Shown here: piece by piece, positions 1-64,000 of the stretch
Layout of the letters: every line of letters begins with the position of its first letter
How positions within the stretch are numbered: the first letter of the stretch is position 1
Assembly: GCA_016787485.1 (NCBI GenBank)
Contig: JAEUUL010000004.1
Coordinates: 1-64,000 of the forward strand
Direction of reading: 5' to 3'
Length of the DNA: 64,000 bases
Source of the DNA: Bacteroidota bacterium
Lineage (GTDB): Bacteria > Bacteroidota > Bacteroidia > NS11-12g > UBA955
The notes under the pieces: model-generated
Told to the model about the DNA's origin: nothing
Database searches by the model: none
Seen by the model: the letters and a program-made list of their open reading frames with translations, nothing else
Translations under genes and position numbers: made by a program

Positions 1-144
1 CAGGATGTAAACCCCACCTGCGTTTTCGCCGATTACCCTGTTGTAATAACTGCGTGCATTTAACCTGGGTATGTTGGAATAAACAAGCTGCTGCGCCTGC
101 AATTCGCAAGCCAGTGAGCACAACCAAACCGAAATCAAACGCAA
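1..144 (-). CDS. N-terminal fragment of a secreted protein of unknown function (cut by window edge)
   Basis: An open frame of 48 codons runs from a TTG at 144 off the left edge with no stop. It starts with a short hydrophobic segment (MRLISVWLCSLACELQAQ) typical of a signal peptide with a cleavage site after AQ. The mature part begins QLVYSNIPRLNARSYYNRV. A purine-rich GAAGGG lies about 6 nt upstream of this TTG; another in-frame TTG at 150 is possible. It is divergent from hflX. The family cannot be named from the visible part. Confidence is moderate because no ATG exists and only the N-terminus is seen. Confidence 0.5.
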   Translation of the reverse strand, partial: MRLISVWLCSLACELQAQQLVYSNIPRLNARSYYNRVIGENAGGVYIL

Positions 145-168
145 ACTCAACCCTTCAAAATTCGTGGG

Positions 169-202
169 TTTGTCTCTTATTGCCAAGCCCGCTGTAATTT
201 TG
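169..202 (+). promoter_or_regulatory. Bacteroidota-type promoter of hflX
   Basis: TTTG (169-172), a 22-bp spacer and TAATTTTG (195-202) match the Bacteroidota consensus TTTG-N17-23-TAnnTTTG. Transcription would begin about at the ATG at 209, so the message may be leaderless. The site argues against the upstream in-frame GTG at 164 as the start of hflX. Confidence 0.5.
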
Positions 203-208
203 CCCGAT

Positions 209-1393
209 ATGTGTCCGGGACCTCAGGAATTTTATTCTACCGCCAAAAAGCAGGAAAGAGCCGTTTTGGTGGGCATCGATCATCCGGCACAAAAAGGCCG
301 TACCCAGGAATTTCTGGATGAACTTGCAGCCCTGGTAGAAAGTGCTGGTGCCCTTCCGGTTCACCGTTTCTGGCAAAAACTGGAATACCCGCACCCCAGA
401 ACCTGCGTAGGCAGCGGAAAACTCTTGGAAATAGCCGGCTATGTCAAAGAAAATGAAATCGATCTGGTGGTCTTCGACGAGGAATTGTCTTCTTCGCAAA
501 TCCGCAACATAGAACGGGAAATGAATGAGGTGAAAATCCTGAGCCGCACCAACCTGATTCTCGACATCTTTGCCAAAAACGCCAAAACTGCCCAGGCCAA
601 AACCCAGGTGGAACTGGCCCAGAGTATTTTTCTGCTGCCCCGCCTGACCCGCATGTGGACCCACCTGAGCAAGCAAAAAGGGGGAATAGGTATGAAAGGA
701 CCGGGTGAAACCGAAATTGAAACCGATCGCCGTGCCCTGCGCGACCGCATCACCCTGCTCAAAGAACGTCTTTCACATATAGAAAAAATTGCACGGACCC
801 AGCGGGTAGCCCGCGAGGGAATGTACCGTGTAGCCCTGGTGGGATACACCAATGTGGGCAAAAGCACCCTCATGAACCTGCTTAGCAAGGCCGACGTGCT
901 GGTGGAAAACAAACTGTTTGCCACGCTGGATGCCACAGTACGCAAAATCGTGCTGCCGAACCCGGATCCCGAAAAAGAACCCATTCCCATTCTGCTGTCA
1001 GACACGGTGGGTTTTATACGCAAACTGCCCACGGCATTGGTAGAAAGTTTCAAAAGCACCCTGGCAGAAGCAACGGAGGCAGACCTGCTCATCCATGTGG
1101 TGGATGTAAGTAATCCCGGATTTGAGGAACAAATGCGTTCTGTAAAAGAAACTTTGCTCGAAATTGGTGCCGGTCAAAAACCTGAATTGATTGTGTTCAA
1201 CAAAACCGATGCATTCCGGGCATTACCCGAAGATTTTGGGGTTGGTTCTACCGGTCTCAGTATCGCCCAGTTTGAAAAAAGCTGGATAGCCCGGGAAAAT
1301 GCCCCGGCCGTATTTGTATCAGCTACGGAAAAAGACAACATACAAACCCTGAAACAGGCTCTGGTAAAGCAGTTGTTGTTATTAAGGAAATAG
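209..1393 (+). CDS. hflX: GTPase HflX
   Basis: HflX is a ribosome-associated GTPase that splits stalled or stress-inactivated 70S ribosomes. The N-terminal HflX domain has the characteristic CVGSGK segment and is followed by the glycine-rich KGGIGMKGPGETEIETDRR linker. The G domain carries G1 GYTNVGKST (residues 212-220 counted from 209), G3 DTVGF and G4 NKTD. Length (394 aa) is normal for the family. I chose ATG 209 because a good promoter ends at 202; an in-frame GTG at 164 would add 15 residues but lies upstream of that promoter and nearly touches the divergent gene. It converges on the T9SS cargo gene across a 53-bp gap. Long antisense frames here are shadows. Confidence 0.95.
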   Translation: MCPGPQEFYSTAKKQERAVLVGIDHPAQKGRTQEFLDELAALVESAGALPVHRFWQKLEYPHPRTCVGSGKLLEIAGYVKENEIDLVVFDEELSSSQIRNIEREMNEVKILSRTNLILDIFAKNAKTAQAKTQVELAQSIFLLPRLTRMWTHLSKQKGGIGMKGPGETEIETDRRALRDRITLLKERLSHIEKIARTQRVAREGMYRVALVGYTNVGKSTLMNLLSKADVLVENKLFATLDATVRKIVLPNPDPEKEPIPILLSDTVGFIRKLPTALVESFKSTLAEATEADLLIHVVDVSNPGFEEQMRSVKETLLEIGAGQKPELIVFNKTDAFRALPEDFGVGSTGLSIAQFEKSWIARENAPAVFVSATEKDNIQTLKQALVKQLLLLRK

Positions 1394-1403
1394 CACAACT
1401 ATA

Positions 1404-1440
1404 ATCTCAGTGAGATAAATCTATTCTGTGCCTTCAGAAT
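1404..1440. terminator. Two small hairpins between convergent genes (possible weak terminator)
   Basis: ATCTC-AGT-GAGAT (1404-1416) and ATTCTG-N6-CAGAAT (1423-1440) are two perfect short inverted repeats in the 53-bp gap between the convergent hflX and the T9SS cargo gene. Neither is followed by a clear T-run, so termination is only suggested by position. Confidence 0.3.
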
Positions 1441-1446
1441 CTATTA

Positions 1447-4400
1447 TTAACGCTTTGCCACTCTGCCAACTTTGACTCTATCCCCGACGGTTACCCGGTA
1501 TACGTATATTCCGTCCATCAGTTTATCAAGATCAACTTTTAGCTCATTAAGCCCTATTGTGCCTTCCTGTTTTTCACTTTGTACCAGATTACCTTTCATG
1601 TCATAGAGCTTTACTGCAACGGTTTCATTCTTCAGAAGTATGAAATTCACATGAAGTATTCTGTCCGTAGGATTGGGAAATACTGCAAAGGAGTCCGCAA
1701 ATACCCTTACTTTCACTTCGTTGTTTTCGGTCAGGCCATCATGGGTTGCACTGACTGTGAAGCTATTTAAACCAAAGAGCTTGTTATTAACTTTAAGGGT
1801 CAGTATGCCTGAATTAAGGGTGGCATTAATGCCTTTTGTCGAATTCACCATATGGATACTCATATCCCCTTTTAGCGAATCCGGGTCGGTGAAGAATGCA
1901 GATATAGGCAATGAAAAGGAATCCGAAGGGCCCATTTTCAACTCGAAAGCTTTCTTCACTGGGGCAAGGCGTTTGGCAATGGCAAAACTCTGTATTTCAG
2001 CCCGTGAGGAATCGAAGTCCAAGAGATTTATGGATAGTTTTTGAACATTCGGTTCATAGTCGCATATTCCGGTATCGCTAAAATCTAGTTTCATATACCG
2101 CTGATTGTCATAACACATAACCAAATAGGAACTGTCTCTATTAATGTGGTAAGGTTGATCCAAACATATCGCAACCCTTAAATCCGGTTTTTGTATAATA
2201 CTCAAGTTTCTAAATTCGAACTTTCTGGAAAGAGGAAATAATCCTTTATCAATAATAGAATCATCAAACTGTTTAATAGAAATAATGTTACTTGAAGAAT
2301 TGTCAATCTTTCTGACACTAATGTTTCTCCAGTAATTTATATTCCACGTATTATCAAATTGCATGAATACACTATCTGTTTTCGAGGAATATGATGTGGG
2401 CTCCATTTTGAGATCTATAAATTCCAATGTATCTATTTTCATAATTGTATCTTTATACCCCAAAATCGAGAATTTGCATTTTCTATTTTCCCTTAATACC
2501 CTAACTAAATTATCTACACTATTCAGTGTTTCATAATATATATCATCAACATAAATGTTTACTCCCTTTAAATAATCAGGTACCATAATATGAATTCTTC
2601 TGCTATAATAATTAAGTAATGTGTCAGGATAATAGTAAACTGTTTTATGCACAAATATAGAATCTGAAGCACCATTAATGCGCACCTTTAAGTCATTATA
2701 ACCAGTGTCCAAATTTATTGTAACAAAATCATCTAAGCTATTTAAAGGGATATATTTAATACTACTATCAATACGAACCTCACGGTCAAAGCTAATGGCA
2801 TTCTTTGCATGCAGTTCCATAGTTATAGATGGGTTAGATACAATTGGTCCGGTCTTATAAGTAATAAACACAGGATACTCAATTCCGATTGTAGGGTGGT
2901 CTGTGTGAAACATTGACACCTTAAGTTTCTTATTTTCGAGCATGTATTTCGTCAACACAACCTTTTGAATCTGCACGTTAGTTGCTATAAAGTAAAGGGT
3001 GTCTCCGACTTCTAAAATATTCATACCACCAATCTGAATATTGCCATTGTCATCCGTTTTTCCTAAATTGATATAAACACTATCTGAAGGTTTCCTTTGT
3101 ATAACCGCACAATTGGTCAGAACCGATTTATATGTTGAAATGACAATTGGATTGAAATCTGGGTAAGGACAAGAAGAAACTACTGTTGAATTACCCAAAA
3201 ATTTGACTATTTTTTCCAGATTTGTAATTGGTCGAGAGCAATCAAGCTTATAATGATATGGCGTATTCTGACTTAGGAAGTAATTCTTGTGTTCCTCGAA
3301 ATGTGTAAGTAGATGCTCGCCATGTTGATACAATTGTTTTACTATAGGCGAGTTCCCTGTTGAATTTTTCAAGTTAAGCAAATTACTCGACCAAATAGGT
3401 ACTACTCCATCATTCTCGGAATTTAGATAGGCTCTTACCTTTCCAATCAATACTCCATTATTGTAATCTGTTGTCCCAATTTCAGAACGAAATCCAGTTA
3501 AATTTAATACCTCGACATTTATCTTAAATGGCAAAAGCTTTAGGGTTTCTAAATTAGAAGAGCCAGAAGCCCTTAAATCCATAGTGCCAGGACATGAATT
3601 AATCAAAGACCAATTCACCAGCCAATTAGCAATTGGAGCTCCGTTATGCGGAGTTCCAAGAAAGACTACCTTCTTTATCAAACCCCGCAGTGAAAAGGAC
3701 CCAACTCCATAATACTTTGAATTGTCAAAGGAACGTGTATAATCAGACAGAAATGCACGAACATCAAGTCCTCCTTTACTGTGACAAATAAAGTTTACAT
3801 CCGTTGCTGATGAATTCTTGCCTAAGATAAGTTCAAGTGCCTTTCCTATATCATACCCATTTCTAGCAATTGAATTTGCATTACCCTGGGCAATATACCA
3901 TGCATTAAATCCTGATTTTTCAAGATACCCCATAACGGAAAAGGAACTTTCACAGTCAGATTTGGATGCTTCTATTAGTCCTAATTCTCTTAATTTGAAG
4001 CTATTACCCTCTATCTCATTGAAAATTCCGCCTATCGCTATAGCCAAATGATTGTTAATTGGGGAAGATGGAAATATTCTTCCGTATTTACACAGGGAAA
4101 AGGTGGCACTCTGAACAAATTCCTCATTAGACCAATAGTATAATTCAAAATCACCCGGCAGAACTGTTTCAATATTACTATTGTCATAATCGATGGTAAG
4201 AAATCCCGTTTTGCCAGAATAGGTTAAATCAGGCAAACGATTTATGTTCAAAATACTCTCTGGGACATCAGTAATATTTAATTTATTTAAATCACCTAAA
4301 TATCGGTAAGATACATTTCCAAATCGCTTAATGGTTATTCTGGTTACTGGTTTTAAATTATTATATGGAACAGGTATTTTTATAGATTCTCCTTTAACAT

Positions 4401-6180
4401 TGTGATAATACAGATTTTTTTTATTCCAATTTGATTCAATAATTTTAGTTTTCACATCGACATCACAGTAAGTCTGCGTTGCATAATCAATAATCTGATA
4501 TCCAACGTTACTTCCGTCTAATGGATAGTTCGGCATTAAACTATATGGCTGCACATAAAATTTAAATTTCCCTGATCCGCTTGATTGAGTCAATGTTATA
4601 CTGCTCTGGGTAATTGCTAGCACACCATTAACATATATATCAAGATTGATCTTGCTTCCTTTATTCATGCCAGAATAATTGAATGCTATCTCTCCCATTA
4701 AATCATCTCCTTCTCGCTGCCAAGGAGGAACTGTAGAATTGGCATCATCAATTACTATAGAAGGCCCAGAAAAAGTCTTAACCGTTCTGCAATTACTCGG
4801 ATCAGACTTACAGGCCCCAACCGCAACTACATAAAATGAATAGTCCGTATTCGGGTTCAGATTCTTCACATCAAGCGAAGTTTGAGACTGGGACACTGTT
4901 TGATAAAGTGAAGGCGCTGCGCAAGAGGTGCCAGTGGAAACATAGACTTCATAACCGTTTGTTGCAGTATTAACCGCACTCCAACTTAGAGTAACCTGTG
5001 ATGATGTTATTCCGGATGGGGAATAAAGTGAAGGAGCACCCGGTTTTGTGCAGGGTGTTTTGGTAGTTCCAACAGCGCAGTTGCTGGGGTCGGAAGTCCC
5101 GCCAGAATTAGACGCTTTAACTACAAAGTAATAGGTGGTACTCGAATTTAAACCATTAACGGTAGCATTGGTATTTGACGTGGTTATCCCGGTTGAGGTG
5201 AATGTATTACCACATGAACTGGCATTGTAGAAGATTTCGTAGGTTATACTGGAGCCAGAAACTGCAGACCACTGTAGTGTAGCAGATTTATCATCAATAG
5301 AGGTAATCTGTAAATTCGCAGGTGGAGAAGGCTTTGGCACCGTTGTGTTTGATAAAACAAAATTTCTATCATACAAATGTGTATTTGCCGTATATCTGTA
5401 GGAGTTCGGAGTTGAAGTATTATAACCTGAATAAGAACATGTTACATTTACATTGGAGCCTTGTGGAACCTTTAACTGATAATAACCACTGCTGGAGTAT
5501 GTGGTTCCAAGACTCCCTAAATCAACAAAAGCTCCGTTAATCGAGCCACCATAATTGCATTCTGATGCTGTTTTACAAACTCTCCCTGCAACAATGTAAT
5601 AATCAGATGTAACAGTATTTACACTCAGGTAACTACCGGTTGCTCCCCGACTCACCCATCCAGTCGATTGGCTGCAGTTGTTAGGCAAATACACCTCATA
5701 CCAGAGTGTTCCACTTACATTTACAGGTGCACTGCTGGTCAAAGCAACCAGTGTATTATTGGCAAAAGTAGCGTTTGATCCTGCTATTGTCACATTGGAG
5801 GATGTATTTCCTGCGCTTGGTCTGATGTTCAACTGTGCAGTGATAACAGTGGCATATGTGTTAACTGAATAAATATTGGTATAAAACTCGTTCACCGCCA
5901 TATATCCGTATGTGAGGCTTCCATTCGTATTCGGCAGACAAACCTTTATCCAATTATAAAATGTAGCGTCACTGCTATTTGAAACTATAGATTCCGCACA
6001 TATTCTTGCACCCGGTGCCAGAGTCGTCAGAACCGAACCACTGGAACTTGGTGAGGAACGAATATTCAGGTTAAAAGTATTCGCATTATAATAGACCTGC
6101 GGAACCTGGCCGGCATAGCTGTATGCAAACCTGAACAGTAGAACCACAATTCCAAGTGTTCTTAAGATATTTACTCTCAT
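1447..6180 (-). CDS. Large T9SS-exported protein with SH3-like, FN3 and lipase-like domains
   Basis: A 1577-residue exported protein. Visible in order: signal peptide (1 to about 23, ending SYAGQ); two bacterial SH3-like domains (about 28-105 and 108-190, each with an LNIR(S/P) start); two fibronectin type III domains (about 285-372 and 380-468, with CTKPGAPSL between); an alpha/beta-hydrolase-like region (about 705-960); a beta-rich stretch; and a T9SS type A sorting domain in the last 80 residues (FPNPT start, KLYDMKGNLV, GIYVYRV). The hydrolase region has a nucleophile elbow CHSKGG (S801), NDGVVP (D924) and HGEH (H953/H956), the layout of a lipase triad, so esterase or lipase activity on the cell surface is inferred. 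It is last in a three-gene operon, 17 bp after the upstream gene. Substrate unknown. Confidence 0.8.
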   Translation of the reverse strand: MRVNILRTLGIVVLLFRFAYSYAGQVPQVYYNANTFNLNIRSSPSSSGSVLTTLAPGARICAESIVSNSSDATFYNWIKVCLPNTNGSLTYGYMAVNEFYTNIYSVNTYATVITAQLNIRPSAGNTSSNVTIAGSNATFANNTLVALTSSAPVNVSGTLWYEVYLPNNCSQSTGWVSRGATGSYLSVNTVTSDYYIVAGRVCKTASECNYGGSINGAFVDLGSLGTTYSSSGYYQLKVPQGSNVNVTCSYSGYNTSTPNSYRYTANTHLYDRNFVLSNTTVPKPSPPANLQITSIDDKSATLQWSAVSGSSITYEIFYNASSCGNTFTSTGITTSNTNATVNGLNSSTTYYFVVKASNSGGTSDPSNCAVGTTKTPCTKPGAPSLYSPSGITSSQVTLSWSAVNTATNGYEVYVSTGTSCAAPSLYQTVSQSQTSLDVKNLNPNTDYSFYVVAVGACKSDPSNCRTVKTFSGPSIVIDDANSTVPPWQREGDDLMGEIAFNYSGMNKGSKINLDIYVNGVLAITQSSITLTQSSGSGKFKFYVQPYSLMPNYPLDGSNVGYQIIDYATQTYCDVDVKTKIIESNWNKKNLYYHNVKGESIKIPVPYNNLKPVTRITIKRFGNVSYRYLGDLNKLNITDVPESILNINRLPDLTYSGKTGFLTIDYDNSNIETVLPGDFELYYWSNEEFVQSATFSLCKYGRIFPSSPINNHLAIAIGGIFNEIEGNSFKLRELGLIEASKSDCESSFSVMGYLEKSGFNAWYIAQGNANSIARNGYDIGKALELILGKNSSATDVNFICHSKGGLDVRAFLSDYTRSFDNSKYYGVGSFSLRGLIKKVVFLGTPHNGAPIANWLVNWSLINSCPGTMDLRASGSSNLETLKLLPFKINVEVLNLTGFRSEIGTTDYNNGVLIGKVRAYLNSENDGVVPIWSSNLLNLKNSTGNSPIVKQLYQHGEHLLTHFEEHKNYFLSQNTPYHYKLDCSRPITNLEKIVKFLGNSTVVSSCPYPDFNPIVISTYKSVLTNCAVIQRKPSDSVYINLGKTDDNGNIQIGGMNILEVGDTLYFIATNVQIQKVVLTKYMLENKKLKVSMFHTDHPTIGIEYPVFITYKTGPIVSNPSITMELHAKNAISFDREVRIDSSIKYIPLNSLDDFVTINLDTGYNDLKVRINGASDSIFVHKTVYYYPDTLLNYYSRRIHIMVPDYLKGVNIYVDDIYYETLNSVDNLVRVLRENRKCKFSILGYKDTIMKIDTLEFIDLKMEPTSYSSKTDSVFMQFDNTWNINYWRNISVRKIDNSSSNIISIKQFDDSIIDKGLFPLSRKFEFRNLSIIQKPDLRVAICLDQPYHINRDSSYLVMCYDNQRYMKLDFSDTGICDYEPNVQKLSINLLDFDSSRAEIQSFAIAKRLAPVKKAFELKMGPSDSFSLPISAFFTDPDSLKGDMSIHMVNSTKGINATLNSGILTLKVNNKLFGLNSFTVSATHDGLTENNEVKVRVFADSFAVFPNPTDRILHVNFILLKNETVAVKLYDMKGNLVQSEKQEGTIGLNELKVDLDKLMDGIYVYRVTVGDRVKVGRVAKR

Positions 6181-6197
6181 ATCATTAGTGTTATACT

Positions 6198-9100
6198 TTA
6201 AAAAATCATTCGCAATGTTGCATTTCCTCCCCAGCCACCAGCTTTGAACTCCTCTCCGCTGAATTTCTTATAGCTGTGGTCATTGGTACGATACATAAGC
6301 TTATCATTGGGATTATATTCAATCTTCGTGTTCATATCCTCATTATTCAGATAGATCCCATTTGAATGGGATAATAAACGGGTCCAGTTACCAGATAAAC
6401 CAAGGTGGATATAATCTGTAATAGGAATATTAAATCCGAATGTGCCTCTTAAAAGAGTAGATTCATTCAGGACATATATTTTTGGATCCTGAATAAAACT
6501 ACCATTGGCATTAATCCGATTCCCAAACCCCGTCACTTTTTCCTGTAACAAGGTAAAATACCTTCTTGAAAACCACCCCACTGTTGACTGAAAATTGAAT
6601 TTCGTAGATCGCCCAATATTGAAACCCAAACCCAGACCTGTTTCAGACAATTTATACTTCCCCTCAACCCAATTGTATTGAAAATATATAGGAATATGTT
6701 CTGTAATTGACCACCCCAGATTTAAATTATAACAGAAAATGCGATTTTGTGCGTTTAATGCAGTTATCATCGAATCTTCAATACCCGGACTTGACTCAGT
6801 TTCGAACTGGTACCGGACCGTCATGTCAACCCGCGCCATTGGTAATAGATTGGCACCAAACTCCAAATAAAATGGATTTCTCATTTTCTTAGGTTGCCGT
6901 AACTTGGCTGTTGAAGGTTTCTCTACTGATTGTGTATAAACATTGTCAATTTCTAAGTGGGTAGTAGATTTAACCGAATTGTCGGTAGCCACATTGACCA
7001 CCTTCACGGGTGTAGAAAAGGAATAATTGGGAAACCAATAGTTAAGCGAGTGTTTAGGAACTATTGACTTAACTATTTCATTTTTGTACCAGAGTTCTAT
7101 TCTATGAACATAAGCCAACAATGGCCCTTTATTCGGAATGGGTAATATAGATATTTGCATCACCGGCTTTATATCGGTATACCCTATATACCCAGGATCA
7201 TCAAAATCACTCAGGTTTAGCACCTGAATTCCCTCTCCGTCGGTTGGGGAATATTTATAAATCCCCTCGTCCGTAGTATCCGACCGCTTATTTCCGTTAA
7301 AATCAAACTGCTGAACCCCCACAAAGCTCTGATAAATCACATCGCCCGTACCCCAATAATAATTTCTTGCATATTGCCTCGTATCGTAATCGTAACGAGA
7401 CTCCCACATATAATGAATAACTGGTACATGGTTGGCGTCAATTTTATATTCATTACTCGACTCTTCATAAACAAGTGGACTGTAATATTCAGTGCTGTAA
7501 TAAAGATTTATCGAGGACTTTTTCATAATGTCTAATTTGTAAGTATAACTAAAAGGATTCTGAGTTAAAAATTCCCTGTACTCAGCTAATCCTGCTTTAT
7601 ATATTTCCGTTTCTTTAATACCCACACTCCTCATATATTTAAGCTTTTCGGGCCGGAAATAGGTCATGAAGTCAATAATAAAATTACTGTTTTGGTCCTT
7701 AGAATCATCAAAATATACTTTATATTTCGCAGCAGCTATCAACTCGGGTGTTAGATTCTTTTCTGATAGAGGATATTCAATTTTAATTTGCTTTACGTTA
7801 TTGACTATATTGTTGGTAAAGGTCTCGTCAAAGCCCGGTTTTTCAATAGGTCCTGTAAATGAGATATCGGTATCGGGCTGAGCTTCGTACTGCATACTAG
7901 GTTGATTATCTGCCTTGTATACAAATGGATATGAATTTGTAATATATTCAGACGAAACTACAGTTTCTGATTCAACGCTGAAACCACATTGATTGGAATA
8001 TCTTCTTGGATTTATCAGATTGACTCTACCTGAAGTATTGTATCTGTTTTCTTCAACTATCCTGAGTGTATAGTTGAAAATAGTTTGACCTTCAGCTGTA
8101 CCTTTTGATTTATAAAACTTTCCTATCTTTTTTATGGTACCGATATAGTCATCCATAGAACCATTGCCAAAGTTATTGCTATAATAATATATTGCTATCG
8201 GTACATGCCTGTCCTCAAAACTTCCGGACAAGATCATGTTACTTATTTCTGAAGCAGACAATACACTCACCACTTCCTGAAAATACTTGAGTTCAAAGTT
8301 ATGAGCATAGCTTGTACTAAGTCTTTTAAAAGTATTTGATGTTTTCTTCAAACTGATATTCAAAGGAAGTTGATTCTGCATAAAACTATCATAAATCCGT
8401 GTTTTTACATAATCCCAGTTATTTGGATAAAAATGTGTAGCCAACAGATTCAATGTGTCACAATCCTTTATTGACCACCGATGGGCAGATACTATCTGGT
8501 CAAAAACAAAATTATTGATTGAGGGAACCATAAACTGCCGGTAGAATTGCTTGAGACCTTTTAAATCACTGCCGTTCTTCGTATACAAGATGTAATATTG
8601 CTCAAGGCATTTTATCCCTGCTGCGTTAGAACCCAATGATCTGTAACACTCCATGCATCCCAATGGATCCGTCATATTTGAAGTGACAATATTAACGTAT
8701 TTTGCTAATGCATTGCTGCTCATAGGGCTTTTGGGATATCTGCGATAAAACTCAATCAACTTTGCGGTATCTGAACCGTTCACAGTAAACATATTAAACA
8801 TTTTATTATTCGCAGCCTGGATTAATCCTGAATTTGGATTCTCCCTGATGAACTTTTCCAATGCATCAATAGTGCTAAGTTTATTCAGTCTTAAGCTGTC
8901 AGCCAATGCATTAGCCCTGTATGAATATGGACTATTTGGATTATTACGCGCATAATCGTATAGGGAATCATAGGAATTATACTTTTGAGAAATAGTAAAT
9001 CCTGTCAGATATATGGATTCCTGGATTTTCACGAGGTATTTTGTGACCCCTCCAAAACGATTTTTCAATTTACCAAGACAAACGATATCTTTCGCCAGAT

Positions 9101-9683
9101 TACAAATACGCAAGTGCCTTTCGACAATACTGTCTTTTACCATTTCGGAGTAAATAGAATTCGGATATGCTATAAGAAATTTCTCCAGGGCTTCAGGATT
9201 TTGCTTTTGCATTGCCTGATCAACCAATATTGAGTCCCTCTTGTTTATACAATACCTCAAATGATCTCCATCTTTACTAACTTTGATATATTGGTCCAGG
9301 GAATTTATACGCAACGTGCGGATTGAAGCGTAAAAATATAAAGAGTCCAGTATTCTAAAGTTAGATACAATATCCGTTGCCTGTAGTTTATAATCACGAA
9401 GTTGGTCAAGTTGACCTTCATAAAGGGAAACTGCACGAAAAGCAGCCAGATATCCTTCAGAGAAGTTTTCATCTCCAACAGTTCCAATTGTTTTTACCCT
9501 AGAAAAACCGTAAAGAGCCGCTGCATTATTGGAATCCTTGCGAAGGGCTTTCGTAAATAATGCTTCGGCATTTTGATATTTCTGACGATGAAGAAACTTG
9601 AGGCCTCTCTTAATCGGGTCAGCATGCAACTCACTCAAAAACAACAGAATTGCAAGCAGTGCATGAATTTTCGACAATTTCAT
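6198..9683 (-). CDS. Exported TPR-like protein with C-terminal outer-membrane barrel, function unknown
   Basis: A 1161-residue protein with a signal peptide (MKLSKIHALLAILLFLSELHA). The first part (about 22-75) resembles a tetratricopeptide unit (FLHRQKYQNAEALFTKAL), followed by alpha-helical repeats to about residue 450 in which N-P-N-S-x-Y phrases recur. A beta-rich middle follows. The last 220 residues look like an outer-membrane beta-barrel: alternating aromatic strands, NPFYLEFGANLLPMARVDM, and a terminal Phe (TLRMIF), a usual signal for outer-membrane insertion. Its start overlaps the stop of the WG-repeat gene by 4 bp, so translation is probably coupled. I do not recognise the family. 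From its place between a membrane sensor-like protein and a T9SS cargo I infer a cell-envelope role. Confidence 0.7.
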   Translation of the reverse strand: MKLSKIHALLAILLFLSELHADPIKRGLKFLHRQKYQNAEALFTKALRKDSNNAAALYGFSRVKTIGTVGDENFSEGYLAAFRAVSLYEGQLDQLRDYKLQATDIVSNFRILDSLYFYASIRTLRINSLDQYIKVSKDGDHLRYCINKRDSILVDQAMQKQNPEALEKFLIAYPNSIYSEMVKDSIVERHLRICNLAKDIVCLGKLKNRFGGVTKYLVKIQESIYLTGFTISQKYNSYDSLYDYARNNPNSPYSYRANALADSLRLNKLSTIDALEKFIRENPNSGLIQAANNKMFNMFTVNGSDTAKLIEFYRRYPKSPMSSNALAKYVNIVTSNMTDPLGCMECYRSLGSNAAGIKCLEQYYILYTKNGSDLKGLKQFYRQFMVPSINNFVFDQIVSAHRWSIKDCDTLNLLATHFYPNNWDYVKTRIYDSFMQNQLPLNISLKKTSNTFKRLSTSYAHNFELKYFQEVVSVLSASEISNMILSGSFEDRHVPIAIYYYSNNFGNGSMDDYIGTIKKIGKFYKSKGTAEGQTIFNYTLRIVEENRYNTSGRVNLINPRRYSNQCGFSVESETVVSSEYITNSYPFVYKADNQPSMQYEAQPDTDISFTGPIEKPGFDETFTNNIVNNVKQIKIEYPLSEKNLTPELIAAAKYKVYFDDSKDQNSNFIIDFMTYFRPEKLKYMRSVGIKETEIYKAGLAEYREFLTQNPFSYTYKLDIMKKSSINLYYSTEYYSPLVYEESSNEYKIDANHVPVIHYMWESRYDYDTRQYARNYYWGTGDVIYQSFVGVQQFDFNGNKRSDTTDEGIYKYSPTDGEGIQVLNLSDFDDPGYIGYTDIKPVMQISILPIPNKGPLLAYVHRIELWYKNEIVKSIVPKHSLNYWFPNYSFSTPVKVVNVATDNSVKSTTHLEIDNVYTQSVEKPSTAKLRQPKKMRNPFYLEFGANLLPMARVDMTVRYQFETESSPGIEDSMITALNAQNRIFCYNLNLGWSITEHIPIYFQYNWVEGKYKLSETGLGLGFNIGRSTKFNFQSTVGWFSRRYFTLLQEKVTGFGNRINANGSFIQDPKIYVLNESTLLRGTFGFNIPITDYIHLGLSGNWTRLLSHSNGIYLNNEDMNTKIEYNPNDKLMYRTNDHSYKKFSGEEFKAGGWGGNATLRMIF

Positions 9684-11878
9684 ATTGATGCGAAATCGAT
9701 GTCATAATAAATAATGATCCGACTCCTTCTCAGCGAAAGCTGAATTCCCGCTGCACTGGGATGCTTGAAAGATCGTGTATCTTCATCTTGAATTGCAGTG
9801 CCCGGAGAGTTCTGTAGAACAAAGCCTGCATTTTCTGTCTTTCTTATCAGTAATTGATAAATATCCTTCACTTTTTCTGAAGCTTTCCCTGAAAATTCAA
9901 AAACATACGCTAATTTCTCAAGATGGCTTTTCTCGGCTGTATTTAATTCCCATCCCACAACAGTCTCTGTTCTCTCTGACCTCATAACCTGAACCAGATC
10001 GCCATAGTCATCTCTTTCATATCCAGGCACCTGAACAACTTTCATCTCTTTTCTTGGTACTTTTAGGTCATCTGAGTATTTTAACTCAATTCTCCCATTT
10101 GTATATTTATTGTATTTCAGATTATCCAAACTTATCTGTGACGAATAGCTGAACAATGGGTAATTATCTGGCACTTTAGTCTCAGCTTTGAATTCTCCCA
10201 TTGCTTTTGCCGATGTATCCTGATCCTTATTTTGCTTTTGAATTAAGTCCTTAATAATATTATACAATGCGGCTGGTGATGTGCTTTTCTCAATTCCATT
10301 TATCCCAGTCCCTTGTACAGACGAACATATGGAATTAACAATAGCCTCCGCTTGAAAATAATCACTAATCTGGATATGATCATCAAGCCAGTAAGAACTG
10401 GCATATTGGTTTTCAGTTTGTACTACCAACCAATGAAATACAGTATTATCATAGCCTAACTCCTCGATATTGGTTTTGGACAGCGACTTACCCTTCGAAT
10501 CAATAACATCATATCTTTCGTTTTCCTTAACAAATGCACATTTGTCAATAAATGGAAATGCCTTGTCGTACTGTGGGCGAATAACTTCCGAACCGTCCAG
10601 GTTTACATATCCGTATTTTGAATCACTTTCTTCTGAAGATGCATCGTTTATAAGAACCAGTCCATTAAAGTACAAGGCAAACTTATACTTAGGCCGAATC
10701 ACTTCCTCTCCCTTTTTATTCATTATTCCTTGAAGACTTCCATCAGAAAATGTGCAATATCCGTCCACAAATGGTCCGACAAAAGTGTATTTGTCTCTTG
10801 CTTTAATAACCTTTTCTCCCTCCTGATTAATAAAGCCCCATTGCTTATGCTCCTTGTCATCTGAATATGCGATATACCCTTCTGAAGAAGATTTGTACTC
10901 AACCCCGCTTTGCAGTTTAATGACAACCGATCCTTTTCTGTTTATGAAACCATTCTCGAATTCATTCGTGTTTTTACTCCGTTTGGATACCAGTGCAAGT
11001 CCATCTGAAAATGGTTCAGCCCTGTCATAAATTGCGCTGATTACAACAGCGCCTGATTTGTCAATGAAGCCATACTTTCCTTCACTGTTCCTGAAGCGTG
11101 CAAGCCCATCTTTAAAATTACCAGCTTCTTCAACTTCTTTTCCTTCAAGAGTTTTAACCTCAAATACAATTTTGATATTCTCATCCACATAGGCGACTGG
11201 CCCATTTTCAGGCACTACCGCTGCCAGTCCCTCACTATGCGGCGAAGTAGATTTAAACGCATCACCTACCTGTACCGGTTTGGGTTCAATCTTATAGTAC
11301 TCGAATTTCCCTTTGCTGTTTTTTACCCTTGTATAACCGGCTACAACAGGTGAGGGTTGCTCAATCCATTCGTTGGTTACAACAACCTTCCCATCAAGAC
11401 TGATTAAACCCCATCTGTCCTCTTTGTGCTCCTTAAACGGAATATGCGTCACCCCATCAAGCTGCGTAATGCTTCCACTATTGTTGCGAATAAAAAAATA
11501 CCCAAATGCCACCGCCGAGAAAAGAACCAGAAACAATAAACCAAATGTCACCTTCATCCATACCCGCCCTTTTCGCTTGGGCGTTGTCTTTGACTTATGA
11601 TTCTTGTCATCTCCATTTGCCTGAGGCTGCTGTGGTTTGGCAGCTTGATTCATCACGGGTTGACCCAAAACTGTCGGGTTTTTAAATTCAGCAGTCTCTT
11701 GGTTGACCTGCAATACTCGTGAATCCTGTTTTTCCACCTCTACAGGAGACTCAGCAGCGGGTGGGTTGACAATTGGTGCTGGTATTTCGGGGAATTTATT
11801 CCCGCATGACATACAGAATACGGCATCAAATAAATTAGAATGGCCGCATTTAGGGCAGAATTTTGAATTTTGTTCCAT
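9680..11878 (-). CDS. Zinc-ribbon, single-TM, WG-repeat protein
   Basis: A 732-residue protein. The N-terminus is a zinc ribbon with two CxxC pairs (FCPKCGH and FCMSCGN, about residues 8-28), then a Pro/Gln-rich linker, one transmembrane helix at about residues 105-130 (VTFGLLFLVLFSAVAFGYFF), then WG repeats up to about residue 500 (WGLISLDGKVVV, YGFIDKSGAVVI, WGFINQEGEKVI, YGYVNLDGSEVI). The C-terminal 230 residues are unassigned. The likely topology is zinc ribbon in the cytoplasm and WG repeats in the periplasm. It is first in an operon with the two large exported proteins downstream; the next ATG overlaps its stop. WG repeats are usually binding scaffolds; the ligand is unknown. No TAnnTTTG promoter was seen upstream. 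Confidence 0.8.
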   Translation of the reverse strand: MEQNSKFCPKCGHSNLFDAVFCMSCGNKFPEIPAPIVNPPAAESPVEVEKQDSRVLQVNQETAEFKNPTVLGQPVMNQAAKPQQPQANGDDKNHKSKTTPKRKGRVWMKVTFGLLFLVLFSAVAFGYFFIRNNSGSITQLDGVTHIPFKEHKEDRWGLISLDGKVVVTNEWIEQPSPVVAGYTRVKNSKGKFEYYKIEPKPVQVGDAFKSTSPHSEGLAAVVPENGPVAYVDENIKIVFEVKTLEGKEVEEAGNFKDGLARFRNSEGKYGFIDKSGAVVISAIYDRAEPFSDGLALVSKRSKNTNEFENGFINRKGSVVIKLQSGVEYKSSSEGYIAYSDDKEHKQWGFINQEGEKVIKARDKYTFVGPFVDGYCTFSDGSLQGIMNKKGEEVIRPKYKFALYFNGLVLINDASSEESDSKYGYVNLDGSEVIRPQYDKAFPFIDKCAFVKENERYDVIDSKGKSLSKTNIEELGYDNTVFHWLVVQTENQYASSYWLDDHIQISDYFQAEAIVNSICSSVQGTGINGIEKSTSPAALYNIIKDLIQKQNKDQDTSAKAMGEFKAETKVPDNYPLFSYSSQISLDNLKYNKYTNGRIELKYSDDLKVPRKEMKVVQVPGYERDDYGDLVQVMRSERTETVVGWELNTAEKSHLEKLAYVFEFSGKASEKVKDIYQLLIRKTENAGFVLQNSPGTAIQDEDTRSFKHPSAAGIQLSLRRSRIIIYYDIDFASI

Positions 11879-12106
11879 GACGTCTTATGTGGTCTGTTTC
11901 ATTGTGCCTAATATAATAATGCGTTGATATTTGAATTATTCCTGCACTTCACTGTTGAAAGGGTTCTTAGTCATGCTTAAGTTTCAACATATTAAACTTT
12001 TGTGATTCAATGATAATTGACAGAACCGACAAATCCAAATCGAATCCTCAGAAGTCACTTTGGATTTTGTTCAATATCTGTAATCAGCGCCATGTTGCCT
12101 CCAAAC

Positions 12107-12135
12107 AAAAAAAGCCACCCCTTAATGGAATGGCT
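12107..12135 (-). terminator. Rho-independent terminator of the DUF2795 gene
   Basis: Read on the minus strand: AGCCA, an interrupted stem with GG/CC, TGGCT, then seven T. It lies about 20 bp after the stop at 12156. Confidence 0.6.
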
Positions 12136-12155
12136 CATTTTTCTGAAAAGCTTTT

Positions 12156-12377
12156 TTACAACTCGTCCTCGTTGAAGAAATAATCTTCATCCGTAGGATA
12201 GTCACTCCATATTTCCTCAATGCTCTCATAAGGCTCGCCATCGTCTTCCAACTCCTGCAGGTTCTCTATTACCTCAAGCGGGGCGCCCGAACGAATGCCA
12301 TAATCAATCAGTTCGTCTTTTGTCGCAGGCCATGGAGCATCATCCAGGTAGCTCACAAGTTCCAGTGTCCAGTACAT
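12156..12377 (-). CDS. DUF2795 family protein
   Basis: A 73-residue acidic protein starting MYWTLELVSYLDDAPWPATK, a conserved opening of small Bacteroidota DUF2795 proteins. The C-terminus is very acidic (DEDYFFNEDEL). An upstream in-frame ATG at 12410 would add 11 residues but lies at or before the promoter -7 box (12400-12407), so ATG 12377 is preferred. It stands alone with its own promoter and terminator. Function is unknown; family members are small soluble proteins, in some genomes fused to or near DNA- or RNA-linked proteins. Confidence 0.85.
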   Translation of the reverse strand: MYWTLELVSYLDDAPWPATKDELIDYGIRSGAPLEVIENLQELEDDGEPYESIEEIWSDYPTDEDYFFNEDEL

Positions 12378-12399
12378 AGTGCTAACTTTTAATTTTCCG

Positions 12400-12430
12400 C
12401 GAAAATACACTTTTCAGCCACTCGTGTCAA
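12400..12430 (-). promoter_or_regulatory. Promoter of the DUF2795 gene
   Basis: On the minus strand TTG (12430-12428), a 20-bp spacer and TATTTTCG (12407-12400) match the Bacteroidota consensus with one change in the -7 box. It supports the start at 12377. Confidence 0.45.
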
Positions 12431-12481
12431 CTGCCTTTTTCTTTTTATGTCAATCTGCACTTTTTACACCAATTTCGCAGC

Positions 12482-13123
12482 ATGCACCCCGACTGGCAAT
12501 CGCAGGAACTGATTTACTGTGAGCAACATAGCAGCCCGGAACCGGATGCCCTTACCCGGCTTACCGGTTTTACCTGGCGGCATACCATCAATCCGCGCCA
12601 ACTCAGTGGCCACCTGCAGGGTCGTTTTCTTGCCATGCTTTCTGCCCTTATCCAGCCTGAATGTGTTTTGGAAATTGGCACGTTTACCGGGTATTCTTCC
12701 CTCTGCCTGGCAGAAGGCTTGTCGGCTACCGGAACCCTTCACACCATTGAAGCGGATCCCGAAAATGCCTTCAAAGCTGCAGAATTCCTGCAGGATTCCG
12801 GCAAATCCATCATTCAATACACCGGGGATGCGCTTCAAATACTACCCACTCTTTCCATGCAGGCAGACCTAGTTTTTGTAGACGCTGCCAAAAGACAGTA
12901 TACCGAATTTCTGGATGCTTGCCTTCCCCTCACCCGGCCAGGGGGTCTGCTGCTTTTCGACAATACCCTTTGGAGTGGTAAAGTGACCGACGAGAATGAA
13001 CGAATCCATGATACAGACACAAGGCTCATGCATGAATTCAATGCCTCACTGGCCAATCGCAAAGATGCAGATGTCGTGTTGCTTCCCCTGCGGGATGGCC
13101 TCACCATGGTGCGCAAGCACTGA
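12482..13123 (+). CDS. SAM-dependent O-methyltransferase (class I, caffeoyl-CoA/catechol type)
   Basis: A 213-residue methyltransferase. It has the SAM-binding motif I EIGTFTGYSSLCLA, an acidic post-I segment (TIEAD), the metal-binding VFVDAAK and the downstream FDNTLWSG, which together define the metal-dependent O-methyltransferase family (COMT-like). Length fits the family. The natural acceptor is probably a catechol-type small molecule, but this cannot be read from sequence. ATG is preceded 4 nt upstream by CAATTTCG, a weak -7-like box, consistent with leaderless starts elsewhere in the window. It converges on the marR gene with a 16-bp gap. Confidence 0.9.
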   Translation: MHPDWQSQELIYCEQHSSPEPDALTRLTGFTWRHTINPRQLSGHLQGRFLAMLSALIQPECVLEIGTFTGYSSLCLAEGLSATGTLHTIEADPENAFKAAEFLQDSGKSIIQYTGDALQILPTLSMQADLVFVDAAKRQYTEFLDACLPLTRPGGLLLFDNTLWSGKVTDENERIHDTDTRLMHEFNASLANRKDADVVLLPLRDGLTMVRKH

Positions 13124-13139
13124 AAACCGGGTACCTTCC

Positions 13140-13589
13140 TTATCCCCTCATTTTATCCAGCAGTGAGCTCAGCGTTTCACATTCTTTTTCGCTGAGATGA
13201 TTCATTTGCTTTTGGGATTCCCGAACCTTGTCGTCCATATTCGCCAGCAAGTCAAGCCCCTTCTGGCTGATGATGATGTTCATCTTGCGCCTGTTTGCAT
13301 CGTCTATGGTGCGCTTGATAAATCCAGCTGCACACAGCCGGTCACACAACCTTGTCAGGTCCGGATTTTTGTCCAGCATCACTTCCTTGATTTCACTGGG
13401 GTTTGCTGCATTCGGATACCTTCCGCGCAGGATGCGCAACACATTATACTGCTGGGCTGTAATACCAAACGGTTTAAAGTTGTCCCTGAAAGCTGTGCTC
13501 AGCCAATTGGCCGTAAACATCACATTCAGCACGGCTTTCTGTGCCGGAGACTCAAACTTTCGCTGTTTTATTTCTTCTTCTAATTTCAC
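13140..13589 (-). CDS. MarR family transcriptional regulator
   Basis: A 149-residue winged-helix regulator with GTG start. Visible features are the helical dimerisation N-terminus, the FGITAQQYNVLRILRG helix, the recognition region (DKNPDLTRLCDRL) and the wing (RKMNIIISQKGLDLL). The gene diverges from kynU with a 74-bp gap holding a perfect 12-bp palindrome inside the kynU promoter, so I infer that it controls kynU and perhaps itself. MarR proteins usually sense small aromatic molecules, which would fit a kynurenine or anthranilate ligand; this is inference. Confidence 0.9.
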   Translation of the reverse strand: MKLEEEIKQRKFESPAQKAVLNVMFTANWLSTAFRDNFKPFGITAQQYNVLRILRGRYPNAANPSEIKEVMLDKNPDLTRLCDRLCAAGFIKRTIDDANRRKMNIIISQKGLDLLANMDDKVRESQKQMNHLSEKECETLSSLLDKMRG

Positions 13590-13624
13590 GGCTACCAGAG
13601 ATTTACCGCGATTTTACACCATTC

Positions 13625-13659
13625 TTTGCATTTCTCCTCAAGGGCTAGCCCTATTTTTG
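13625..13659 (+). promoter_or_regulatory. Promoter of kynU
   Basis: TTTG (13625-13628), a 23-bp spacer and TATTTTTG (13652-13659), a full match to the Bacteroidota consensus. Only 4 nt separate the -7 box from the ATG at 13664, so the mRNA is probably leaderless. Confidence 0.65.
13641..13652. promoter_or_regulatory. Perfect palindrome AGGGCTAGCCCT, candidate MarR operator
   Basis: A perfect 12-bp inverted repeat sits in the spacer of the kynU promoter and touches the -7 box. A bound dimer would block polymerase. The divergent neighbour encodes a MarR regulator, so this is its most likely operator. Binding is inferred. Confidence 0.5.
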
Positions 13660-13663
13660 CACC

Positions 13664-14938
13664 ATGCAATTCGAAAATACCCTCGATTTTGCCCGGAATC
13701 AGGACCAAACAGACCCGTTGGCCCCGTTCAGGGATGAATTTATCATTCCAAAAAATGAGAAAGGAGAGCCCTGGACCTACCTCTGCGGTAACTCCCTTGG
13801 GTTGCAGCCAGTTGCAGCAGCGGAATTTTTGCAAACAGAACTAAACGACTGGGCTGCATTGGGCGTTGAGGGTCATTTTCACGGCAAAAACCCATGGTTC
13901 CACTACCATAAATTCCTCACAGACCATTCTGCAGAACTCGTGGGTGGTCTGCCCCATGAGGTGGTGGTTATGAACCAGCTCACTGTAAATCTGCATCTGC
14001 TGTTTGCCAGTTTCTACAGACCCAGCTCCTCCCGATACAAAATCATCATGGAAGCCGGCGCTTTTCCAAGCGATATGTATGCCGTGCAAAGCCAGGTGGA
14101 GTGGCATGGTTTCAACTATGACAATGCTGTGATTGAAATGCAACCCCGGGCAGGTGAACATACGCTGCGTACAGCAGATATACTGGATACCATCCATCAA
14201 AACCGGGATTCGGTTGCCCTGGTTTTTTTCAGTGGGGTACAATACTACACAGGCCAGTATTTCGATATAAGGGCGATCACAGAAGCGGCCCATGAAGCCC
14301 AGGCATTCGCCGGATTCGATCTGGCCCATGCAGCTGGCAATGTGGCGCTGAAACTCCATGAATGGAATGTGGATTTTGCATCATGGTGCTCCTATAAGTA
14401 TCTCAACAGCGGTCCGGGAAACGTTTCTGGTGTCTTTGTCCATGAAAAGCACGGGCTGAATGCCCAAACCCCGCGACTGGCAGGCTGGTGGGGCCACAAA
14501 GAAGATGTCCGCTTTCAAATGAAACGGGGTTATATTCCCGAACCTGGTGCTGCCGGCTGGCAATTGTCCAATGCACCCGTTTTCGGAATGGCTGTACACC
14601 GTGCCAGCCTTGATATTTTTCACAGGGCAGGAATAGACCGCTTAACTGCCAAATCGGCACTGCTTACAGCCTATCTTCGCTTCGTGCTCTCGCAGGCTAA
14701 AATTTCCAATCCCCACCTGCTATTTGAAATCATTACCCCGGAGAATCAGGAGGGATGCCAACTCTCGCTGCTTGCCGGCAACAACGGAAAAGCTTTGTTT
14801 GATCACCTTACGGCCTGTAATGTTATCGCAGACTGGCGGGAACCCAATGTAATACGCATGGCCCCGGTTCCACTCTATAACTCCTTTACCGATGCGTGGA
14901 AAACAGGAGAGGCCTTTGCTTCCTTTAATCCGTCCTGA
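13664..14938 (+). CDS. kynU: Kynureninase
   Basis: Kynureninase is a PLP enzyme that cleaves kynurenine to anthranilate and alanine, or 3-hydroxykynurenine to 3-hydroxyanthranilate. The 424-residue length is typical. The family start NSLGLQP, the aspartate region (FDLAHAAGNVAL) and the PLP lysine in WCSYKYLNSGPG (K245) are present, as is GVFVHEKHG. The start ATG follows a strong -7 box by 4 nt. No other kynurenine-pathway gene lies in the window; the divergent MarR regulator probably controls it. The 3' end overlaps the convergent Ppx/GppA gene by 14 bp. Confidence 0.95.
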   Translation: MQFENTLDFARNQDQTDPLAPFRDEFIIPKNEKGEPWTYLCGNSLGLQPVAAAEFLQTELNDWAALGVEGHFHGKNPWFHYHKFLTDHSAELVGGLPHEVVVMNQLTVNLHLLFASFYRPSSSRYKIIMEAGAFPSDMYAVQSQVEWHGFNYDNAVIEMQPRAGEHTLRTADILDTIHQNRDSVALVFFSGVQYYTGQYFDIRAITEAAHEAQAFAGFDLAHAAGNVALKLHEWNVDFASWCSYKYLNSGPGNVSGVFVHEKHGLNAQTPRLAGWWGHKEDVRFQMKRGYIPEPGAAGWQLSNAPVFGMAVHRASLDIFHRAGIDRLTAKSALLTAYLRFVLSQAKISNPHLLFEIITPENQEGCQLSLLAGNNGKALFDHLTACNVIADWREPNVIRMAPVPLYNSFTDAWKTGEAFASFNPS

Positions 14939-15821
14939 GACTCTGGTGGTGCTTGCGCCACAATTCCCGAACAATCCCGTCCTTCAATCCCAGATTGGGG
15001 GCGTAAACATCATGGATATTGCACAATTCCATAATGCGGATAAAAATGTGTCCGGCATGATGGATTACCTCTGCCCGGTCCGGATTCATCTTCAGTTCAT
15101 ATACGCGATCGTGAATGTCCAGTGATTCCAGGTACTGGTTGGTGCTCTTCAGATGATGCAGATTCATTGCTTCTGATGAAGCCGTGCCGGCAAGGGAATG
15201 CAGTTTTACAATGTTTCCCCCTGTACCTACAGCATGTACCACATCATCGGCTGGTATGGGCAAATCCCGCAGCCATTGTTCCATCCTGTCAAATTCTGCA
15301 GGTTTTACTTTCTTTTCACGCAACCGGACTGTTCCAATATTGAAACTTTCAAAATGTTTGATTTTGCCAGCCTTTACCAGCGCAATCTCTGTGCTTCCAC
15401 CGCCTACATCCACATGCAAAAAGGTGTGACGCGCCGGCAACCAGTCCATGATGGCACTTTGCACCAGCCGGCTTTCTTCCTTTCCACTAATCACTTCAAT
15501 CCTGATTCCTGTGGTTTTGCGTATTTCCTTCACCAGTCTTGCACTGTTTGTAGCATCCCGCATGGCACTGGTGGCACAGGCTCTGTACATGTCCACATTG
15601 AAAATTTCCATGAGTAAGGCAAATGATTGCATGGCCTTGGTGAGTAAGTCGGCTTTCTTCCGGCTTATCTCCCGGTTCTTGAACACATCATCTCCCAGCC
15701 GCAGCGGTAACCGGGTAAACTCCACACTCTTAAAGTCGGTCTCATCAAGATCCGGATGAAGGGGTCTGGCTATATATAACCTCACCGCGTTTGAACCAAT
15801 GTCTATTGCTGCCAGTTTCAC
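14925..15821 (-). CDS. Ppx/GppA family phosphatase (exopolyphosphatase-like)
   Basis: A 298-residue member of the ASKHA phosphatase fold. The phosphate 1 loop (AAIDIGSNAVRLYIA) and phosphate 2 loop (HVDVGGGSTEIALV) are intact. It is the short form, lacking the C-terminal HD-like domain of E. coli Ppx, as is common in Bacteroidota. Likely activity is hydrolysis of polyphosphate and/or pppGpp. The start is a GTG at 15821, 5 nt after a TAATTTCG box on the minus strand. It overlaps the end of kynU by 14 bp in convergent orientation. Confidence 0.9.
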   Translation of the reverse strand: MKLAAIDIGSNAVRLYIARPLHPDLDETDFKSVEFTRLPLRLGDDVFKNREISRKKADLLTKAMQSFALLMEIFNVDMYRACATSAMRDATNSARLVKEIRKTTGIRIEVISGKEESRLVQSAIMDWLPARHTFLHVDVGGGSTEIALVKAGKIKHFESFNIGTVRLREKKVKPAEFDRMEQWLRDLPIPADDVVHAVGTGGNIVKLHSLAGTASSEAMNLHHLKSTNQYLESLDIHDRVYELKMNPDRAEVIHHAGHIFIRIMELCNIHDVYAPNLGLKDGIVRELWRKHHQSLRTD

Positions 15822-15826
15822 ATGGC

Positions 15827-15834
15827 CGAAATTA
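15827..15834 (-). promoter_or_regulatory. -7 box of the Ppx/GppA gene
   Basis: TAATTTCG on the minus strand, one mismatch from TAnnTTTG, 5 nt before the GTG start. No -33 TTG at normal spacing was found. Confidence 0.3.
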
Positions 15835-15929
15835 GTGCAATTGCACAGTGTAAACTGACATTTTTTCAGGCTTTGTCATCTGTGCCAGGCATTTTTCTCT
15901 CTGCCATGGCATTTCGTGCCCGAAAATCG

Positions 15930-15937
15930 TAGTTTTG
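15930..15937 (+). promoter_or_regulatory. -7 box of the ftsH promoter
   Basis: TAGTTTTG fits TAnnTTTG exactly, 47 nt before the ftsH ATG. No clear -33 TTTG at 17-23 bp upstream. The rest of the 163-bp gap shows nothing recognisable. Confidence 0.4.
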
Positions 15938-15984
15938 TCGTTGAATCAAATGTTTGGTTCACCCTTTGAACATCAGATTAGAAC

Positions 15985-18030
15985 ATGGACGAAAACCAAA
16001 ACTCCGGAGAAAACAGAAAACCCGGCACCGGCTTCCGGTTTAACCCTTATTGGATATACGGCATTCTGCTTTTAGTACTGCTCATTCTTTCCTTTTATCC
16101 CCGCAGTTCCAGTCAGTCAACCAATTGGTCCGAAGTGAGGGCCATGGTTCTGAAAGGGGATGTGGAAAAACTGGTTATGACCAACGACCGCTATGTGGAT
16201 GTTTACCTCACCCGGCAGGCCCGCGACCAGGAACCCTACAAGAAAAAGTCTGCCCGACGTGAAGATATGTTCGGGTCAGACCAGCCGGATTTCAGTTTTG
16301 AAATCGAAAAAGGCTATTTCAACGATGAAATCAAAGACCTGAAACAGGAATTGGTGAAAGCCAAACTGGATCCCAATAAAATTCCTATTTCGTATGAGAG
16401 CCACAACGACTACATGGGACAAATCCTGCAATGGGCGCTGCTGCTGGGTGGTTTGTTCATTTTCCTCAATCTGATGTTCCGCCGCGCAGGTGGATCTGGC
16501 GGAGGTGGACCCAATATTTTCAACATAGGCCGTGCACGCGCACAGTTGTTTGATAAAGACACCAAAGTAAATATCTCCTTTAAGGATGTTGCCGGGCTGG
16601 AAGAAGCCAAGGTGGAAGTGATGGAAATTGTGGATTTTCTTAAGAATCCTAAAAAATACACTAACCTGGGTGGGAAGATTCCCAAAGGAGCATTGCTTAT
16701 TGGCCCTCCGGGAACCGGCAAAACACTGCTTGCCAAAGCAGTGGCAGGTGAAGCCGGTGTGCCCTTCTTTTCGCTTTCAGGTTCAGACTTCGTAGAAATG
16801 TTTGTGGGTGTAGGTGCAAGCCGTGTGCGCGACTTGTTCAAACAAGCCAAGGAAAAAGCACCCTGCATCATTTTCATTGACGAAATTGATGCCATAGGGC
16901 GTGCCAGAGGCAAAAATCTGGTGCAGGGAAGCAATGATGAACGTGAAAATACCCTCAACCAACTGCTGGCAGAAATGGATGGCTTTGGAACAGACAGTGG
17001 TGTTATCATCATGGCTGCCACAAACCGTCCGGATATTCTGGACAGTGCACTCATGCGTCCCGGTCGTTTCGACCGGCAGATTACAGTGGACAGGCCGGAT
17101 CTTGTCGGCAGGGAACAAATTTTTAAAGTTCACCTGAAACCATTGACTAAACTGGGCAATGACGTAGATGCCCACAAACTGGCTGCACAAACACCCGGAT
17201 TTGCCGGTGCAGAAATTGCCAATGTGTGCAATGAAGCCGCCCTGATTGCGGCCCGTAAAGACAAAGAAACGGTGGATATGATTGACTTTCAGGACGCCAT
17301 TGACCGCGTAATCGGTGGTCTTGAAAAGAAAAACAAAATCATCAGCCCTGAGGAAAAAGAAATCGTTGCATACCACGAAGCCGGACATGCTGTGGCGGGT
17401 TGGTTCCTTGAAAATGCAGACCCTTTGCTTAAAGTGTCTATCGTTCCACGTGGGGTAGCTGCTCTGGGATATGCCCAGTATCTGCCAAAAGAACAATACC
17501 TCTATCGCACAGGGCAGCTCGTGGATAGTATGTGCATGACCCTGGGCGGACGTGTGGCTGAAGATATATTCTTCGGACAAATCAGCACGGGTGCACAAAA
17601 TGACCTGGAACGTATTACCAAACTGGCGTATAGCATGGTAACCATGTATGGTATGAGTGCCAAGGTGGGCAATGTGTCATTCTATGACCCCCAAGGTGAA
17701 TACGGCTACCAGAAACCATACTCCGAAAAAACCAGTGAAATGATTGATGAGGAAGTGCGCATGTTGATTGATTCTGCATACACACGCACGAAAAACCTGC
17801 TTACAGAAAAACGGGAACAGGTTGAAATTCTGGCTAAAGAACTTCTGGAAAAAGAAATATTGTTTCAGGCCGACCTGGAAACACTCATAGGCAAACGACC
17901 TTTTGAAACCAAAGTACATGAAGCTGCTCCCAAACTGCCGGAAGAAAATACGCTTGTAACAGAAAATCCGGCTGAAGTTCCTGTGCCGAAAGAAGAACCG
18001 GAAAACCCGCACATTGAAGATAACGCGTAA
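15985..18030 (+). CDS. ftsH: ATP-dependent zinc metalloprotease FtsH
   Basis: A membrane-anchored AAA+ protease that degrades misfolded membrane proteins and short-lived regulators. In order: first TM helix (about 23-40), periplasmic domain, second TM (about 140-160), a glycine-rich linker, AAA domain with Walker A GPPGTGKT (240-247), Walker B IIFIDEID and the second region of homology ([20 protein letters not shown]), and the M41 protease with HEAGH (about 464-468). The 681-residue length is normal; the acidic Pro/Glu-rich tail is common in this phylum. The next gene begins inside its last codons (17-bp overlap), so the two are cotranscribed. Confidence 0.97.
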
Positions 18031-19108
18031 CCAAATCATCACCTGGCTGGGGTTTGCACTTCTTTTGGCAGCCCTGTGGTTCTTGCGCGCTGTTGTTGCC
18101 TATTTTCTGGTTGCTGCCATTGTAACTTTCCTGGGTTCTCCACTGGTGAACAAGATGGAAAGCCGCATCCGGCTTGGTAAGAGACGTATGCCGCGAACCC
18201 TTGCCACTATTTTGGTTCTGCTTCTTTTTCTTACGATTTTTCTTGTCCTTATCCGGGTCATTGCGCCTCCGTTAATTGAACAAATCTCTGCCATCTCTCA
18301 CATTTCCTATGACGATTTTCAAAAGAGTTTTGGCAAGCCCATCGCTGATTTAAGGGAATATGCCGTATCCATCGGGATAAGTGCAGAATACTTTACTGCC
18401 GCATATTTCAAACAACAATTTTTAAGCTGGGTGAGTGTAATTGATTTTGGTACCCTTTTCTCCCGTTTCATCAGCGGACTCAGCAGTTTTATGGGTTGGA
18501 TTTTTTCAGTGCTATTCATTTCTTTCTTTTTCCTGAAAGAGAAATTTTTACTTTATCGGATTATACATATTCTTACTCCGGATAAACATGAACCAAAAGT
18601 TCAGCGGGTGATGCGCAGTGTGAATACAATGCTGGGCCGTTACTTCCGCAGTATTCTTCTGCAAATTCTGGTGTTTGGTACCTATATTTTTATAGGACTT
18701 ACCATTTTTGGTGAAAAATATGCCCTTACGATTGCTGTTTTCTCCGGTATCATCAATCTCATCAGTTATATCGGCCCTTTGTTGGGCGTAACATTCGCTT
18801 TACTATTCAGTATTTGCTCGCATATTGGTGCAGATTTTTATACCCAGATTGTACCGGAAATGTCTCATGTTGCCATCGTTTACGTAATTGCAATTGCTCT
18901 CGATAATTTTATTTCATATCCCCTCATTTTTTCCAATTCATTGCGGGTGCATCCGCTGGAGTTGTTTTCTGTAATTTTAATTGGTTTCAGGCTCGGCGGA
19001 CTCGGCGGGATGATTGTGGCAGCTCCTGTGTACACAGTGCTCCGTATCATTGCCCGCGAATTCTTTATCCGTTTTGAAATTGTAAAATCCATCACCCGGC
19101 GAATGTGA
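18014..19108 (+). CDS. AI-2E family transporter (PerM/TqsA-like)
   Basis: A 364-residue inner-membrane protein with about eight hydrophobic segments: two near the N-terminus ([34 protein letters not shown]), a central amphipathic stretch, then a C-terminal helix bundle ([40 protein letters not shown]). This is the pattern of the AI-2E/UPF0118 exporter family, whose members export quorum-sensing signals or act in Na+/H+ antiport. The start is a TTG inside ftsH; no ATG lies near enough to keep the first TM. Translation is likely coupled to ftsH. The substrate is unknown. Confidence 0.88.
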
Positions 19109-19155
19109 AAATATCCGCACAATTGAATTCCACTCATTGGTCGGAATGATGTGCT

Positions 19156-19746
19156 TTATCTGAATATTTTCTCACCTGCTTTCACGGGAATATTTAATTT
19201 ACAATCATCAGGCACAACCGGACAACTGAAGTCATGGTTATAATGACAGTAGGGATTGTAAGCCATATTGAAATCAATCATTCCCGTTTTTTCAAATCTC
19301 TCTGCTTCTATAAAACGGCCTCCGCTATAGGTTTCATTTCCGTTCGTTGCATCACGAAACATGATAAAAAAATGCAATGAATCTTCTTCTGCCACAAATG
19401 CCGGCAACTTACATAACCGGCCTTGCAATTCAAATTGCAGAATACCGGCTTTACCCATATTTCTCACTCCTCCTTTGGTGTCTGGGATTTGCCTCACTTT
19501 TTCTGCATTCTCCGTGCGCAAAATGGCCTCTACTCTGTAGTTCTCGTCCGGTGTATAATATTTTAAACCATGAAAATGTTCCGAATCTTCTATGGGTGAT
19601 TCCGGCCCGAAGGCAAACGCATTGTCCTTAGCCTTCCGCATTTCTTCAATCCCCTTTTGCCAATCACTGTGTGAGTTTCTTTCTCCCGTTTGTCCACAGG
19701 AAGAAATACCCATACTCAGACAGATCAGAATCCACAATCGCGCCAT
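19156..19746 (-). CDS. DUF1684 family lipoprotein
   Basis: A 196-residue lipoprotein starting at ATG 19746. The signal sequence MARLWILICLSMGISSCG ends in a lipobox with the acylated Cys at about residue 17. The body matches DUF1684: KYYTPDENYRVEA, a central GILQFEL strand, and the conserved end GGRFIEAE ... DFNMAYNPYCHYN ... CPVVPDDCKLNIPVKAGEK. The frame is open upstream to 19950, but that extension runs into the divergent ABC gene and lacks a signal. Function of the family is unknown. It converges on the AI-2E gene (47-bp gap) and diverges from the ABC exporter (31 bp). Confidence 0.88.
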   Translation of the reverse strand: MARLWILICLSMGISSCGQTGERNSHSDWQKGIEEMRKAKDNAFAFGPESPIEDSEHFHGLKYYTPDENYRVEAILRTENAEKVRQIPDTKGGVRNMGKAGILQFELQGRLCKLPAFVAEEDSLHFFIMFRDATNGNETYSGGRFIEAERFEKTGMIDFNMAYNPYCHYNHDFSCPVVPDDCKLNIPVKAGEKIFR

Positions 19747-19762
19747 ACCCTGCAAAATTGCG

Positions 19763-19770
19763 TAATTTCG
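19763..19770 (+). promoter_or_regulatory. -7 box of the ABC exporter gene
   Basis: TAATTTCG, one mismatch from TAnnTTTG, 7 nt before the GTG start at 19778. On the other strand CAATTTTG (19760-19753) stands 6 nt before the DUF1684 ATG. The two starts are only 31 bp apart, so the two promoters would overlap. Confidence 0.3.
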
Positions 19771-19777
19771 CAAACAG

Positions 19778-21598
19778 GTGAAAGCCATCCTACAGTTTTT
19801 CCGGCATGCCCGGGCCCACAAGGGTCTGTTGTTTCTCAATTTCGGATTTAATCTGCTCTTCGTAGTACTGCAGTTGGTTACCCTGCTAATGATTATGCCG
19901 GTTCTGAAATTTCTTTTCAAACCTGGCGAGGGTGCTCCCGCCATCAACACCAGAGGCTTTGATGCAGGGGGCTGGTTTGCAGGTATCTACAGCGATTTTA
20001 TTGCCTGGTTTGGTACTCTGGCAAAAGGGGAGCCATTCACTGCCCTGGCCTTTTTGTGCGTGGCATTGGTCGTACTTACCGTTGTCAAAAATCTCAGCCG
20101 GTTTATGGCCATGAGTGTGATGGCAAAATTGCGCAACTTAAGCATTCGCGATATGCGCATGAACATCTACAACCGCTGCCTGGATCTTCCGGTGGCTTAC
20201 TTCAACGAAGAAAAAAAAGGTGATTTGCTCTCCCGTATGAGCAACGATATGAAGGAAATCGAATTCGCCTTTATGGTTTCATTGGAAGCACTGTATATGC
20301 AGCCCCTTACCATTTTGCTTTTTCTGGGTACCCTTATCGTACTTTCACCTGTTCTCACTCTGTATATCATTCTTTTTCTGCCTGTCACTGCCCTGGTCAT
20401 TGGACTCGTCAGCCGTAGCCTCCGAAGAAAAAGTACACAAAATCAGGAAATGGCAGGCCGGCTGATGTCATCTTTTGAAGAGACCATCGGTGGTATGCGC
20501 ATCATCAAAGCATTTAATGCAGCCGGTTTCTTTCGCAAACGCTACAGCGATTATGATCTGGCCTATACACGCAACAACACCGGCGTGCAGCGCAGATACG
20601 ACCTGTCATCTCCACTCAGTGAAACCATTGGCATTGGCGTCTCCGCGGCTCTGTTATGGCTGGGTGGAAGTATGGTTTTCCGTGGTGAACTGAATCCCGA
20701 ATTTTTCCTGACCTATTTTGCCATTTTCAGCCAACTCATCAATCCATTCAAAGCGCTGAGCACCGCCTACTCCGCCGCTGTGCGCGGACAGGCAAGCCTG
20801 AACCGTATTCACGAACTGGTCAATGCACCGGTGGTGGTTGCCGATCCGATTTTCCCCAAAAAACCTGTATTTGCCAGAGAACTGGAACTGCGCAATGTGA
20901 GCTTTGGTTACAATCAACAGCATGTTTTGCACAATATCAGTCTGCACATTCAGAAAGGCCAAACCATAGCCCTTGTTGGGCCTTCCGGTGCAGGTAAAAC
21001 CACCCTTACGGATTTGATTGCCCGGTTCTATGATGTAGCAGATGGAAACATTCTCCTTGATGGCATGGATATACGGGAGTTTGCACAGGATGATCTGCGC
21101 AGATTGATCGGAATTGTAAGTCAGGAATCCGTGCTGTTCAATGACAGCATTCGAAACAACATTGCTCTGGGACTCCCGGACATTTCAGAAGAAAAACTGA
21201 TTGCGGCCGCACAAGCTGCACATGCCCATGAATTTATCCTGCAAAGCGGGCAGGGTTACGATACCAATATCGGGGAACGGGGAAGCAAACTCAGTGGTGG
21301 TCAGAGGCAAAGACTGGGTATCGCCCGCGCACTGCTGAAAAATCCGGAAATTCTGATCCTGGATGAAGCTACTTCAGCCCTGGACAGTAAAAGTGAAAAA
21401 GCTGTGCAGGCCGCCCTTGAAACTCTCATGCAAAACCGAACCAGTATTATCATCGCCCATAGGCTGAGCACAGTTACCCATGCAGACTCAATTGTAGTAA
21501 TGGACAAAGGCAGAATTGTGGAACAAGGCACACATCAGGAATTACTTGCACAGAAGGGCTTGTATTTCAACCTGATACAACTCCAACAACTTGCCTGA
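19778..21598 (+). CDS. ABC transporter, fused permease and ATPase (MsbA-like)
   Basis: A 606-residue half-transporter: an N-terminal membrane domain with six helices (about 18-320) and a C-terminal nucleotide-binding domain. Walker A is GPSGAGKTT (about 403-411), the signature LSGGQRQR is near 505, Walker B is ILILDEATSALD and the switch is IIAHRLST. This is the exporter type of the MsbA/lipid-A-flippase group and works as a homodimer in the inner membrane. Lipid A or another lipid is the likely cargo, but multidrug export is possible. The start is a GTG; no earlier in-frame ATG is available. It ends 1 bp from the convergent DUF5916 gene. Confidence 0.9.
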   Translation: MKAILQFFRHARAHKGLLFLNFGFNLLFVVLQLVTLLMIMPVLKFLFKPGEGAPAINTRGFDAGGWFAGIYSDFIAWFGTLAKGEPFTALAFLCVALVVLTVVKNLSRFMAMSVMAKLRNLSIRDMRMNIYNRCLDLPVAYFNEEKKGDLLSRMSNDMKEIEFAFMVSLEALYMQPLTILLFLGTLIVLSPVLTLYIILFLPVTALVIGLVSRSLRRKSTQNQEMAGRLMSSFEETIGGMRIIKAFNAAGFFRKRYSDYDLAYTRNNTGVQRRYDLSSPLSETIGIGVSAALLWLGGSMVFRGELNPEFFLTYFAIFSQLINPFKALSTAYSAAVRGQASLNRIHELVNAPVVVADPIFPKKPVFARELELRNVSFGYNQQHVLHNISLHIQKGQTIALVGPSGAGKTTLTDLIARFYDVADGNILLDGMDIREFAQDDLRRLIGIVSQESVLFNDSIRNNIALGLPDISEEKLIAAAQAAHAHEFILQSGQGYDTNIGERGSKLSGGQRQRLGIARALLKNPEILILDEATSALDSKSEKAVQAALETLMQNRTSIIIAHRLSTVTHADSIVVMDKGRIVEQGTHQELLAQKGLYFNLIQLQQLA

Positions 21599-21599
21599 T

Positions 21600-23777
21600 T
21601 CAGGTATTGAACCAGTAAACAAGTTTAAATGCCAGGCTGCGGTCTTTGCTCTTTAAATCAGGTAAATAATTTTCTGAATAAACCACAAAGAAATCACTCA
21701 TAGGCCTGAATCGGTATTGATATCTCACATTGATATTTACATTATCCCGTTGTGTGTTGTATTGTAAAAATGCTGTGAGATACATAATGGTAGAAATACT
21801 GTATTCCGTTTTAAATGCCACCAAATTCAAGGTGGATTTTCCGATTTCAGGCAGATCTATATTCACCCTCCTGTAGGACAAACTAAAATTCCAACGTGGC
21901 TGTTTTCGCCATTGCAATGCAGCAGTATAGTAGGTCTTAACACCAGAGAAATAGGTGCCCGTGCCTACCTCGCCAGATGCATTGAATCGCTTTCGGGTAT
22001 TGCTGTTTGCACCGATACTTATGGTGCTGAATTGATACTGCCCGATCAAAAAAACACGCTGTGTGGCAATCGGGCTGAAGGGGAGATACAAATTAAAAAA
22101 TTCCGTTGAGAATGTCGCCCTTGCTTCTGCAGAATTCTGAAAAACAACCCGGGGTGTTACACTGCTGAAACTCTCAGTAGGCCTGAAAGCACTGTCGTAA
22201 TAACTGCTGTTGTATATATTAAAACTATAGTTGTTAATTAACTTGCTTTTGGGATAGTAGGTGCGTGTAAGTGAGGGCTCCAATCTGTAATAACTGTAGT
22301 AATATCGCTTCTGTGTGACCTGGTCATACAACTCTATCCGCGGTACAAATCCGCTTTGCGCCCTGAAATCCTTTCCCACATATTCATGATTCCACATTGC
22401 CTCCCATTTCAAATCTTTGTATAACAAAAAACTGGCATGCGACCAATTTTCCCTTCCGGCCTTTTCAAAGAAAGATTTCTGTACAAATGCTTTTCCTATC
22501 CAACGGTTGTTCTTGGTTAGTAAATTGTATTCCAATCCGGTTACAGTATTGGCATTTGCCGGCTTTCTCATTAAGTCCGTTTCTGCCTGATTTACCAGAA
22601 TCCAGCCAATATTGCTGGCCCCAAATACCTTGTACTGCAACGCAGCTACCGTATAGTTCGTGGCTACAGTCTGTTGCGCATCACTTTTACGCACCTGCAC
22701 ATTCATAAGCCCTATCCGCAAATCATTCCCTATTTTTCCTGTCACCCTCAACCCCGCGCTTATCGGCACAGGCCCACTGTTGCCCAGTCCTATTCTGCGG
22801 CTGAAAAACGGCCGTATCTGCCTGAATCCAAAACCGGCAAACAGATCACTATTTTCAATAAAAAACTGCCTGCGTTCAGGAAAAAACAGGCTGAAACGGG
22901 TCAGATTCAACTGCTGCTCATCAACATCTACCTGGGCAAAATCAGGGTTCAATGTCATATCCAGATTCAACGAACTGGAGAGACCTACTTTTATGTCCAT
23001 CCCCAACCGGGGTTTATTCGATTCAAAAAATTCATTTTGCGCACCAGATGCAGTGGAACTCACATACGGTATCAGACTTATGTTTGGGCCTTTCCTGCGG
23101 GGCGGGCGTTCCCATTTAACATCCCTGGTGAAATTCAGCACACTTATATTAAAATTCCGAGGCACCTTTATCCATGTGCTTACCTCGTTATTCTTCAGGT
23201 CTACCCTGGCTACATTCAACTTCCACTTATCCATCCCGGAAACAAAACGTATGCTTTTCAAAGGAATTTCAAACTCTGCAAACCACGTATCCTGCTTAAT
23301 TTGGGTAGCACTGTGCCATATCTGGTCCCATGCTGTGGTTACCCCAAACTGGCCTCCCCCTTCTATTGCACCTTCCCGTTGCGCATTCTGTGGAGTCACA
23401 CCAAAGGAAAATCCATTCTGTCCATCCTGAAATGGTGACAGGGTTAAAACGACCGCATCACTCAGATTTACACTGAAATCGCGCTTCAGCGACTGGATTA
23501 CAAATGGTTTTGACGGATTGCGGTTTACACACATAAATGCCGCAAACAACGACTTTTCATTATGGGCAAGCATAAAACAGGTCTTCGTCTTAGCCCTGGA
23601 TGTGTCATACGGGAAATGCTGAATAAAATCAGTACACCAACCTCCGCTTTGCCATACTTTTTCTTCAAGATGGCCATCTATGACCATATTCTCCTGAGTT
23701 GTCCGCACAGGATAGTCCTGGCCTGCCACCCGGGTAAAATAAAATAAGCATGTCAGAATAGCGCCAAAGATCTTCAC
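21600..23777 (-). CDS. DUF5916 protein with CBM9-like domain and outer-membrane barrel
   Basis: A 725-residue exported protein. After a signal peptide (MKIFGAILTCLFYFTRVAG) comes a carbohydrate-binding family 9-like domain (about 24-200; VIDGHLEEKVWQ, FAAFMCVN, SFGVTPQN), then a large DUF5916 outer-membrane beta-barrel (LNLDMTLNPDFAQVDVDEQQ is a family hallmark; ends YQYRFRPMSDFFVVYSEN ... YWFNT). Such proteins are widespread in Bacteroidota; their job is not established. It is followed by a short 4-bp gap after the transglycosylase-like gene and is probably cotranscribed with tatA-gatA-LysM upstream. Confidence 0.88.
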   Translation of the reverse strand: MKIFGAILTCLFYFTRVAGQDYPVRTTQENMVIDGHLEEKVWQSGGWCTDFIQHFPYDTSRAKTKTCFMLAHNEKSLFAAFMCVNRNPSKPFVIQSLKRDFSVNLSDAVVLTLSPFQDGQNGFSFGVTPQNAQREGAIEGGGQFGVTTAWDQIWHSATQIKQDTWFAEFEIPLKSIRFVSGMDKWKLNVARVDLKNNEVSTWIKVPRNFNISVLNFTRDVKWERPPRRKGPNISLIPYVSSTASGAQNEFFESNKPRLGMDIKVGLSSSLNLDMTLNPDFAQVDVDEQQLNLTRFSLFFPERRQFFIENSDLFAGFGFRQIRPFFSRRIGLGNSGPVPISAGLRVTGKIGNDLRIGLMNVQVRKSDAQQTVATNYTVAALQYKVFGASNIGWILVNQAETDLMRKPANANTVTGLEYNLLTKNNRWIGKAFVQKSFFEKAGRENWSHASFLLYKDLKWEAMWNHEYVGKDFRAQSGFVPRIELYDQVTQKRYYYSYYRLEPSLTRTYYPKSKLINNYSFNIYNSSYYDSAFRPTESFSSVTPRVVFQNSAEARATFSTEFFNLYLPFSPIATQRVFLIGQYQFSTISIGANSNTRKRFNASGEVGTGTYFSGVKTYYTAALQWRKQPRWNFSLSYRRVNIDLPEIGKSTLNLVAFKTEYSISTIMYLTAFLQYNTQRDNVNINVRYQYRFRPMSDFFVVYSENYLPDLKSKDRSLAFKLVYWFNT

Positions 23778-23781
23778 AGAC

Positions 23782-25062
23782 TTAGTCTTTCACAGCCAGA
23801 TTCCGCTTCTGGGTCTGGTTCATATAATTGATTTGCTGGTAATAGGATTGACGGGCATAAGGAACGTAAAATTTCAGGTTGGCCCCGGCCATCAGTGTAT
23901 TGCTGTATATCCCGTTCCAGGCTTTCAATTCGGCCGTTGTACAGTCAAATATATCACTCAGTGTATAGAAACCATCACCGGGCTTCACTTTGTACCATAC
24001 CCATACCTTTTGGGGAACAACCGGCTTTGCGGGAGCAGGTGCCGGCGTTTTGGGTGCAGGGCTGGTTCCATTGGTTCCGGGTTCTTTAACCCTTGGTTTA
24101 ATTTCTATGTAGGTTATACTGTCTACTACCCGTACAATAGTATCATATTCAGTTCCGGGTTTCACAATTTCAGGTTCACGCTTAGTAAGCCAGATCCGGA
24201 AAGAATCTTTCATGTGGTTATACCCTTCCTTAGACACCACCGGGATACGGAATGTTCTGGGCTCTCCGAAACAGGGCACAAGACTCTGCTTCAGCTCTGG
24301 ATTCAACTCCTGCAAGTCTGCCACAGCTATTCCCAGTTTCGCATGCAAATATCCAAACGACAATGGAACAGATGTACTTACCGTATCTGATTCAATGGCT
24401 TTATAGGTTTGCTCTGTTATGTTGAATTCTTTGTGATAATACATCACCGCCACAGCTGCATAAAACTGCACGATGGGTTCTTTTTCCTGCGCAGTCAGAT
24501 GCTTGTATATATCTTTAAATTCCAGACTGTTATTGGCCAGACGTATAACCTGATTGAGACGCACGGCCCCAATCCGGAATGCTGTAATGACTTTGGGCCA
24601 GTCTTTATAGATATCGTACAAATCTCTCAGATACTTGCAAGCCGCATCCGAAGACAATTCAACACTGCGCCTCTCCTCCAGCACGGCAGATTGTGTAAGC
24701 CCATACTTTTTACCCATACTGAAGTTCAGCGGCCAAATACCGTTGCTTCCGTCTGTTTCCATGAACGTGGGTTGCAACCCCGTATTGGCTGCAGGAATAT
24801 ACTTTATAAACCAAGGCAAACCATGCGTTCTCTGCGCTGTTTCCAGCACTGTTGCATAATGATTGAATCTGCCGGTTATTATGCTTGTGCTTGCATTCTC
24901 ATTCCGTATCCATGCTTCGGCATTCTGGCGTATATCCTCATTGTAAAAAAAAGGCAACCCTTTTTGTTCCAGCAATTTCAGCTTTTGTTCCACCAAATCC
25001 TGAGCATGGGTCATGGCAGGCCAGATCAGCAGGCTAACGATAAAATTCCGCAATACACCCAT
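23782..25062 (-). CDS. LysM protein with degenerate lytic-transglycosylase domain
   Basis: A 426-residue exported protein (signal peptide to about residue 20, WPAMTHA). Residues about 75-210 match the MltD/Slt transglycosylase fold (PWFIKYIP, NGIWPLNFSMGKKYGL, WPKVITAFRIGAVRLNQ). However the usual catalytic Glu of the I-E-S-x-F-N-P motif is Asn here (AANTGLQP, N93), and the G-L-W-Q motif is GIWP. Catalysis is therefore unlikely and a peptidoglycan-binding or scaffold role is inferred. One LysM-like unit is near residues 225-280 and a clear LysM is near 360-410 (VKPGDGFYTLSDIF), separated by a Pro/Ala-rich linker. ATG directly follows the gatA stop. Confidence 0.85.
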   Translation of the reverse strand: MGVLRNFIVSLLIWPAMTHAQDLVEQKLKLLEQKGLPFFYNEDIRQNAEAWIRNENASTSIITGRFNHYATVLETAQRTHGLPWFIKYIPAANTGLQPTFMETDGSNGIWPLNFSMGKKYGLTQSAVLEERRSVELSSDAACKYLRDLYDIYKDWPKVITAFRIGAVRLNQVIRLANNSLEFKDIYKHLTAQEKEPIVQFYAAVAVMYYHKEFNITEQTYKAIESDTVSTSVPLSFGYLHAKLGIAVADLQELNPELKQSLVPCFGEPRTFRIPVVSKEGYNHMKDSFRIWLTKREPEIVKPGTEYDTIVRVVDSITYIEIKPRVKEPGTNGTSPAPKTPAPAPAKPVVPQKVWVWYKVKPGDGFYTLSDIFDCTTAELKAWNGIYSNTLMAGANLKFYVPYARQSYYQQINYMNQTQKRNLAVKD

Positions 25063-26484
25063 TTACTTATACTTTTCTAAGGTCTTTGCCAATTCATACA
25101 ATTTCTGTTCCTCAAAATGATTGCACATCAATTGCATACCTGTTGGTAAGCCTTCGGGGGTGGAATTCCACGGTATAGATATGGCAGGATTGCCAGCCAG
25201 ATTGGCCTGTACGGTAAACAAGTCAGCCAGATACATGGCTACAGGATCTTTGCTCTTTTCTCCCAGCCTGAATGCAGGAGTACTGGTTGTAGGTAATAAT
25301 ATGGCATCAAATTGCCCCAGAATTTCTTCTGTCTTCTGCCGTATAATCCGGCGCACTTGCTGCCCCTTCTTATAGTACGCATCATAATAGTCCGAACTCA
25401 AAACAAAAGTGCCCAACATAATCCTGCGCTTCACTTCTTGTCCGAAACCCTGGGTGCGGCTGTATATATACGTACTTTCCAAATCATGGGCATCAGGACT
25501 GCGATAGCCATACATAAGACCGCTGTACCGGCTCAGATTGCTGCTGGCTTCTGCAGTAGTCAGGATGTAATAAGCAGGAACCATATAGTCCAGCAATGGA
25601 AAGTGAAAAAACCCCACTTCATGGCCGTCTGCACCCAATTGGTCCGCAAGTTTGTAAACGGAGTCGCGGATGAACGGATCAAGACCCGGATGCTCAACTG
25701 CCTCCTGCATAATGCCAAAACGGAATTTCCGGTCTGCAGATTTTACTTCATAATGTGGTTTTGGACGCTGAGATACTGTGCTGTCATTTGCATCAGGTCC
25801 GGCCATGATCTCAAGAATCAGTGCATTGTCCTCCACACTTTTGGTTATAGGACCGATCTGGTCAAAACTACTGGCGTAAGCAAGTAAACCCCAACGTGAA
25901 ACCAATCCATATGTGGGTTTCATACCCACCAATCCCGTAAATGCAGCCGGCTGCCTTATAGAACCACCGGTATCTGTGCCCAGAGATGCATGGCACAAAC
26001 CTGCCTGCACAGCCACAGCGCTTCCGCCCGAACTTCCGCCGGGTACACGGGATTTGTCCGCAGCATTCAGAACCACGCCATAAGCAGAATTCTCATTACT
26101 CGCACCCATGGCAAATTCATCGCAGTTTGTGCGGCCTATGAGAATTGCATCCTCATCCAGCAGACGCTGCACAGCAGTTCCTGTATAAATGGAGGTGAAT
26201 CCCTCCAGAATTTTACTCGAAGCAGACACCTTATGTCCTTCATAGGCCAATACGTCCTTAAGGGCAATAACAACACCTGCAAGCCTGCCGGCCTGCCCGC
26301 TTTTTACCTTTGAATCCACGCGCCTGGCTTGCTCCCTGGCTTCATCGGCCCATACCTCAAGGAATGCGTTCAACTCTGGTTGTGCATCAATACGGTCCAG
26401 ATAACCCTCTACGAGCTCCGCACAGGTTACAACTCCGGATTCCAGGTCTGCCCTGATTTCCGATATCCGGGTGTGGTCTTTCAA
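25063..26484 (-). CDS. gatA: Glutamyl-tRNA(Gln)/aspartyl-tRNA(Asn) amidotransferase subunit A
   Basis: The amidase subunit of GatCAB, which releases ammonia from glutamine to convert Glu-tRNA(Gln) to Gln-tRNA(Gln). The Ser-cisSer-Lys triad is intact: K76 (VIALKD), S151 (PGGSSGGS) and S175 (GTDTGGS). The 473-residue length is typical. The ATG overlaps the tatA stop by 4 bp, and the stop TAA abuts the ATG of the LysM gene, so tatA-gatA-LysM form an operon. gatB and gatC are not in the window. Confidence 0.95.
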
Positions 26485-26687
26485 TTTTCTTCCTTCTTGG
26501 GGTCTTCCTGCATCCCCTTGTGAATCTCGTCTTTTACATTGTTCTTGGCGTCCTGAAATTCGCGGATACCACGGCCTACACCGCGCATCAACTCAGGAAT
26601 CTTACGCCCGCCGAACAGTAAAACCACGATGAGCAGGATGACAATGATCTCGGAATTACCCAATCCCAGAAACAGTACATTTATCAT
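26481..26687 (-). CDS. tatA: Twin-arginine translocase subunit TatA/TatE
   Basis: A 68-residue Tat pore subunit. It has the short N-terminal TM helix ([12 protein letters not shown]), the [12 protein letters not shown] hinge with conserved FG and Pro, an amphipathic helix and a charged tail (DPKKEEN). TatA multimerises in the inner membrane to move folded proteins with twin-arginine signals. ATG lies 4 nt after a full-consensus -7 box. tatC is not in the window. Confidence 0.95.
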
Positions 26688-26691
26688 ACTG

Positions 26692-26699
26692 CAAAAATA
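26692..26699 (-). promoter_or_regulatory. -7 box of the tatA-gatA operon
   Basis: TATTTTTG on the minus strand, exact TAnnTTTG, 4 nt before the tatA ATG; predicted leaderless start. The nearest TTTG (26730-26727) is 27 bp away, longer than the usual spacer. Confidence 0.45.
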
Positions 26700-26761
26700 C
26701 GCCTTTTACACTTACCTAACCTATTTCAAAAGCCAACCCATTGCAGCCTTTAAAACCGGTA

Positions 26762-26793
26762 TTGAATTCAGCCCGGAATTGTCCCTATTTTTG
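26762..26793 (+). promoter_or_regulatory. Promoter of frr
   Basis: TTG (26762-26764), a 21-bp spacer and TATTTTTG (26786-26793), 14 nt before the frr ATG. Confidence 0.55.
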
Positions 26794-26807
26794 CACCTTC
26801 TCATATT

Positions 26808-27368
26808 ATGCCTGAAACCTCATCTGTTCTGAATTCCCTCAGGGATCATCTGGAAAAAAACCTGTCGCACACCCAGACAGAGTTTAGCCGCATTCGTGCA
26901 GGAAAAGCATCCACCAACATGCTAGATGGTGTGGTTGTCGAATATTACGGTGCACCTACACCGCTTGCCCAGCTGGCCAACGTGAATACCCCCGATGCGC
27001 GTACTCTCGCAATCCAACCATGGGACAAATCCCTCATTAAACCCATTGAAACAGCCATCATTAACAGCAATCTGGGCTTTGCCCCTCAAAACGACGGGGA
27101 AATGATCCGGATCAATGTTCCGCCACTTACCGAAGACCGCAGAAAAGAACTGGTTAAAATGGCCAAAGCCGAAGCCGAACATGGCAAAGTAGGTATCAGA
27201 AATATCCGTAAAGACCATATGGAAAAAATAAAATCCATGCTCAAAGATGGTCTGGCTGAAGATGATGCAAGGTCAGCTGAAGATGAAATTCAAAAAACAG
27301 TGGATGGTTTCATCAAAAAAACCGACGACCTGCTTGCCGTTAAGGAAAAAGAAATCATGACAGTATAA
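26808..27368 (+). CDS. frr: Ribosome recycling factor
   Basis: RRF, together with EF-G, splits post-termination ribosomes in the cytoplasm. The 186-residue length and the two-domain pattern are standard: N-terminal helix with FSRIRAGKAS, the beta domain (YYGAPTPLAQLANV ... LAIQPWDKS), IRINVPPLTEDRRKELVK, and the final helix. It has its own promoter and a strong terminator, so it is monocistronic here. Confidence 0.97.
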   Translation: MPETSSVLNSLRDHLEKNLSHTQTEFSRIRAGKASTNMLDGVVVEYYGAPTPLAQLANVNTPDARTLAIQPWDKSLIKPIETAIINSNLGFAPQNDGEMIRINVPPLTEDRRKELVKMAKAEAEHGKVGIRNIRKDHMEKIKSMLKDGLAEDDARSAEDEIQKTVDGFIKKTDDLLAVKEKEIMTV

Positions 27369-27374
27369 ACGCAG

Positions 27375-27404
27375 AAAGGACCGCCATAAGCGGTCCTTTT
27401 TTTT
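27375..27404 (+). terminator. Strong rho-independent terminator of frr
   Basis: A 10-bp perfect stem (AAAGGACCGC / GCGGTCCTTT), a 5-nt loop CATAA and a run of eight T, starting 6 bp after the frr stop. It insulates frr from the convergent purK operon. Confidence 0.9.
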
Positions 27405-27449
27405 GCATTCAGTTTTCTGAAACAGATCTTACCTCGCTGACTCCGGGTG

Positions 27450-28601
27450 TTAAATCACCTCGAAACCAGACAAATTGCGCACTTTCCCGGCCTTCTCCAT
27501 CAGTGCGCTTAAATTCTCAGCCATCACCGTAATATGCCCCATTTTACGGTGCGGACGTATCTCGGCTTTGTTATATAAATGCACATATACTCCAGGTATA
27601 TCCAGCAATTCCCGTTCGTTTTTTAACCTGTAACGCCCACTCTGTCCCTCGCCGCCAACCAGATTAATCATGGCAGACGGCTTTATCATACCCGTATCCC
27701 CAAGTGGCAAATCCAACAATATTCTGTTCAATTGCTCGAACTGACTTGTATAACTGCCTTCTATGGTATGATGACCGCTGTTGTGCGGGCGCGGAGCAAT
27801 TTCATTGACCAGAACACGGGCATCATTCGTCACAAACAATTCAACAGCAAATAAACCAGCACCATGAAATGCCTTGATCGCATTCAGAGCTATTTCCCTG
27901 CATTCAGCCTCCAGGTCAGGTGAAACTTCTGCCGGAGAAAAAAGAAATTCAACCAGGTTACTCAAAGGGTTAAAGTACATTTCAATCAGCTCATAAGATA
28001 CCAGATTCCCATGCCTGTCTGCAGCAACAATGACCGAATATTCAGTTATATTTTCGTGAAACGCTTCAACAACACAGGGCCCGGGAGTATTCCAGTTACC
28101 AGCCCTCAATTCCTCTTTGGAAACAATATCCACACCTTTTCCGTCATACCCTCCTTTCCGCTGTTTCACCACAAGTTTCTCACCAGGCAGAGAGTCCATC
28201 TTCTCAATAATCCCTGCGGTATCCGTCGCCAGAAAATAATCGGCTGTGGGCAATTGATGTGCAGTATAAAAATCCTTTTGTAAGCCTTTATCCTGAATAA
28301 TCTGAAGTATCCGGGCCGAAGGAATCACGACCTTTCCCTTATTTTCAATTTCCAGCAAGGCCTCTGCATTGATATGCTCAATTTCGTAGGTCAGAACGTC
28401 ACATTTTTCTGCCAAACTCTGAATTTTCCCTGCATCCTTCAAACCACCCTCAATTACCTCTGAAGCAACAAGCCATGCCGGACATTTACTGTCATTCTCA
28501 AGAACCACGTACTCAATATTCCATGGTCGCGAAGCTTCAATCAGCATTTTGCCCAGCTGACCACCCCCGATAATTCCTATTTTACTTGTGTAAGGTAACA
28601 T
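27450..28601 (-). CDS. purK: 5-(carboxyamino)imidazole ribonucleotide synthase
   Basis: PurK is an ATP-grasp enzyme that carboxylates AIR to N5-CAIR in purine synthesis. The start IGIIGGGQLGKML, the ATP-grasp core (VVKQRKGGYDGKGVDIV) and the NEIAPRPHNSGHHTIEG motif are diagnostic. The 383-residue length is normal. purE is not adjacent. The gene lies one base after a glycosyltransferase stop, so it is read from the polysaccharide operon that starts with asnB at 31579, an unusual place for a purine gene. Confidence 0.95.
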   Translation of the reverse strand: MLPYTSKIGIIGGGQLGKMLIEASRPWNIEYVVLENDSKCPAWLVASEVIEGGLKDAGKIQSLAEKCDVLTYEIEHINAEALLEIENKGKVVIPSARILQIIQDKGLQKDFYTAHQLPTADYFLATDTAGIIEKMDSLPGEKLVVKQRKGGYDGKGVDIVSKEELRAGNWNTPGPCVVEAFHENITEYSVIVAADRHGNLVSYELIEMYFNPLSNLVEFLFSPAEVSPDLEAECREIALNAIKAFHGAGLFAVELFVTNDARVLVNEIAPRPHNSGHHTIEGSYTSQFEQLNRILLDLPLGDTGMIKPSAMINLVGGEGQSGRYRLKNERELLDIPGVYVHLYNKAEIRPHRKMGHITVMAENLSALMEKAGKVRNLSGFEVI

Positions 28602-28602
28602 C

Positions 28603-29739
28603 CTATTGAAACAATTGAATATATTTATTGATTAATGAATGAATATCCACCTTATCATCGAAATATTTCCGCGCTGCCTGGCTTCTCTGTGAATATTCAT
28701 CAGGTGTGCATTCCCAGAAATAGGCAATTGCATTCTTATAATCATCTTTTACAGGCGGTATATCATAACCTGCACCTGCCGATCCCAGATTTTTCCATGG
28801 AGTATTGTCTCCTATGATACAAGGCAACCCGCTTTGAAGCGCTTCCGCAATTGCATGTCCGAAATTTTCACCCAATGTAGGTAAAATAAACACATCGTGA
28901 TTTTGGTAATAATTCTGCAACTCATCCGGTGTTTTTTCTCCCGCATATGTTGCTTTGATATGCGTGGGCAGTGCATTCACTTTATCCATAAATTCTTTAA
29001 AATACACTTCATCCAAAGCACTGCCCACAAAAGTAATTTCAACCGGATAATCAATCTCTGACAGTACCTCGGGTATAAAATTCACATTTTTTTCCGGCGA
29101 AATACGGCTAACACACAACAATTTTAAACTCTGTTCCTTTTTTACGGATTTCTCTTTCAAATAGGCCGTCACTTTTGCAAAATTCTCTGCCTCTCTGCAT
29201 TCCGCGTCTTTGGAAAATACCTTTTGAATGTGAAGTGTTTCTTCAGGGTTTGTACTGTGAAACAAAACATGGTGAAACCAACCCATCCATTTCGCAGCCT
29301 GCAGATATACCTTCTTTTTCCAGGGTTTTACCCCCAATGCACTTTCATGCAGCATGCCACGCGGTGCCACAATAACCCTTTCTTCCTTTGCCTTGTGCCA
29401 CCATACCAATGGATAAATAGAAAATACCCGTGAAAAAATTCCCTGTATATAATAAATATCAGCTTCTTCTTCATCCAGTAATTCGTGCAAATGCTCTCTG
29501 CTTTGTTTCGCTTTACTCACATAGTGAACCTTGGCCATTCCTTTCCAGTCTGTCCAACAATCTGTGGCCACCGCCATGGGCTCTGTCTGACCATAATCCA
29601 TGCATCCTGTAATAATGCGAAAATCAAACAGGTCATGCAAATTCTCCACCATGTTTTTTATAGAAGTTACAGGTCCTCCCGCCCTGTATGCAGGGTCAAA
29701 CCAATCTACAGTAATTACAATTTTTTTCTTCTCAGGCAT
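28603..29739 (-). CDS. Glycosyltransferase family 4
   Basis: A 378-residue GT-B retaining glycosyltransferase. The N-domain has the family-4 acceptor loop DPAYRAGGPVTSIKNMV; the C-domain has LLCVSRISPEKN and the nucleotide-sugar motif GENFGHAIAEALQSGLP (E-x7-E). No TM helix; likely peripheral at the inner membrane. The donor sugar cannot be read. It overlaps the end of asnB by 8 bp and is followed one base later by purK. Confidence 0.88.
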   Translation of the reverse strand: MPEKKKIVITVDWFDPAYRAGGPVTSIKNMVENLHDLFDFRIITGCMDYGQTEPMAVATDCWTDWKGMAKVHYVSKAKQSREHLHELLDEEEADIYYIQGIFSRVFSIYPLVWWHKAKEERVIVAPRGMLHESALGVKPWKKKVYLQAAKWMGWFHHVLFHSTNPEETLHIQKVFSKDAECREAENFAKVTAYLKEKSVKKEQSLKLLCVSRISPEKNVNFIPEVLSEIDYPVEITFVGSALDEVYFKEFMDKVNALPTHIKATYAGEKTPDELQNYYQNHDVFILPTLGENFGHAIAEALQSGLPCIIGDNTPWKNLGSAGAGYDIPPVKDDYKNAIAYFWECTPDEYSQRSQAARKYFDDKVDIHSLINKYIQLFQ

Positions 29740-31579
29740 AAACTTTATTTTTTTCTAACCAATGTGACAAAACAACAAGATTCCAAACCGGATACCACTT
29801 TGGATTAGATTCTGTTTCCAGGGTATTTCTCAATCCCTGAATGTACGCAGGACTGAACAATTCTGTTTGTTCCAGATAATCCAACTTCTCCTTCACAAAT
29901 CCTTTCAATTCCCGATTCATCCATAATTTCCAGGGTAGCGTAAATCCCATCTTCGGCCGGTTCCATACTTCGGCTGGCAACCAGTCTCCCATGGCATCAA
30001 TAATCAGTTTTTTCGGTGGATTCAACGGTTTGAAATCATCTGGCAAGGAAAGCACAAATTCAATCAGATCCTTATCCAGAAAAGGCACCCTTACTTCCAA
30101 TGCGTGGGCCATACTCATCTGGTCTGTGTCTCTTAAAAGTACATTTTCCATGTAAGTATTCATTTCAGCAATACTTATTTCCGACATCAGTTTCGGACCC
30201 CATACAGAATGTATACCCGGATTGAAAACGTTTGCAGGTTTATATCCTGCTGTCGCGAGTTCCTTCTCTCCCATTGCCTGCCTGAAAACCGGGTATAAAT
30301 GTTCCCAATCCCAGTTTTTCAACTGTGCCAACGCTTTCAGTTTCTCCCCCCGCGGACCTTCAAGTCGCTTACCCAGCATACCCACCAACCTGCTCCGCAT
30401 GTATTGTGGAATTTGGCCGGCCATTCTCAGTCTCTGCAGCTTGCGCAAATATGAAAAAACCGGATACCCGCCAAACAGTTCATCCCCTCCCAGTCCACTG
30501 AGTGCCACTGTTATTCCGGCAGCTTTGGTGTGCTTAGACACAATATAGGTATTCGGTCCGTCAGCGCTTGGATGATCCATTGCATTCAATGAATCGGGCA
30601 GTTCTGCCAAAAAGTCTGTGGGTTGCAGGATAATTTCATGATGCTCAGTTCCGAATTTATCTGCCACCAATGCAGCATACCGGCTTTCACTGAATTCTCC
30701 CTCCTGAAAACCAATGTGAAATGTTTTTATCCCTTTGCCGTGGATATGGGCCATAGCCGCTACTACACAACTGCTGTCAACCCCACCACTCAAAAATGCT
30801 CCCAGTGGAACATCACTCACCAGCCGCTTCTGCACCGCTTGCAGAAAGAGTTCACGGGTTTGTTTTACGACTTTATCATATGGTCCGGTAAGGCTGTATT
30901 TGTTCAAGCCATCTGCCGTATTCCAGTATCGCTTCTCATCCCAGATTCCCTGCTTTATGCGCGCCAAATACCCCGCTTTGAACATTTTCACCCCTTCCAG
31001 TATCGTATCTGGCGAATACACAGTCTGGAACTGAAGGTAGGACGATATTGCACTCCGGTTCAGTTTGGGTTTGACCAATCCACTGGCCAGCAATCCCCGT
31101 ATTTCTGAACTGAAAACCAGTAACCCTGCCTCCTGATAATAGTACAAAGGCTTTTTACCCATCCGGTCTCTGGCAAGCACCAGCTCTTTCTCCTCACGGT
31201 CCCAGATGGCAATGGCAAACATTCCGTCCAGTTGCTCAATGGCCCCCGACCCGTAAATGCTGTATAAGGCAAGAATCACTTCCGTGTCAGTATCGGTCTC
31301 AAAGGGATAATCCTTAACCCTGGCCTTCAGTGACTGATAATTGTAAATCTCCCCGTTAAATACAATGACATACCGTCCATCTGCACTGTACATGGGCTGC
31401 CTTCCCTGATCACTCAAGTCTATAATGCTCAGCCTCCTGTGGCCCAAAACCACTCCGGGCTCTGTAAAAATCCCCTGAGCATCTGGTCCGCGGTGCGTGA
31501 TTGCATGGTTCATATGCACCATCACATCATTGGATCTGAATCCGTCAAGCCTGCCCACTACACCGTTTATCCCGCACAT
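29732..31579 (-). CDS. asnB: Asparagine synthase (glutamine-hydrolysing), AsnB-type
   Basis: A 615-residue class II glutamine amidotransferase fused to a PP-loop synthetase. Cys2 (MCGINGVVG) is the glutaminase nucleophile; HRGPDAQG and the PP-loop FLSGGVDSS are intact, as is SGLGGDELFGGYP. In polysaccharide loci such AsnB homologues often amidate a sugar carboxylate or a peptide side chain rather than aspartate. Here it heads an operon with a GT4 and purK and diverges from another GT4 across about 33 bp. Either housekeeping asparagine synthesis or sugar amidation is possible; the second paralogue at 41142 supports specialisation of one of them. Confidence 0.9.
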   Translation of the reverse strand: MCGINGVVGRLDGFRSNDVMVHMNHAITHRGPDAQGIFTEPGVVLGHRRLSIIDLSDQGRQPMYSADGRYVIVFNGEIYNYQSLKARVKDYPFETDTDTEVILALYSIYGSGAIEQLDGMFAIAIWDREEKELVLARDRMGKKPLYYYQEAGLLVFSSEIRGLLASGLVKPKLNRSAISSYLQFQTVYSPDTILEGVKMFKAGYLARIKQGIWDEKRYWNTADGLNKYSLTGPYDKVVKQTRELFLQAVQKRLVSDVPLGAFLSGGVDSSCVVAAMAHIHGKGIKTFHIGFQEGEFSESRYAALVADKFGTEHHEIILQPTDFLAELPDSLNAMDHPSADGPNTYIVSKHTKAAGITVALSGLGGDELFGGYPVFSYLRKLQRLRMAGQIPQYMRSRLVGMLGKRLEGPRGEKLKALAQLKNWDWEHLYPVFRQAMGEKELATAGYKPANVFNPGIHSVWGPKLMSEISIAEMNTYMENVLLRDTDQMSMAHALEVRVPFLDKDLIEFVLSLPDDFKPLNPPKKLIIDAMGDWLPAEVWNRPKMGFTLPWKLWMNRELKGFVKEKLDYLEQTELFSPAYIQGLRNTLETESNPKWYPVWNLVVLSHWLEKNKVYA

Positions 31580-31612
31580 GTCTGAAAATTGTTCTTACTT
31601 TGCAATACTATT

Positions 31613-32779
31613 TTGAAAATCTGTATTCTCACCGATGGTGTGTATCCTTTTTCTGTTGGAGGGATGCAAAAACACATCTCTTATATCATTCATCGCTTTG
31701 CCAACACAGACCATGAGGTCAATGTTTTTATGCCCGAAGTGGACCAGCATACCCCGGAATCTGCGCATATCTCCTTTTTTGGCCCGGATACAGCTGCCAA
31801 TATTCGCTTTACTTTTATTCCTAATCCCAAACCCGGCAAATTCCCCGGACAATATATCTGGTGGTCCTGGCAATATGCCCGCAATATTACTCTGGCATTG
31901 CAGGAATTTATCCCCGGGTTGGATGTGATTTATTCCAAAGGATTCTGTGCCTGGCATTATTTGCTGCACAGACCCGTAAAATCCGTTCCTGTAATTTCCC
32001 AACTTCATGGTCTGGAAATGTACCAAAAATCATGGTCGTTTTCGGAGTGGTTGAAAAAAATGATTCTTCGCCTTCCAGCATCTGCCATTCTCCGCAAATC
32101 GGATTATATGTTCAGCTATGGGGGAAAGGTGAAAGAAATTGCCCTTCGTCTTGGGGTCAGGCACGATCGGATATTTACTCAATATGGTGCGGCAGACAGG
32201 AATTTTCTGTATCCATCTCCGGATCCTAAACCGAATAATCTGCCCAGACAATTTCTGTACGTGGCCAGGTTCGAATTCCGCAAGGGTTACCATGTTATGA
32301 TAAGTGCCCTGAAAAACCTCAACCCTGCCGATTATCATCTTACAATTGTCGGTGATGTGCCGGAGGAAAATAAACTGTTGCAAGCCAACATACTATATAC
32401 TGGAAATCTTCCCGCCGAAACCATCCTGAAGCATATGGAAAAGGCTGAAGTACTGCTGCTTCCTTCCTTGTCAGAGGGTTTTCCCACCATTCTTGTTGAA
32501 GCTATGGCAAGGGGACTGAGTCCCATAGCTACCGATGTGGGTGCAGTTGCTGATATTGTGGACCATACCGTAGGCTGGCTTATTCCTGCAGGTGATATCA
32601 CTGCACTGAGGGATGCCATGCACGCAGCAATAACCTGTCCGTCACAAACACTTCAATCACAACAAAAACTCTGCGTAGACCGCGTTCATGCAAAATTCAA
32701 TTGGGAAAACACATTTCCGGAATTAGTTTCGCACCTGCAATTCATCACCCATGATTATCGGAACCGGACTACTGGCTAA
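31613..32779 (+). CDS. Glycosyltransferase family 4
   Basis: A GT-B glycosyltransferase of 388 residues if started at TTG 31613, giving the usual family opening (M)KICILTDGVYPFSVGGMQKH with the acceptor-binding GG loop. An upstream TTG at 31589 adds eight non-conserved residues. The C-domain has FLYVARFEFRKG and SEGFPTILVEAMARGLSP (E-x7-E) for the nucleotide sugar. The small SDR gene begins 29 bp before its stop, so the two are translationally linked. Donor and acceptor unknown. Confidence 0.87.
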   Translation: MKICILTDGVYPFSVGGMQKHISYIIHRFANTDHEVNVFMPEVDQHTPESAHISFFGPDTAANIRFTFIPNPKPGKFPGQYIWWSWQYARNITLALQEFIPGLDVIYSKGFCAWHYLLHRPVKSVPVISQLHGLEMYQKSWSFSEWLKKMILRLPASAILRKSDYMFSYGGKVKEIALRLGVRHDRIFTQYGAADRNFLYPSPDPKPNNLPRQFLYVARFEFRKGYHVMISALKNLNPADYHLTIVGDVPEENKLLQANILYTGNLPAETILKHMEKAEVLLLPSLSEGFPTILVEAMARGLSPIATDVGAVADIVDHTVGWLIPAGDITALRDAMHAAITCPSQTLQSQQKLCVDRVHAKFNWENTFPELVSHLQFITHDYRNRTTG

Positions 32780-33422
32780 AAATGTAATTCCGGCTGATTC
32801 AGACAACCTGCTGCTCTTTTGCTCCGGTGTTTCAGACTCCACAATCTCAGATTCACAGGCATTTTCCAGAGAAGAGAATTTATTGCTGCAACAACCCAGA
32901 GATAAAAATTTCATTTATTTCTCGACAATCAGCATTTTCAATCCCACCAAAGCCAACAATGCATATATCCTGCACAAAATCCACATGGAAGAGCTTGTGC
33001 GCGCGCATTTCCCTTCACATATCATTGTCAGACTGCCCAATATCGTAGGCGAGGCCGGAAACAAATCCAATCTGTTCCCTTATTTCATACGTCACATTCA
33101 GCAAAATATTCCCGTTGTGATTTATAAAAATGCAGTGAGGCATATACTTGCAGCCAAAGATATTTCACATATTGTAAACGTATTAACTTCTGCTTCCTTT
33201 CAGGGTGATATCAATGTTTGTTTTTCAAACCCACCCACCGTGCTCGACATTTATCTGTACATGTGTTCAAAGCTCCATGCCACACCGAACTATTCTTTGT
33301 CAGACGAAGAAATCAATTACCCTGTGAAAAACGATTCTTTTGTTCAGCTCATGGGAAGCAACCATCCTGTGATACAGAACTGGAAAGAAATAATTGATGC
33401 ATATTTGGAAATCACGGATTGA
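32751..33422 (+). CDS. Short NAD(P)-dependent epimerase/dehydratase-like (SDR) protein
   Basis: A 223-residue extended-SDR-like protein, shorter than usual (about 300). The nucleotide loop is reduced to MIIGTGLLAKN rather than GxxGxxG. The active-site Ser region (FIYFSTISIF) and YxxxK (YILHK) are present, as is VRLPNIVGEAG, typical of sugar-nucleotide reductases. The section between the first strand and the active site is shortened, so cofactor binding may be weak or altered. It overlaps the upstream GT4 by 29 bp. A role in modifying a nucleotide sugar is inferred. Confidence 0.7.
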   Translation: MIIGTGLLAKNVIPADSDNLLLFCSGVSDSTISDSQAFSREENLLLQQPRDKNFIYFSTISIFNPTKANNAYILHKIHMEELVRAHFPSHIIVRLPNIVGEAGNKSNLFPYFIRHIQQNIPVVIYKNAVRHILAAKDISHIVNVLTSASFQGDINVCFSNPPTVLDIYLYMCSKLHATPNYSLSDEEINYPVKNDSFVQLMGSNHPVIQNWKEIIDAYLEITD

Positions 33423-33428
33423 TTTTAC

Positions 33429-34493
33429 TTAACGTTTTCTTCCATAATTTGTTCCTAACTGCTTCAGCGTTTTTACCCAATTGACAGCATCATAGGCCAT
33501 TCCCAATTCTGCACTGATGGCCGACATTTTCTGCAGTTCAGACTCACTCATTTTCATGGTACGTATCATGGCTTCCTTTAATTCTTCTTTATTTCCACTG
33601 TCAAATACAAAACCATTTTCCCCGGGTCTTAAAAATACCGTGCCGCTGCCTACGGCACTGCTCAGTATCAGCGGATAACCCGCAGCAGCATATTCCTGTA
33701 CCACCATACCCCAGGGTTCGGAATAGCTGGTTAAAACAAAAACATCGGTCTGTTCTATCACTGGTCCCATTTCCTGAGGCTGCACAAAACCAAGGTGCTT
33801 AATGTCGGGATGCAGGGTTCTCCGGTCATACAACACCCCTGTGCCGGCACACCATAATTCCCAGTCATTCGGATACTCCTTTTTCAATTCGATAAACGCC
33901 TTCCATAATAAATCATATCCCTTTTCAGGGATATACCGGGCAACACATAAAAATCGCCTCCTGCGCTTCCCTTCCGGTATCCGGCTCATTCCCATCTTTC
34001 TGAATTTTCCGGTATCCGTAGCATAAAAACCTGTGTAAATTTCTTCTGCCCCAAAACCTATTTTCTCTGCAAAATCCGCCTGAATATCTCCCGGAACCCA
34101 TGCCGCCGAATACAATCTGCGCAGATAATATCTGGCAAACGGGAGCAGCAGTAGTTGGCGCAATGTTCCTTTCCATAAATTGTCAAAACACAGCACCACA
34201 GACAAATTGCGGTCAAACATCCGGATGATTTTATTGTAAATTTTATCAGACCACCCGGATACAATGACAATATCAATATTCTGTTTGTTGATGATTTCAT
34301 AGATCCCCTCCATGCCCAGCACATCCCGGTCATAATAATGGATCCCCGGATGAGGTTGAAACTGAAAGGGTGCCTCCGGATTCACAGGATAATGTATAAC
34401 ATGGATACTGTCCCCCGGATAGGTCTCGGCGAACTTCTGAAGACAGGTGACAGTGTACCCTGCAAGTTCTGTATATAGAAATAAATAGTTCAA
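33429..34493 (-). CDS. Glycosyltransferase family 4
   Basis: A 354-residue GT-B enzyme starting at a TTG (34493), reading (M)NYLFLYTELAGYTVTCLQ. The C-domain shows FLCVARYIPEKGYDLL and the motif SEPWGMVVQEYAAAGYPLI, the E-x7-E signature of family 4. It converges on the short SDR gene (6 bp) and diverges from the Wzy-like gene (63 bp). Sugar specificity unknown. Confidence 0.86.
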   Translation of the reverse strand: MNYLFLYTELAGYTVTCLQKFAETYPGDSIHVIHYPVNPEAPFQFQPHPGIHYYDRDVLGMEGIYEIINKQNIDIVIVSGWSDKIYNKIIRMFDRNLSVVLCFDNLWKGTLRQLLLLPFARYYLRRLYSAAWVPGDIQADFAEKIGFGAEEIYTGFYATDTGKFRKMGMSRIPEGKRRRRFLCVARYIPEKGYDLLWKAFIELKKEYPNDWELWCAGTGVLYDRRTLHPDIKHLGFVQPQEMGPVIEQTDVFVLTSYSEPWGMVVQEYAAAGYPLILSSAVGSGTVFLRPGENGFVFDSGNKEELKEAMIRTMKMSESELQKMSAISAELGMAYDAVNWVKTLKQLGTNYGRKR

Positions 34494-34502
34494 TGGTCCG
34501 AT

Positions 34503-34537
34503 TTTGTTGGATTATGCACCCGATAGCCCGATTTTTG
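34503..34537 (+). promoter_or_regulatory. Candidate promoter of the Wzy-like gene
   Basis: TTTG (34503-34506), 23-bp spacer, GATTTTTG (34530-34537), one mismatch from TAnnTTTG, ending 19 nt before the ATG. Confidence 0.35.
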
Positions 34538-34556
34538 CCAGGCTCTGCAGCTTAGT

Positions 34557-35978
34557 ATGGAACGGATTCTGGTTTTTCTCATGGTACTTTCGGTTTTCCT
34601 CGATGAATTTATCGTGGGGGCTTCAACCAATGAGGCGCGCGCCCAGATGCCGTTTGACCTGTATTATTACTATTTTATCTACCTGGTTTTCCTTATCCAT
34701 TATATGGTGAAGCGAAAAGCCATGCCATTCTGGCCCAGATGGTTTGCCATTCCCATTCTCATTCTTTTCGGAATCAGCATTGGTGTCGGAAATATTGAAG
34801 GCACGTTTGGCTTTCCTATGATCAAGCAGCTTCTGGGAATTACTTACTCCTCCATTGCCTATTTCAGTCTTGTAAAATATACCGGATTTGATTTGCAGCG
34901 TATTTTCAGATTGTATCTGCGTATCAGCTATTGGGTGGCGGTTTGGGCCATTCTGGAACAAGTCATGCGCCTGCTTCACTTCGATTTGAAATTCAAAGGA
35001 GGAGGAGTTGAAAGTCTGCTTCGCTTTGCCGGTTTCTGGAATCTGTTTGACAACAGCAAAGCGGTTTCCCTGGGTCTGTACCGTTCATACTCCATCATGG
35101 GCGAACCCTACTTTCTCGCCGTTGCCCTCATACCTGCACTTTACTATTATCTGTCCTGTTTTATCGGTCCCCGCCACACCAGAAACTGGACTCATCTAAG
35201 GTCATTTCTGGTCGTGTTGTTCGGATATTTGTTTACTTTCAGCTCAGCAGGCTATATCGGGTTGGGACTTATGTTTGCCTTTCTCCTGCTCAATTGGGGG
35301 TTTCTCAACTTCAAACATGGCAGAATTCTGTTTCTCCCCCTGATCCTTCTCATCATTATCCCACGTCTGGATTCGTTTAAAAACATCTTCAAAGAACTAA
35401 CCATCCGTATTGATGATACTTTAAAAGCATTCACATCCACCAAAAAACTCAGCAAAAATGAACTGGCCAAACTCAATTCCAGTACGTTTGCCCTTTTCAG
35501 CAACTTTATGGTGGCACAAAAAAGTTTCGAGAAACGGCCGTTAACTGGCTCCGGACTGGGTTCTCACGAAATTTCGTATGATTTGTATTTCGAAGAATTG
35601 CTGGGCAAACGATTCAAAATTATATTCGGTAAATTCAATACCAAAGATGCAAATTCCCTGTTTATTCGATTGATGTCTGAAACCGGAATAATAGGAATTG
35701 CCGCTTTCCTGTTCTTTCTGCTGCGATTTGCCATTGGGCGGAAACCATCACTAAACCCTGATCTCGTTTTGCTTGTGCTGATGAATCAGGGAATTTTTAT
35801 CATGTTTGTGGTCCGTCTGATGCGAACCGGAAATTATCTGGGTCAGGGCTTTTTTCTCTTCTTCTTCCTGTTTGCCTATAGTGCCATTCAAATCAGAAGG
35901 GAAATGACACAATCCCGGAAAAAGTTAAACCCTGCCCAGCCCGGAATTGCCGAAATTCAGGAGACTGAATCAAAATAG
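34557..35978 (+). CDS. O-antigen polymerase/ligase-like membrane protein (Wzy/WaaL type)
   Basis: A 473-residue integral membrane protein with about eleven hydrophobic segments and a large hydrophilic loop near residues 275-360, the layout of the Wzy_C/WaaL family that polymerises or ligates undecaprenyl-linked glycans on the periplasmic side. Visible pieces include GYLFTFSSAGYIGLGL, the loop motif GSGLGSHE and a helix-rich end with a basic cytoplasmic tail. Such proteins share little sequence, so polymerase and ligase cannot be separated. It has its own candidate promoter and overlaps the convergent ATP-grasp gene by 22 bp. Confidence 0.75.
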   Translation: MERILVFLMVLSVFLDEFIVGASTNEARAQMPFDLYYYYFIYLVFLIHYMVKRKAMPFWPRWFAIPILILFGISIGVGNIEGTFGFPMIKQLLGITYSSIAYFSLVKYTGFDLQRIFRLYLRISYWVAVWAILEQVMRLLHFDLKFKGGGVESLLRFAGFWNLFDNSKAVSLGLYRSYSIMGEPYFLAVALIPALYYYLSCFIGPRHTRNWTHLRSFLVVLFGYLFTFSSAGYIGLGLMFAFLLLNWGFLNFKHGRILFLPLILLIIIPRLDSFKNIFKELTIRIDDTLKAFTSTKKLSKNELAKLNSSTFALFSNFMVAQKSFEKRPLTGSGLGSHEISYDLYFEELLGKRFKIIFGKFNTKDANSLFIRLMSETGIIGIAAFLFFLLRFAIGRKPSLNPDLVLLVLMNQGIFIMFVVRLMRTGNYLGQGFFLFFFLFAYSAIQIRREMTQSRKKLNPAQPGIAEIQETESK

Positions 35979-37009
35979 GCTTCGCTGTAATATCGCACGA
36001 AACGCTTACCCCATTGGATGGGTGGAATCAAAGATTGTACATCTTCACCCATTGCGTTTTTAACCGTGAAACTGGCCAGATTTATGCCCAATCCCATTGC
36101 AGCACAGCTTGTTCCCTGCAGTCGTGGATTGATTTCCAGCAATCCGGGCTTTCCGCTGCTGTCCATTTTTACCTGAATTCCCACAGGTCCGTCTAGTTCC
36201 AGGCTTTTCAATATGGATTTACAAAACGCCAGGATCGTTTCATCCTTTTTATACTCGCCTGCAACTGAAATTCCTGCATTCATTCTCAACCGTCGTCGGG
36301 GTAACAGCAAAACCGGATTTCCCTTTTGAATAAAACAATCTACTGTCCATTCTTCTCCCGGCAAATACTCCATGACCAGCATTTCAGGCAATTCATGTCC
36401 TGAAAAAATACGGATGATTTCTTCCAGATTTGAATACATATGATCTGGCTTATCCTGAAAATATGCGTCAAATTCCAAACGATTTTCCGTTAAAATTCTG
36501 ATACCCCGGCTCCCGTTTCCCGCAGCTGGTTTTATCACCACGTCACGTTGAGGATATCCCAATTCTTTCACTGCCTGCTTCAACGTATCCAGATTCTTTA
36601 CCCGGCGGTAGGCTGGTACATCTATCTTCCCGGCACTCAGATGGTCAAACAGTTTAGCCTTGTCATTTGCTATCTCCAGCGCACCGGGTTCAGATACAGC
36701 TATCAAAGTGCCGCCAAGTGCAAACCGCTTTTTATTCCCTGACAATTTCAGCAATTCCCTTGTAACCAGGGGTATCAATACTTCAATCCGGTTTCGGCTG
36801 CATATGTCAAGCATGCGGGGGATATAATCATCCCCGGAGGCTGAAGGCAATTGCAGAAAATCATCACACAATGCCCTTCCCGAGGCCATTGGATTTATGT
36901 CACCAACCACAAGTGAGACATCACCACACAGCAGTAAACTTTTTATAAGTCCGGGGCCGCCCGGAGCCCCGGCCCCGGTAATTAATACACGTATCTTTGA
37001 ATCACCCAA
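35957..37009 (-). CDS. ATP-grasp protein (carbamoyl-phosphate-synthase-like)
   Basis: A 350-residue ATP-grasp enzyme. It opens with a Rossmann-like preATP domain (VLITGAGAPGGPGLIKSL), followed by the ATP-binding segment VVIKPAAGNGSRGI, EYLPGEEWTVD and the Mg-binding end LLEINPRLQGTS. Members activate a carboxylate and ligate an amine; in polysaccharide loci they may attach amino acids to sugars. The substrate is unknown. It is the last gene of the long minus-strand run, 9 bp after a GT4 gene. Confidence 0.82.
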   Translation of the reverse strand: MGDSKIRVLITGAGAPGGPGLIKSLLLCGDVSLVVGDINPMASGRALCDDFLQLPSASGDDYIPRMLDICSRNRIEVLIPLVTRELLKLSGNKKRFALGGTLIAVSEPGALEIANDKAKLFDHLSAGKIDVPAYRRVKNLDTLKQAVKELGYPQRDVVIKPAAGNGSRGIRILTENRLEFDAYFQDKPDHMYSNLEEIIRIFSGHELPEMLVMEYLPGEEWTVDCFIQKGNPVLLLPRRRLRMNAGISVAGEYKKDETILAFCKSILKSLELDGPVGIQVKMDSSGKPGLLEINPRLQGTSCAAMGLGINLASFTVKNAMGEDVQSLIPPIQWGKRFVRYYSEAYFDSVS

Positions 37010-37018
37010 TGATTTGAA

Positions 37019-38203
37019 TTAACAGTGTTTTAAAATAAATGCCGCCTGCTTTTCCCAAACGTAATTTTCAAGAATCTTCCGTTTAAAATTTCTGCCCATT
37101 TGTGTCATTTCTTCATTATGATTCAGTGCCCACAACAACGCTTTTTCCAAAGCTTCATTCGGGTTTGAAACAAGCAATCCGTCTGTTCTATCTTGCATGA
37201 CATCACGCACCGGACCATTGTCTGGCGCCACAATCGGCCGTTCCATGATACCGTATTCAAATATTTTAATGGGTGATCCATACCAATTTGAATCTGGCAT
37301 AACCGCTATATCAAACGCACCAATATAGGCCATTATAAGGCTGTGTGGAATCTTACCTGTAAACAGATAGGAACCCTCCTTCAGTATTTCAGCAGCAAGT
37401 TTTTCGTAGCTTCTCCGCATGATGCCATCTCCCACAATCATCAGGAAGGATTCCGGATAATCATTGTGCACCCGGACAAATGCTTTAATCAATTTGTCTA
37501 CCCCATGATATGGGAAAATACTTCCTACAAAACCAATGATTTTTCGTCCGTTTGCTCCGCATTCATGCTTCACACTGTCCGAATCTTCTGAACCCGGTAA
37601 GTCCTTTTGCGGATTGATACAATTCGGGATAATGGAAACAGGTTTTTTCGCTGCATACTTTTCACGGATAAATTTCTCCAGCACAGATGAAACACAAAAA
37701 ATATGATCCGTATGATTGAATTTATATTTCTCCTTTTTGTGTGCCAATCCATGAAAAATGCTTTTCCCTTCCCATTCCCTCATCTCTTCCACCACAGGGG
37801 AATTCACTTCAAGAAAATGCTTAACCCGCATTTCCCTGCATACACGCAAACCCTTATCCTGCATGAATTCGTTGCGTTCGTAAACCAGATCGGGCTTGTG
37901 TTGTTCTATCGCTTCCCGCAACCTGGCTGCAGCCCGTTTGTCATGCTGAATAAGAAGATAATCTTTCATGCTGCTCTTCACACAGAGTGGCATCGATTTT
38001 TTTAACAGACTGCGCCAGCCACCCCGCGTTATATCGGCATGATAATTTTCAACTTCCGATTTTTCCGTACCTCCCATTATCACAGGAATCACTTCATGAC
38101 CCAACTTGCGCATAGCGCCTATGGTTTCACGCTGATGGGTGCTGTAACCCACCTCGCTTACAATGTCGTGCGTGGGATGCGGAGAGTAATAAATAATGCG
38201 CAA
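37019..38203 (-). CDS. Glycosyltransferase family 4
   Basis: A 394-residue GT-B enzyme with MRIIYYSPHPTHDIVSEVGYSTHQRETIGA at the N-terminus shown in part, containing the acceptor-side HQRE region, then IIGFVGSIFPYHGVDKLI and the donor-side segment GSPIKIFEYGIMERPIVA. The last is the variant S-P-x-K-x-F-E-Y form of the E-x7-E motif common in Bacteroidota. It is 8 bp after the 329-residue unknown gene and 9 bp before the ATP-grasp gene. Specificity unknown. Confidence 0.86.
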   Translation of the reverse strand: MRIIYYSPHPTHDIVSEVGYSTHQRETIGAMRKLGHEVIPVIMGGTEKSEVENYHADITRGGWRSLLKKSMPLCVKSSMKDYLLIQHDKRAAARLREAIEQHKPDLVYERNEFMQDKGLRVCREMRVKHFLEVNSPVVEEMREWEGKSIFHGLAHKKEKYKFNHTDHIFCVSSVLEKFIREKYAAKKPVSIIPNCINPQKDLPGSEDSDSVKHECGANGRKIIGFVGSIFPYHGVDKLIKAFVRVHNDYPESFLMIVGDGIMRRSYEKLAAEILKEGSYLFTGKIPHSLIMAYIGAFDIAVMPDSNWYGSPIKIFEYGIMERPIVAPDNGPVRDVMQDRTDGLLVSNPNEALEKALLWALNHNEEMTQMGRNFKRKILENYVWEKQAAFILKHC

Positions 38204-38211
38204 TCGGTTAT

Positions 38212-39201
38212 TTAATATTTTGCAGCGTTCTGTATATCCGCAAGGGTATAGCTACCCTGTGGAATGTTGATTTCCCTTGTGTGATAGATTTCTTCTATGG
38301 TTTCACCACTATTGATGACATTTACCCACTTTCTGTAACCCTCCGGAAAATCAGCCCTTGCGGCCAACTCCCTGAAATAATCCGGGTCAGCCAAATTTGC
38401 TTTTTGTATAAATGAGAACAACAACTGTCGTGATATTTCCTGCACATCCTCGCCATTGGCAGCTTTGGTAGGTGCAAAATACTTTTCCTCTTCTATGGCC
38501 ATAAAGCCCTTGCCATCCGCCGCTGCATAGTATTGGTAAGTGTGCGCTTTTGCGATGCCAAACACAGATTCCATCCCAAGCAATTGGATGATTTTACGCA
38601 AAGGTCCCTTCACCGCCTTTAACAGTGGATTGCTCCGCAATTTATCCGTGGCCCTCTTCTTTTCGGGTGTCCAGATCAACAATGTAGCTGAGAGTTGTTC
38701 CGGTAAAAATACAATATGCGGCACCCATGAATCTACCCTTGACGGGTTCCAGTCCTTCTGATGAAATTGCCGTGTAATTTTCATCCTTGTCCGGAGGGTT
38801 TTAGGATCTGTCTGAACCTGCGGATCAAAAAGCAGACTCTCATACCCCGATCCGAAAAATGCGTTGGTAGTAAGTATATAATTGTTGTGGTGATGTATGG
38901 CATGCGCTGCTATGCCCGGTTCCCAATCCTTTCCTGCAGGAAAAATGTGTATTTTTAAAATAAAATCATCATTCTCATACACATGAAAATACGGGATGTT
39001 ATATAGAGACCAGGTCTGAGACAAATAACCCGGGTCGTCAAAATTCCGACGTATGACCCTGCGTAAAAAAGCATTGTCTGAGCCAATTTCCAGCAGTATG
39101 GGCTCCACAGCTTTGTGAAACGCATAGCGTTCGTCCAGTTGCTCATTCAGTGCGATGATTCTTTGAATATATGGCTCGTGTTCCAGTGTTTGGTTATTCA
39201 T
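38212..39201 (-). CDS. Protein of unknown function (329 aa), possibly cupin-like
   Basis: A soluble 329-residue protein without signal peptide or TM helix. I do not recognise its family. The segment KIHIFPAGKDWEPG ... AAHAIHHHNNYILTT contains a His cluster within predicted beta strands, similar to metal-binding double-stranded beta-helix (cupin) proteins, but this is only a resemblance. It is flanked by GT4 genes in the polysaccharide run; a 64-bp gap upstream separates it from the preceding GT gene and may hold a promoter, though no consensus box is seen. Confidence 0.6.
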   Translation of the reverse strand: MNNQTLEHEPYIQRIIALNEQLDERYAFHKAVEPILLEIGSDNAFLRRVIRRNFDDPGYLSQTWSLYNIPYFHVYENDDFILKIHIFPAGKDWEPGIAAHAIHHHNNYILTTNAFFGSGYESLLFDPQVQTDPKTLRTRMKITRQFHQKDWNPSRVDSWVPHIVFLPEQLSATLLIWTPEKKRATDKLRSNPLLKAVKGPLRKIIQLLGMESVFGIAKAHTYQYYAAADGKGFMAIEEEKYFAPTKAANGEDVQEISRQLLFSFIQKANLADPDYFRELAARADFPEGYRKWVNVINSGETIEEIYHTREINIPQGSYTLADIQNAAKY

Positions 39202-39265
39202 ACAGCCGCGATTTTATCTTCTTAAAATTTGTTCCGGAGTGTGTTGGGTCACAGAAGTCATGTAT

Positions 39266-40495
39266 TTATTTCAGCATGCCCTCAATTTGTTGCGCTTGCC
39301 TGCTCAATTGCCATGGAGAATAATCAAACGATTCGTTATAATCCATCTTTTCAAGAAGCTGTGTCAATTTCCCTATCTCCTCTTCAAGATTGTCCGCATT
39401 CAGAAAAACTCCCAACCGATGATCTGTGATAAAGCGTGATACTTCGCCGGCTTTTGCGACCAATACGATAGGAACCCTTGCCGCTATCACCTCCATAAAT
39501 TTTGTACTGCGCATGTCCTTCATATAATCCGGCAAAAACAGCAGTGCTGCCGTCCTGTCTTTCAGGGTTGTAAATATGTCTTTTGATGGTATTTCAGAAT
39601 GATAGATCACATGTTCCGGATATGCCCCTGATTCCCTGAATATCTGTTTGTACTTCTGCTCACGGGTATAAAACTCTAGCTGTACATCACCCTTGCTTTG
39701 CGCCAGATACCTGCCAAGTATCTGCATGGTTTTCTCCTGCCGCCCCAACAAACTACCAAAATTCAACAACCGGACGGGCTTTCCCCGATACTGCCGTCTG
39801 GCAGAAATTTCCATATCAGGATCTGCGCCATGTTCCAGTACAATCAACTTTTGTGCGTATTGAGGATATCTCTCCGAATACGCTAACCGTGTAATATGGT
39901 AAGAGAGAATAATTTTATCAGCCTGCTGCAATACTTTTGACAGCCTGGCCTCTTCCTCCCTCTTCCTTGCCTTACTGAGACCACCATGACCATAAAAATG
40001 ATCTGCGGTCCATTCATCCCGGATGTCTGCGATGAAATTCAATTCCGGATGTCTTTCCTTAAGCAATGCCCCGTAATAAAGCAATGAAAATGGCCCACCG
40101 CTTACAATCAGGTTCTTTGTATCCAGCGCATTTAAACCTTTATCCATTGCCTCCATCAATGCGCTTTCACTCAGAATTCCACGGTCATAATAGTTGCCCT
40201 TTGTTATTGCTTTTAACCAGAGCAGAGATAATCTGTAACGGATCTTCTCAAGAATTGTGTCCGGGCTGGAGTTCAGAATGCCGGGATATCTGTTGGCTAT
40301 GTGCACTACATCTATATCATGCACATAGCTATCCCATGGAGAAGAATCTCCCGGTCCCGGTGTGCCGGATATCACACGCAGCACAATCCCCGCCTTTTGC
40401 AGATAATGAGCATATATCGCCCATTTTCTGCCACCGACTCCCGGCATAGGTGGAAATGTGTAACAAACAATAAGTGCTTTCTTACCTGCTGGCAA
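39266..40495 (-). CDS. Glycosyltransferase (GT-B, family 4-like)
   Basis: A 409-residue enzyme opening with ALIVCYTFPPMPGVGGRKWA, where the GVGGRK loop is typical of Bacteroidota family 4 proteins. The middle has FIADIRDEWT and the C-domain has LNFGSLLGRQEKTM and STKFMEVIAARVPIVLVA in the donor-binding position. The usual E-x7-E is weak. It starts 5 bp after the PIG-L stop. Confidence 0.8.
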   Translation of the reverse strand: MPAGKKALIVCYTFPPMPGVGGRKWAIYAHYLQKAGIVLRVISGTPGPGDSSPWDSYVHDIDVVHIANRYPGILNSSPDTILEKIRYRLSLLWLKAITKGNYYDRGILSESALMEAMDKGLNALDTKNLIVSGGPFSLLYYGALLKERHPELNFIADIRDEWTADHFYGHGGLSKARKREEEARLSKVLQQADKIILSYHITRLAYSERYPQYAQKLIVLEHGADPDMEISARRQYRGKPVRLLNFGSLLGRQEKTMQILGRYLAQSKGDVQLEFYTREQKYKQIFRESGAYPEHVIYHSEIPSKDIFTTLKDRTAALLFLPDYMKDMRSTKFMEVIAARVPIVLVAKAGEVSRFITDHRLGVFLNADNLEEEIGKLTQLLEKMDYNESFDYSPWQLSRQAQQIEGMLK

Positions 40496-40500
40496 TTGAA

Positions 40501-41139
40501 TTATAAAATCAATCGTACAATCTCAAATACTTCTGCAAAATCAACACCTGCCTGAACACCGCGAACCACGGCCAGGCTCTTTACAAATTCCGGTTGCATA
40601 TATTGCCTGTGAGACTGACTCCTGTAGTGTTTTAAGGCTTCAGTTTTCCGAAGCACATGTCTCTCTTCCAACGAAATAAAGGCAGTGGTTTTGAATTCAA
40701 AATTGTTCCAGGGCAATTCATAGGAAAACAACGTAGAAAATTTAAAAACACGCACTGCTTCCTGGGCTATGGTATAATGGTCCTGATGTATATCATTGAT
40801 GGAAGGGACAAAGACAATATCAGGTTTTATCTGCTCTCTTAATGATAAAATATCCTGCAGTATTTCCTGCCTGCGGAAATTAAATGTTCTCACTTCATAA
40901 TCAAAAAGAAGCAGCTTGTCTCCTGCAATTCCAAGAGATTGACTTGCAGCATACAATTCCGTTATCAGAATATCTTCAGGATGGTCCTTTTGAATACTCT
41001 GCTTGCAGGCAGAAAATGCGGCACAATACACCTCATTTCCTTCTTCCAGCAAACGGCTGATTGTACCGCCACAACCCAATTCGGCGTCATCGGTGTGTGG
41101 CGCCAGTACAAGCACTTTTTTGTCTCTGATTCTAAGCAT
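40501..41139 (-). CDS. PIG-L family deacetylase
   Basis: A 212-residue LmbE/PIG-L protein. The zinc site P-H-x-D-D is present (VLAPHTDDAELGCGG) with the downstream HQDH (NDIHQDHYTIA). PIG-L enzymes remove N-acetyl groups from GlcNAc-type substrates, giving free amines on sugars or lipid-linked sugars. Placed 2 bp after an AsnB homologue and before a GT, it probably deacetylates a residue of the local glycan, making an amine for later modification. The exact substrate is unknown. Confidence 0.88.
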   Translation of the reverse strand: MLRIRDKKVLVLAPHTDDAELGCGGTISRLLEEGNEVYCAAFSACKQSIQKDHPEDILITELYAASQSLGIAGDKLLLFDYEVRTFNFRRQEILQDILSLREQIKPDIVFVPSINDIHQDHYTIAQEAVRVFKFSTLFSYELPWNNFEFKTTAFISLEERHVLRKTEALKHYRSQSHRQYMQPEFVKSLAVVRGVQAGVDFAEVFEIVRLIL

Positions 41140-41141
41140 TT

Positions 41142-42971
41142 TTACATGTATGATCCATATAAATCACAAAACCAATCTACATTTTTCTTCCTGAATTGCT
41201 CTCTGCTTTGAATGGCCGGATCCAAAATCGAATAATACTGATTCTCAGGGGTGGCAAATCCTTTCTTGTCCTTTCTCCAACGGATTTTATCCGGCAATTC
41301 CGATACACTTTGTCTCAATACCCACTTTTGCCAGCCCTCATGAATCTTCATACGGTCTGGCAGTGAAAAACTGAAATCAATCAACCGGTAATCCATAAAC
41401 GGATGCCGGGTTTCTATGCTGAATGCCATTCCGTTCCTGTCGTCGGCATGAAGAAAATGGGGCAATTGAAATTCTTCCAGATCCATTTTCAGAATTTCAG
41501 TAAGACTACCTGCGCTATACCACTTCTCTTCCAGTTTGGTTCCAAGTTTCTTCAAACCCAACCGCAGAAGCCACACAAGTTTCCATTCATTCAAAACAGT
41601 GTGATGCACCTGGTTCGCAGTCAGGTTTTTCATCGCAGCCCAGCTTTTAACCTGACTCAGATATTCCTGAATACGACCACGCACAATCAAATTTCTCGCA
41701 TATCTGTAAAAATGATGGTGATATCCGGCCACACTTTCATCTGCTCCCTGACCGCAGAGCAATACCACAAACCCTTCTTGTCTGGTGAGCCTTGAAACAC
41801 ACCATTGGGAATAATATGTCAATCGTGGAAGCGGTGTCTCCTGAAAGCGGATATGTTCCTTGTAATCCGCTGGAGAAAACCATCTGGTTGGGTCAACTTT
41901 GTGCAACTTCAGCAAACCATCTTTCCCCAATTCGTCAATAAACTCCGATTCGTCTTCAGCCTTTCCCGGATGAACCGCAGAAAAAGCAGCTATGGTGTGC
42001 TCCCTGCCCAATATCCGCCGCATCAATACATAAGCTGCACTGCTGTCCAGGCCACCCGATAAAGAAATGCCAAGGGGCACATCAGACCGCAGGCGCAACC
42101 TTACCGCATCAGATAATAAGTGATGATATTCTTCATATACCGCATCATCTGATTTTCTGGTCTGTATATCCACCGGCAACTTGTAAAAAGGTTTCCACGC
42201 ATTCGCCACTTGCTCTGTTACCCTTGACCTGCCCACCTGCAAACTGCAAAAATGCGCCGGGTAAAAACGTTTTGTCTCTGCAAAAAATGTTCTTTCGTCC
42301 GCAACAGTTATTCCACCCGCTTCAAATCTTGAAACCGATTCCTGATCAAAAGTATTCCTGCCTTTATGCAAATGCAATATGGGCTTTATTTCAGAAGAAA
42401 ACACAACCGAAGTTTCCGTTTGCCTCCAATACAATGGTTTCACACCATAGCGGTCATTCACAACAAAAATGCTGCGTGCTGCATTGTCCCAGATGACAAT
42501 ACTGAACATACCATTGAAGGTTGAAACAGCATCTGATCCCCAGTGCAAATATGCCCTGAGCAATACTTCAGTATCTGTATTTGTAATGCAATAAATACCG
42601 TCTCTTTTTAAAGCCTCTCTTATTTCAATGTAATTGTATACCTCTCCGTTAAACAGAATCCAGTTTCCGTTTCCATCGGTCATGGGCTGATGACCCGTAA
42701 TGTTGGGCTCAATAATACTTAATCGCTTGTGACCGAGAAAAATATCATAATCACCGGAATTGAACCATGCAGCATCTTCAATGTCCACTGCCAGACCCTG
42801 TAAAGTGCCCTTGGTGCGAAATGTTTTATGCTCTCCGGTACTGGAATTGATCAGAACCACACCATCACTGTCCGGTCCACGGTGATTCATGAGATTCAAA
42901 GCATGTACAGACTCAATAATCCGGTCTGCTTTCAAACCGTTACTGTCCTGATAAAATAAAAATCCGCACAT
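41142..42971 (-). CDS. Asparagine synthase-like amidotransferase (second paralogue)
   Basis: A 609-residue AsnB-type protein. Cys2 (MCGFLFYQD), NHRGPDSDG and the PP-loop SLSGGLDSSAAYV are intact, so both the glutaminase and the adenylating halves look active. It differs clearly from the paralogue at 29732 (for example LLCGQGADESVAGYHHHF in place of GLGGDELFGG). Surface-glycan loci often carry such proteins to amidate uronic acids or attached acids. Its ATG overlaps the stop of the upstream GT-like gene by one base. Confidence 0.88.
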   Translation of the reverse strand: MCGFLFYQDSNGLKADRIIESVHALNLMNHRGPDSDGVVLINSSTGEHKTFRTKGTLQGLAVDIEDAAWFNSGDYDIFLGHKRLSIIEPNITGHQPMTDGNGNWILFNGEVYNYIEIREALKRDGIYCITNTDTEVLLRAYLHWGSDAVSTFNGMFSIVIWDNAARSIFVVNDRYGVKPLYWRQTETSVVFSSEIKPILHLHKGRNTFDQESVSRFEAGGITVADERTFFAETKRFYPAHFCSLQVGRSRVTEQVANAWKPFYKLPVDIQTRKSDDAVYEEYHHLLSDAVRLRLRSDVPLGISLSGGLDSSAAYVLMRRILGREHTIAAFSAVHPGKAEDESEFIDELGKDGLLKLHKVDPTRWFSPADYKEHIRFQETPLPRLTYYSQWCVSRLTRQEGFVVLLCGQGADESVAGYHHHFYRYARNLIVRGRIQEYLSQVKSWAAMKNLTANQVHHTVLNEWKLVWLLRLGLKKLGTKLEEKWYSAGSLTEILKMDLEEFQLPHFLHADDRNGMAFSIETRHPFMDYRLIDFSFSLPDRMKIHEGWQKWVLRQSVSELPDKIRWRKDKKGFATPENQYYSILDPAIQSREQFRKKNVDWFCDLYGSYM

Positions 42972-44422
42972 TAATTCAGTATGGGTTTCCCCACTTTTTC
43001 ATTCCAGAATTTTGTAAAATTCTCTCTTGTGGTTCCCTTAGCCCAAAACAACCTTTTAACTTCGTCATGAACTGGTTTTGGTGGAAAATTCAGTTCCATT
43101 AATCCCCGCAATTCAGTGCCGTTCTTAAACCATAAACCCAGACCTTCGGGCAAAGCAAAATAGGTATAATCATCTTCAAACACATAGGGCTCCTTATTGA
43201 AATACAGCGCCTCGAACAGCACGGTGGATATATGACCAATGATGATCTCATGGTCACTGATTAACTGGTAAATATTATCATCCTCCACCTGTGAATACCT
43301 TGCTCCTTCAAACTTCATCAGCTCAGCGTATCTGGCATTGGGTTCTTCAGTAGGATGCAGCCTTACTGTGACCTGAAAAGGAAAATGCAGCTGTTCCAGA
43401 GCCGCTGACACTGCGAGTACCAGACCGTTGTCCTTTGCTGTATAAGGTATTCCTTCCCCTATGAACAATATCCGTACTCTGCCTTCAGGGTCCGGACCGA
43501 TTCTGGTTATATTTTCCAGAGATTTTTCAAGAAAATAATGCCCGAATTCAACACATTCATCCACCGCATTTACAATCTGGGAATGATACATACCGAAGGT
43601 GAAAAAATAATTCGTTTTATGCTGTTTGAATTTGCTGTCTTTAACAAGTTCTTCACCGTATTTCATTCCAATGCCCACTGTACCATGCTGTACCTCAACT
43701 GTGGGAATGCCCGATTCCCTGCAAATTTTAAATAAACTTCCCTTCTGCCAGTCTCCGTTATTTCCTTCAGAAACCACCACCAATTTGGGTTTTACCCTGT
43801 TGAGATACTTTTGTATCCGCTTGGTATATCCCGGTACCAGCTGGTGTATTTGCAATAACTTTCTGCGAAGGGTATCTGCAATTTCAGGTGTAAGCCAATC
43901 ACCCATTTTCTGCTTAAGCAGTCCGATAAAAGCAGCTACCTCATTCTCCGCAGCTGCATTTGGACGGCGGCGAAAAATCCTCGCCCAAAACAGAGAAGCA
44001 TAGTAAAAGTAATCAAAGCTGCGGTGGCCGGGCAAATGGCCAAAGCGATCCATGCTTTGGGAATACAACAACTGCACCTGACTCAGCTGCGGATATTCCG
44101 TGAGAAACTGTGTCATCCGGTTTGGACATTCCGGATTCTTTTCCCAATTGGCAATGCGCAGAACATCTGTTTTCCCGGCAAAAAGAAACGGACTTTTCCA
44201 AAAGCTGAATAACAGATACCTGTAAAATTTCCATCGGGAAAAGTGAATCCTCGAATCCCAATTCACCTCTTTGTTGGCTCTGGAGTTGATCATGGTGAAT
44301 TTCAACTCCAGGCGTATGGCCAGCCAGAAACTGGTACCGTCCGGAAAACAATAATCCAGAATGCCCGGAGTATTGTCTGTTTCCCAAATTATACGATTGC
44401 GTTCTTTAATTAATTCTTCCAC
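42971..44422 (-). CDS. GT-B-like capsule/teichoic transferase family protein
   Basis: A 483-residue soluble protein. The C-terminal half resembles CDP-glycerol glycerophosphotransferase and capsule transferases: PTVEVQHGTVG, FFTFGMYHSQI, RILFIGEGIPY, VTVRLHPTEEPN and HISTVLFEALYFNKEP are in the right order for a GT-B donor domain. The N-terminal half is not recognisable. Since nonulosonic acid transferases also often use this fold, it is a reasonable candidate for transferring the CMP-sugar made by the adjacent genes; that is inference. It lies 29 bp after the WbpG-like gene. Confidence 0.6.
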   Translation of the reverse strand: MEELIKERNRIIWETDNTPGILDYCFPDGTSFWLAIRLELKFTMINSRANKEVNWDSRIHFSRWKFYRYLLFSFWKSPFLFAGKTDVLRIANWEKNPECPNRMTQFLTEYPQLSQVQLLYSQSMDRFGHLPGHRSFDYFYYASLFWARIFRRRPNAAAENEVAAFIGLLKQKMGDWLTPEIADTLRRKLLQIHQLVPGYTKRIQKYLNRVKPKLVVVSEGNNGDWQKGSLFKICRESGIPTVEVQHGTVGIGMKYGEELVKDSKFKQHKTNYFFTFGMYHSQIVNAVDECVEFGHYFLEKSLENITRIGPDPEGRVRILFIGEGIPYTAKDNGLVLAVSAALEQLHFPFQVTVRLHPTEEPNARYAELMKFEGARYSQVEDDNIYQLISDHEIIIGHISTVLFEALYFNKEPYVFEDDYTYFALPEGLGLWFKNGTELRGLMELNFPPKPVHDEVKRLFWAKGTTRENFTKFWNEKVGKPILN

Positions 44423-44451
44423 GCACTAACCCGGTTACAGGGAATTAGAAA

Positions 44452-45687
44452 TCAATCATCCAGCCCCTCTCCGAACACATTGTGCCGCATTTTCCATTCT
44501 CCGTTCTCGTCTTTGCCCCAGAGGTGTGGCGAACGATATTTGTCCACTGTTTTCCAGAAATCTTCTTCTGATGTGTCTATGTAGTCAAGGAACTCTTTGA
44601 AATATTTTTTCGGAAATTCAGAATCATATTTCTTCACCAATGCAACACCCTCTTCGCGGGTAATTTTACCGTTTCTTATTTCCTGGTCAGCGTCATAGGT
44701 TGCCCGGCCAATACCAAATTTTATCCAGGTGGTAAAATAATGAAAAGGATCAATTTTGTCGTCTATACTGCTGTACTTGGAATAGCTGCCTTCCGTTCTT
44801 TCAGGGTTGGCCTCAAATCCTGTATGCTCAGCAGCATAATAATAACATTCCTGGGGATCCCATTTCAAATAATATCCCAGATAATGCATCTCCACTCCCT
44901 TCTCCTTCAACTCAGTTGGATTGGGTGGGATATAGGGTGCGAAGTCATGAAACTTGAAACCGTACTGATCAATGATTTCCTGCATGGTCACACCCCCGAA
45001 ACGCATTTGCATCGGGTCTTCAACCGTGAAGAATTCTTCATTCATGGTAGGTATATTGTTCTCATCCACTTTGTTGCCATACTCTGCCTGATTTTCGCCA
45101 TACATCACCAGCTTGATACCATATTTGGCCGCTATTGCAGGCCCCACTATTTTCTGGCCAATGATAAATGGCTGAAACGGGTGCAACAAATTGTGAAACG
45201 CCAGCTTGGTCATCAGACGGTGCAATTTGCCATTGGGAGTGTAAAGCAGATTGTCATGACCTCCCACATGCATCCAGTTCTGGAAATTCTTCCATCCAAT
45301 GTCTGTATACAAATGGGGCGCCCAGGTAACCGTAAGTGGATTCATCCCATATTTGTATTTTAAAACATGAGAGGTATAAGCACTGTCTTTACCTCCGCTA
45401 CCCGGCACCACCACATCATACCCTCCGTCTTTGCTTCTGAACTTATCCAGCAAGCGCAAAAGGGTGTCTTCACGTTTCTGCCAGTCTATGCCAAGCTCTT
45501 TCTCATCGTGATACCTGCATGCTGAACAAATGTCGTTTTCATCAAATTCAATGGAGTGTTTTTTCTGTTCAGTTGTACTTTTAAATTCAATGGTTGAACT
45601 TGGTCTCTGATTGGAAATGACACATTTCCTGCAGAACCTTACCTCTGAAGGCAAACCATAATAGGCCTCAAGTCTCTGTGTTGTCAT
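44452..45687 (-). CDS. N-acetyl sugar amidotransferase (WbpG/PseA-like)
   Basis: A 411-residue PP-loop enzyme that, in characterised systems (WbpG of Pseudomonas aeruginosa, PseA of Campylobacter), uses ammonia to turn an N-acetyl group on a sugar into an acetamidino group. Visible are two zinc-type Cys pairs (FCRKCVISN and CSACRYHD), the PP-loop VPGSGGKDSAYTS and MYGENQAEYGN. Length is normal. It follows HisH-like and HisF-like genes by 4 bp, matching the WbpG-HisH2-HisF2 set that supplies ammonia from glutamine. It lies beside neuC, so its substrate may be a sialic-type intermediate. The paired HisF/HisH argue that ammonia is channelled to it. Confidence 0.9.
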   Translation of the reverse strand: MTTQRLEAYYGLPSEVRFCRKCVISNQRPSSTIEFKSTTEQKKHSIEFDENDICSACRYHDEKELGIDWQKREDTLLRLLDKFRSKDGGYDVVVPGSGGKDSAYTSHVLKYKYGMNPLTVTWAPHLYTDIGWKNFQNWMHVGGHDNLLYTPNGKLHRLMTKLAFHNLLHPFQPFIIGQKIVGPAIAAKYGIKLVMYGENQAEYGNKVDENNIPTMNEEFFTVEDPMQMRFGGVTMQEIIDQYGFKFHDFAPYIPPNPTELKEKGVEMHYLGYYLKWDPQECYYYAAEHTGFEANPERTEGSYSKYSSIDDKIDPFHYFTTWIKFGIGRATYDADQEIRNGKITREEGVALVKKYDSEFPKKYFKEFLDYIDTSEEDFWKTVDKYRSPHLWGKDENGEWKMRHNVFGEGLDD

Positions 45688-45691
45688 TGCT

Positions 45692-46333
45692 TTATATTTC
45701 TGTAAATTTTTTAATGATTTGTAGTCCGGATTCTCCGCTTTTTTCGGGGTGAAATTGTGTTCCGAAAATATTGCCCTGTTTTACGGCACAACAGAATGTA
45801 TGCTCTCCAAAGGTTGCCTTTGCAAGCCAGGTATCACTGCTTGCAGGCACTGCTGCATAGCTGTGCACAAAATAAAAGGCACTATGGGGTTTGGTGGTTT
45901 CCAGTATGGAATCTGCCCACCCTCCGTTTTCGAATTCGTCTATTTCTTTCCAACCTATATGCGGAAGACGAAGGCCACCATCTGCTGGCAAGGGCAACTT
46001 CTGAATTTTCCCTGCTACCAAACCCAGCCCTTTGCTGTGGCCGAATTCATCGCTTTCCTCAAAAAGCAGTTGCATGCCCAGACAAATACCCAGAAAGGGC
46101 TTTCCGGTGCGGATATATTCGTGAATAACAGATATTAAGTTGTGCTTCTCCAGGTTTTCCATTCCATGCCGGAATGCACCCACACCCGGAAGGATTACAG
46201 CATCTGCTCCGAGTATTTCGTCGTGGTTGTTTGTAAGAATTCCCCGTGCGCCAACTGCCTCAAGGGCATTTAGCTGGCTCCTTACATTGCCTATCCCGTA
46301 ATCCAATACTGCAATTGTTTTCATCTTCTTCAC
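45692..46333 (-). CDS. HisH-like glutamine amidotransferase
   Basis: A 213-residue class I glutaminase of the HisH family. The nucleophile elbow is GICLGMQLLFEES and the His-Glu pair is FHPEKSG, so it should hydrolyse glutamine to ammonia. No other histidine biosynthesis genes surround it; the partners are a HisF-like and a WbpG-like gene with 4-bp overlap and 4-bp gap. It is therefore read as the ammonia source for sugar amidination, as for HisH2 of P. aeruginosa, not for histidine synthesis. Confidence 0.88.
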   Translation of the reverse strand: MKKMKTIAVLDYGIGNVRSQLNALEAVGARGILTNNHDEILGADAVILPGVGAFRHGMENLEKHNLISVIHEYIRTGKPFLGICLGMQLLFEESDEFGHSKGLGLVAGKIQKLPLPADGGLRLPHIGWKEIDEFENGGWADSILETTKPHSAFYFVHSYAAVPASSDTWLAKATFGEHTFCCAVKQGNIFGTQFHPEKSGESGLQIIKKFTEI

Positions 46334-47091
46334 ATTCGGATATCCATGCCAGCAGCATTCAGATTCTGTTTTAATTCCTGAATGCCAAAGGTATTGTAGT
46401 GCAGTATTGAGGCAAACGCAACGGCGTCAGGGTTAATGCGGTCCGCAAGTGCCAGCACATGATCCGGCTGTCCTGCACCACCGCTGAAAATAACAGGAAC
46501 ACTTACGGCGTTATAAACCTGCTCGGCCAATTCCAGATCAAAGCCCTTTTTTGTCCCCTCCATATCTACAGAAGTAAGCAGGATTTCACCCGCACCCAGC
46601 CTTTCCACTTCTTTTGCCCACTCTACTACATTCAATCCGGTTTCTTCCCTTCCATTGTCTGTATAAGCCTCCCACCAGCTGCCTTTGTTCTTCGCTTCAA
46701 TAGAAGCAACCACTGCCTGAGAACCGTACATCTCAGCAGCCCTGGTTATTAAAGTGGGTTCTTTTATGGCTTGCGTATTGATTGAAATTTTATCTGCACC
46801 GGATTTAAGCGCAAGATCAATATCCTCTACGCTTCTGAGACCACCACCTATGGTAATGGGAATAAATACTTCGCGGCAGGCCTGTTCTATGATATGGAAT
46901 AAATTGTTTCGTCCGTACAAACTGGCCACTGCATCCATAAACAGAATTTCATCTACACCCTGCTGGTAATATTTACGTGCCAATTCAACAGGGTTGCCTA
47001 CTTTACGCAATCCTTCGAGGTGAATTCCCTTGATGACAAATTCATTTTTTACGTCAATTCTTGCAATAATTCTTGTGCGCGAATGTCTCAT
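46330..47091 (-). CDS. HisF-like cyclase paralogue
   Basis: A 253-residue TIM barrel related to HisF. The start ATG 47091 overlaps the neuC stop (ATGA). The first catalytic Asp of HisF is kept (IARIDVK), but the second, in the motif V-A-I-D-A-K, is Glu here (VASIEAK), and SIDRDG is SVDMEG. The glycine-rich phosphate loop FSGGAG remains. With HisH it would form an ammonia tunnel to the WbpG-like enzyme. The changed catalytic residue supports a role other than imidazole-glycerol-phosphate formation. An upstream frame to 47142 is less likely because it would overlap neuC more. Confidence 0.88.
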   Translation of the reverse strand: MRHSRTRIIARIDVKNEFVIKGIHLEGLRKVGNPVELARKYYQQGVDEILFMDAVASLYGRNNLFHIIEQACREVFIPITIGGGLRSVEDIDLALKSGADKISINTQAIKEPTLITRAAEMYGSQAVVASIEAKNKGSWWEAYTDNGREETGLNVVEWAKEVERLGAGEILLTSVDMEGTKKGFDLELAEQVYNAVSVPVIFSGGAGQPDHVLALADRINPDAVAFASILHYNTFGIQELKQNLNAAGMDIRM

Positions 47092-48230
47092 GCCTGTGCT
47101 CCCCGATAATCCATAAAATATTTTTGTTTGGGAATTTCCCAAAACCGGTTGTCTCTCAAAGCAGAGATAAATAACTCGTCACTCTTTCCCTCACCAAACA
47201 GCTGGGCAGGCTCCATTCTGACATCGCTTAGCTGCTGAATGGCCTGCAGGATTTCATCCTTTCCGTACCCTGTATTCACAATCTGCTCGAGCAAGCTGCG
47301 GTTCATTTGCCTTGTACCAATATTTACAGTGGGTATTCCGTAATACGGAGCTTCCCGGATTCCTGCACTGCTGTTGCCCACAATCATTTCCGCATGTTTC
47401 AGCAATACCAGAAAATATTCAAACCTTAAACTCGGGAACAGGATAAAATCAGGGTTGTTGTTGAACTCTTTAAATCGTTGAAGAATAAACTCTGAACCCA
47501 TATCATTGTTCGGGTATACAACCACGAACTGTTTTCCGGATTCAATCAGCGCCCGAACCAGGTTACCGGCCTGGTCAAAAACCTGATCGTACTCTGTGGT
47601 TACCGGATGAAACATCACGATGCCATATTTATCAAATGGAATTTCATAATGTTCCTTTACTGTTTCCAGAGTGGGCAACCGGTTGCTCAGCATAACATCC
47701 ACATCCGGTGAGCCGATTACAAAAATGGATTCGTGCTTTTCTCCCATTTGTTGCAACCGTTTGCTGGCTATTTCATTTGCCACAAAATGAACATGGCTCA
47801 TTTTGCTTACTGCATGCCTCACAAGTTCATCTATGGTGCCGGAAACCTCGCCACCTTCCACATGCGCCACAAGAATGTTATTCAGTGCGCCTACAATTGC
47901 CCCGGCCAGGGCTTCTACGCGGTCGCCGTGAATCACCACCAGGTCTGGCATCAATTCCTTTACATATCCTGAAAAACCTTCAATGGTTTTTGCCAGTATG
48001 GAATCCATGCTGTCGTAATCATGATGATTGATATAACTGTAAATGTTCGGGTAGCCGCATTTCTGTATCTCATCCACGGTGCGGCCATACCGTGAATTCA
48101 TATGCATTCCCGTTGCAAAAATGTGCGCTTCGAATCCGGGTTCATCCAAGACAACCTCTATCAATGATTTAAGTTTCCCAAAATCTGCCCGTGTTCCCGT
48201 AAGAAAAACAATCCGTCTTGGTTCACTCAT
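47088..48230 (-). CDS. neuC: UDP-N-acetylglucosamine 2-epimerase (hydrolysing), NeuC/SiaA type
   Basis: A 380-residue enzyme that converts UDP-GlcNAc to ManNAc and UDP, the first step of sialic acid synthesis. It has FLTGTRADFGKLK, FATGMHM, IHGDRVEALAGA, HVEGGEVSGTIDE, FHPVTTEYD and GNSSAGIREAP, which follow the NeuC1/SiaA pattern of Campylobacter and Neisseria rather than the LegG type. An upstream promoter box and direct repeats suggest it starts its own transcript with the HisF, HisH and WbpG genes. No 4,6-dehydratase is nearby, consistent with a route through ManNAc. Confidence 0.92.
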   Translation of the reverse strand: MSEPRRIVFLTGTRADFGKLKSLIEVVLDEPGFEAHIFATGMHMNSRYGRTVDEIQKCGYPNIYSYINHHDYDSMDSILAKTIEGFSGYVKELMPDLVVIHGDRVEALAGAIVGALNNILVAHVEGGEVSGTIDELVRHAVSKMSHVHFVANEIASKRLQQMGEKHESIFVIGSPDVDVMLSNRLPTLETVKEHYEIPFDKYGIVMFHPVTTEYDQVFDQAGNLVRALIESGKQFVVVYPNNDMGSEFILQRFKEFNNNPDFILFPSLRFEYFLVLLKHAEMIVGNSSAGIREAPYYGIPTVNIGTRQMNRSLLEQIVNTGYGKDEILQAIQQLSDVRMEPAQLFGEGKSDELFISALRDNRFWEIPKQKYFMDYRGAQA

Positions 48231-48261
48231 GCGTTGCCTGAATAATCCGCTTTACAAATGG

Positions 48262-48269
48262 CAAAAATA
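48262..48269 (-). promoter_or_regulatory. -7 box of the neuC-hisF-hisH-wbpG transcript
   Basis: TATTTTTG on the minus strand, exact TAnnTTTG, 31 nt before the neuC ATG in the 86-bp gap after neuB. A TTG exists at 48298-48296 but the spacer is 26 bp. It suggests an internal promoter within the long run. Confidence 0.45.
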
Positions 48270-48277
48270 CACCCGAA

Positions 48278-48297
48278 TGACATTCAGTTGACATTCA
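48278..48297. repeat. Tandem TGACATTCA repeats, one helical turn apart
   Basis: TGACATTCA occurs at 48278-48286 and again at 48289-48297, an 11-bp period, just upstream of the neuC -7 box. Direct repeats on the same helix face are typical of activator or repressor sites. No regulator gene is nearby. Confidence 0.4.
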
Positions 48298-48316
48298 ATG
48301 GTTAAATTATTTGTTT

Positions 48317-49363
48317 TCAATGTTTTAGGATATGTACATAAGAAATTTGGGTATCTGCAGGGATAAATTCAACTGCCCGCTTACCCAAAACAGTTTCGTA
48401 TTCTTCTGCAGGAATTTCCCCTGTACCCGGTCGCTTTACCCAGATATTGTCTGTGCTGAAGGCCTCACCCGCCGCGATATCGCGGATACTTACCACCGTT
48501 GCAAAAGCAAACTGTATGGTGGGTGTTTCTTCTTCCACAGGTCCCTTTTCGCCTCCTCTTTCCAGTTTTAGCATTTTACTGCCTTCAATCAATTCCTTCA
48601 TGGCCTGTGTATCCATAGAGCAAACGATATCCGGACCCGGCCGGTTCATATGGTCTGTGAAATGCCTCTCAAGTATGGACGCACCCAATGCCACAGCGCC
48701 CAGACATGCCAGATTGTTTGTGGTATGATCGGACAATCCCACCACAGCAGCCGGAAAGTGTTTCTCCAATTCCTGCATAGCTCCTAACCGTACCAGATGC
48801 GGAGGGGTGGGATAGATATTCGTACAATGCAATAGTGCATAAGGTACCTTTGCATCTCTGAATATCTGAACCGCTTTTTCAATGCTCCGGATTGTATTCA
48901 TGCCCGTGCTGAGAATAATGGGTTTGCCAAAGCCGGCTATATGTTTCAGCAGTGGGTAGTTGTTGCATTCACCGGAACCAATTTTATAGGCCGGGATATC
49001 AAATTTTCTGAGTCTTTCCGATGCAGCCCTTGAGAAAGGTGTGCTGATGAAAATCATCCCTTTTGATTGCACATAGCGCATCAGTTCATACTCGTCTGTC
49101 TCGGACAATGCGCAGCGTTCCATGATTTCGTAAATGGAAACATCGGCATTTCCGGGAATCGTTTTTTTCGCTTCTCCGGCCATTTCATCCCATACAATAT
49201 GGGTCTGGTGCTTGATGATTTCAGCTCCGGCTTTCTGTGCAGCATCCACCATTTCTATGGCCGTTTGAAGGGAGCCTTCATGGTTAATGCCTATTTCTGC
49301 AATAACCAGAGGGTCGTAATCATACCCGATTCTCCGACCGGCAATTTCAAAACTTGGTTTCAT
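48317..49363 (-). CDS. neuB: N-acetylneuraminate synthase family protein (NeuB)
   Basis: A 348-residue TIM-barrel synthase that condenses ManNAc (or a ManNAc analogue) with phosphoenolpyruvate to a nonulosonic acid. Motifs are [40 protein letters not shown] and VGLSDHT; the C-terminus carries the SAF (antifreeze-like) domain ([18 protein letters not shown]). Start ATG abuts the neuA stop. With a SiaA-type neuC, plain Neu5Ac is the expected product, but the substrate could already be altered. Confidence 0.92.
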
Positions 49364-50050
49364 TTATTTTTTATAATGTTCGGCCACAGCACGGGCCAGA
49401 ATTAAATCAAAGGGGGTGTCTATGTCTATGAGGCTCTGTTCTCCCATCACGAGAAGCTCGCTGTTGTCATCAAAAAATTGTTTTGTCTTTTGATAAAATG
49501 GAACGGATACACCATAAAATGCACCGTTGTTAAAATAAATATCGGGATACTCCTGCCGGCGCAATTCTTTAAATTCAGGCATTAAATAATTTGTTTTGTT
49601 CTGTGCATCTTTGTACAAATACTCTGCAGGATGGTGCATTACCGGACAAACGCCCAAAACGGATTTTGCACCATTTTTCAAAAGAGAAACACCCCGTTCC
49701 ATTTCCTCCACCCTCCGGAAAGGAGATGTGGGCTGAAGTAAAACAATATACTCAGGCAATCCGGATTCCTTTTCCAGATACTGCAACAAATGATCCACCA
49801 CTTCTGCATGGGTGGCAGTATCGGAACACAATTCCGCCGGTCTTTTGAAAGGTACTTCCACCCGCGGAAAATCAGATGCCAGATCTATGGCCGCATCCAT
49901 ATCCGTACTTAGAATCACGCGGTCAAATGCCGTTGTGGCTGAAGCTGTGGCCAACGAATACGCTAACAGAGGCATACCGCCCACATCAATCATATTCTTA
50001 CCCGGCAATCCTTTGGAATTCGCACGGGCTGTAATTATGGCCACTACCAT
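49364..50050 (-). CDS. neuA: CMP-acylneuraminate cytidylyltransferase (NeuA)
   Basis: A 228-residue nucleotidyltransferase that activates a nonulosonic acid with CTP. The opening IITARANSKGLPGKN, LLAYSLATA, LLQPTSPFR and the C-terminal FDLILARA are typical of the acylneuraminate (NeuA/LegF) group and not of KdsB. The kdnA stop and neuA start share one base (TGATG), so the two are translationally coupled. This coupling links the Kdn-type amination step directly to CMP activation. Confidence 0.92.
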   Translation of the reverse strand: MVVAIITARANSKGLPGKNMIDVGGMPLLAYSLATASATTAFDRVILSTDMDAAIDLASDFPRVEVPFKRPAELCSDTATHAEVVDHLLQYLEKESGLPEYIVLLQPTSPFRRVEEMERGVSLLKNGAKSVLGVCPVMHHPAEYLYKDAQNKTNYLMPEFKELRRQEYPDIYFNNGAFYGVSVPFYQKTKQFFDDNSELLVMGEQSLIDIDTPFDLILARAVAEHYKK

Positions 50051-51216
50051 CAGATACCCTGCAGTATTGTATTAATTGCTTCGCTATGACGGGCTGTTTC
50101 TTCCTCCGTGGTATTTACCATAACGGGAAGTGCAACGGACCGGGCCAACAAATCCGCAGTTCTTTGCCATGCGGTTTTCCAGGAATCTCTGTAAGCAGGC
50201 ACACCTGCAAACATGTGATTCCAAGTGCCCGCAAAATGCCAGTCAATGGCATCGGGAATATTCTTGGTGCCATAACCGGCAGCATTGTATTGTTTTACAA
50301 ATTCCGTGGCCATTGAAGCTTTCTCAAAATGAAAGATCAATGTATCAGCCAGTTCACCGGCTTCATCCGTAATATTCCTGAATTGTATTTTATCGGTGTT
50401 CAATGCATCCTTGAGCAATTTCTTGTTTCTACGGTTTGCACTTACAATCTGATCCAGCTTATCCAACTGTGCCATGCCCACAGCACCCTGCATTTCATTC
50501 ATACGGTAATTCATACCATACATGCTTCTGGTATCCCTTCCCCGTGGCAATGCCGGATTGTTTTCATGACCGTGGTCGGTAAACTCCTTCATGAATTTGT
50601 AATATCCGGAATTGTTCGTTACAATCATTCCTCCTTCGCCGGTAGTAATCGTTTTGCCAAAATCCAGAGAATAAATTCCGATGTCTCCAAGAGTACCTGC
50701 ATACTTCCCTTTGTAGCTTGCTCCCAAAGCCTCGCAGCTGTCTTCCAAAACAGGAATGTTGTGCCGCGATGCAACAGCCAGAATCTCATCCATACTTGCC
50801 GGATTGCCAAGCATGTGTACAGGTACAATGAGGCGTGTCTTATCTGTAATCGCCTTTTCCAGTTCCACCGGGTCCATGTTATAAGTGTCGTCTACATCCA
50901 CAATAACCGGCACAGCACCAATCATCAAAATGGTCTCTACGGTGGCGACAAATGTGAATGCCTGCGTGATGACCTCATCACCTGGTTTTACTCCCATCGC
51001 CAGCATGGCTACAACCTGTGCCACTGTTCCGGAAGTTACTGCCTGTGCATGGGCAGATCCAATCTTTGCCGAAAATTTTCTTTCGAATTCACGCACCCTG
51101 TATCTTCCATTCCGCAAGCCGTCAAAACCATGCGGGAATAACACTCCATTGCTGGTTTCAAAAATATCCTGCAGACCGGCCAGTTCTTCTTTTCCTATTA
51201 ATTCAAATCCAGGCAT
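50050..51216 (-). CDS. kdnA: DegT-family aminotransferase, KdnA-like
   Basis: A 388-residue PLP aminotransferase. In Shewanella, KdnA (8-amino-3,8-dideoxy-Kdo transaminase) acts after KdnB. This protein shares its distinctive N-terminus MPGFELIG, FTFVATVETILMIGAVP, LEDSCEALG(A/G)SYKGK, the PLP lysine K188 in LDFGKTITTGEGG, DHGHEN and the NYRMNEM region. It is 4 bp after a KdnB-like gene, so KdnA is preferred over LegC or other sugar transaminases. Proposed reaction: transfer of an amino group to the terminal aldehyde made by KdnB. Acting on Kdo or on a sialic acid is open. Confidence 0.85.
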   Translation of the reverse strand: MPGFELIGKEELAGLQDIFETSNGVLFPHGFDGLRNGRYRVREFERKFSAKIGSAHAQAVTSGTVAQVVAMLAMGVKPGDEVITQAFTFVATVETILMIGAVPVIVDVDDTYNMDPVELEKAITDKTRLIVPVHMLGNPASMDEILAVASRHNIPVLEDSCEALGASYKGKYAGTLGDIGIYSLDFGKTITTGEGGMIVTNNSGYYKFMKEFTDHGHENNPALPRGRDTRSMYGMNYRMNEMQGAVGMAQLDKLDQIVSANRRNKKLLKDALNTDKIQFRNITDEAGELADTLIFHFEKASMATEFVKQYNAAGYGTKNIPDAIDWHFAGTWNHMFAGVPAYRDSWKTAWQRTADLLARSVALPVMVNTTEEETARHSEAINTILQGI

Positions 51217-51220
51217 ATGT

Positions 51221-52273
51221 TTACATTTTACGCAATAAATCTTTTACTTTTTCTTTGGTGAATATATTCTTCCAATCATCACCAAATGCATTGGACAATG
51301 GCTTTTCGTTTTTCAAGGTGGCCTCAGCCATAATGTCCAGTTGCTCTTCTGTTACACCTTCCATTACACGCGGTAATACAATGTTGTATTTTTTCAATAT
51401 TTCCTTGAAAACTTTCACATTGGGATAATATTCCTCGAGCTGGTTAAATGCCACACAAATGGAAAACCCGTGATGCAGACCCAACACGATGCTCAAACCA
51501 TAGGATAACGGATGACAGATACCCACACTTGAATTGGCAACGGCCTGTCCGCCCAATGAAGATGCCACCAATAACTTTTCGTGGTCCATCTCTCCTAGAA
51601 AGATTTCCTTCATCATATCCAGAGACTTCTCTGCCAATGCAATGGTCATGGCATCGTTTATGCGGCCCAGTAAACTTTCTTCATTGTGGACGAAGCAATC
51701 CATTGCGGTATAAATAAATTGATCCGTGGGTACCGTTTTCAACAAATCGGCATCCAGAATGACCTGATCGAAAACACTGTGATCACTGTTGATTCCCAAT
51801 TTCTTTTCAGGGCCGGTTAAAACAGCTGTTCTCGTAAATTCCGCACCTGTGCCGGCTATGGTAGGGACACCAATTTTATAGACCGGCGGATTCTTCACCA
51901 GGTCCCAACCCTGATACTTAACAGATTTTCCGGGGTTGGTGAGCATCACAGAGATGGCTTTGGCTATGTCCAGTGTACTGCCACCGCCAATACCAACAAC
52001 CGCAACAGGCAACTGACCGCGTTCCTTTACCAGATCTGTCAGCTCATCAATATACGATGTTTTGGGTTCTTCGGTGGTGTCTGCATAAATAACCAAATCC
52101 TGATGTTCAAGAAAATCTGTCGAAAACAAATTCTTCCCATCAAAATAATGATCAATCACAACGACAGCAAAGGCATCGGATTTACCTCCCCTTTTCCCAT
52201 CCAGCAGCCCTTTCAACTGGGACAAACTGCCACGGCCCAGATAATAATACAGAACCATTTTTGAATTTTTCAT
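51221..52273 (-). CDS. kdnB: Iron-containing alcohol dehydrogenase family, KdnB-like
   Basis: A 350-residue metal-dependent dehydrogenase. KdnB of Shewanella oxidises the C8 hydroxyl of Kdo. Shared features are IGGGSTLDIAK (NAD loop), SVMLTNPG, YQGWDLVKNP, PTIAGTGAE, NSDHSVFDQVI and VPTDQFIYTAMD. Metal ligands fit: D192 and H196 (MDCFVH), then His in GICHPLS and LGLHHG. The match is much closer to KdnB than to other family members by length and these phrases, from memory of the family. It follows a GT4 gene by one base and precedes kdnA by 4 bp. Confidence 0.88.
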   Translation of the reverse strand: MKNSKMVLYYYLGRGSLSQLKGLLDGKRGGKSDAFAVVVIDHYFDGKNLFSTDFLEHQDLVIYADTTEEPKTSYIDELTDLVKERGQLPVAVVGIGGGSTLDIAKAISVMLTNPGKSVKYQGWDLVKNPPVYKIGVPTIAGTGAEFTRTAVLTGPEKKLGINSDHSVFDQVILDADLLKTVPTDQFIYTAMDCFVHNEESLLGRINDAMTIALAEKSLDMMKEIFLGEMDHEKLLVASSLGGQAVANSSVGICHPLSYGLSIVLGLHHGFSICVAFNQLEEYYPNVKVFKEILKKYNIVLPRVMEGVTEEQLDIMAEATLKNEKPLSNAFGDDWKNIFTKEKVKDLLRKM

Positions 52274-52274
52274 A

Positions 52275-53492
52275 TTATTTTATTCTTTGTTTTATATTTA
52301 TCAATTCTTCAATCCATTTGGAATAATTTGTATCTGCATTAAAAGCCGTATTCCAAAAATTCCTGATTCTCTCCCGCGCTGTCACCGACTGGTATGTCTC
52401 TGATTGGATCTTTTCCATAGAGGCTGCAAAATCAGATGCTGAGTAATTTTCTTTCAGCAATATACCTGTGGCATCGGTCACTATCTCCCTGCATCCTCCT
52501 ACATCCGTAGATACAACCGGAATACCCATACTGATTGCCTCCATCATGCTGACCGGTATTCCTTCAGTGCTGCTCAAACTAAGGAAACAGGTAAATGGCG
52601 TCGTTGCGTACAAATTGTACAGCTCAGGTTGTGTGAGATTTCCCAATAATTGAACTTTGATCTGAGCATCCTTTTCAACGATCCGTTTCAGATCTTCAAG
52701 TTCTTCTCCATCACCCACGTGCCACCATTCGGCATTGGGAATTTTATTCAAAAGCCGAAAATTGTCTATATGCCGTTTGTGCGAAGTCACCCGGCCGCAG
52801 GAAATAACCCTGAGAACGCCATTCTGCATTGGCGGAGGCAATACACCGGTACTTTTGGTTCCCAAATATGAAACATGCACCTTGCCCGCTTGTTCACTGT
52901 ACTTGCGGGTGAGGTAATTCTTCCCATCCATACTTATCGGGTAAAGTCTATCCAGATTCTTGTATATAAACCAACGAAAAGGGATGCGGCCGTTTCTCTG
53001 GGTTTCCTCATAAATATCATAAGCATGAAGTCTCGTGATGGCAGGTGTTCTGAGTCCCTTCTTCCTGAGAATTGCCAGCAACAATGCTTCGTTACTGGCC
53101 CAATATGAATAGAATATATCCGTATCTTCTGAAGCGATAGCCGCCACAGTATTTGCTCTTTTTATTTCATTCCGTATTTCACGGAGCAAGATTACCGCAG
53201 ATCTCACCTTTCTGTATAAAATCCAATTTCTGAAGTATTCACCTGCAAATAACCACAGCCATAAGAAAAAGTCTGCCCATGAGAATGCCGGGGATGAAGA
53301 ATCTCCTGATTGGTAATTGTAAATTTTGAATTTAGCGCGGTTGTCACCGAAAGACCATTGAACAGGATTATCTGTAAAAACATTCACATGCCCAACACGA
53401 TCAGAATGCGCATACGCCTGCCATTCATTCTGAATAAAAGAAATATTGCAGTTGCTGCTCAGAAAAGTTAGACGCAATCCCAAAATGCTCAA
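52275..53492 (-). CDS. Glycosyltransferase family 4
   Basis: A 405-residue GT-B enzyme. The donor domain shows VISCGRVTSHKRH and STEGIPVSMMEAISMGIPVVSTDVGG shown in part, the E-x7-E signature of family 4. The N-domain has ITRLHAYDIYEE. It is flush with wecE upstream and kdnB downstream (0-1 bp), so it belongs to the same transcript. Specificity unknown. Confidence 0.86.
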   Translation of the reverse strand: MSILGLRLTFLSSNCNISFIQNEWQAYAHSDRVGHVNVFTDNPVQWSFGDNRAKFKIYNYQSGDSSSPAFSWADFFLWLWLFAGEYFRNWILYRKVRSAVILLREIRNEIKRANTVAAIASEDTDIFYSYWASNEALLLAILRKKGLRTPAITRLHAYDIYEETQRNGRIPFRWFIYKNLDRLYPISMDGKNYLTRKYSEQAGKVHVSYLGTKSTGVLPPPMQNGVLRVISCGRVTSHKRHIDNFRLLNKIPNAEWWHVGDGEELEDLKRIVEKDAQIKVQLLGNLTQPELYNLYATTPFTCFLSLSSTEGIPVSMMEAISMGIPVVSTDVGGCREIVTDATGILLKENYSASDFAASMEKIQSETYQSVTARERIRNFWNTAFNADTNYSKWIEELINIKQRIK

Positions 53493-54635
53493 TTACCGTT
53501 GACTTCTTGCGCGTTCTGTCCAGGTTTTAACTGCATTGATTACCTTCTCAACCTCTTCATCCTGAAGTCCGCAGTACAATGGCAATCTAACAAGACAATC
53601 CGTATACCTGTCAGATTGTGACAATACACGATGGTCATGATCCCCTTCAAAAAAGGGAGATTTATGAAGGGATAAGTAATGAAACACAGCATTGATGCCC
53701 TGCGATTTCAAATGATCAATCAGCGATGTGCGTTCATCCAGAGAATTGCATACCAAATAATACATATGCCCGTTTGTAGTGGCATAATCCGGAATAAATG
53801 GAACCTGGAAATGTCCGTTGGCCGCAATCATGGTTAATCCGGTGTGATATAAATTCCAGATATGGTTGCGTCTTTCCTGAATGAATTTACATTGCTCAAG
53901 CTGGGCATATAAAAATGCAGCTGTGATTTCTGATGGCAGGAATGAACTGCCCACATCCACCCAATTATACTTGTCCACCTCACCGCGGTAGAAAGCACTC
54001 CGATTGGTCCCTTTTTCCCATATGATTTCAGCGCGGGCACTCAATTCAGGGTCATTCACACTCAACATACCGCCCTCACCAGATGATATGTTTTTTGTTT
54101 CATGGAAAGAAAATGCACCCAGATTTCCAATAGAGCCAAGTGCTTTTCCCTTGTAAAAACTGTCAATGGCCTGAGCAGCATCTTCACCTACAAGTAAATG
54201 ATGCTTTTGAGCAATGGCTGAAATTTTATCCATATCGCACGCAACCCCGGCATAGTGCACAGGAATAATTGCCCGTGTTTTCTCTGTAACCAATGTTTCA
54301 ATTGCATCTTCATCCATACCGGGATGGTCGGGACGGCTATCGGCAAATCTGATTTTAGCCCCACGCAGGATGAAGGCATTTGCAGTACTCACAAAGGTAT
54401 AGGAAGGCATTATCACTTCATCTCCGGGCTTTATCCCCATCAATATTGCCATCATTTCCAGGGCATCGGTGCAACTGCTGGTGAGTAAAACCTGCCGCAT
54501 TTTGTAGCCGGTTTTAAACCATTCATGGCACTTTTTCGTATATGCACCGTTGCCGGAAAGCTTGGCAGAGCCTATGACCTCACCGATGTAATCGATTTCC
54601 TTTCCTGTAACATATGGCTTATTAAACAATATCAT
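53493..54635 (-). CDS. wecE: dTDP-4-amino-4,6-dideoxygalactose transaminase (WecE/RffA)
   Basis: A 380-residue DegT-family enzyme that makes dTDP-Fuc4N from dTDP-4-keto-6-deoxyglucose. It follows E. coli WecE closely: FNKPYVTG, SGNGAYTKKC, VIMPSYTFVSTANAFILRGA, PVHYAGVACDMDK, FSFHETKNISSGEGG with PLP lysine K181 (the same number as in WecE), EKGTNRS and GEVDKYNWVDVGSS. RmlA and RmlB, which would supply the substrate, are not in the window. The ATG overlaps the upstream gene's stop by 4 bp. Confidence 0.9.
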   Translation of the reverse strand: MILFNKPYVTGKEIDYIGEVIGSAKLSGNGAYTKKCHEWFKTGYKMRQVLLTSSCTDALEMMAILMGIKPGDEVIMPSYTFVSTANAFILRGAKIRFADSRPDHPGMDEDAIETLVTEKTRAIIPVHYAGVACDMDKISAIAQKHHLLVGEDAAQAIDSFYKGKALGSIGNLGAFSFHETKNISSGEGGMLSVNDPELSARAEIIWEKGTNRSAFYRGEVDKYNWVDVGSSFLPSEITAAFLYAQLEQCKFIQERRNHIWNLYHTGLTMIAANGHFQVPFIPDYATTNGHMYYLVCNSLDERTSLIDHLKSQGINAVFHYLSLHKSPFFEGDHDHRVLSQSDRYTDCLVRLPLYCGLQDEEVEKVINAVKTWTERARSQR

Positions 54636-55351
54636 GCAGGATTAAATTTAAATATTTCCGATGCATTTGAATACAACACTTTGTCGATATCTGAATCTGT
54701 ATACGATAGATTTTTCATCACTTCAAGAATATTCCGGAGCTGTACTTCGGGGTCATGAAAATAATAATCAGTACCAAACATGATTCTGCATTTGTCTGTA
54801 TATTTCATCAGTTTAATAAGGTCGGGCCATACCGAAGTGTCAGAAAGATACTGCAAAGACAAAGACAGATCATAAAATACGTTTTTCAACGGACGCAAAT
54901 GAAAGAAATATTCCAGGAGACGCGTGCCACCACTATGGGCCACAATAAATTTTCTTTCAGGCTGTGCAACACACAAATCAATGAGTGTTTGCAGACAAGG
55001 CCGGTACTGGTAATCGGGGCCGTAATAAAATGCATCATAAATCACAGGGATTTCGGGATTCACCTCTTCTAGTTTTCTCAGCAGGACAGATGAACAAAGC
55101 TGAGGCAATTGCTGAATAACAGAATGAATCTTCAATGCCTTTACCCTGCCTTCATTGATTTCTTTCAGTACGAAAGGAAATTCACCTTTTAAATCCAGAA
55201 TCAAACTGCAACAACAATCGGGACTGAGTTTTGGTGCATGGTTTCTATAATTTTCCACATAATTAAAAATTACATTTTTCGCTTTCACATTGGCCAGAGT
55301 ATACCCTTCCGGATTTTCTTCCACGTGAAAATGACAGTCAAATATTCTCAT
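54632..55351 (-). CDS. TIM-barrel metal-dependent hydrolase (amidohydrolase family 2-like)
   Basis: A 239-residue amidohydrolase-fold protein. The metal motif HxH is at the N-terminus (FDCHFHVEE), a lysine/His strand (KALKIHSV), FIVAHSGG and the catalytic Asp strand MFGTDYYFHD follow. The fold is normal, though short. Substrate unknown; in this operon it could act on a small molecule or a decorated sugar made by the aminotransferase/ATP-grasp/RidA genes upstream. Nine bp separate it from the 749-residue gene. Confidence 0.82.
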   Translation of the reverse strand: MRIFDCHFHVEENPEGYTLANVKAKNVIFNYVENYRNHAPKLSPDCCCSLILDLKGEFPFVLKEINEGRVKALKIHSVIQQLPQLCSSVLLRKLEEVNPEIPVIYDAFYYGPDYQYRPCLQTLIDLCVAQPERKFIVAHSGGTRLLEYFFHLRPLKNVFYDLSLSLQYLSDTSVWPDLIKLMKYTDKCRIMFGTDYYFHDPEVQLRNILEVMKNLSYTDSDIDKVLYSNASEIFKFNPA

Positions 55352-55360
55352 TGCAATCCA

Positions 55361-57610
55361 TTACTTTGTAATCTTATTCACGCGGTTGTTTACCATTCGG
55401 TTCACTGTGCGTTTCATCAACTCATTTACCTTGCGGTCTGTGTTTTTCAAACCTGCTGAAATCCGGGAGAACAGCGCAGTTGTGCGAACTATTCTGTTTT
55501 CCTGTTCACCTGAATCGAGGTCCTTTTTATACCGTTGAATCAGGGCGGCAATTTTGCTGATGTGCGACTCCTGCTCCTGCATCAAAACGCTGGCGAATGC
55601 AGCATCGGGCTGGAAGGTGTTGTCACCGGTCAGATAAATGTTCACCCTGGGATTCAGGGTGTCTACTATCTGATCGTCCAATGGATATATGTTATATTTT
55701 AATTTGGAATGTTCATGTTCCAGGCGCGCTTTTTCTTCCAGTTCACCCAATGGCCATTCCAAAAAGGTAAGCACATTGCGGGCCAGATTTCCCATGTAAA
55801 CACCTTCTTCAGACGATTCCTGCAGAAACAGATTGTATCCGGCCTCATCTGCAGTGTGATTTGCGAATTGAAGGAATCGCTTTCTGTTAAAGCCCAGCAG
55901 ACGCAACTGATAGGCCAGCTCCACTATTGAGAAAGTGCCAGAATCCAGTCTTGAAAGCAGGTAACCGGCCATTGCAGCAGCTCCGGCAGGTTCCGGTTTT
56001 CTCACATGACCCAGAACATAAGAAACACGTTCATCTCCTTTGAGGTCTTTGCCCGACCCAAACTGGGTGCAACGGTACAAATCCTCGCCATAAACCAGTG
56101 CCTGGGCAAAAGGATTCAGGGTATGTGTGGCAGGATGGAATGTACTCTTACCGCGGAATGACTCTTCCGATTCAAAACTATCTTTCAGAATTTCATAGCA
56201 ACGGTTTCCATTGGAATAACTGGAGGATCCCAAACCTACGTATGCTGTACCCCGTCCACTCAGATGCCTCTGTACAACAACACCCAGCAGCTGTGCCAGA
56301 GATTGGATATTTGCAAGGTCAAAAATGCCATGGATTCTGGTTTTTATGTCCTTTCCCCACGATTTAGAATCAAGCAAACGGCTGATATTCGGGAACAAGC
56401 TGTACAATTCACTGCGGGTTTTTTCATTCAGCAGCCGGGGATTTCTAAGCACTTTGTCTGCGATAATTGCGGCCGCCAGTGCAGCCCCGATTGAAGCCTG
56501 ATTCCATGTAGAAACGGCTTTCAGTTTGCCGGCAGAAACCAGCTCCTCCACCATAAGGAAATACGGCAGCATGAGTCCGCTAATACCACCTTCCACACCA
56601 TCTCTTACAAATACCCTGCTGTCCTGAATATGGCACTTCAGACTGGTTAAAGTATAACGGATATTTTCATCTTTTGTTAATTCTGCTATACTCTGTTTCC
56701 TTTCCTCGGCGAGTTCCTTCAACGCAAAGAACAATAGATTCTGTATCTCATCTGCACTCTGGGGATTGGTCGGAAAGAAATATCCTCCCAGAATCAAAGC
56801 ATCGCGCAAAGCGCCCGGATCGCGCTGCTGACGGTTGATATAGGTTCTCAAACGGGTAAGCGCCGGTTCTTCAGATTCAAGCCTGCGCAAGAATGCCGTT
56901 TTTTCGTGATTCATGAAATCCGCTTCTTCATCCGGGCACCAAATGATCAGACTGCCTTCATCGTGATTCAACAAGGTGTAACTCTTACCGGCAAATTGCA
57001 TGTTTGTTTTTTGCATTTCACGTAAAGCATCATGCAAAGAAATACCCATGTTAGAACTGGTAGAACAAACGATGGTTTTGCGGGCAAATGTTTTCCAGAT
57101 GGCAATGTCCAAATGGTCTATACGGGCCAGTTGATCAGCGCCAACACTTTGCAGCAGTTCCTGATTAAAAATGGCCTCCCCCTGATGTGTTTTTCTGGAA
57201 ATCAGATACTCCCTTACCAGGTTCAGATAATCTGAAGCAGACATAGATTTGAAAGACTCCATGGTATTCAATACCTGCTCACTCATGAGTCCCAGCGCAT
57301 TAAACCCTTTGATACAACTCTCGAAGCGTTTCCATCCGCGCATAAAGGTAATCTGCCTGTTCAGCACCGCGCTGCAGATTGGCGCATCAAACATGGTATT
57401 GTCGTTTCCCGCGTCGTATGGAAGCAAATCAGGATGAAAAGCTCCGGCAGGTTTTATGGAAATCTTTTGCGCAATCTTATAGGTCATCAGCGTAATATCT
57501 GTGATGTAGCTATAGCTGCGGTTTTCGTAATTATCCACCACTACCTCTCCCTCTTTATTCAGGGCAGAGGTAAACTCCGGCATGGGGGTGTGTATATAAT
57601 TATCCTTCAT
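55361..57610 (-). CDS. Large protein of unknown function (749 aa)
   Basis: A soluble cytoplasmic protein with no signal peptide or TM helix. I do not recognise the family. Visible parts: an N-terminus with MPEFTSALNKEGEVV, a Cys-containing stretch IVCSTSSNMG, RDGVEGGISGLMLPYFLM, and GRGTAYVGLGSSSYSNGN, which has a glycine/serine-rich loop that could bind a cofactor or nucleotide. Its start overlaps RidA by 11 bp and it ends 9 bp before the amidohydrolase, so the whole set is coupled. A biosynthetic role is inferred from context only. Confidence 0.6.
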   Translation of the reverse strand: MKDNYIHTPMPEFTSALNKEGEVVVDNYENRSYSYITDITLMTYKIAQKISIKPAGAFHPDLLPYDAGNDNTMFDAPICSAVLNRQITFMRGWKRFESCIKGFNALGLMSEQVLNTMESFKSMSASDYLNLVREYLISRKTHQGEAIFNQELLQSVGADQLARIDHLDIAIWKTFARKTIVCSTSSNMGISLHDALREMQKTNMQFAGKSYTLLNHDEGSLIIWCPDEEADFMNHEKTAFLRRLESEEPALTRLRTYINRQQRDPGALRDALILGGYFFPTNPQSADEIQNLLFFALKELAEERKQSIAELTKDENIRYTLTSLKCHIQDSRVFVRDGVEGGISGLMLPYFLMVEELVSAGKLKAVSTWNQASIGAALAAAIIADKVLRNPRLLNEKTRSELYSLFPNISRLLDSKSWGKDIKTRIHGIFDLANIQSLAQLLGVVVQRHLSGRGTAYVGLGSSSYSNGNRCYEILKDSFESEESFRGKSTFHPATHTLNPFAQALVYGEDLYRCTQFGSGKDLKGDERVSYVLGHVRKPEPAGAAAMAGYLLSRLDSGTFSIVELAYQLRLLGFNRKRFLQFANHTADEAGYNLFLQESSEEGVYMGNLARNVLTFLEWPLGELEEKARLEHEHSKLKYNIYPLDDQIVDTLNPRVNIYLTGDNTFQPDAAFASVLMQEQESHISKIAALIQRYKKDLDSGEQENRIVRTTALFSRISAGLKNTDRKVNELMKRTVNRMVNNRVNKITK

Positions 57611-58037
57611 TCTGGTCTTGTTTTATTGCAATTACTTTTAATTCGATACACACAGGCGAAGGAAAACGGGTTACTTCAACTGTGGTTCTGCAAGGCATGA
57701 TGTGTGCGAAATGCTTGCCATACACTTCATTGAATTTGCGGAAATCCCGGCCTATATCTGTTAAGAAAACAGTAATATCGATGATGTTTTCCAGAGAACT
57801 ATCCAATTCCTCCAGGAGTATTTTCAAATTGTCCACAATCGCTTCAAACTGTTCAACGACATCAAATCCGGTAACGTTTCCTGCTCCGTCATAGCTTACA
57901 CCCGGAATCTCACTGATTCCTTTTTTCCGTGCAATGATTCCACTGATATAAATAAAGTCTCCAACGACTCTTGCATGTGGATGAAAAGAAGATCTTCCTT
58001 CCGGAAGAGCCTCACTGTGATATTCAAGATTTTTCAT
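57600..58037 (-). CDS. RidA family (YjgF/YER057c) protein
   Basis: A 145-residue RidA-type protein, usually a homotrimer that hydrolyses reactive enamine/imine intermediates from PLP enzymes. The family pattern is seen: HPHARVVGDFIYISGI, LKILLEELDSSLENI, VTVFLTDI-like strand, then CRTTVEVTRFPSPVCIEL with the Arg that binds the imino acid carboxylate. It overlaps both neighbours (4 and 11 bp). Its partner here could be the aminotransferase at 59259 or an ATP-grasp product, but it may act on an unknown sugar-derived imine. Confidence 0.88.
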   Translation of the reverse strand: MKNLEYHSEALPEGRSSFHPHARVVGDFIYISGIIARKKGISEIPGVSYDGAGNVTGFDVVEQFEAIVDNLKILLEELDSSLENIIDITVFLTDIGRDFRKFNEVYGKHFAHIMPCRTTVEVTRFPSPVCIELKVIAIKQDQNEG

Positions 58038-59230
58038 TTTCCGTATTCTATGATAAATGCATTTTCGATTTCCTTTTCCTTTCGCAACACCAGATCCCTG
58101 TCCGTTCCGGCAACGACAAAATATCCGGGCCTGTCCCTGCTGTCCTTCACTTCCCGGATTTCATCACCGGGCCTGATATCCAATTGAAAAACCAGCAAAT
58201 CGCTGGCAAGATTGTTGTCAAAATAAATGTTTGTCGTTTTGCCGGGTTTAAATTCAAAGAATTTCATCACTACAAACTTCAGTTTATAGTCATCAATCTT
58301 AATATCAAAGGGCTCATTAAAGACACAGTGAATCAATGCACGGTTCGGTTCAAAACCAGTAAGGTAGGGTATGATTTTGCTGCTGATGCTTCCTCCACCT
58401 CCCCTGGCAGCAATCTCCATAAGACAGACTTTATCTCCATCTACTTTGTACTCTGCATGGGTTACACCGAAAGGCAATTTGAGTGATTGAATTACCTGTG
58501 CATTGACCTGAAAGAGACGATTCTCCAACTCCGGAGAAATATCCCCCAGGTACGTATTCCTCACATCAATACAATCATTGCTGATATAGTGATATTTTTT
58601 TGTTATAGCCAGATTGTATACCCGGTTGTCCTGCACATACGCTTCCACAGAGAATTCGTAACCCTCTACAAATTGTTCAATCAGGATGCCGCGTGAACGA
58701 CTCTCATGCCATGCCGTGGTAATGCGGTCAACTGCAGATTGCACGGTGAGTATATAAACCCCTTTGCTTCCCTGTGAATTAATGGGTTTAACAATCCACT
58801 TCCCCGAATCTGCATGGCTATTGTAAAAAGCAATTGCCTCTCTGGGTTCATCAAAAAAGTGGAAGTCCGGAATAACTGAAGGCAACTGGTGCTTCAGGTA
58901 CTCACGCATAGTGTATTTATTTGTGAATCTCAGTGCATTCTCGAACCCGATACCTTTCAACCCCAGTGATTCGGCCACATATGCCACAGTGGGTACTGCC
59001 ACATCTGTCTGATCTGTAACAATTGCATCTATTTTATATTTTTTTGCTATTTCCAGATTACCTTCCCTGTCTGTGGTATCTGCCTGTTCAAAATAATCTG
59101 CAAGTGCACGACAAGGCGGATTCTCATACATGTCTGTAACCAAAACCTTTAAACCCAAAGATTTAGCCAGATTCACAATGGCCACCTGATTCTGACCACC
59201 ACCTACTATTTGCAATAATTTGTCTTTCAT
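58034..59230 (-). CDS. ATP-grasp ligase (CarB/PurK-like)
   Basis: A 398-residue ATP-grasp protein. The preATP domain opens LLQIVGGGQNQVAIVNLAKS, the central region has FTNKYTMREYLK, the ATP-lid strand WIVKPINSQGSKGV, IEQFVEGYEFSVEAYV and the metal-binding CLMEIAARGGGG. It differs from purK in length and motif and is likely an acyl-amino ligase. Since RidA, an aminotransferase and an amidohydrolase sit beside it, an amino-acid-type ligation is likely; the substrates are unknown. A 28-bp gap precedes it. Confidence 0.84.
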   Translation of the reverse strand: MKDKLLQIVGGGQNQVAIVNLAKSLGLKVLVTDMYENPPCRALADYFEQADTTDREGNLEIAKKYKIDAIVTDQTDVAVPTVAYVAESLGLKGIGFENALRFTNKYTMREYLKHQLPSVIPDFHFFDEPREAIAFYNSHADSGKWIVKPINSQGSKGVYILTVQSAVDRITTAWHESRSRGILIEQFVEGYEFSVEAYVQDNRVYNLAITKKYHYISNDCIDVRNTYLGDISPELENRLFQVNAQVIQSLKLPFGVTHAEYKVDGDKVCLMEIAARGGGGSISSKIIPYLTGFEPNRALIHCVFNEPFDIKIDDYKLKFVVMKFFEFKPGKTTNIYFDNNLASDLLVFQLDIRPGDEIREVKDSRDRPGYFVVAGTDRDLVLRKEKEIENAFIIEYGK

Positions 59231-59258
59231 TTTATGAACATGCTTTACATGCCTTATT

Positions 59259-60413
59259 TTAATACTTTTTTAACCAACTGACAAAGCCATTATAACTCAC
59301 ATCATCCACTGCATAACTCATACGGAAATAGTCGGCAAAGTCCTTGCCATAAGCAATACCGGGAACTACTGCAATTCTATGCGTGTTCAATAAATCCGTA
59401 ACAAAATCATTCACATTCTGAGGTACTTTTATAAAATAATAGAAACTTCCATCCGGGTGAATATATTCCCAGCTTTTTTCCTGCAATAGTTTCATGATTT
59501 CCACTCTTCTGGCGTTATATACCCCGAGCATTGCGGCATACTCATCCTGATGGGCCTCCATTTCAGCCAGTGCGGAAACCCCTGCCCACTGGGTTGGAGC
59601 ACTGACATGGGTAATGCTGTTCTGTACCAATTTGAGGTAATTGCCTTTCATGGGTTCCGGAACAATGGCATATCCAAGGCGCCAACCCGTCATGCAGAAT
59701 GTTTTTGAAAAACTATTTATATAAATGATATTGTCCCGGTATAATGGGTAATTATCCAGCTGCAAGGCACTGACAAAACCAGGACTGTACACAATATGGT
59801 CATATACTTCATCAAACAGCAAATAAATGTTGCGTTCATAAGCCCATTTTATCATCCGATTCAATGTGTCCCCGGGTATTATTGTGCCGGTAGGATTGTT
59901 CGGGTTATTCAGAACAACCATTTTAGTCCGGGGAGTCGCATTTGTTTCTAAAAGCCCGGTGTCGGGTATGCAAAGATTTGCTCTGGTGGAAACGTTTACC
60001 GGCTTACCCCCGCACAAACTTGTAATGTTTGCGTATTGGGGCCAGGAGGGGTCAAATATGATGACTTCATCGCCCGGTTCTATTACGGACTGGATGGCAT
60101 AATGTATGGCCGAAACTCCCCCGTTCGTAATAAAAATGTCTGATGGGGCAATTTCTGTTCCGTATTTTGTATTCAAAGAAGAACAGATTTCCCTGCGGAG
60201 TTCCGGAATTCCCTGTGAATAGGTATATCGGGTCTGGTTGCTCTCCAGGGCTTTTACCATACCCTTTTTAATATATTCCGGAGTGGAAAAACAGGGTTCT
60301 CCGGTTTGCAATTTAAATATTTGCTTTCCCTGACTCTCCATTTCCCTGATACCATCTGCAATGGCAATGGCAGCGGGAGCATGAATGTTTTGAATGGTCT
60401 GGTTAACTTTCAT
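59259..60413 (-). CDS. PLP-dependent aminotransferase, class I/II (AspC-like)
   Basis: A 384-residue fold-type I aminotransferase. Substrate loop KLQTGEPCFSTP, cofactor residues NNPNNPTGT and DEVYD, and the PLP lysine K237 in SFSKTFCMTGWRLGYA are all present, with the final substrate Arg in YFRMSYA. It is close to the aspartate/aromatic aminotransferase group; the substrate is not certain. One base separates it from the GH43-like gene upstream, so it is in the same transcript, followed by the ATP-grasp gene after 28 bp. Confidence 0.9.
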   Translation of the reverse strand: MKVNQTIQNIHAPAAIAIADGIREMESQGKQIFKLQTGEPCFSTPEYIKKGMVKALESNQTRYTYSQGIPELRREICSSLNTKYGTEIAPSDIFITNGGVSAIHYAIQSVIEPGDEVIIFDPSWPQYANITSLCGGKPVNVSTRANLCIPDTGLLETNATPRTKMVVLNNPNNPTGTIIPGDTLNRMIKWAYERNIYLLFDEVYDHIVYSPGFVSALQLDNYPLYRDNIIYINSFSKTFCMTGWRLGYAIVPEPMKGNYLKLVQNSITHVSAPTQWAGVSALAEMEAHQDEYAAMLGVYNARRVEIMKLLQEKSWEYIHPDGSFYYFIKVPQNVNDFVTDLLNTHRIAVVPGIAYGKDFADYFRMSYAVDDVSYNGFVSWLKKY

Positions 60414-60414
60414 A

Positions 60415-61338
60415 TCATTGATTCAGGACAGCCAGGCCCAAGCCTGTTTTGCCATACGTGTTGCCACAATAAATCATATATCGTTTACCCTGATAATCGA
60501 ATAAGTTGGGGTATTCAATCATTTCTGAATCCCAGCCCTCCACAGAGACATCAATTCCTGCATCTGCATCTTTGCGGACAAAATCAACTCCGTTTTCTGA
60601 TTCTGCATAACCAATTCTGTATGTGTGTCCGCGGTAGCAATACCACAGTTTATACATGTTATCCTCGAATATGGGATGGGGTTTGGCAATAATGTGTTCT
60701 CCAGAATTTTTAAAATCAAGAACGGCCTTGCCATTGCGTTGCCAATGCACGCCATCCAATGATTCTGCATATTTGACATTGTACACCGGGATACTCTGTT
60801 CACCCCCGGTGATCCAGGGTTCATAGGCAGTATAGTACATTTTCCATACGCCATCCTTTATATAAACCGAACAGGAACCGGTACCCAAAGGCTCTGAGGG
60901 GGTGCGGTCAAGCACGGGTGCTTTGCTAACCCTATGGAAAGATAATCCATTATCAGTACTCTTTGCCAAACCAATAAAAACCATAAATCTGTTTTTGGAT
61001 CCGGCAACCCAACCCACATAATACATATACAGGTCACCGTTGTGTTCCGTAATCCACGGATATGAGACACCGCTTTCATCAAAACAACCCATCTCGCCCA
61101 GATCAAGAACCGGATTTTCATCAATGGACAATGTAGTCCAGACATCATCCTCAATAATTCCACGAACAATTCCTATGCGTGATTCGCCCTGCTTATCCCG
61201 GCCTGTTACATACATCCACAACTCATTGCCAACGGTGCGAACAAAGCTTGCACCCGTATAACCATGCATCCACCAGATATCCGGACTGGGCTTTAGAATA
61301 TTGCCCAGTTTTTTCCAATTCATTTCAGAATTACTCAT
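60415..61338 (-). CDS. Glycoside hydrolase family 43/130-like five-bladed propeller
   Basis: A 307-residue protein without signal peptide. Repeated blade-like motifs recur: LWMYVTGRD, LYMYYVGWVAG, WKMYYTAYEP, YKLWYCYRGH, RYMIYCGNT, each ending a strand with aromatic residues, the pattern of GH43/GH32/GH68/GH130-type propellers. Acidic residues in the blades (DESGVSYPW, DSEMIEYPN) could be catalytic. Being cytoplasmic and inside a polysaccharide operon, it may process or check an intermediate rather than degrade an external glycan. It overlaps the acyltransferase by 8 bp. Confidence 0.75.
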   Translation of the reverse strand: MSNSEMNWKKLGNILKPSPDIWWMHGYTGASFVRTVGNELWMYVTGRDKQGESRIGIVRGIIEDDVWTTLSIDENPVLDLGEMGCFDESGVSYPWITEHNGDLYMYYVGWVAGSKNRFMVFIGLAKSTDNGLSFHRVSKAPVLDRTPSEPLGTGSCSVYIKDGVWKMYYTAYEPWITGGEQSIPVYNVKYAESLDGVHWQRNGKAVLDFKNSGEHIIAKPHPIFEDNMYKLWYCYRGHTYRIGYAESENGVDFVRKDADAGIDVSVEGWDSEMIEYPNLFDYQGKRYMIYCGNTYGKTGLGLAVLNQ

Positions 61339-61951
61339 GTCTTTTGAACAGTAATTTGGCTTTTTCCATTCCTATTACACTGTGGTCAGGAAATTCATCT
61401 GCCACCACGCTGTTTGCGCCAACCACACAGTTTCGACCCAACTTTGTACCTGCCAGAAGCGCCGCACCAATACCTACCCAGGTGCCGGTGCCAATAAATA
61501 AAGGCGTTCCCTGTTTATTGGGTTGCTGCATAATAGGTACCGCTGGGTGCGAAAATGTATGATTGTTATCTCCGACAAATACCCTTTCTGAGAAAAGTAC
61601 ATTGTTCTCCAGCTCAATCCTGTTTGTGCAGGACATGAGTAAGAATCTGCCAATCTGAATTTCGTTTCCTAAAAATATTTCTCCCTTATGCAGGTAATCA
61701 GCTTCATCAAAATCTGAGATGTATTTTCTGTCTATATAGTTCATCAAATTTCTGTTATCCAGAAATGCATTGATAAAAGCTCCTTCGCGAATGCTGGTCC
61801 GGTCTCCGATATGAATCCTGTGTGGATTGAGAATGCGAAAAGGCGGAGCTATTTTGGCACCTTCACCAAAATAGGCAAAAAGCTTTTTATCTTCGCTTGT
61901 GAGAGGCGTATTTTTTTCCAGGAGTATTTGTTCTACGGGCGGATGTTTCAT
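61331..61951 (-). CDS. Acyltransferase, left-handed beta-helix (hexapeptide) family
   Basis: A 206-residue LbH acyltransferase (for example sugar O- or N-acetyltransferase). Hexapeptide repeats run through ILNPHRIHIGDRTSI ... GRFLLMS ... LFIGTGTWVGIGAALLAG and LGRNCVVGANSVVADEFP. The catalytic His is probably in DNNHTFSHPA. The ATG at 61951 overlaps the GT2 stop (ATGA). An upstream frame to 62098 is inside the GT2 gene and is rejected. It likely acetylates a sugar of the glycan. Confidence 0.86.
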   Translation of the reverse strand: MKHPPVEQILLEKNTPLTSEDKKLFAYFGEGAKIAPPFRILNPHRIHIGDRTSIREGAFINAFLDNRNLMNYIDRKYISDFDEADYLHKGEIFLGNEIQIGRFLLMSCTNRIELENNVLFSERVFVGDNNHTFSHPAVPIMQQPNKQGTPLFIGTGTWVGIGAALLAGTKLGRNCVVGANSVVADEFPDHSVIGMEKAKLLFKRHE

Positions 61952-62922
61952 TTGAAGATGTTTACACTTTCTTTGATGACATACAAAGGTCTTTGCTTCA
62001 CCTCGAGATATATCTTCTCCAGGTATATTCCAATAATTCCAAGAACACACAAAATGAGTCCGGTGGAAAATACAAGAAAAGTAATAATGCTGGTCCAACC
62101 CATTACAGAGTCATTTGAAAACAATTTTCTGATAAGAATAAAGATGCCGTAACCAAAGGAGAAAAAAGAAAAAAGGAAACCAATGTAAAGCGATGCCCTG
62201 AGCAGGGTACTGGAATGAGCAATAATTCCAACCAATGCCAGCTGGACCCTTTTGCGCAAAGTATAGGAACTCTTGCCTATCTGCCGTTCCTGGTGATCCA
62301 CATCTATACCTACGATATTAAAGCCGACATGCCGTAAAAGAGAAGAAATATGCCTGCTCTGTTCACGGAACTTAATGATGGCATTTCTTACCTGCTTATT
62401 TACAATATAGAAACTCAGATTTTCAGTTTTAAATTCATTCTTCGCCAATGAATCATACAGTCTGAAATAGATATTCCTAAGGAATTTTCTAAGGAAACTT
62501 CTGTTGCCCCGAAATTGTGAGATCCCATATACAATGTCGAAACCTTCAATGGCTTTGTCATACAATTTCCTGATATCCTCAGGCTGATCCTGTAAATCGC
62601 AGTCCATTACCACAACCCAGTTACCCGTGGCAAAATCATACCCAGCAGAAATCGCATAATGTTGTCCGAAATTGCGCGATAGATTAATGCCTTTAATGTT
62701 TCTATCTGCTGATGCCAGTTTTTGTATAACCGGCCATGCGTTATCAGGACTCTTGTCATTGATCAGCAGTATTTCATAGGTAACTGACATTCCCATGAGG
62801 GTACTCGTCAATCTGTCACATAAAGAAATCAGGCATTCTGCACATCCATAGACAGGAACAATGACAGATATTTCCGGATCGGCGGTGTTATTCTGGTGAT
62901 GCGGATTAAAGTCTTTTTGCAT
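61948..62922 (-). CDS. Glycosyltransferase family 2 with C-terminal TM helices (GtrB/DPM1-like)
   Basis: A 324-residue GT-A enzyme. The donor site is seen in ISVIVPVYGCAE, LLINDKSPDNAW, GINLSRNFGQHYAISAGYDFA and VVMDCDLQDQPEDI (DxD-type DCDLQD); the C-terminus has two TM helices (FLFSFFSFGYGIFIL and ITFLVFSTGLILCVLGIIGIY). This layout matches undecaprenyl- or dolichyl-phosphate glycosyl transferases (GtrB, ArnC). It probably loads a sugar onto a lipid carrier for the adjacent membrane protein. Confidence 0.9.
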   Translation of the reverse strand: MQKDFNPHHQNNTADPEISVIVPVYGCAECLISLCDRLTSTLMGMSVTYEILLINDKSPDNAWPVIQKLASADRNIKGINLSRNFGQHYAISAGYDFATGNWVVVMDCDLQDQPEDIRKLYDKAIEGFDIVYGISQFRGNRSFLRKFLRNIYFRLYDSLAKNEFKTENLSFYIVNKQVRNAIIKFREQSRHISSLLRHVGFNIVGIDVDHQERQIGKSSYTLRKRVQLALVGIIAHSSTLLRASLYIGFLFSFFSFGYGIFILIRKLFSNDSVMGWTSIITFLVFSTGLILCVLGIIGIYLEKIYLEVKQRPLYVIKESVNIFK

Positions 62923-62930
62923 GCTTGTGT

Positions 62931-64000
62931 TTACTTTTTATGAAAGGAAGCTGAATCGGAAGAAACCTGCAACACAAAACCATCCTTACCCAGCGGTACT
63001 TCTTTCCAAAAGCTCTTTAACTGCCAGTATTTTTTGATAAGACTGCTGAAATTGCTCCGGATAATCCGGGACTGCTCCTGATTTCTGGATGCAAAATAAA
63101 AAAATACCCTGCCTGATGTTAAGGCTTTCTGCATACTGTCTTTCATCCAGAAAGCCCGGTATCCTTTATTTGCAGGATGATTAAAGAACGGGCCGGTATG
63201 ATAGATGACCGGTCGCTTTCCTACAGGTTCATTCCTGAAATGACAATCGTGAAAGTAAGCAGGATAATTTTCAGGAACACTGATGATATAGCTGGCATTT
63301 AAACCGGACAATTTATCATCAAGCTCATGAATTGCATTTCTGGCCATTAATTTTTCTATTCTGGAATATCTGTTTCCCTGAATAACAGAAATAAAAAGTA
63401 CCGCGCAGAAGAGGATTGAAATAACATTCAACTGAATCCCGTTGACTGGTGTTTTGTTCAGTGAAAAACAAAATAAACATTGAAGAAGAAAAGCGTAAAC
63501 AAAAAGAATATCCGAAACCCTGGAGGGCGGCATTTTGAAAAAGAAAGCCAACAATGCGGTAATCATTAAAAGAAATGCTGTAAAAACAAAGAAACGTATT
63601 GCGGAATCTCTTGCAGGAAAAATTAAATACAGAAGGAAAGAAAGGAGGAGATAATATAAAAACAGCTGATTTTTAAAGAATTTGTCATTGAGAGTCATTC
63701 GTGTGAGAGAAAAAAACCGGCTGGCGGAATACCATGAAGATGTTTCAGCTGACCGGATCATCTTTTGAAGATTATTTGTGCTGAAAGCCGGCACATCCGG
63801 CATCATCCAGTTAAAAAACAATGTTCTTTCCGTATCTGTCCATAATCCGGCTTCCATTACTTTTTCCGCATTGGAAGCCCTTTCAAACAGTGCATAATCA
63901 TGAATTCTGCCGCGTGCAGCCTGCGACTGCAGATATTCCTTCACTTCAGGGTTTCTTTTTTCGGGTGCCAGTTGCTGCAATGCAACGGGTAACAGAACAG
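62931..64000 (-). CDS. Membrane glycosyltransferase-like protein, C-terminal part (cut by window edge)
   Basis: The frame is open to the right edge with no start codon that looks native; upstream codons read VLLPVA before the first listed residues, so the N-terminus is outside the window. About four TM helices lie near the middle (LFLYYLLLSFLLYLIFP; FFVFTAFLLMITALLAFFF; LFVYAFLLQCLFCFSL; VISILFCAVLFISVI), followed by a soluble C-terminal domain. Together with the GT2 gene 8 bp downstream, it may be a polyprenyl-sugar-using membrane transferase. The family cannot be confirmed from this fragment. Confidence 0.6.
   Translation of the reverse strand, partial: VLLPVALQQLAPEKRNPEVKEYLQSQAARGRIHDYALFERASNAEKVMEAGLWTDTERTLFFNWMMPDVPAFSTNNLQKMIRSAETSSWYSASRFFSLTRMTLNDKFFKNQLFLYYLLLSFLLYLIFPARDSAIRFFVFTAFLLMITALLAFFFKMPPSRVSDILFVYAFLLQCLFCFSLNKTPVNGIQLNVISILFCAVLFISVIQGNRYSRIEKLMARNAIHELDDKLSGLNASYIISVPENYPAYFHDCHFRNEPVGKRPVIYHTGPFFNHPANKGYRAFWMKDSMQKALTSGRVFFYFASRNQEQSRIIRSNFSSLIKKYWQLKSFWKEVPLGKDGFVLQVSSDSASFHKK

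What the first reader, a model, noticed from the sequence alone, without database searches (positions are those of the whole stretch)
1447..11878. Three-gene envelope operon: zinc-ribbon/WG-repeat membrane protein, TPR/barrel protein, T9SS lipase-like cargo
The gene set spans the whole envelope: inner-membrane with a cytoplasmic zinc ribbon, a probable outer-membrane barrel with a repeat domain, and a surface-exported enzyme. The 4-bp and 17-bp spacing indicates joint expression. It could be a sensing and export unit or a contact/antagonism system. I know no described unit of this form.
Basis: partly seen in the sequence, partly recalled or inferred. Interest (0 to 1): 0.65.

Follow-up and report, generated by a model that had tools for sequence, protein, structure and literature searches.

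The report
Split TPR–propeller envelope operon, secreted lipase
Three genes in a Bacteroidota genome form one likely transcription unit in which two halves of a protein that relatives make as a single periplasmic chain (a helical TPR domain and a WG beta-propeller) sit in separate proteins, predicted to be tied to the outer and inner membrane, next to a surface-exported lipase; this suggests, but does not prove, a complex that bridges the two membranes.

Summary
The three genes, their order, the 4-bp overlap and the 17-bp gap are real. Gene 1 has a zinc ribbon, one TM helix, a WG-repeat domain predicted to fold as a beta-propeller, and an orphan C-terminal domain. Gene 2 has a signal peptide, a TPR-like alpha-solenoid (aa 23-547), an orphan beta-rich middle, and a C-terminus compatible with a small barrel (not shown). 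Gene 3 has a signal peptide, SH3/fn3 domains, a PGAP1-like lipase domain and a type A T9SS sorting tail; the genome has SprA.

New: the TPR domain of gene 2 belongs to a family (HMM E 7.5e-27 with gene 2 left out of the model) that in nearly all relatives is fused in one chain to about 11 WG repeats. One profile of that fusion family aligns by its first half to gene 2 and by its second half to gene 1. Fused elsewhere and adjacent here is a Rosetta-stone argument that products 1 and 2 touch, here from opposite membranes. In 20 of 63 relatives' loci the fusion gene is coupled to an inner-membrane TonB-like gene.

The trio occurs in no other genome searched, so the lipase's role rests on co-transcription alone. 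New variant of a known kind; function inferred.

The parts
9680..11878 (-). Gene 1 (WG), 732 aa: zinc ribbon, TM helix, WG-repeat beta-propeller, orphan C-terminal domain
   Evidence: ORF; PF14903 E 1.2e-39, Zn_Ribbon_1 sub-threshold; AlphaFold model
11804..11857 (-). Zinc ribbon, aa 8-25 (CPKC...CMSC)
11483..11566 (-). Single TM helix, aa 105-132, preceded by a basic stretch (KSKTTPKRKGR): N-terminus predicted cytoplasmic
   Evidence: hydropathy 2.4 at aa 112-130; helix 105-132 in model
10475..11446 (-). WG-repeat domain, aa 145-468, predicted beta-propeller, periplasmic
   Evidence: aligns to the second half of the TPR-WG fusion profile, E 2.4e-24
9683..10456 (-). Orphan C-terminal domain of gene 1, aa 475-732
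   Evidence: no Pfam match; no homolog of aa 478-732 in the class sample nor of aa 475-732 in the phylum sample; not TonB-like by hhalign
6198..9683 (-). Gene 2 (BAR), 1161 aa: signal peptide, TPR alpha-solenoid, beta-rich middle, putative C-terminal barrel
8043..9617 (-). TPR-like alpha-solenoid, aa 23-547; aa 2-324 homologous to the TPR half of TPR-WG fusion proteins
   Evidence: HMM without BAR: E 7.5e-27, best shuffle 0.68; hhalign prob 99.4; all-helical model to aa 547, pLDDT mostly 80-97 over aa 1-310 and lower beyond; TPR folds in PDB
6897..8042 (-). Orphan middle region, aa 548-929, rich in amphipathic strands
   Evidence: no Pfam match; strand count 16 vs 10.6 in shuffles
6201..6896 (-). 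C-terminal region, aa 930-1161, putative small outer-membrane barrel ending in Phe
   Evidence: strand count 13 vs 7.6 in shuffles, 6/500 reach it; not modelled: inference
1447..6180 (-). Gene 3 (LIP), 1577 aa: signal peptide, SH3_3, two fn3, lipase domain, T9SS type A tail
3001..4113 (-). Alpha/beta-hydrolase (lipase-like) domain, aa 690-1060; candidate Ser801, Asp924, and His953 or His956
   Evidence: motifs; remote PGAP1-type relatives
1453..1683 (-). T9SS type A C-terminal sorting domain, aa 1500-1576
   Evidence: TIGR04183 E 2.2e-10, PF18962; SprA in genome
12112..12136 (-). Terminator-like hairpin upstream, probable 5' limit of the unit; no Bacteroidota-type promoter pattern found in 11879-12155

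Best explanation
A lineage-specific envelope operon that carries a split version of the Bacteroidota TPR-WG periplasmic protein. Gene 1 is anchored in the inner membrane with its zinc ribbon in the cytoplasm and its WG beta-propeller in the periplasm. Gene 2 is exported and its TPR solenoid lies in the periplasm, probably held at the outer membrane by its C-terminal part. The propeller and the solenoid, which relatives carry in one chain, most likely bind each other and so bridge the two membranes. Gene 3 is a lipase-like enzyme sent to the cell surface by T9SS; the bridge most likely serves its display, regulation or the envelope region where it acts. Shown: gene order and spacing, domain identities, homology of the TPR domain, fusion in relatives, T9SS tail. 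Inferred: single transcript, barrel, topology of gene 1, TPR-WG contact, membrane bridging, any role towards the lipase.
For: ORFs and gaps. TPR family link with BAR excluded from the model, E 7.5e-27. Nearly all relatives holding the domain carry about 11 WG repeats in the same roughly 710-aa secreted chain. One fusion profile aligns BAR 1-326 to columns 4-293 and WG 209-492 to columns 396-657, with no overlap. Chance that a given gene has a WG gene beside it is about 0.2-0.7% for 3-11 WG genes in this genome. WG region modelled as a propeller, TPR region as a solenoid. In 20 of 63 relatives' loci the fusion gene is directly followed, mostly overlapping or within 11 bp, by a protein with a TonB-like C-terminus and, where the start is clear, an N-terminal TM helix, so the module is tied to the inner membrane there too. 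T9SS tail and SprA.
Against: The trio is found in no other genome. WG repeats are a generic module: other WG proteins in the order score higher against the fusion profile than gene 1 does, so gene 1's propeller is not shown to derive from a fusion protein. One TPR-domain relative lacks WG repeats altogether (362 aa, L136). The barrel is unproven. No interaction model of the two proteins was possible.
Confidence: 0.45

Rival explanations
1. Genes 1 and 2 form the envelope bridge, but the lipase is an independent T9SS-secreted nutrient enzyme that merely shares the transcript.
For: No homology or fusion ties the lipase to the other two; its remote relatives whose surroundings were read lie in loci without TPR or WG genes.
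Against: 17-bp gap with no terminator.
Confidence: 0.28
2. Transmembrane sensing unit: the WG propeller senses an envelope state, reported by the gene 2 TPR domain, and passes it to the cytoplasm through the zinc ribbon.
For: Zinc ribbon, TM helix and periplasmic propeller in one chain.
Against: No kinase, sigma or DNA-binding partner in the operon; zinc ribbons of this kind are common and often only structural (own knowledge).
Confidence: 0.13
3. Antagonism or immunity unit: the surface lipase attacks neighbouring cells and gene 1 or gene 2 protects the producer.
For: A lipase-like secreted enzyme next to envelope proteins.
Against: No toxin-delivery domain or polymorphic-toxin features; no Pfam, NCBIfam or PADLOC match of that kind; no variable copies of the set elsewhere.
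Confidence: 0.06
4. Chance neighbours with unrelated functions.
For: The set is unique to one genome.
Against: Overlapping start and stop of genes 1 and 2; TPR and WG domains fused in relatives.
Confidence: 0.08

Closest known systems
TPR-WG fusion proteins of Flavobacteriales/Crocinitomicaceae (about 710 aa; only the WG repeats are recognised by Pfam; no function found in the papers searched)
   Same: TPR half homologous to gene 2 aa 1-326; WG half matches gene 1 aa 209-492
   Different: One secreted chain with no TM anchor, zinc ribbon or barrel; here split over two proteins with extra membrane parts
PorE (PG1058) of the T9SS
   Same: Periplasmic TPR plus beta-propeller at the outer membrane; third gene of a three-gene operon (PMC5053529)
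   Different: PorE is one outer-membrane lipoprotein with WD40-type propeller, CRD and OmpA_C peptidoglycan-binding domains (PMC5053529, PMC7192894); genes 1 and 2 match none of these Pfam families
BamB and BamD of the BAM complex
   Same: Periplasmic propeller and TPR protein working at an outer-membrane barrel (own knowledge); BamB is among the Foldseek matches of gene 1
   Different: Bam parts are lipoproteins and no BamA-like (POTRA/Omp85) domain was found here
PGAP1-like/lipase-type alpha/beta hydrolases with T9SS tail
   Same: HS-x-GG, GTPH-x-G motifs; a 665-aa relative (L120) has both PGAP1 and the T9SS tail
   Different: Gene 3 has a Lys in the nucleophile motif (HSKGG), SH3 and fn3 domains at its N-terminus and a long C-terminal region; identity to the relatives is about 30-40% over about 70-100 aa only

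Membership tests
TPR-WG fusion family | N-terminal family-specific TPR domain | tested here: met
   Gene 2: E 7.5e-27 whole domain, 5.8e-8 for the first 125 columns alone
TPR-WG fusion family | WG repeats in the same chain | tested here: not met
   Gene 2 has no WG repeats; they are in gene 1
T9SS type A cargo | C-terminal sorting domain plus signal peptide, host with T9SS | tested here: met
   TIGR04183 above cut-off, N-terminal hydrophobic stretch, SprA in genome
PGAP1-like alpha/beta hydrolase | Pfam match above cut-off | tested here: not met
   Only sub-threshold matches of related families
PGAP1-like alpha/beta hydrolase | Nucleophile Ser motif, GTPHxG, acid and His in order | tested here: met
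   HSKGG 800, GTPHNG 842, NDGVVP 923, HGEH 953
PorE-like T9SS scaffold | OmpA_C peptidoglycan-binding domain and CRD with TPR and propeller in one chain | tested here: not met
   Absent from the Pfam scan of genes 1 and 2 at E up to 1
BAM-like complex | BamA/Omp85 (POTRA plus barrel) | tested here: not met
   No such Pfam match in gene 2
BamB-type propeller | BamB fold relationship | tested here: inconclusive
   BamB chains among Foldseek matches, but many propellers match equally; a shared fold shows no membership
Outer-membrane beta-barrel | Membrane barrel at the C-terminus | tested here: inconclusive
   Strand pattern above shuffles; no model and no family match

The most novel reading that the evidence does not exclude
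The operon encodes a two-protein bridge between the inner and outer membranes, made by splitting a fused TPR-propeller protein so that each half gained its own membrane anchor, and the bridge controls display of the T9SS lipase. It would represent a class of envelope couplers whose single-chain form is widespread in Flavobacteriales with a TonB-like partner.
Probability: 0.2. Interest if true: 0.75.

Novelty: new variant of a known kind. Interest (0 to 1): 0.45.

Why it matters
WG-repeat proteins are common in Bacteroidota (99 of 108 genomes of this order match the fusion-family profile, nearly always through its WG half), yet no experimental function turned up in the papers searched. A case where TPR and WG sit in separate, differently anchored proteins gives a concrete and testable partner pair and a predicted place of contact, and the TonB-like gene coupled to the fusion form in relatives points the same way. 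If right, it would give WG propellers a role as docking pieces between the two membranes.

Tried and rejected
Co-occurrence search of the three genes: no other genome holds the set; plasmids: no match for gene 2; a genome-contig scan with gene 2 alone found nothing. The class search with full-length gene 1 gave no answer. Solved structures by sequence: nothing useful for any of the three. The idea that the gene 1 C-terminal domain is TonB-like, as in the relatives' partner, was tested by hhalign and not supported; nor is the gene 2 middle region like that partner. AlphaFold could not model gene 2 beyond aa 547 with any confidence, since no homologs exist there. Bacteroidota promoter pattern: none in 11879-12155, and hits in the window are at chance level. 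Defence families: only one sub-convincing match (PDC-M12A, E 0.0023, on the orphan domain of gene 1). Papers on WG repeats: no functional study found; a WG protein of Pseudomonas aeruginosa is mentioned only as RsmA-regulated (PMC8855297).
Full report
Observation. Three ORFs lie head to tail on the minus strand: gene 1 at 11878..9680 (732 aa), gene 2 at 9683..6198 (1161 aa), gene 3 at 6180..1447 (1577 aa). Genes 1 and 2 overlap by ATGA and genes 2 and 3 are 17 bp apart. A terminator-like hairpin stands just upstream (12136-12112) and none in the gaps, though such hairpins are no commoner in the region than in shuffles. The downstream neighbour is a convergent HflX-like gene (164..1393, +; name from its sequence, own knowledge). 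One transcript is therefore likely, though not shown.

Gene 1. Zinc ribbon CPKC...CMSC, one TM helix at about aa 105-132 preceded by basic residues, and WG repeats (PF14903 E 1.2e-39). By the positive-inside rule (own knowledge) the N-terminus is cytoplasmic and the rest periplasmic. AlphaFold with 15 WG relatives gives a repeat domain at aa 145-468, pLDDT mostly 65-95. Foldseek's best matches are designed propellers (6tji, E 1.2e-9; 6tjh) and BamB among others, and VIA-align gives Z 15 over about 320 residues (rmsd about 5) with propellers such as the nine-bladed one of eIF3b. The WG domain is therefore read as a beta-propeller; a shared fold shows no function. Aa 478-732 have no relative in 395 class genomes, and aa 475-732 none in 395 phylum genomes.

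Gene 2. Signal peptide-like N-terminus without a lipoprotein Cys. AlphaFold with 31 relatives gives an all-helical solenoid to aa 547 (pLDDT mostly 80-97 over aa 1-310), and nothing usable beyond. Foldseek finds TPR superhelices. The rest has no Pfam match and no homolog in the order (108 genomes), the class sample or the phylum sample. The last 232 residues hold more amphipathic strand windows than shuffled copies (13 vs 7.6; 6 of 500 shuffles reach it) and end in Phe, which fits a small outer-membrane barrel without proving one.

Gene 3. Signal peptide-like N-terminus, SH3_3 (sub-threshold), two fn3, T9SS type A tail (TIGR04183 E 2.2e-10). The lipase-like domain has HSKGG, GTPHNG, NDGVVP and HGEH in the order expected of alpha/beta hydrolases; Pfam matches are sub-threshold, and its remote relatives include proteins that match PGAP1, one also with the T9SS tail. 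The genome holds SprA, so T9SS export is plausible.

The main new result. The gene 2 TPR domain belongs to a family. In the class sample 31 other genomes match it, most through the same kind of protein: about 710 aa, signal peptide, TPR-like domain, then WG repeats. A model built from relatives without gene 2 finds gene 2 at E 7.5e-27, against 0.68 for the best of 500 shuffles. A scan of genome contigs gave 63 named loci, largely Flavobacteriales including Crocinitomicaceae and Fluviicola, and in these the TPR domain sits in one chain with WG repeats, 10 or 11 in most complete proteins; the exception among them is cut off by a contig end (L079). In the host's own order there is a fusion in G059 (862 aa, L149), a 975-aa protein with a divergent C-terminus in G039 (L135) and a TPR-only 362-aa protein in G107 (L136). 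The same fusion profile aligns with gene 2 through its first half (E 5.1e-21) and with gene 1 through its second half (E 2.4e-24). With 3 to 11 WG genes in this genome, the chance that a given gene has one beside it is about 0.2-0.7%. This is a Rosetta-stone argument for contact between products 1 and 2.

Caution. WG repeats are generic. Several WG proteins of the order score better against the fusion profile than gene 1 does, so the propeller of gene 1 is not shown to descend from a fusion protein, only to be of the same kind. The 63 loci were found through the TPR domain, not through WG repeats, so the fusion is not a product of the search; but a search with this domain finds the family in which the domain is best conserved, and other architectures may be missed.

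Context in relatives. In 20 of 63 named loci the fusion gene is directly followed on the same strand by a protein of about 260 aa with a TonB-like C-terminus (TIGR01352 E 1e-5 to 1e-4, just below cut-off) and, where the start is clear, an N-terminal TM helix; the start mostly overlaps the fusion gene's stop or lies within 11 bp. That partner is absent here, and the gene 1 orphan domain does not resemble it. Both arrangements tie a TPR/WG module to the inner membrane.

Mechanism. Most likely the gene 1 propeller, held at the inner membrane, docks on the gene 2 solenoid, probably held at the outer membrane, and the lipase is exported by T9SS under the same control. The nearest working analogy is PorE, a periplasmic outer-membrane lipoprotein of the T9SS with TPR and propeller proposed as a scaffold (PMC5053529; PMC7192894), but defining PorE domains are missing here.

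Limits. No interaction was modelled or tested. The trio is unique to one genome in everything searched, so conservation cannot yet support it. The lipase's place in the unit is the weakest link.

Noticed in passing
L065:11084-11863 and 19 other loci: TPR-WG fusion gene coupled to a small TonB-like gene, with an N-terminal TM helix where the start is clear, in 20 of 63 relatives' loci; no description of the pair was looked for in the literature beyond the WG searches.
   Followed up: partly
window 12156-12410 (-): 84-aa DUF2795 protein upstream of the unit, separated by a terminator-like hairpin.
   Followed up: no
window 47088-54635 (-): UDP-GlcNAc 2-epimerase, NeuB and two DegT/DnrJ aminotransferases: a nonulosonic-acid (sialic, legionaminic or pseudaminic acid type) surface-glycan cluster, with glycosyltransferase and asparagine-synthase-like genes nearby.
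   Followed up: no
window 55361-57610 (-): 749-aa ORF in the glycan region with no Pfam match at E 1e-5.
   Followed up: no
L115:1903-5259 (-), G000:C13: Second WG protein of the host, 1119 aa, with WG repeats spread over most of its length.
   Followed up: no
L135:10154-13078 (+): 975-aa TPR-family protein in the host's family with a divergent, possibly WG-like C-terminal half that the WG model does not detect.
   Followed up: partly
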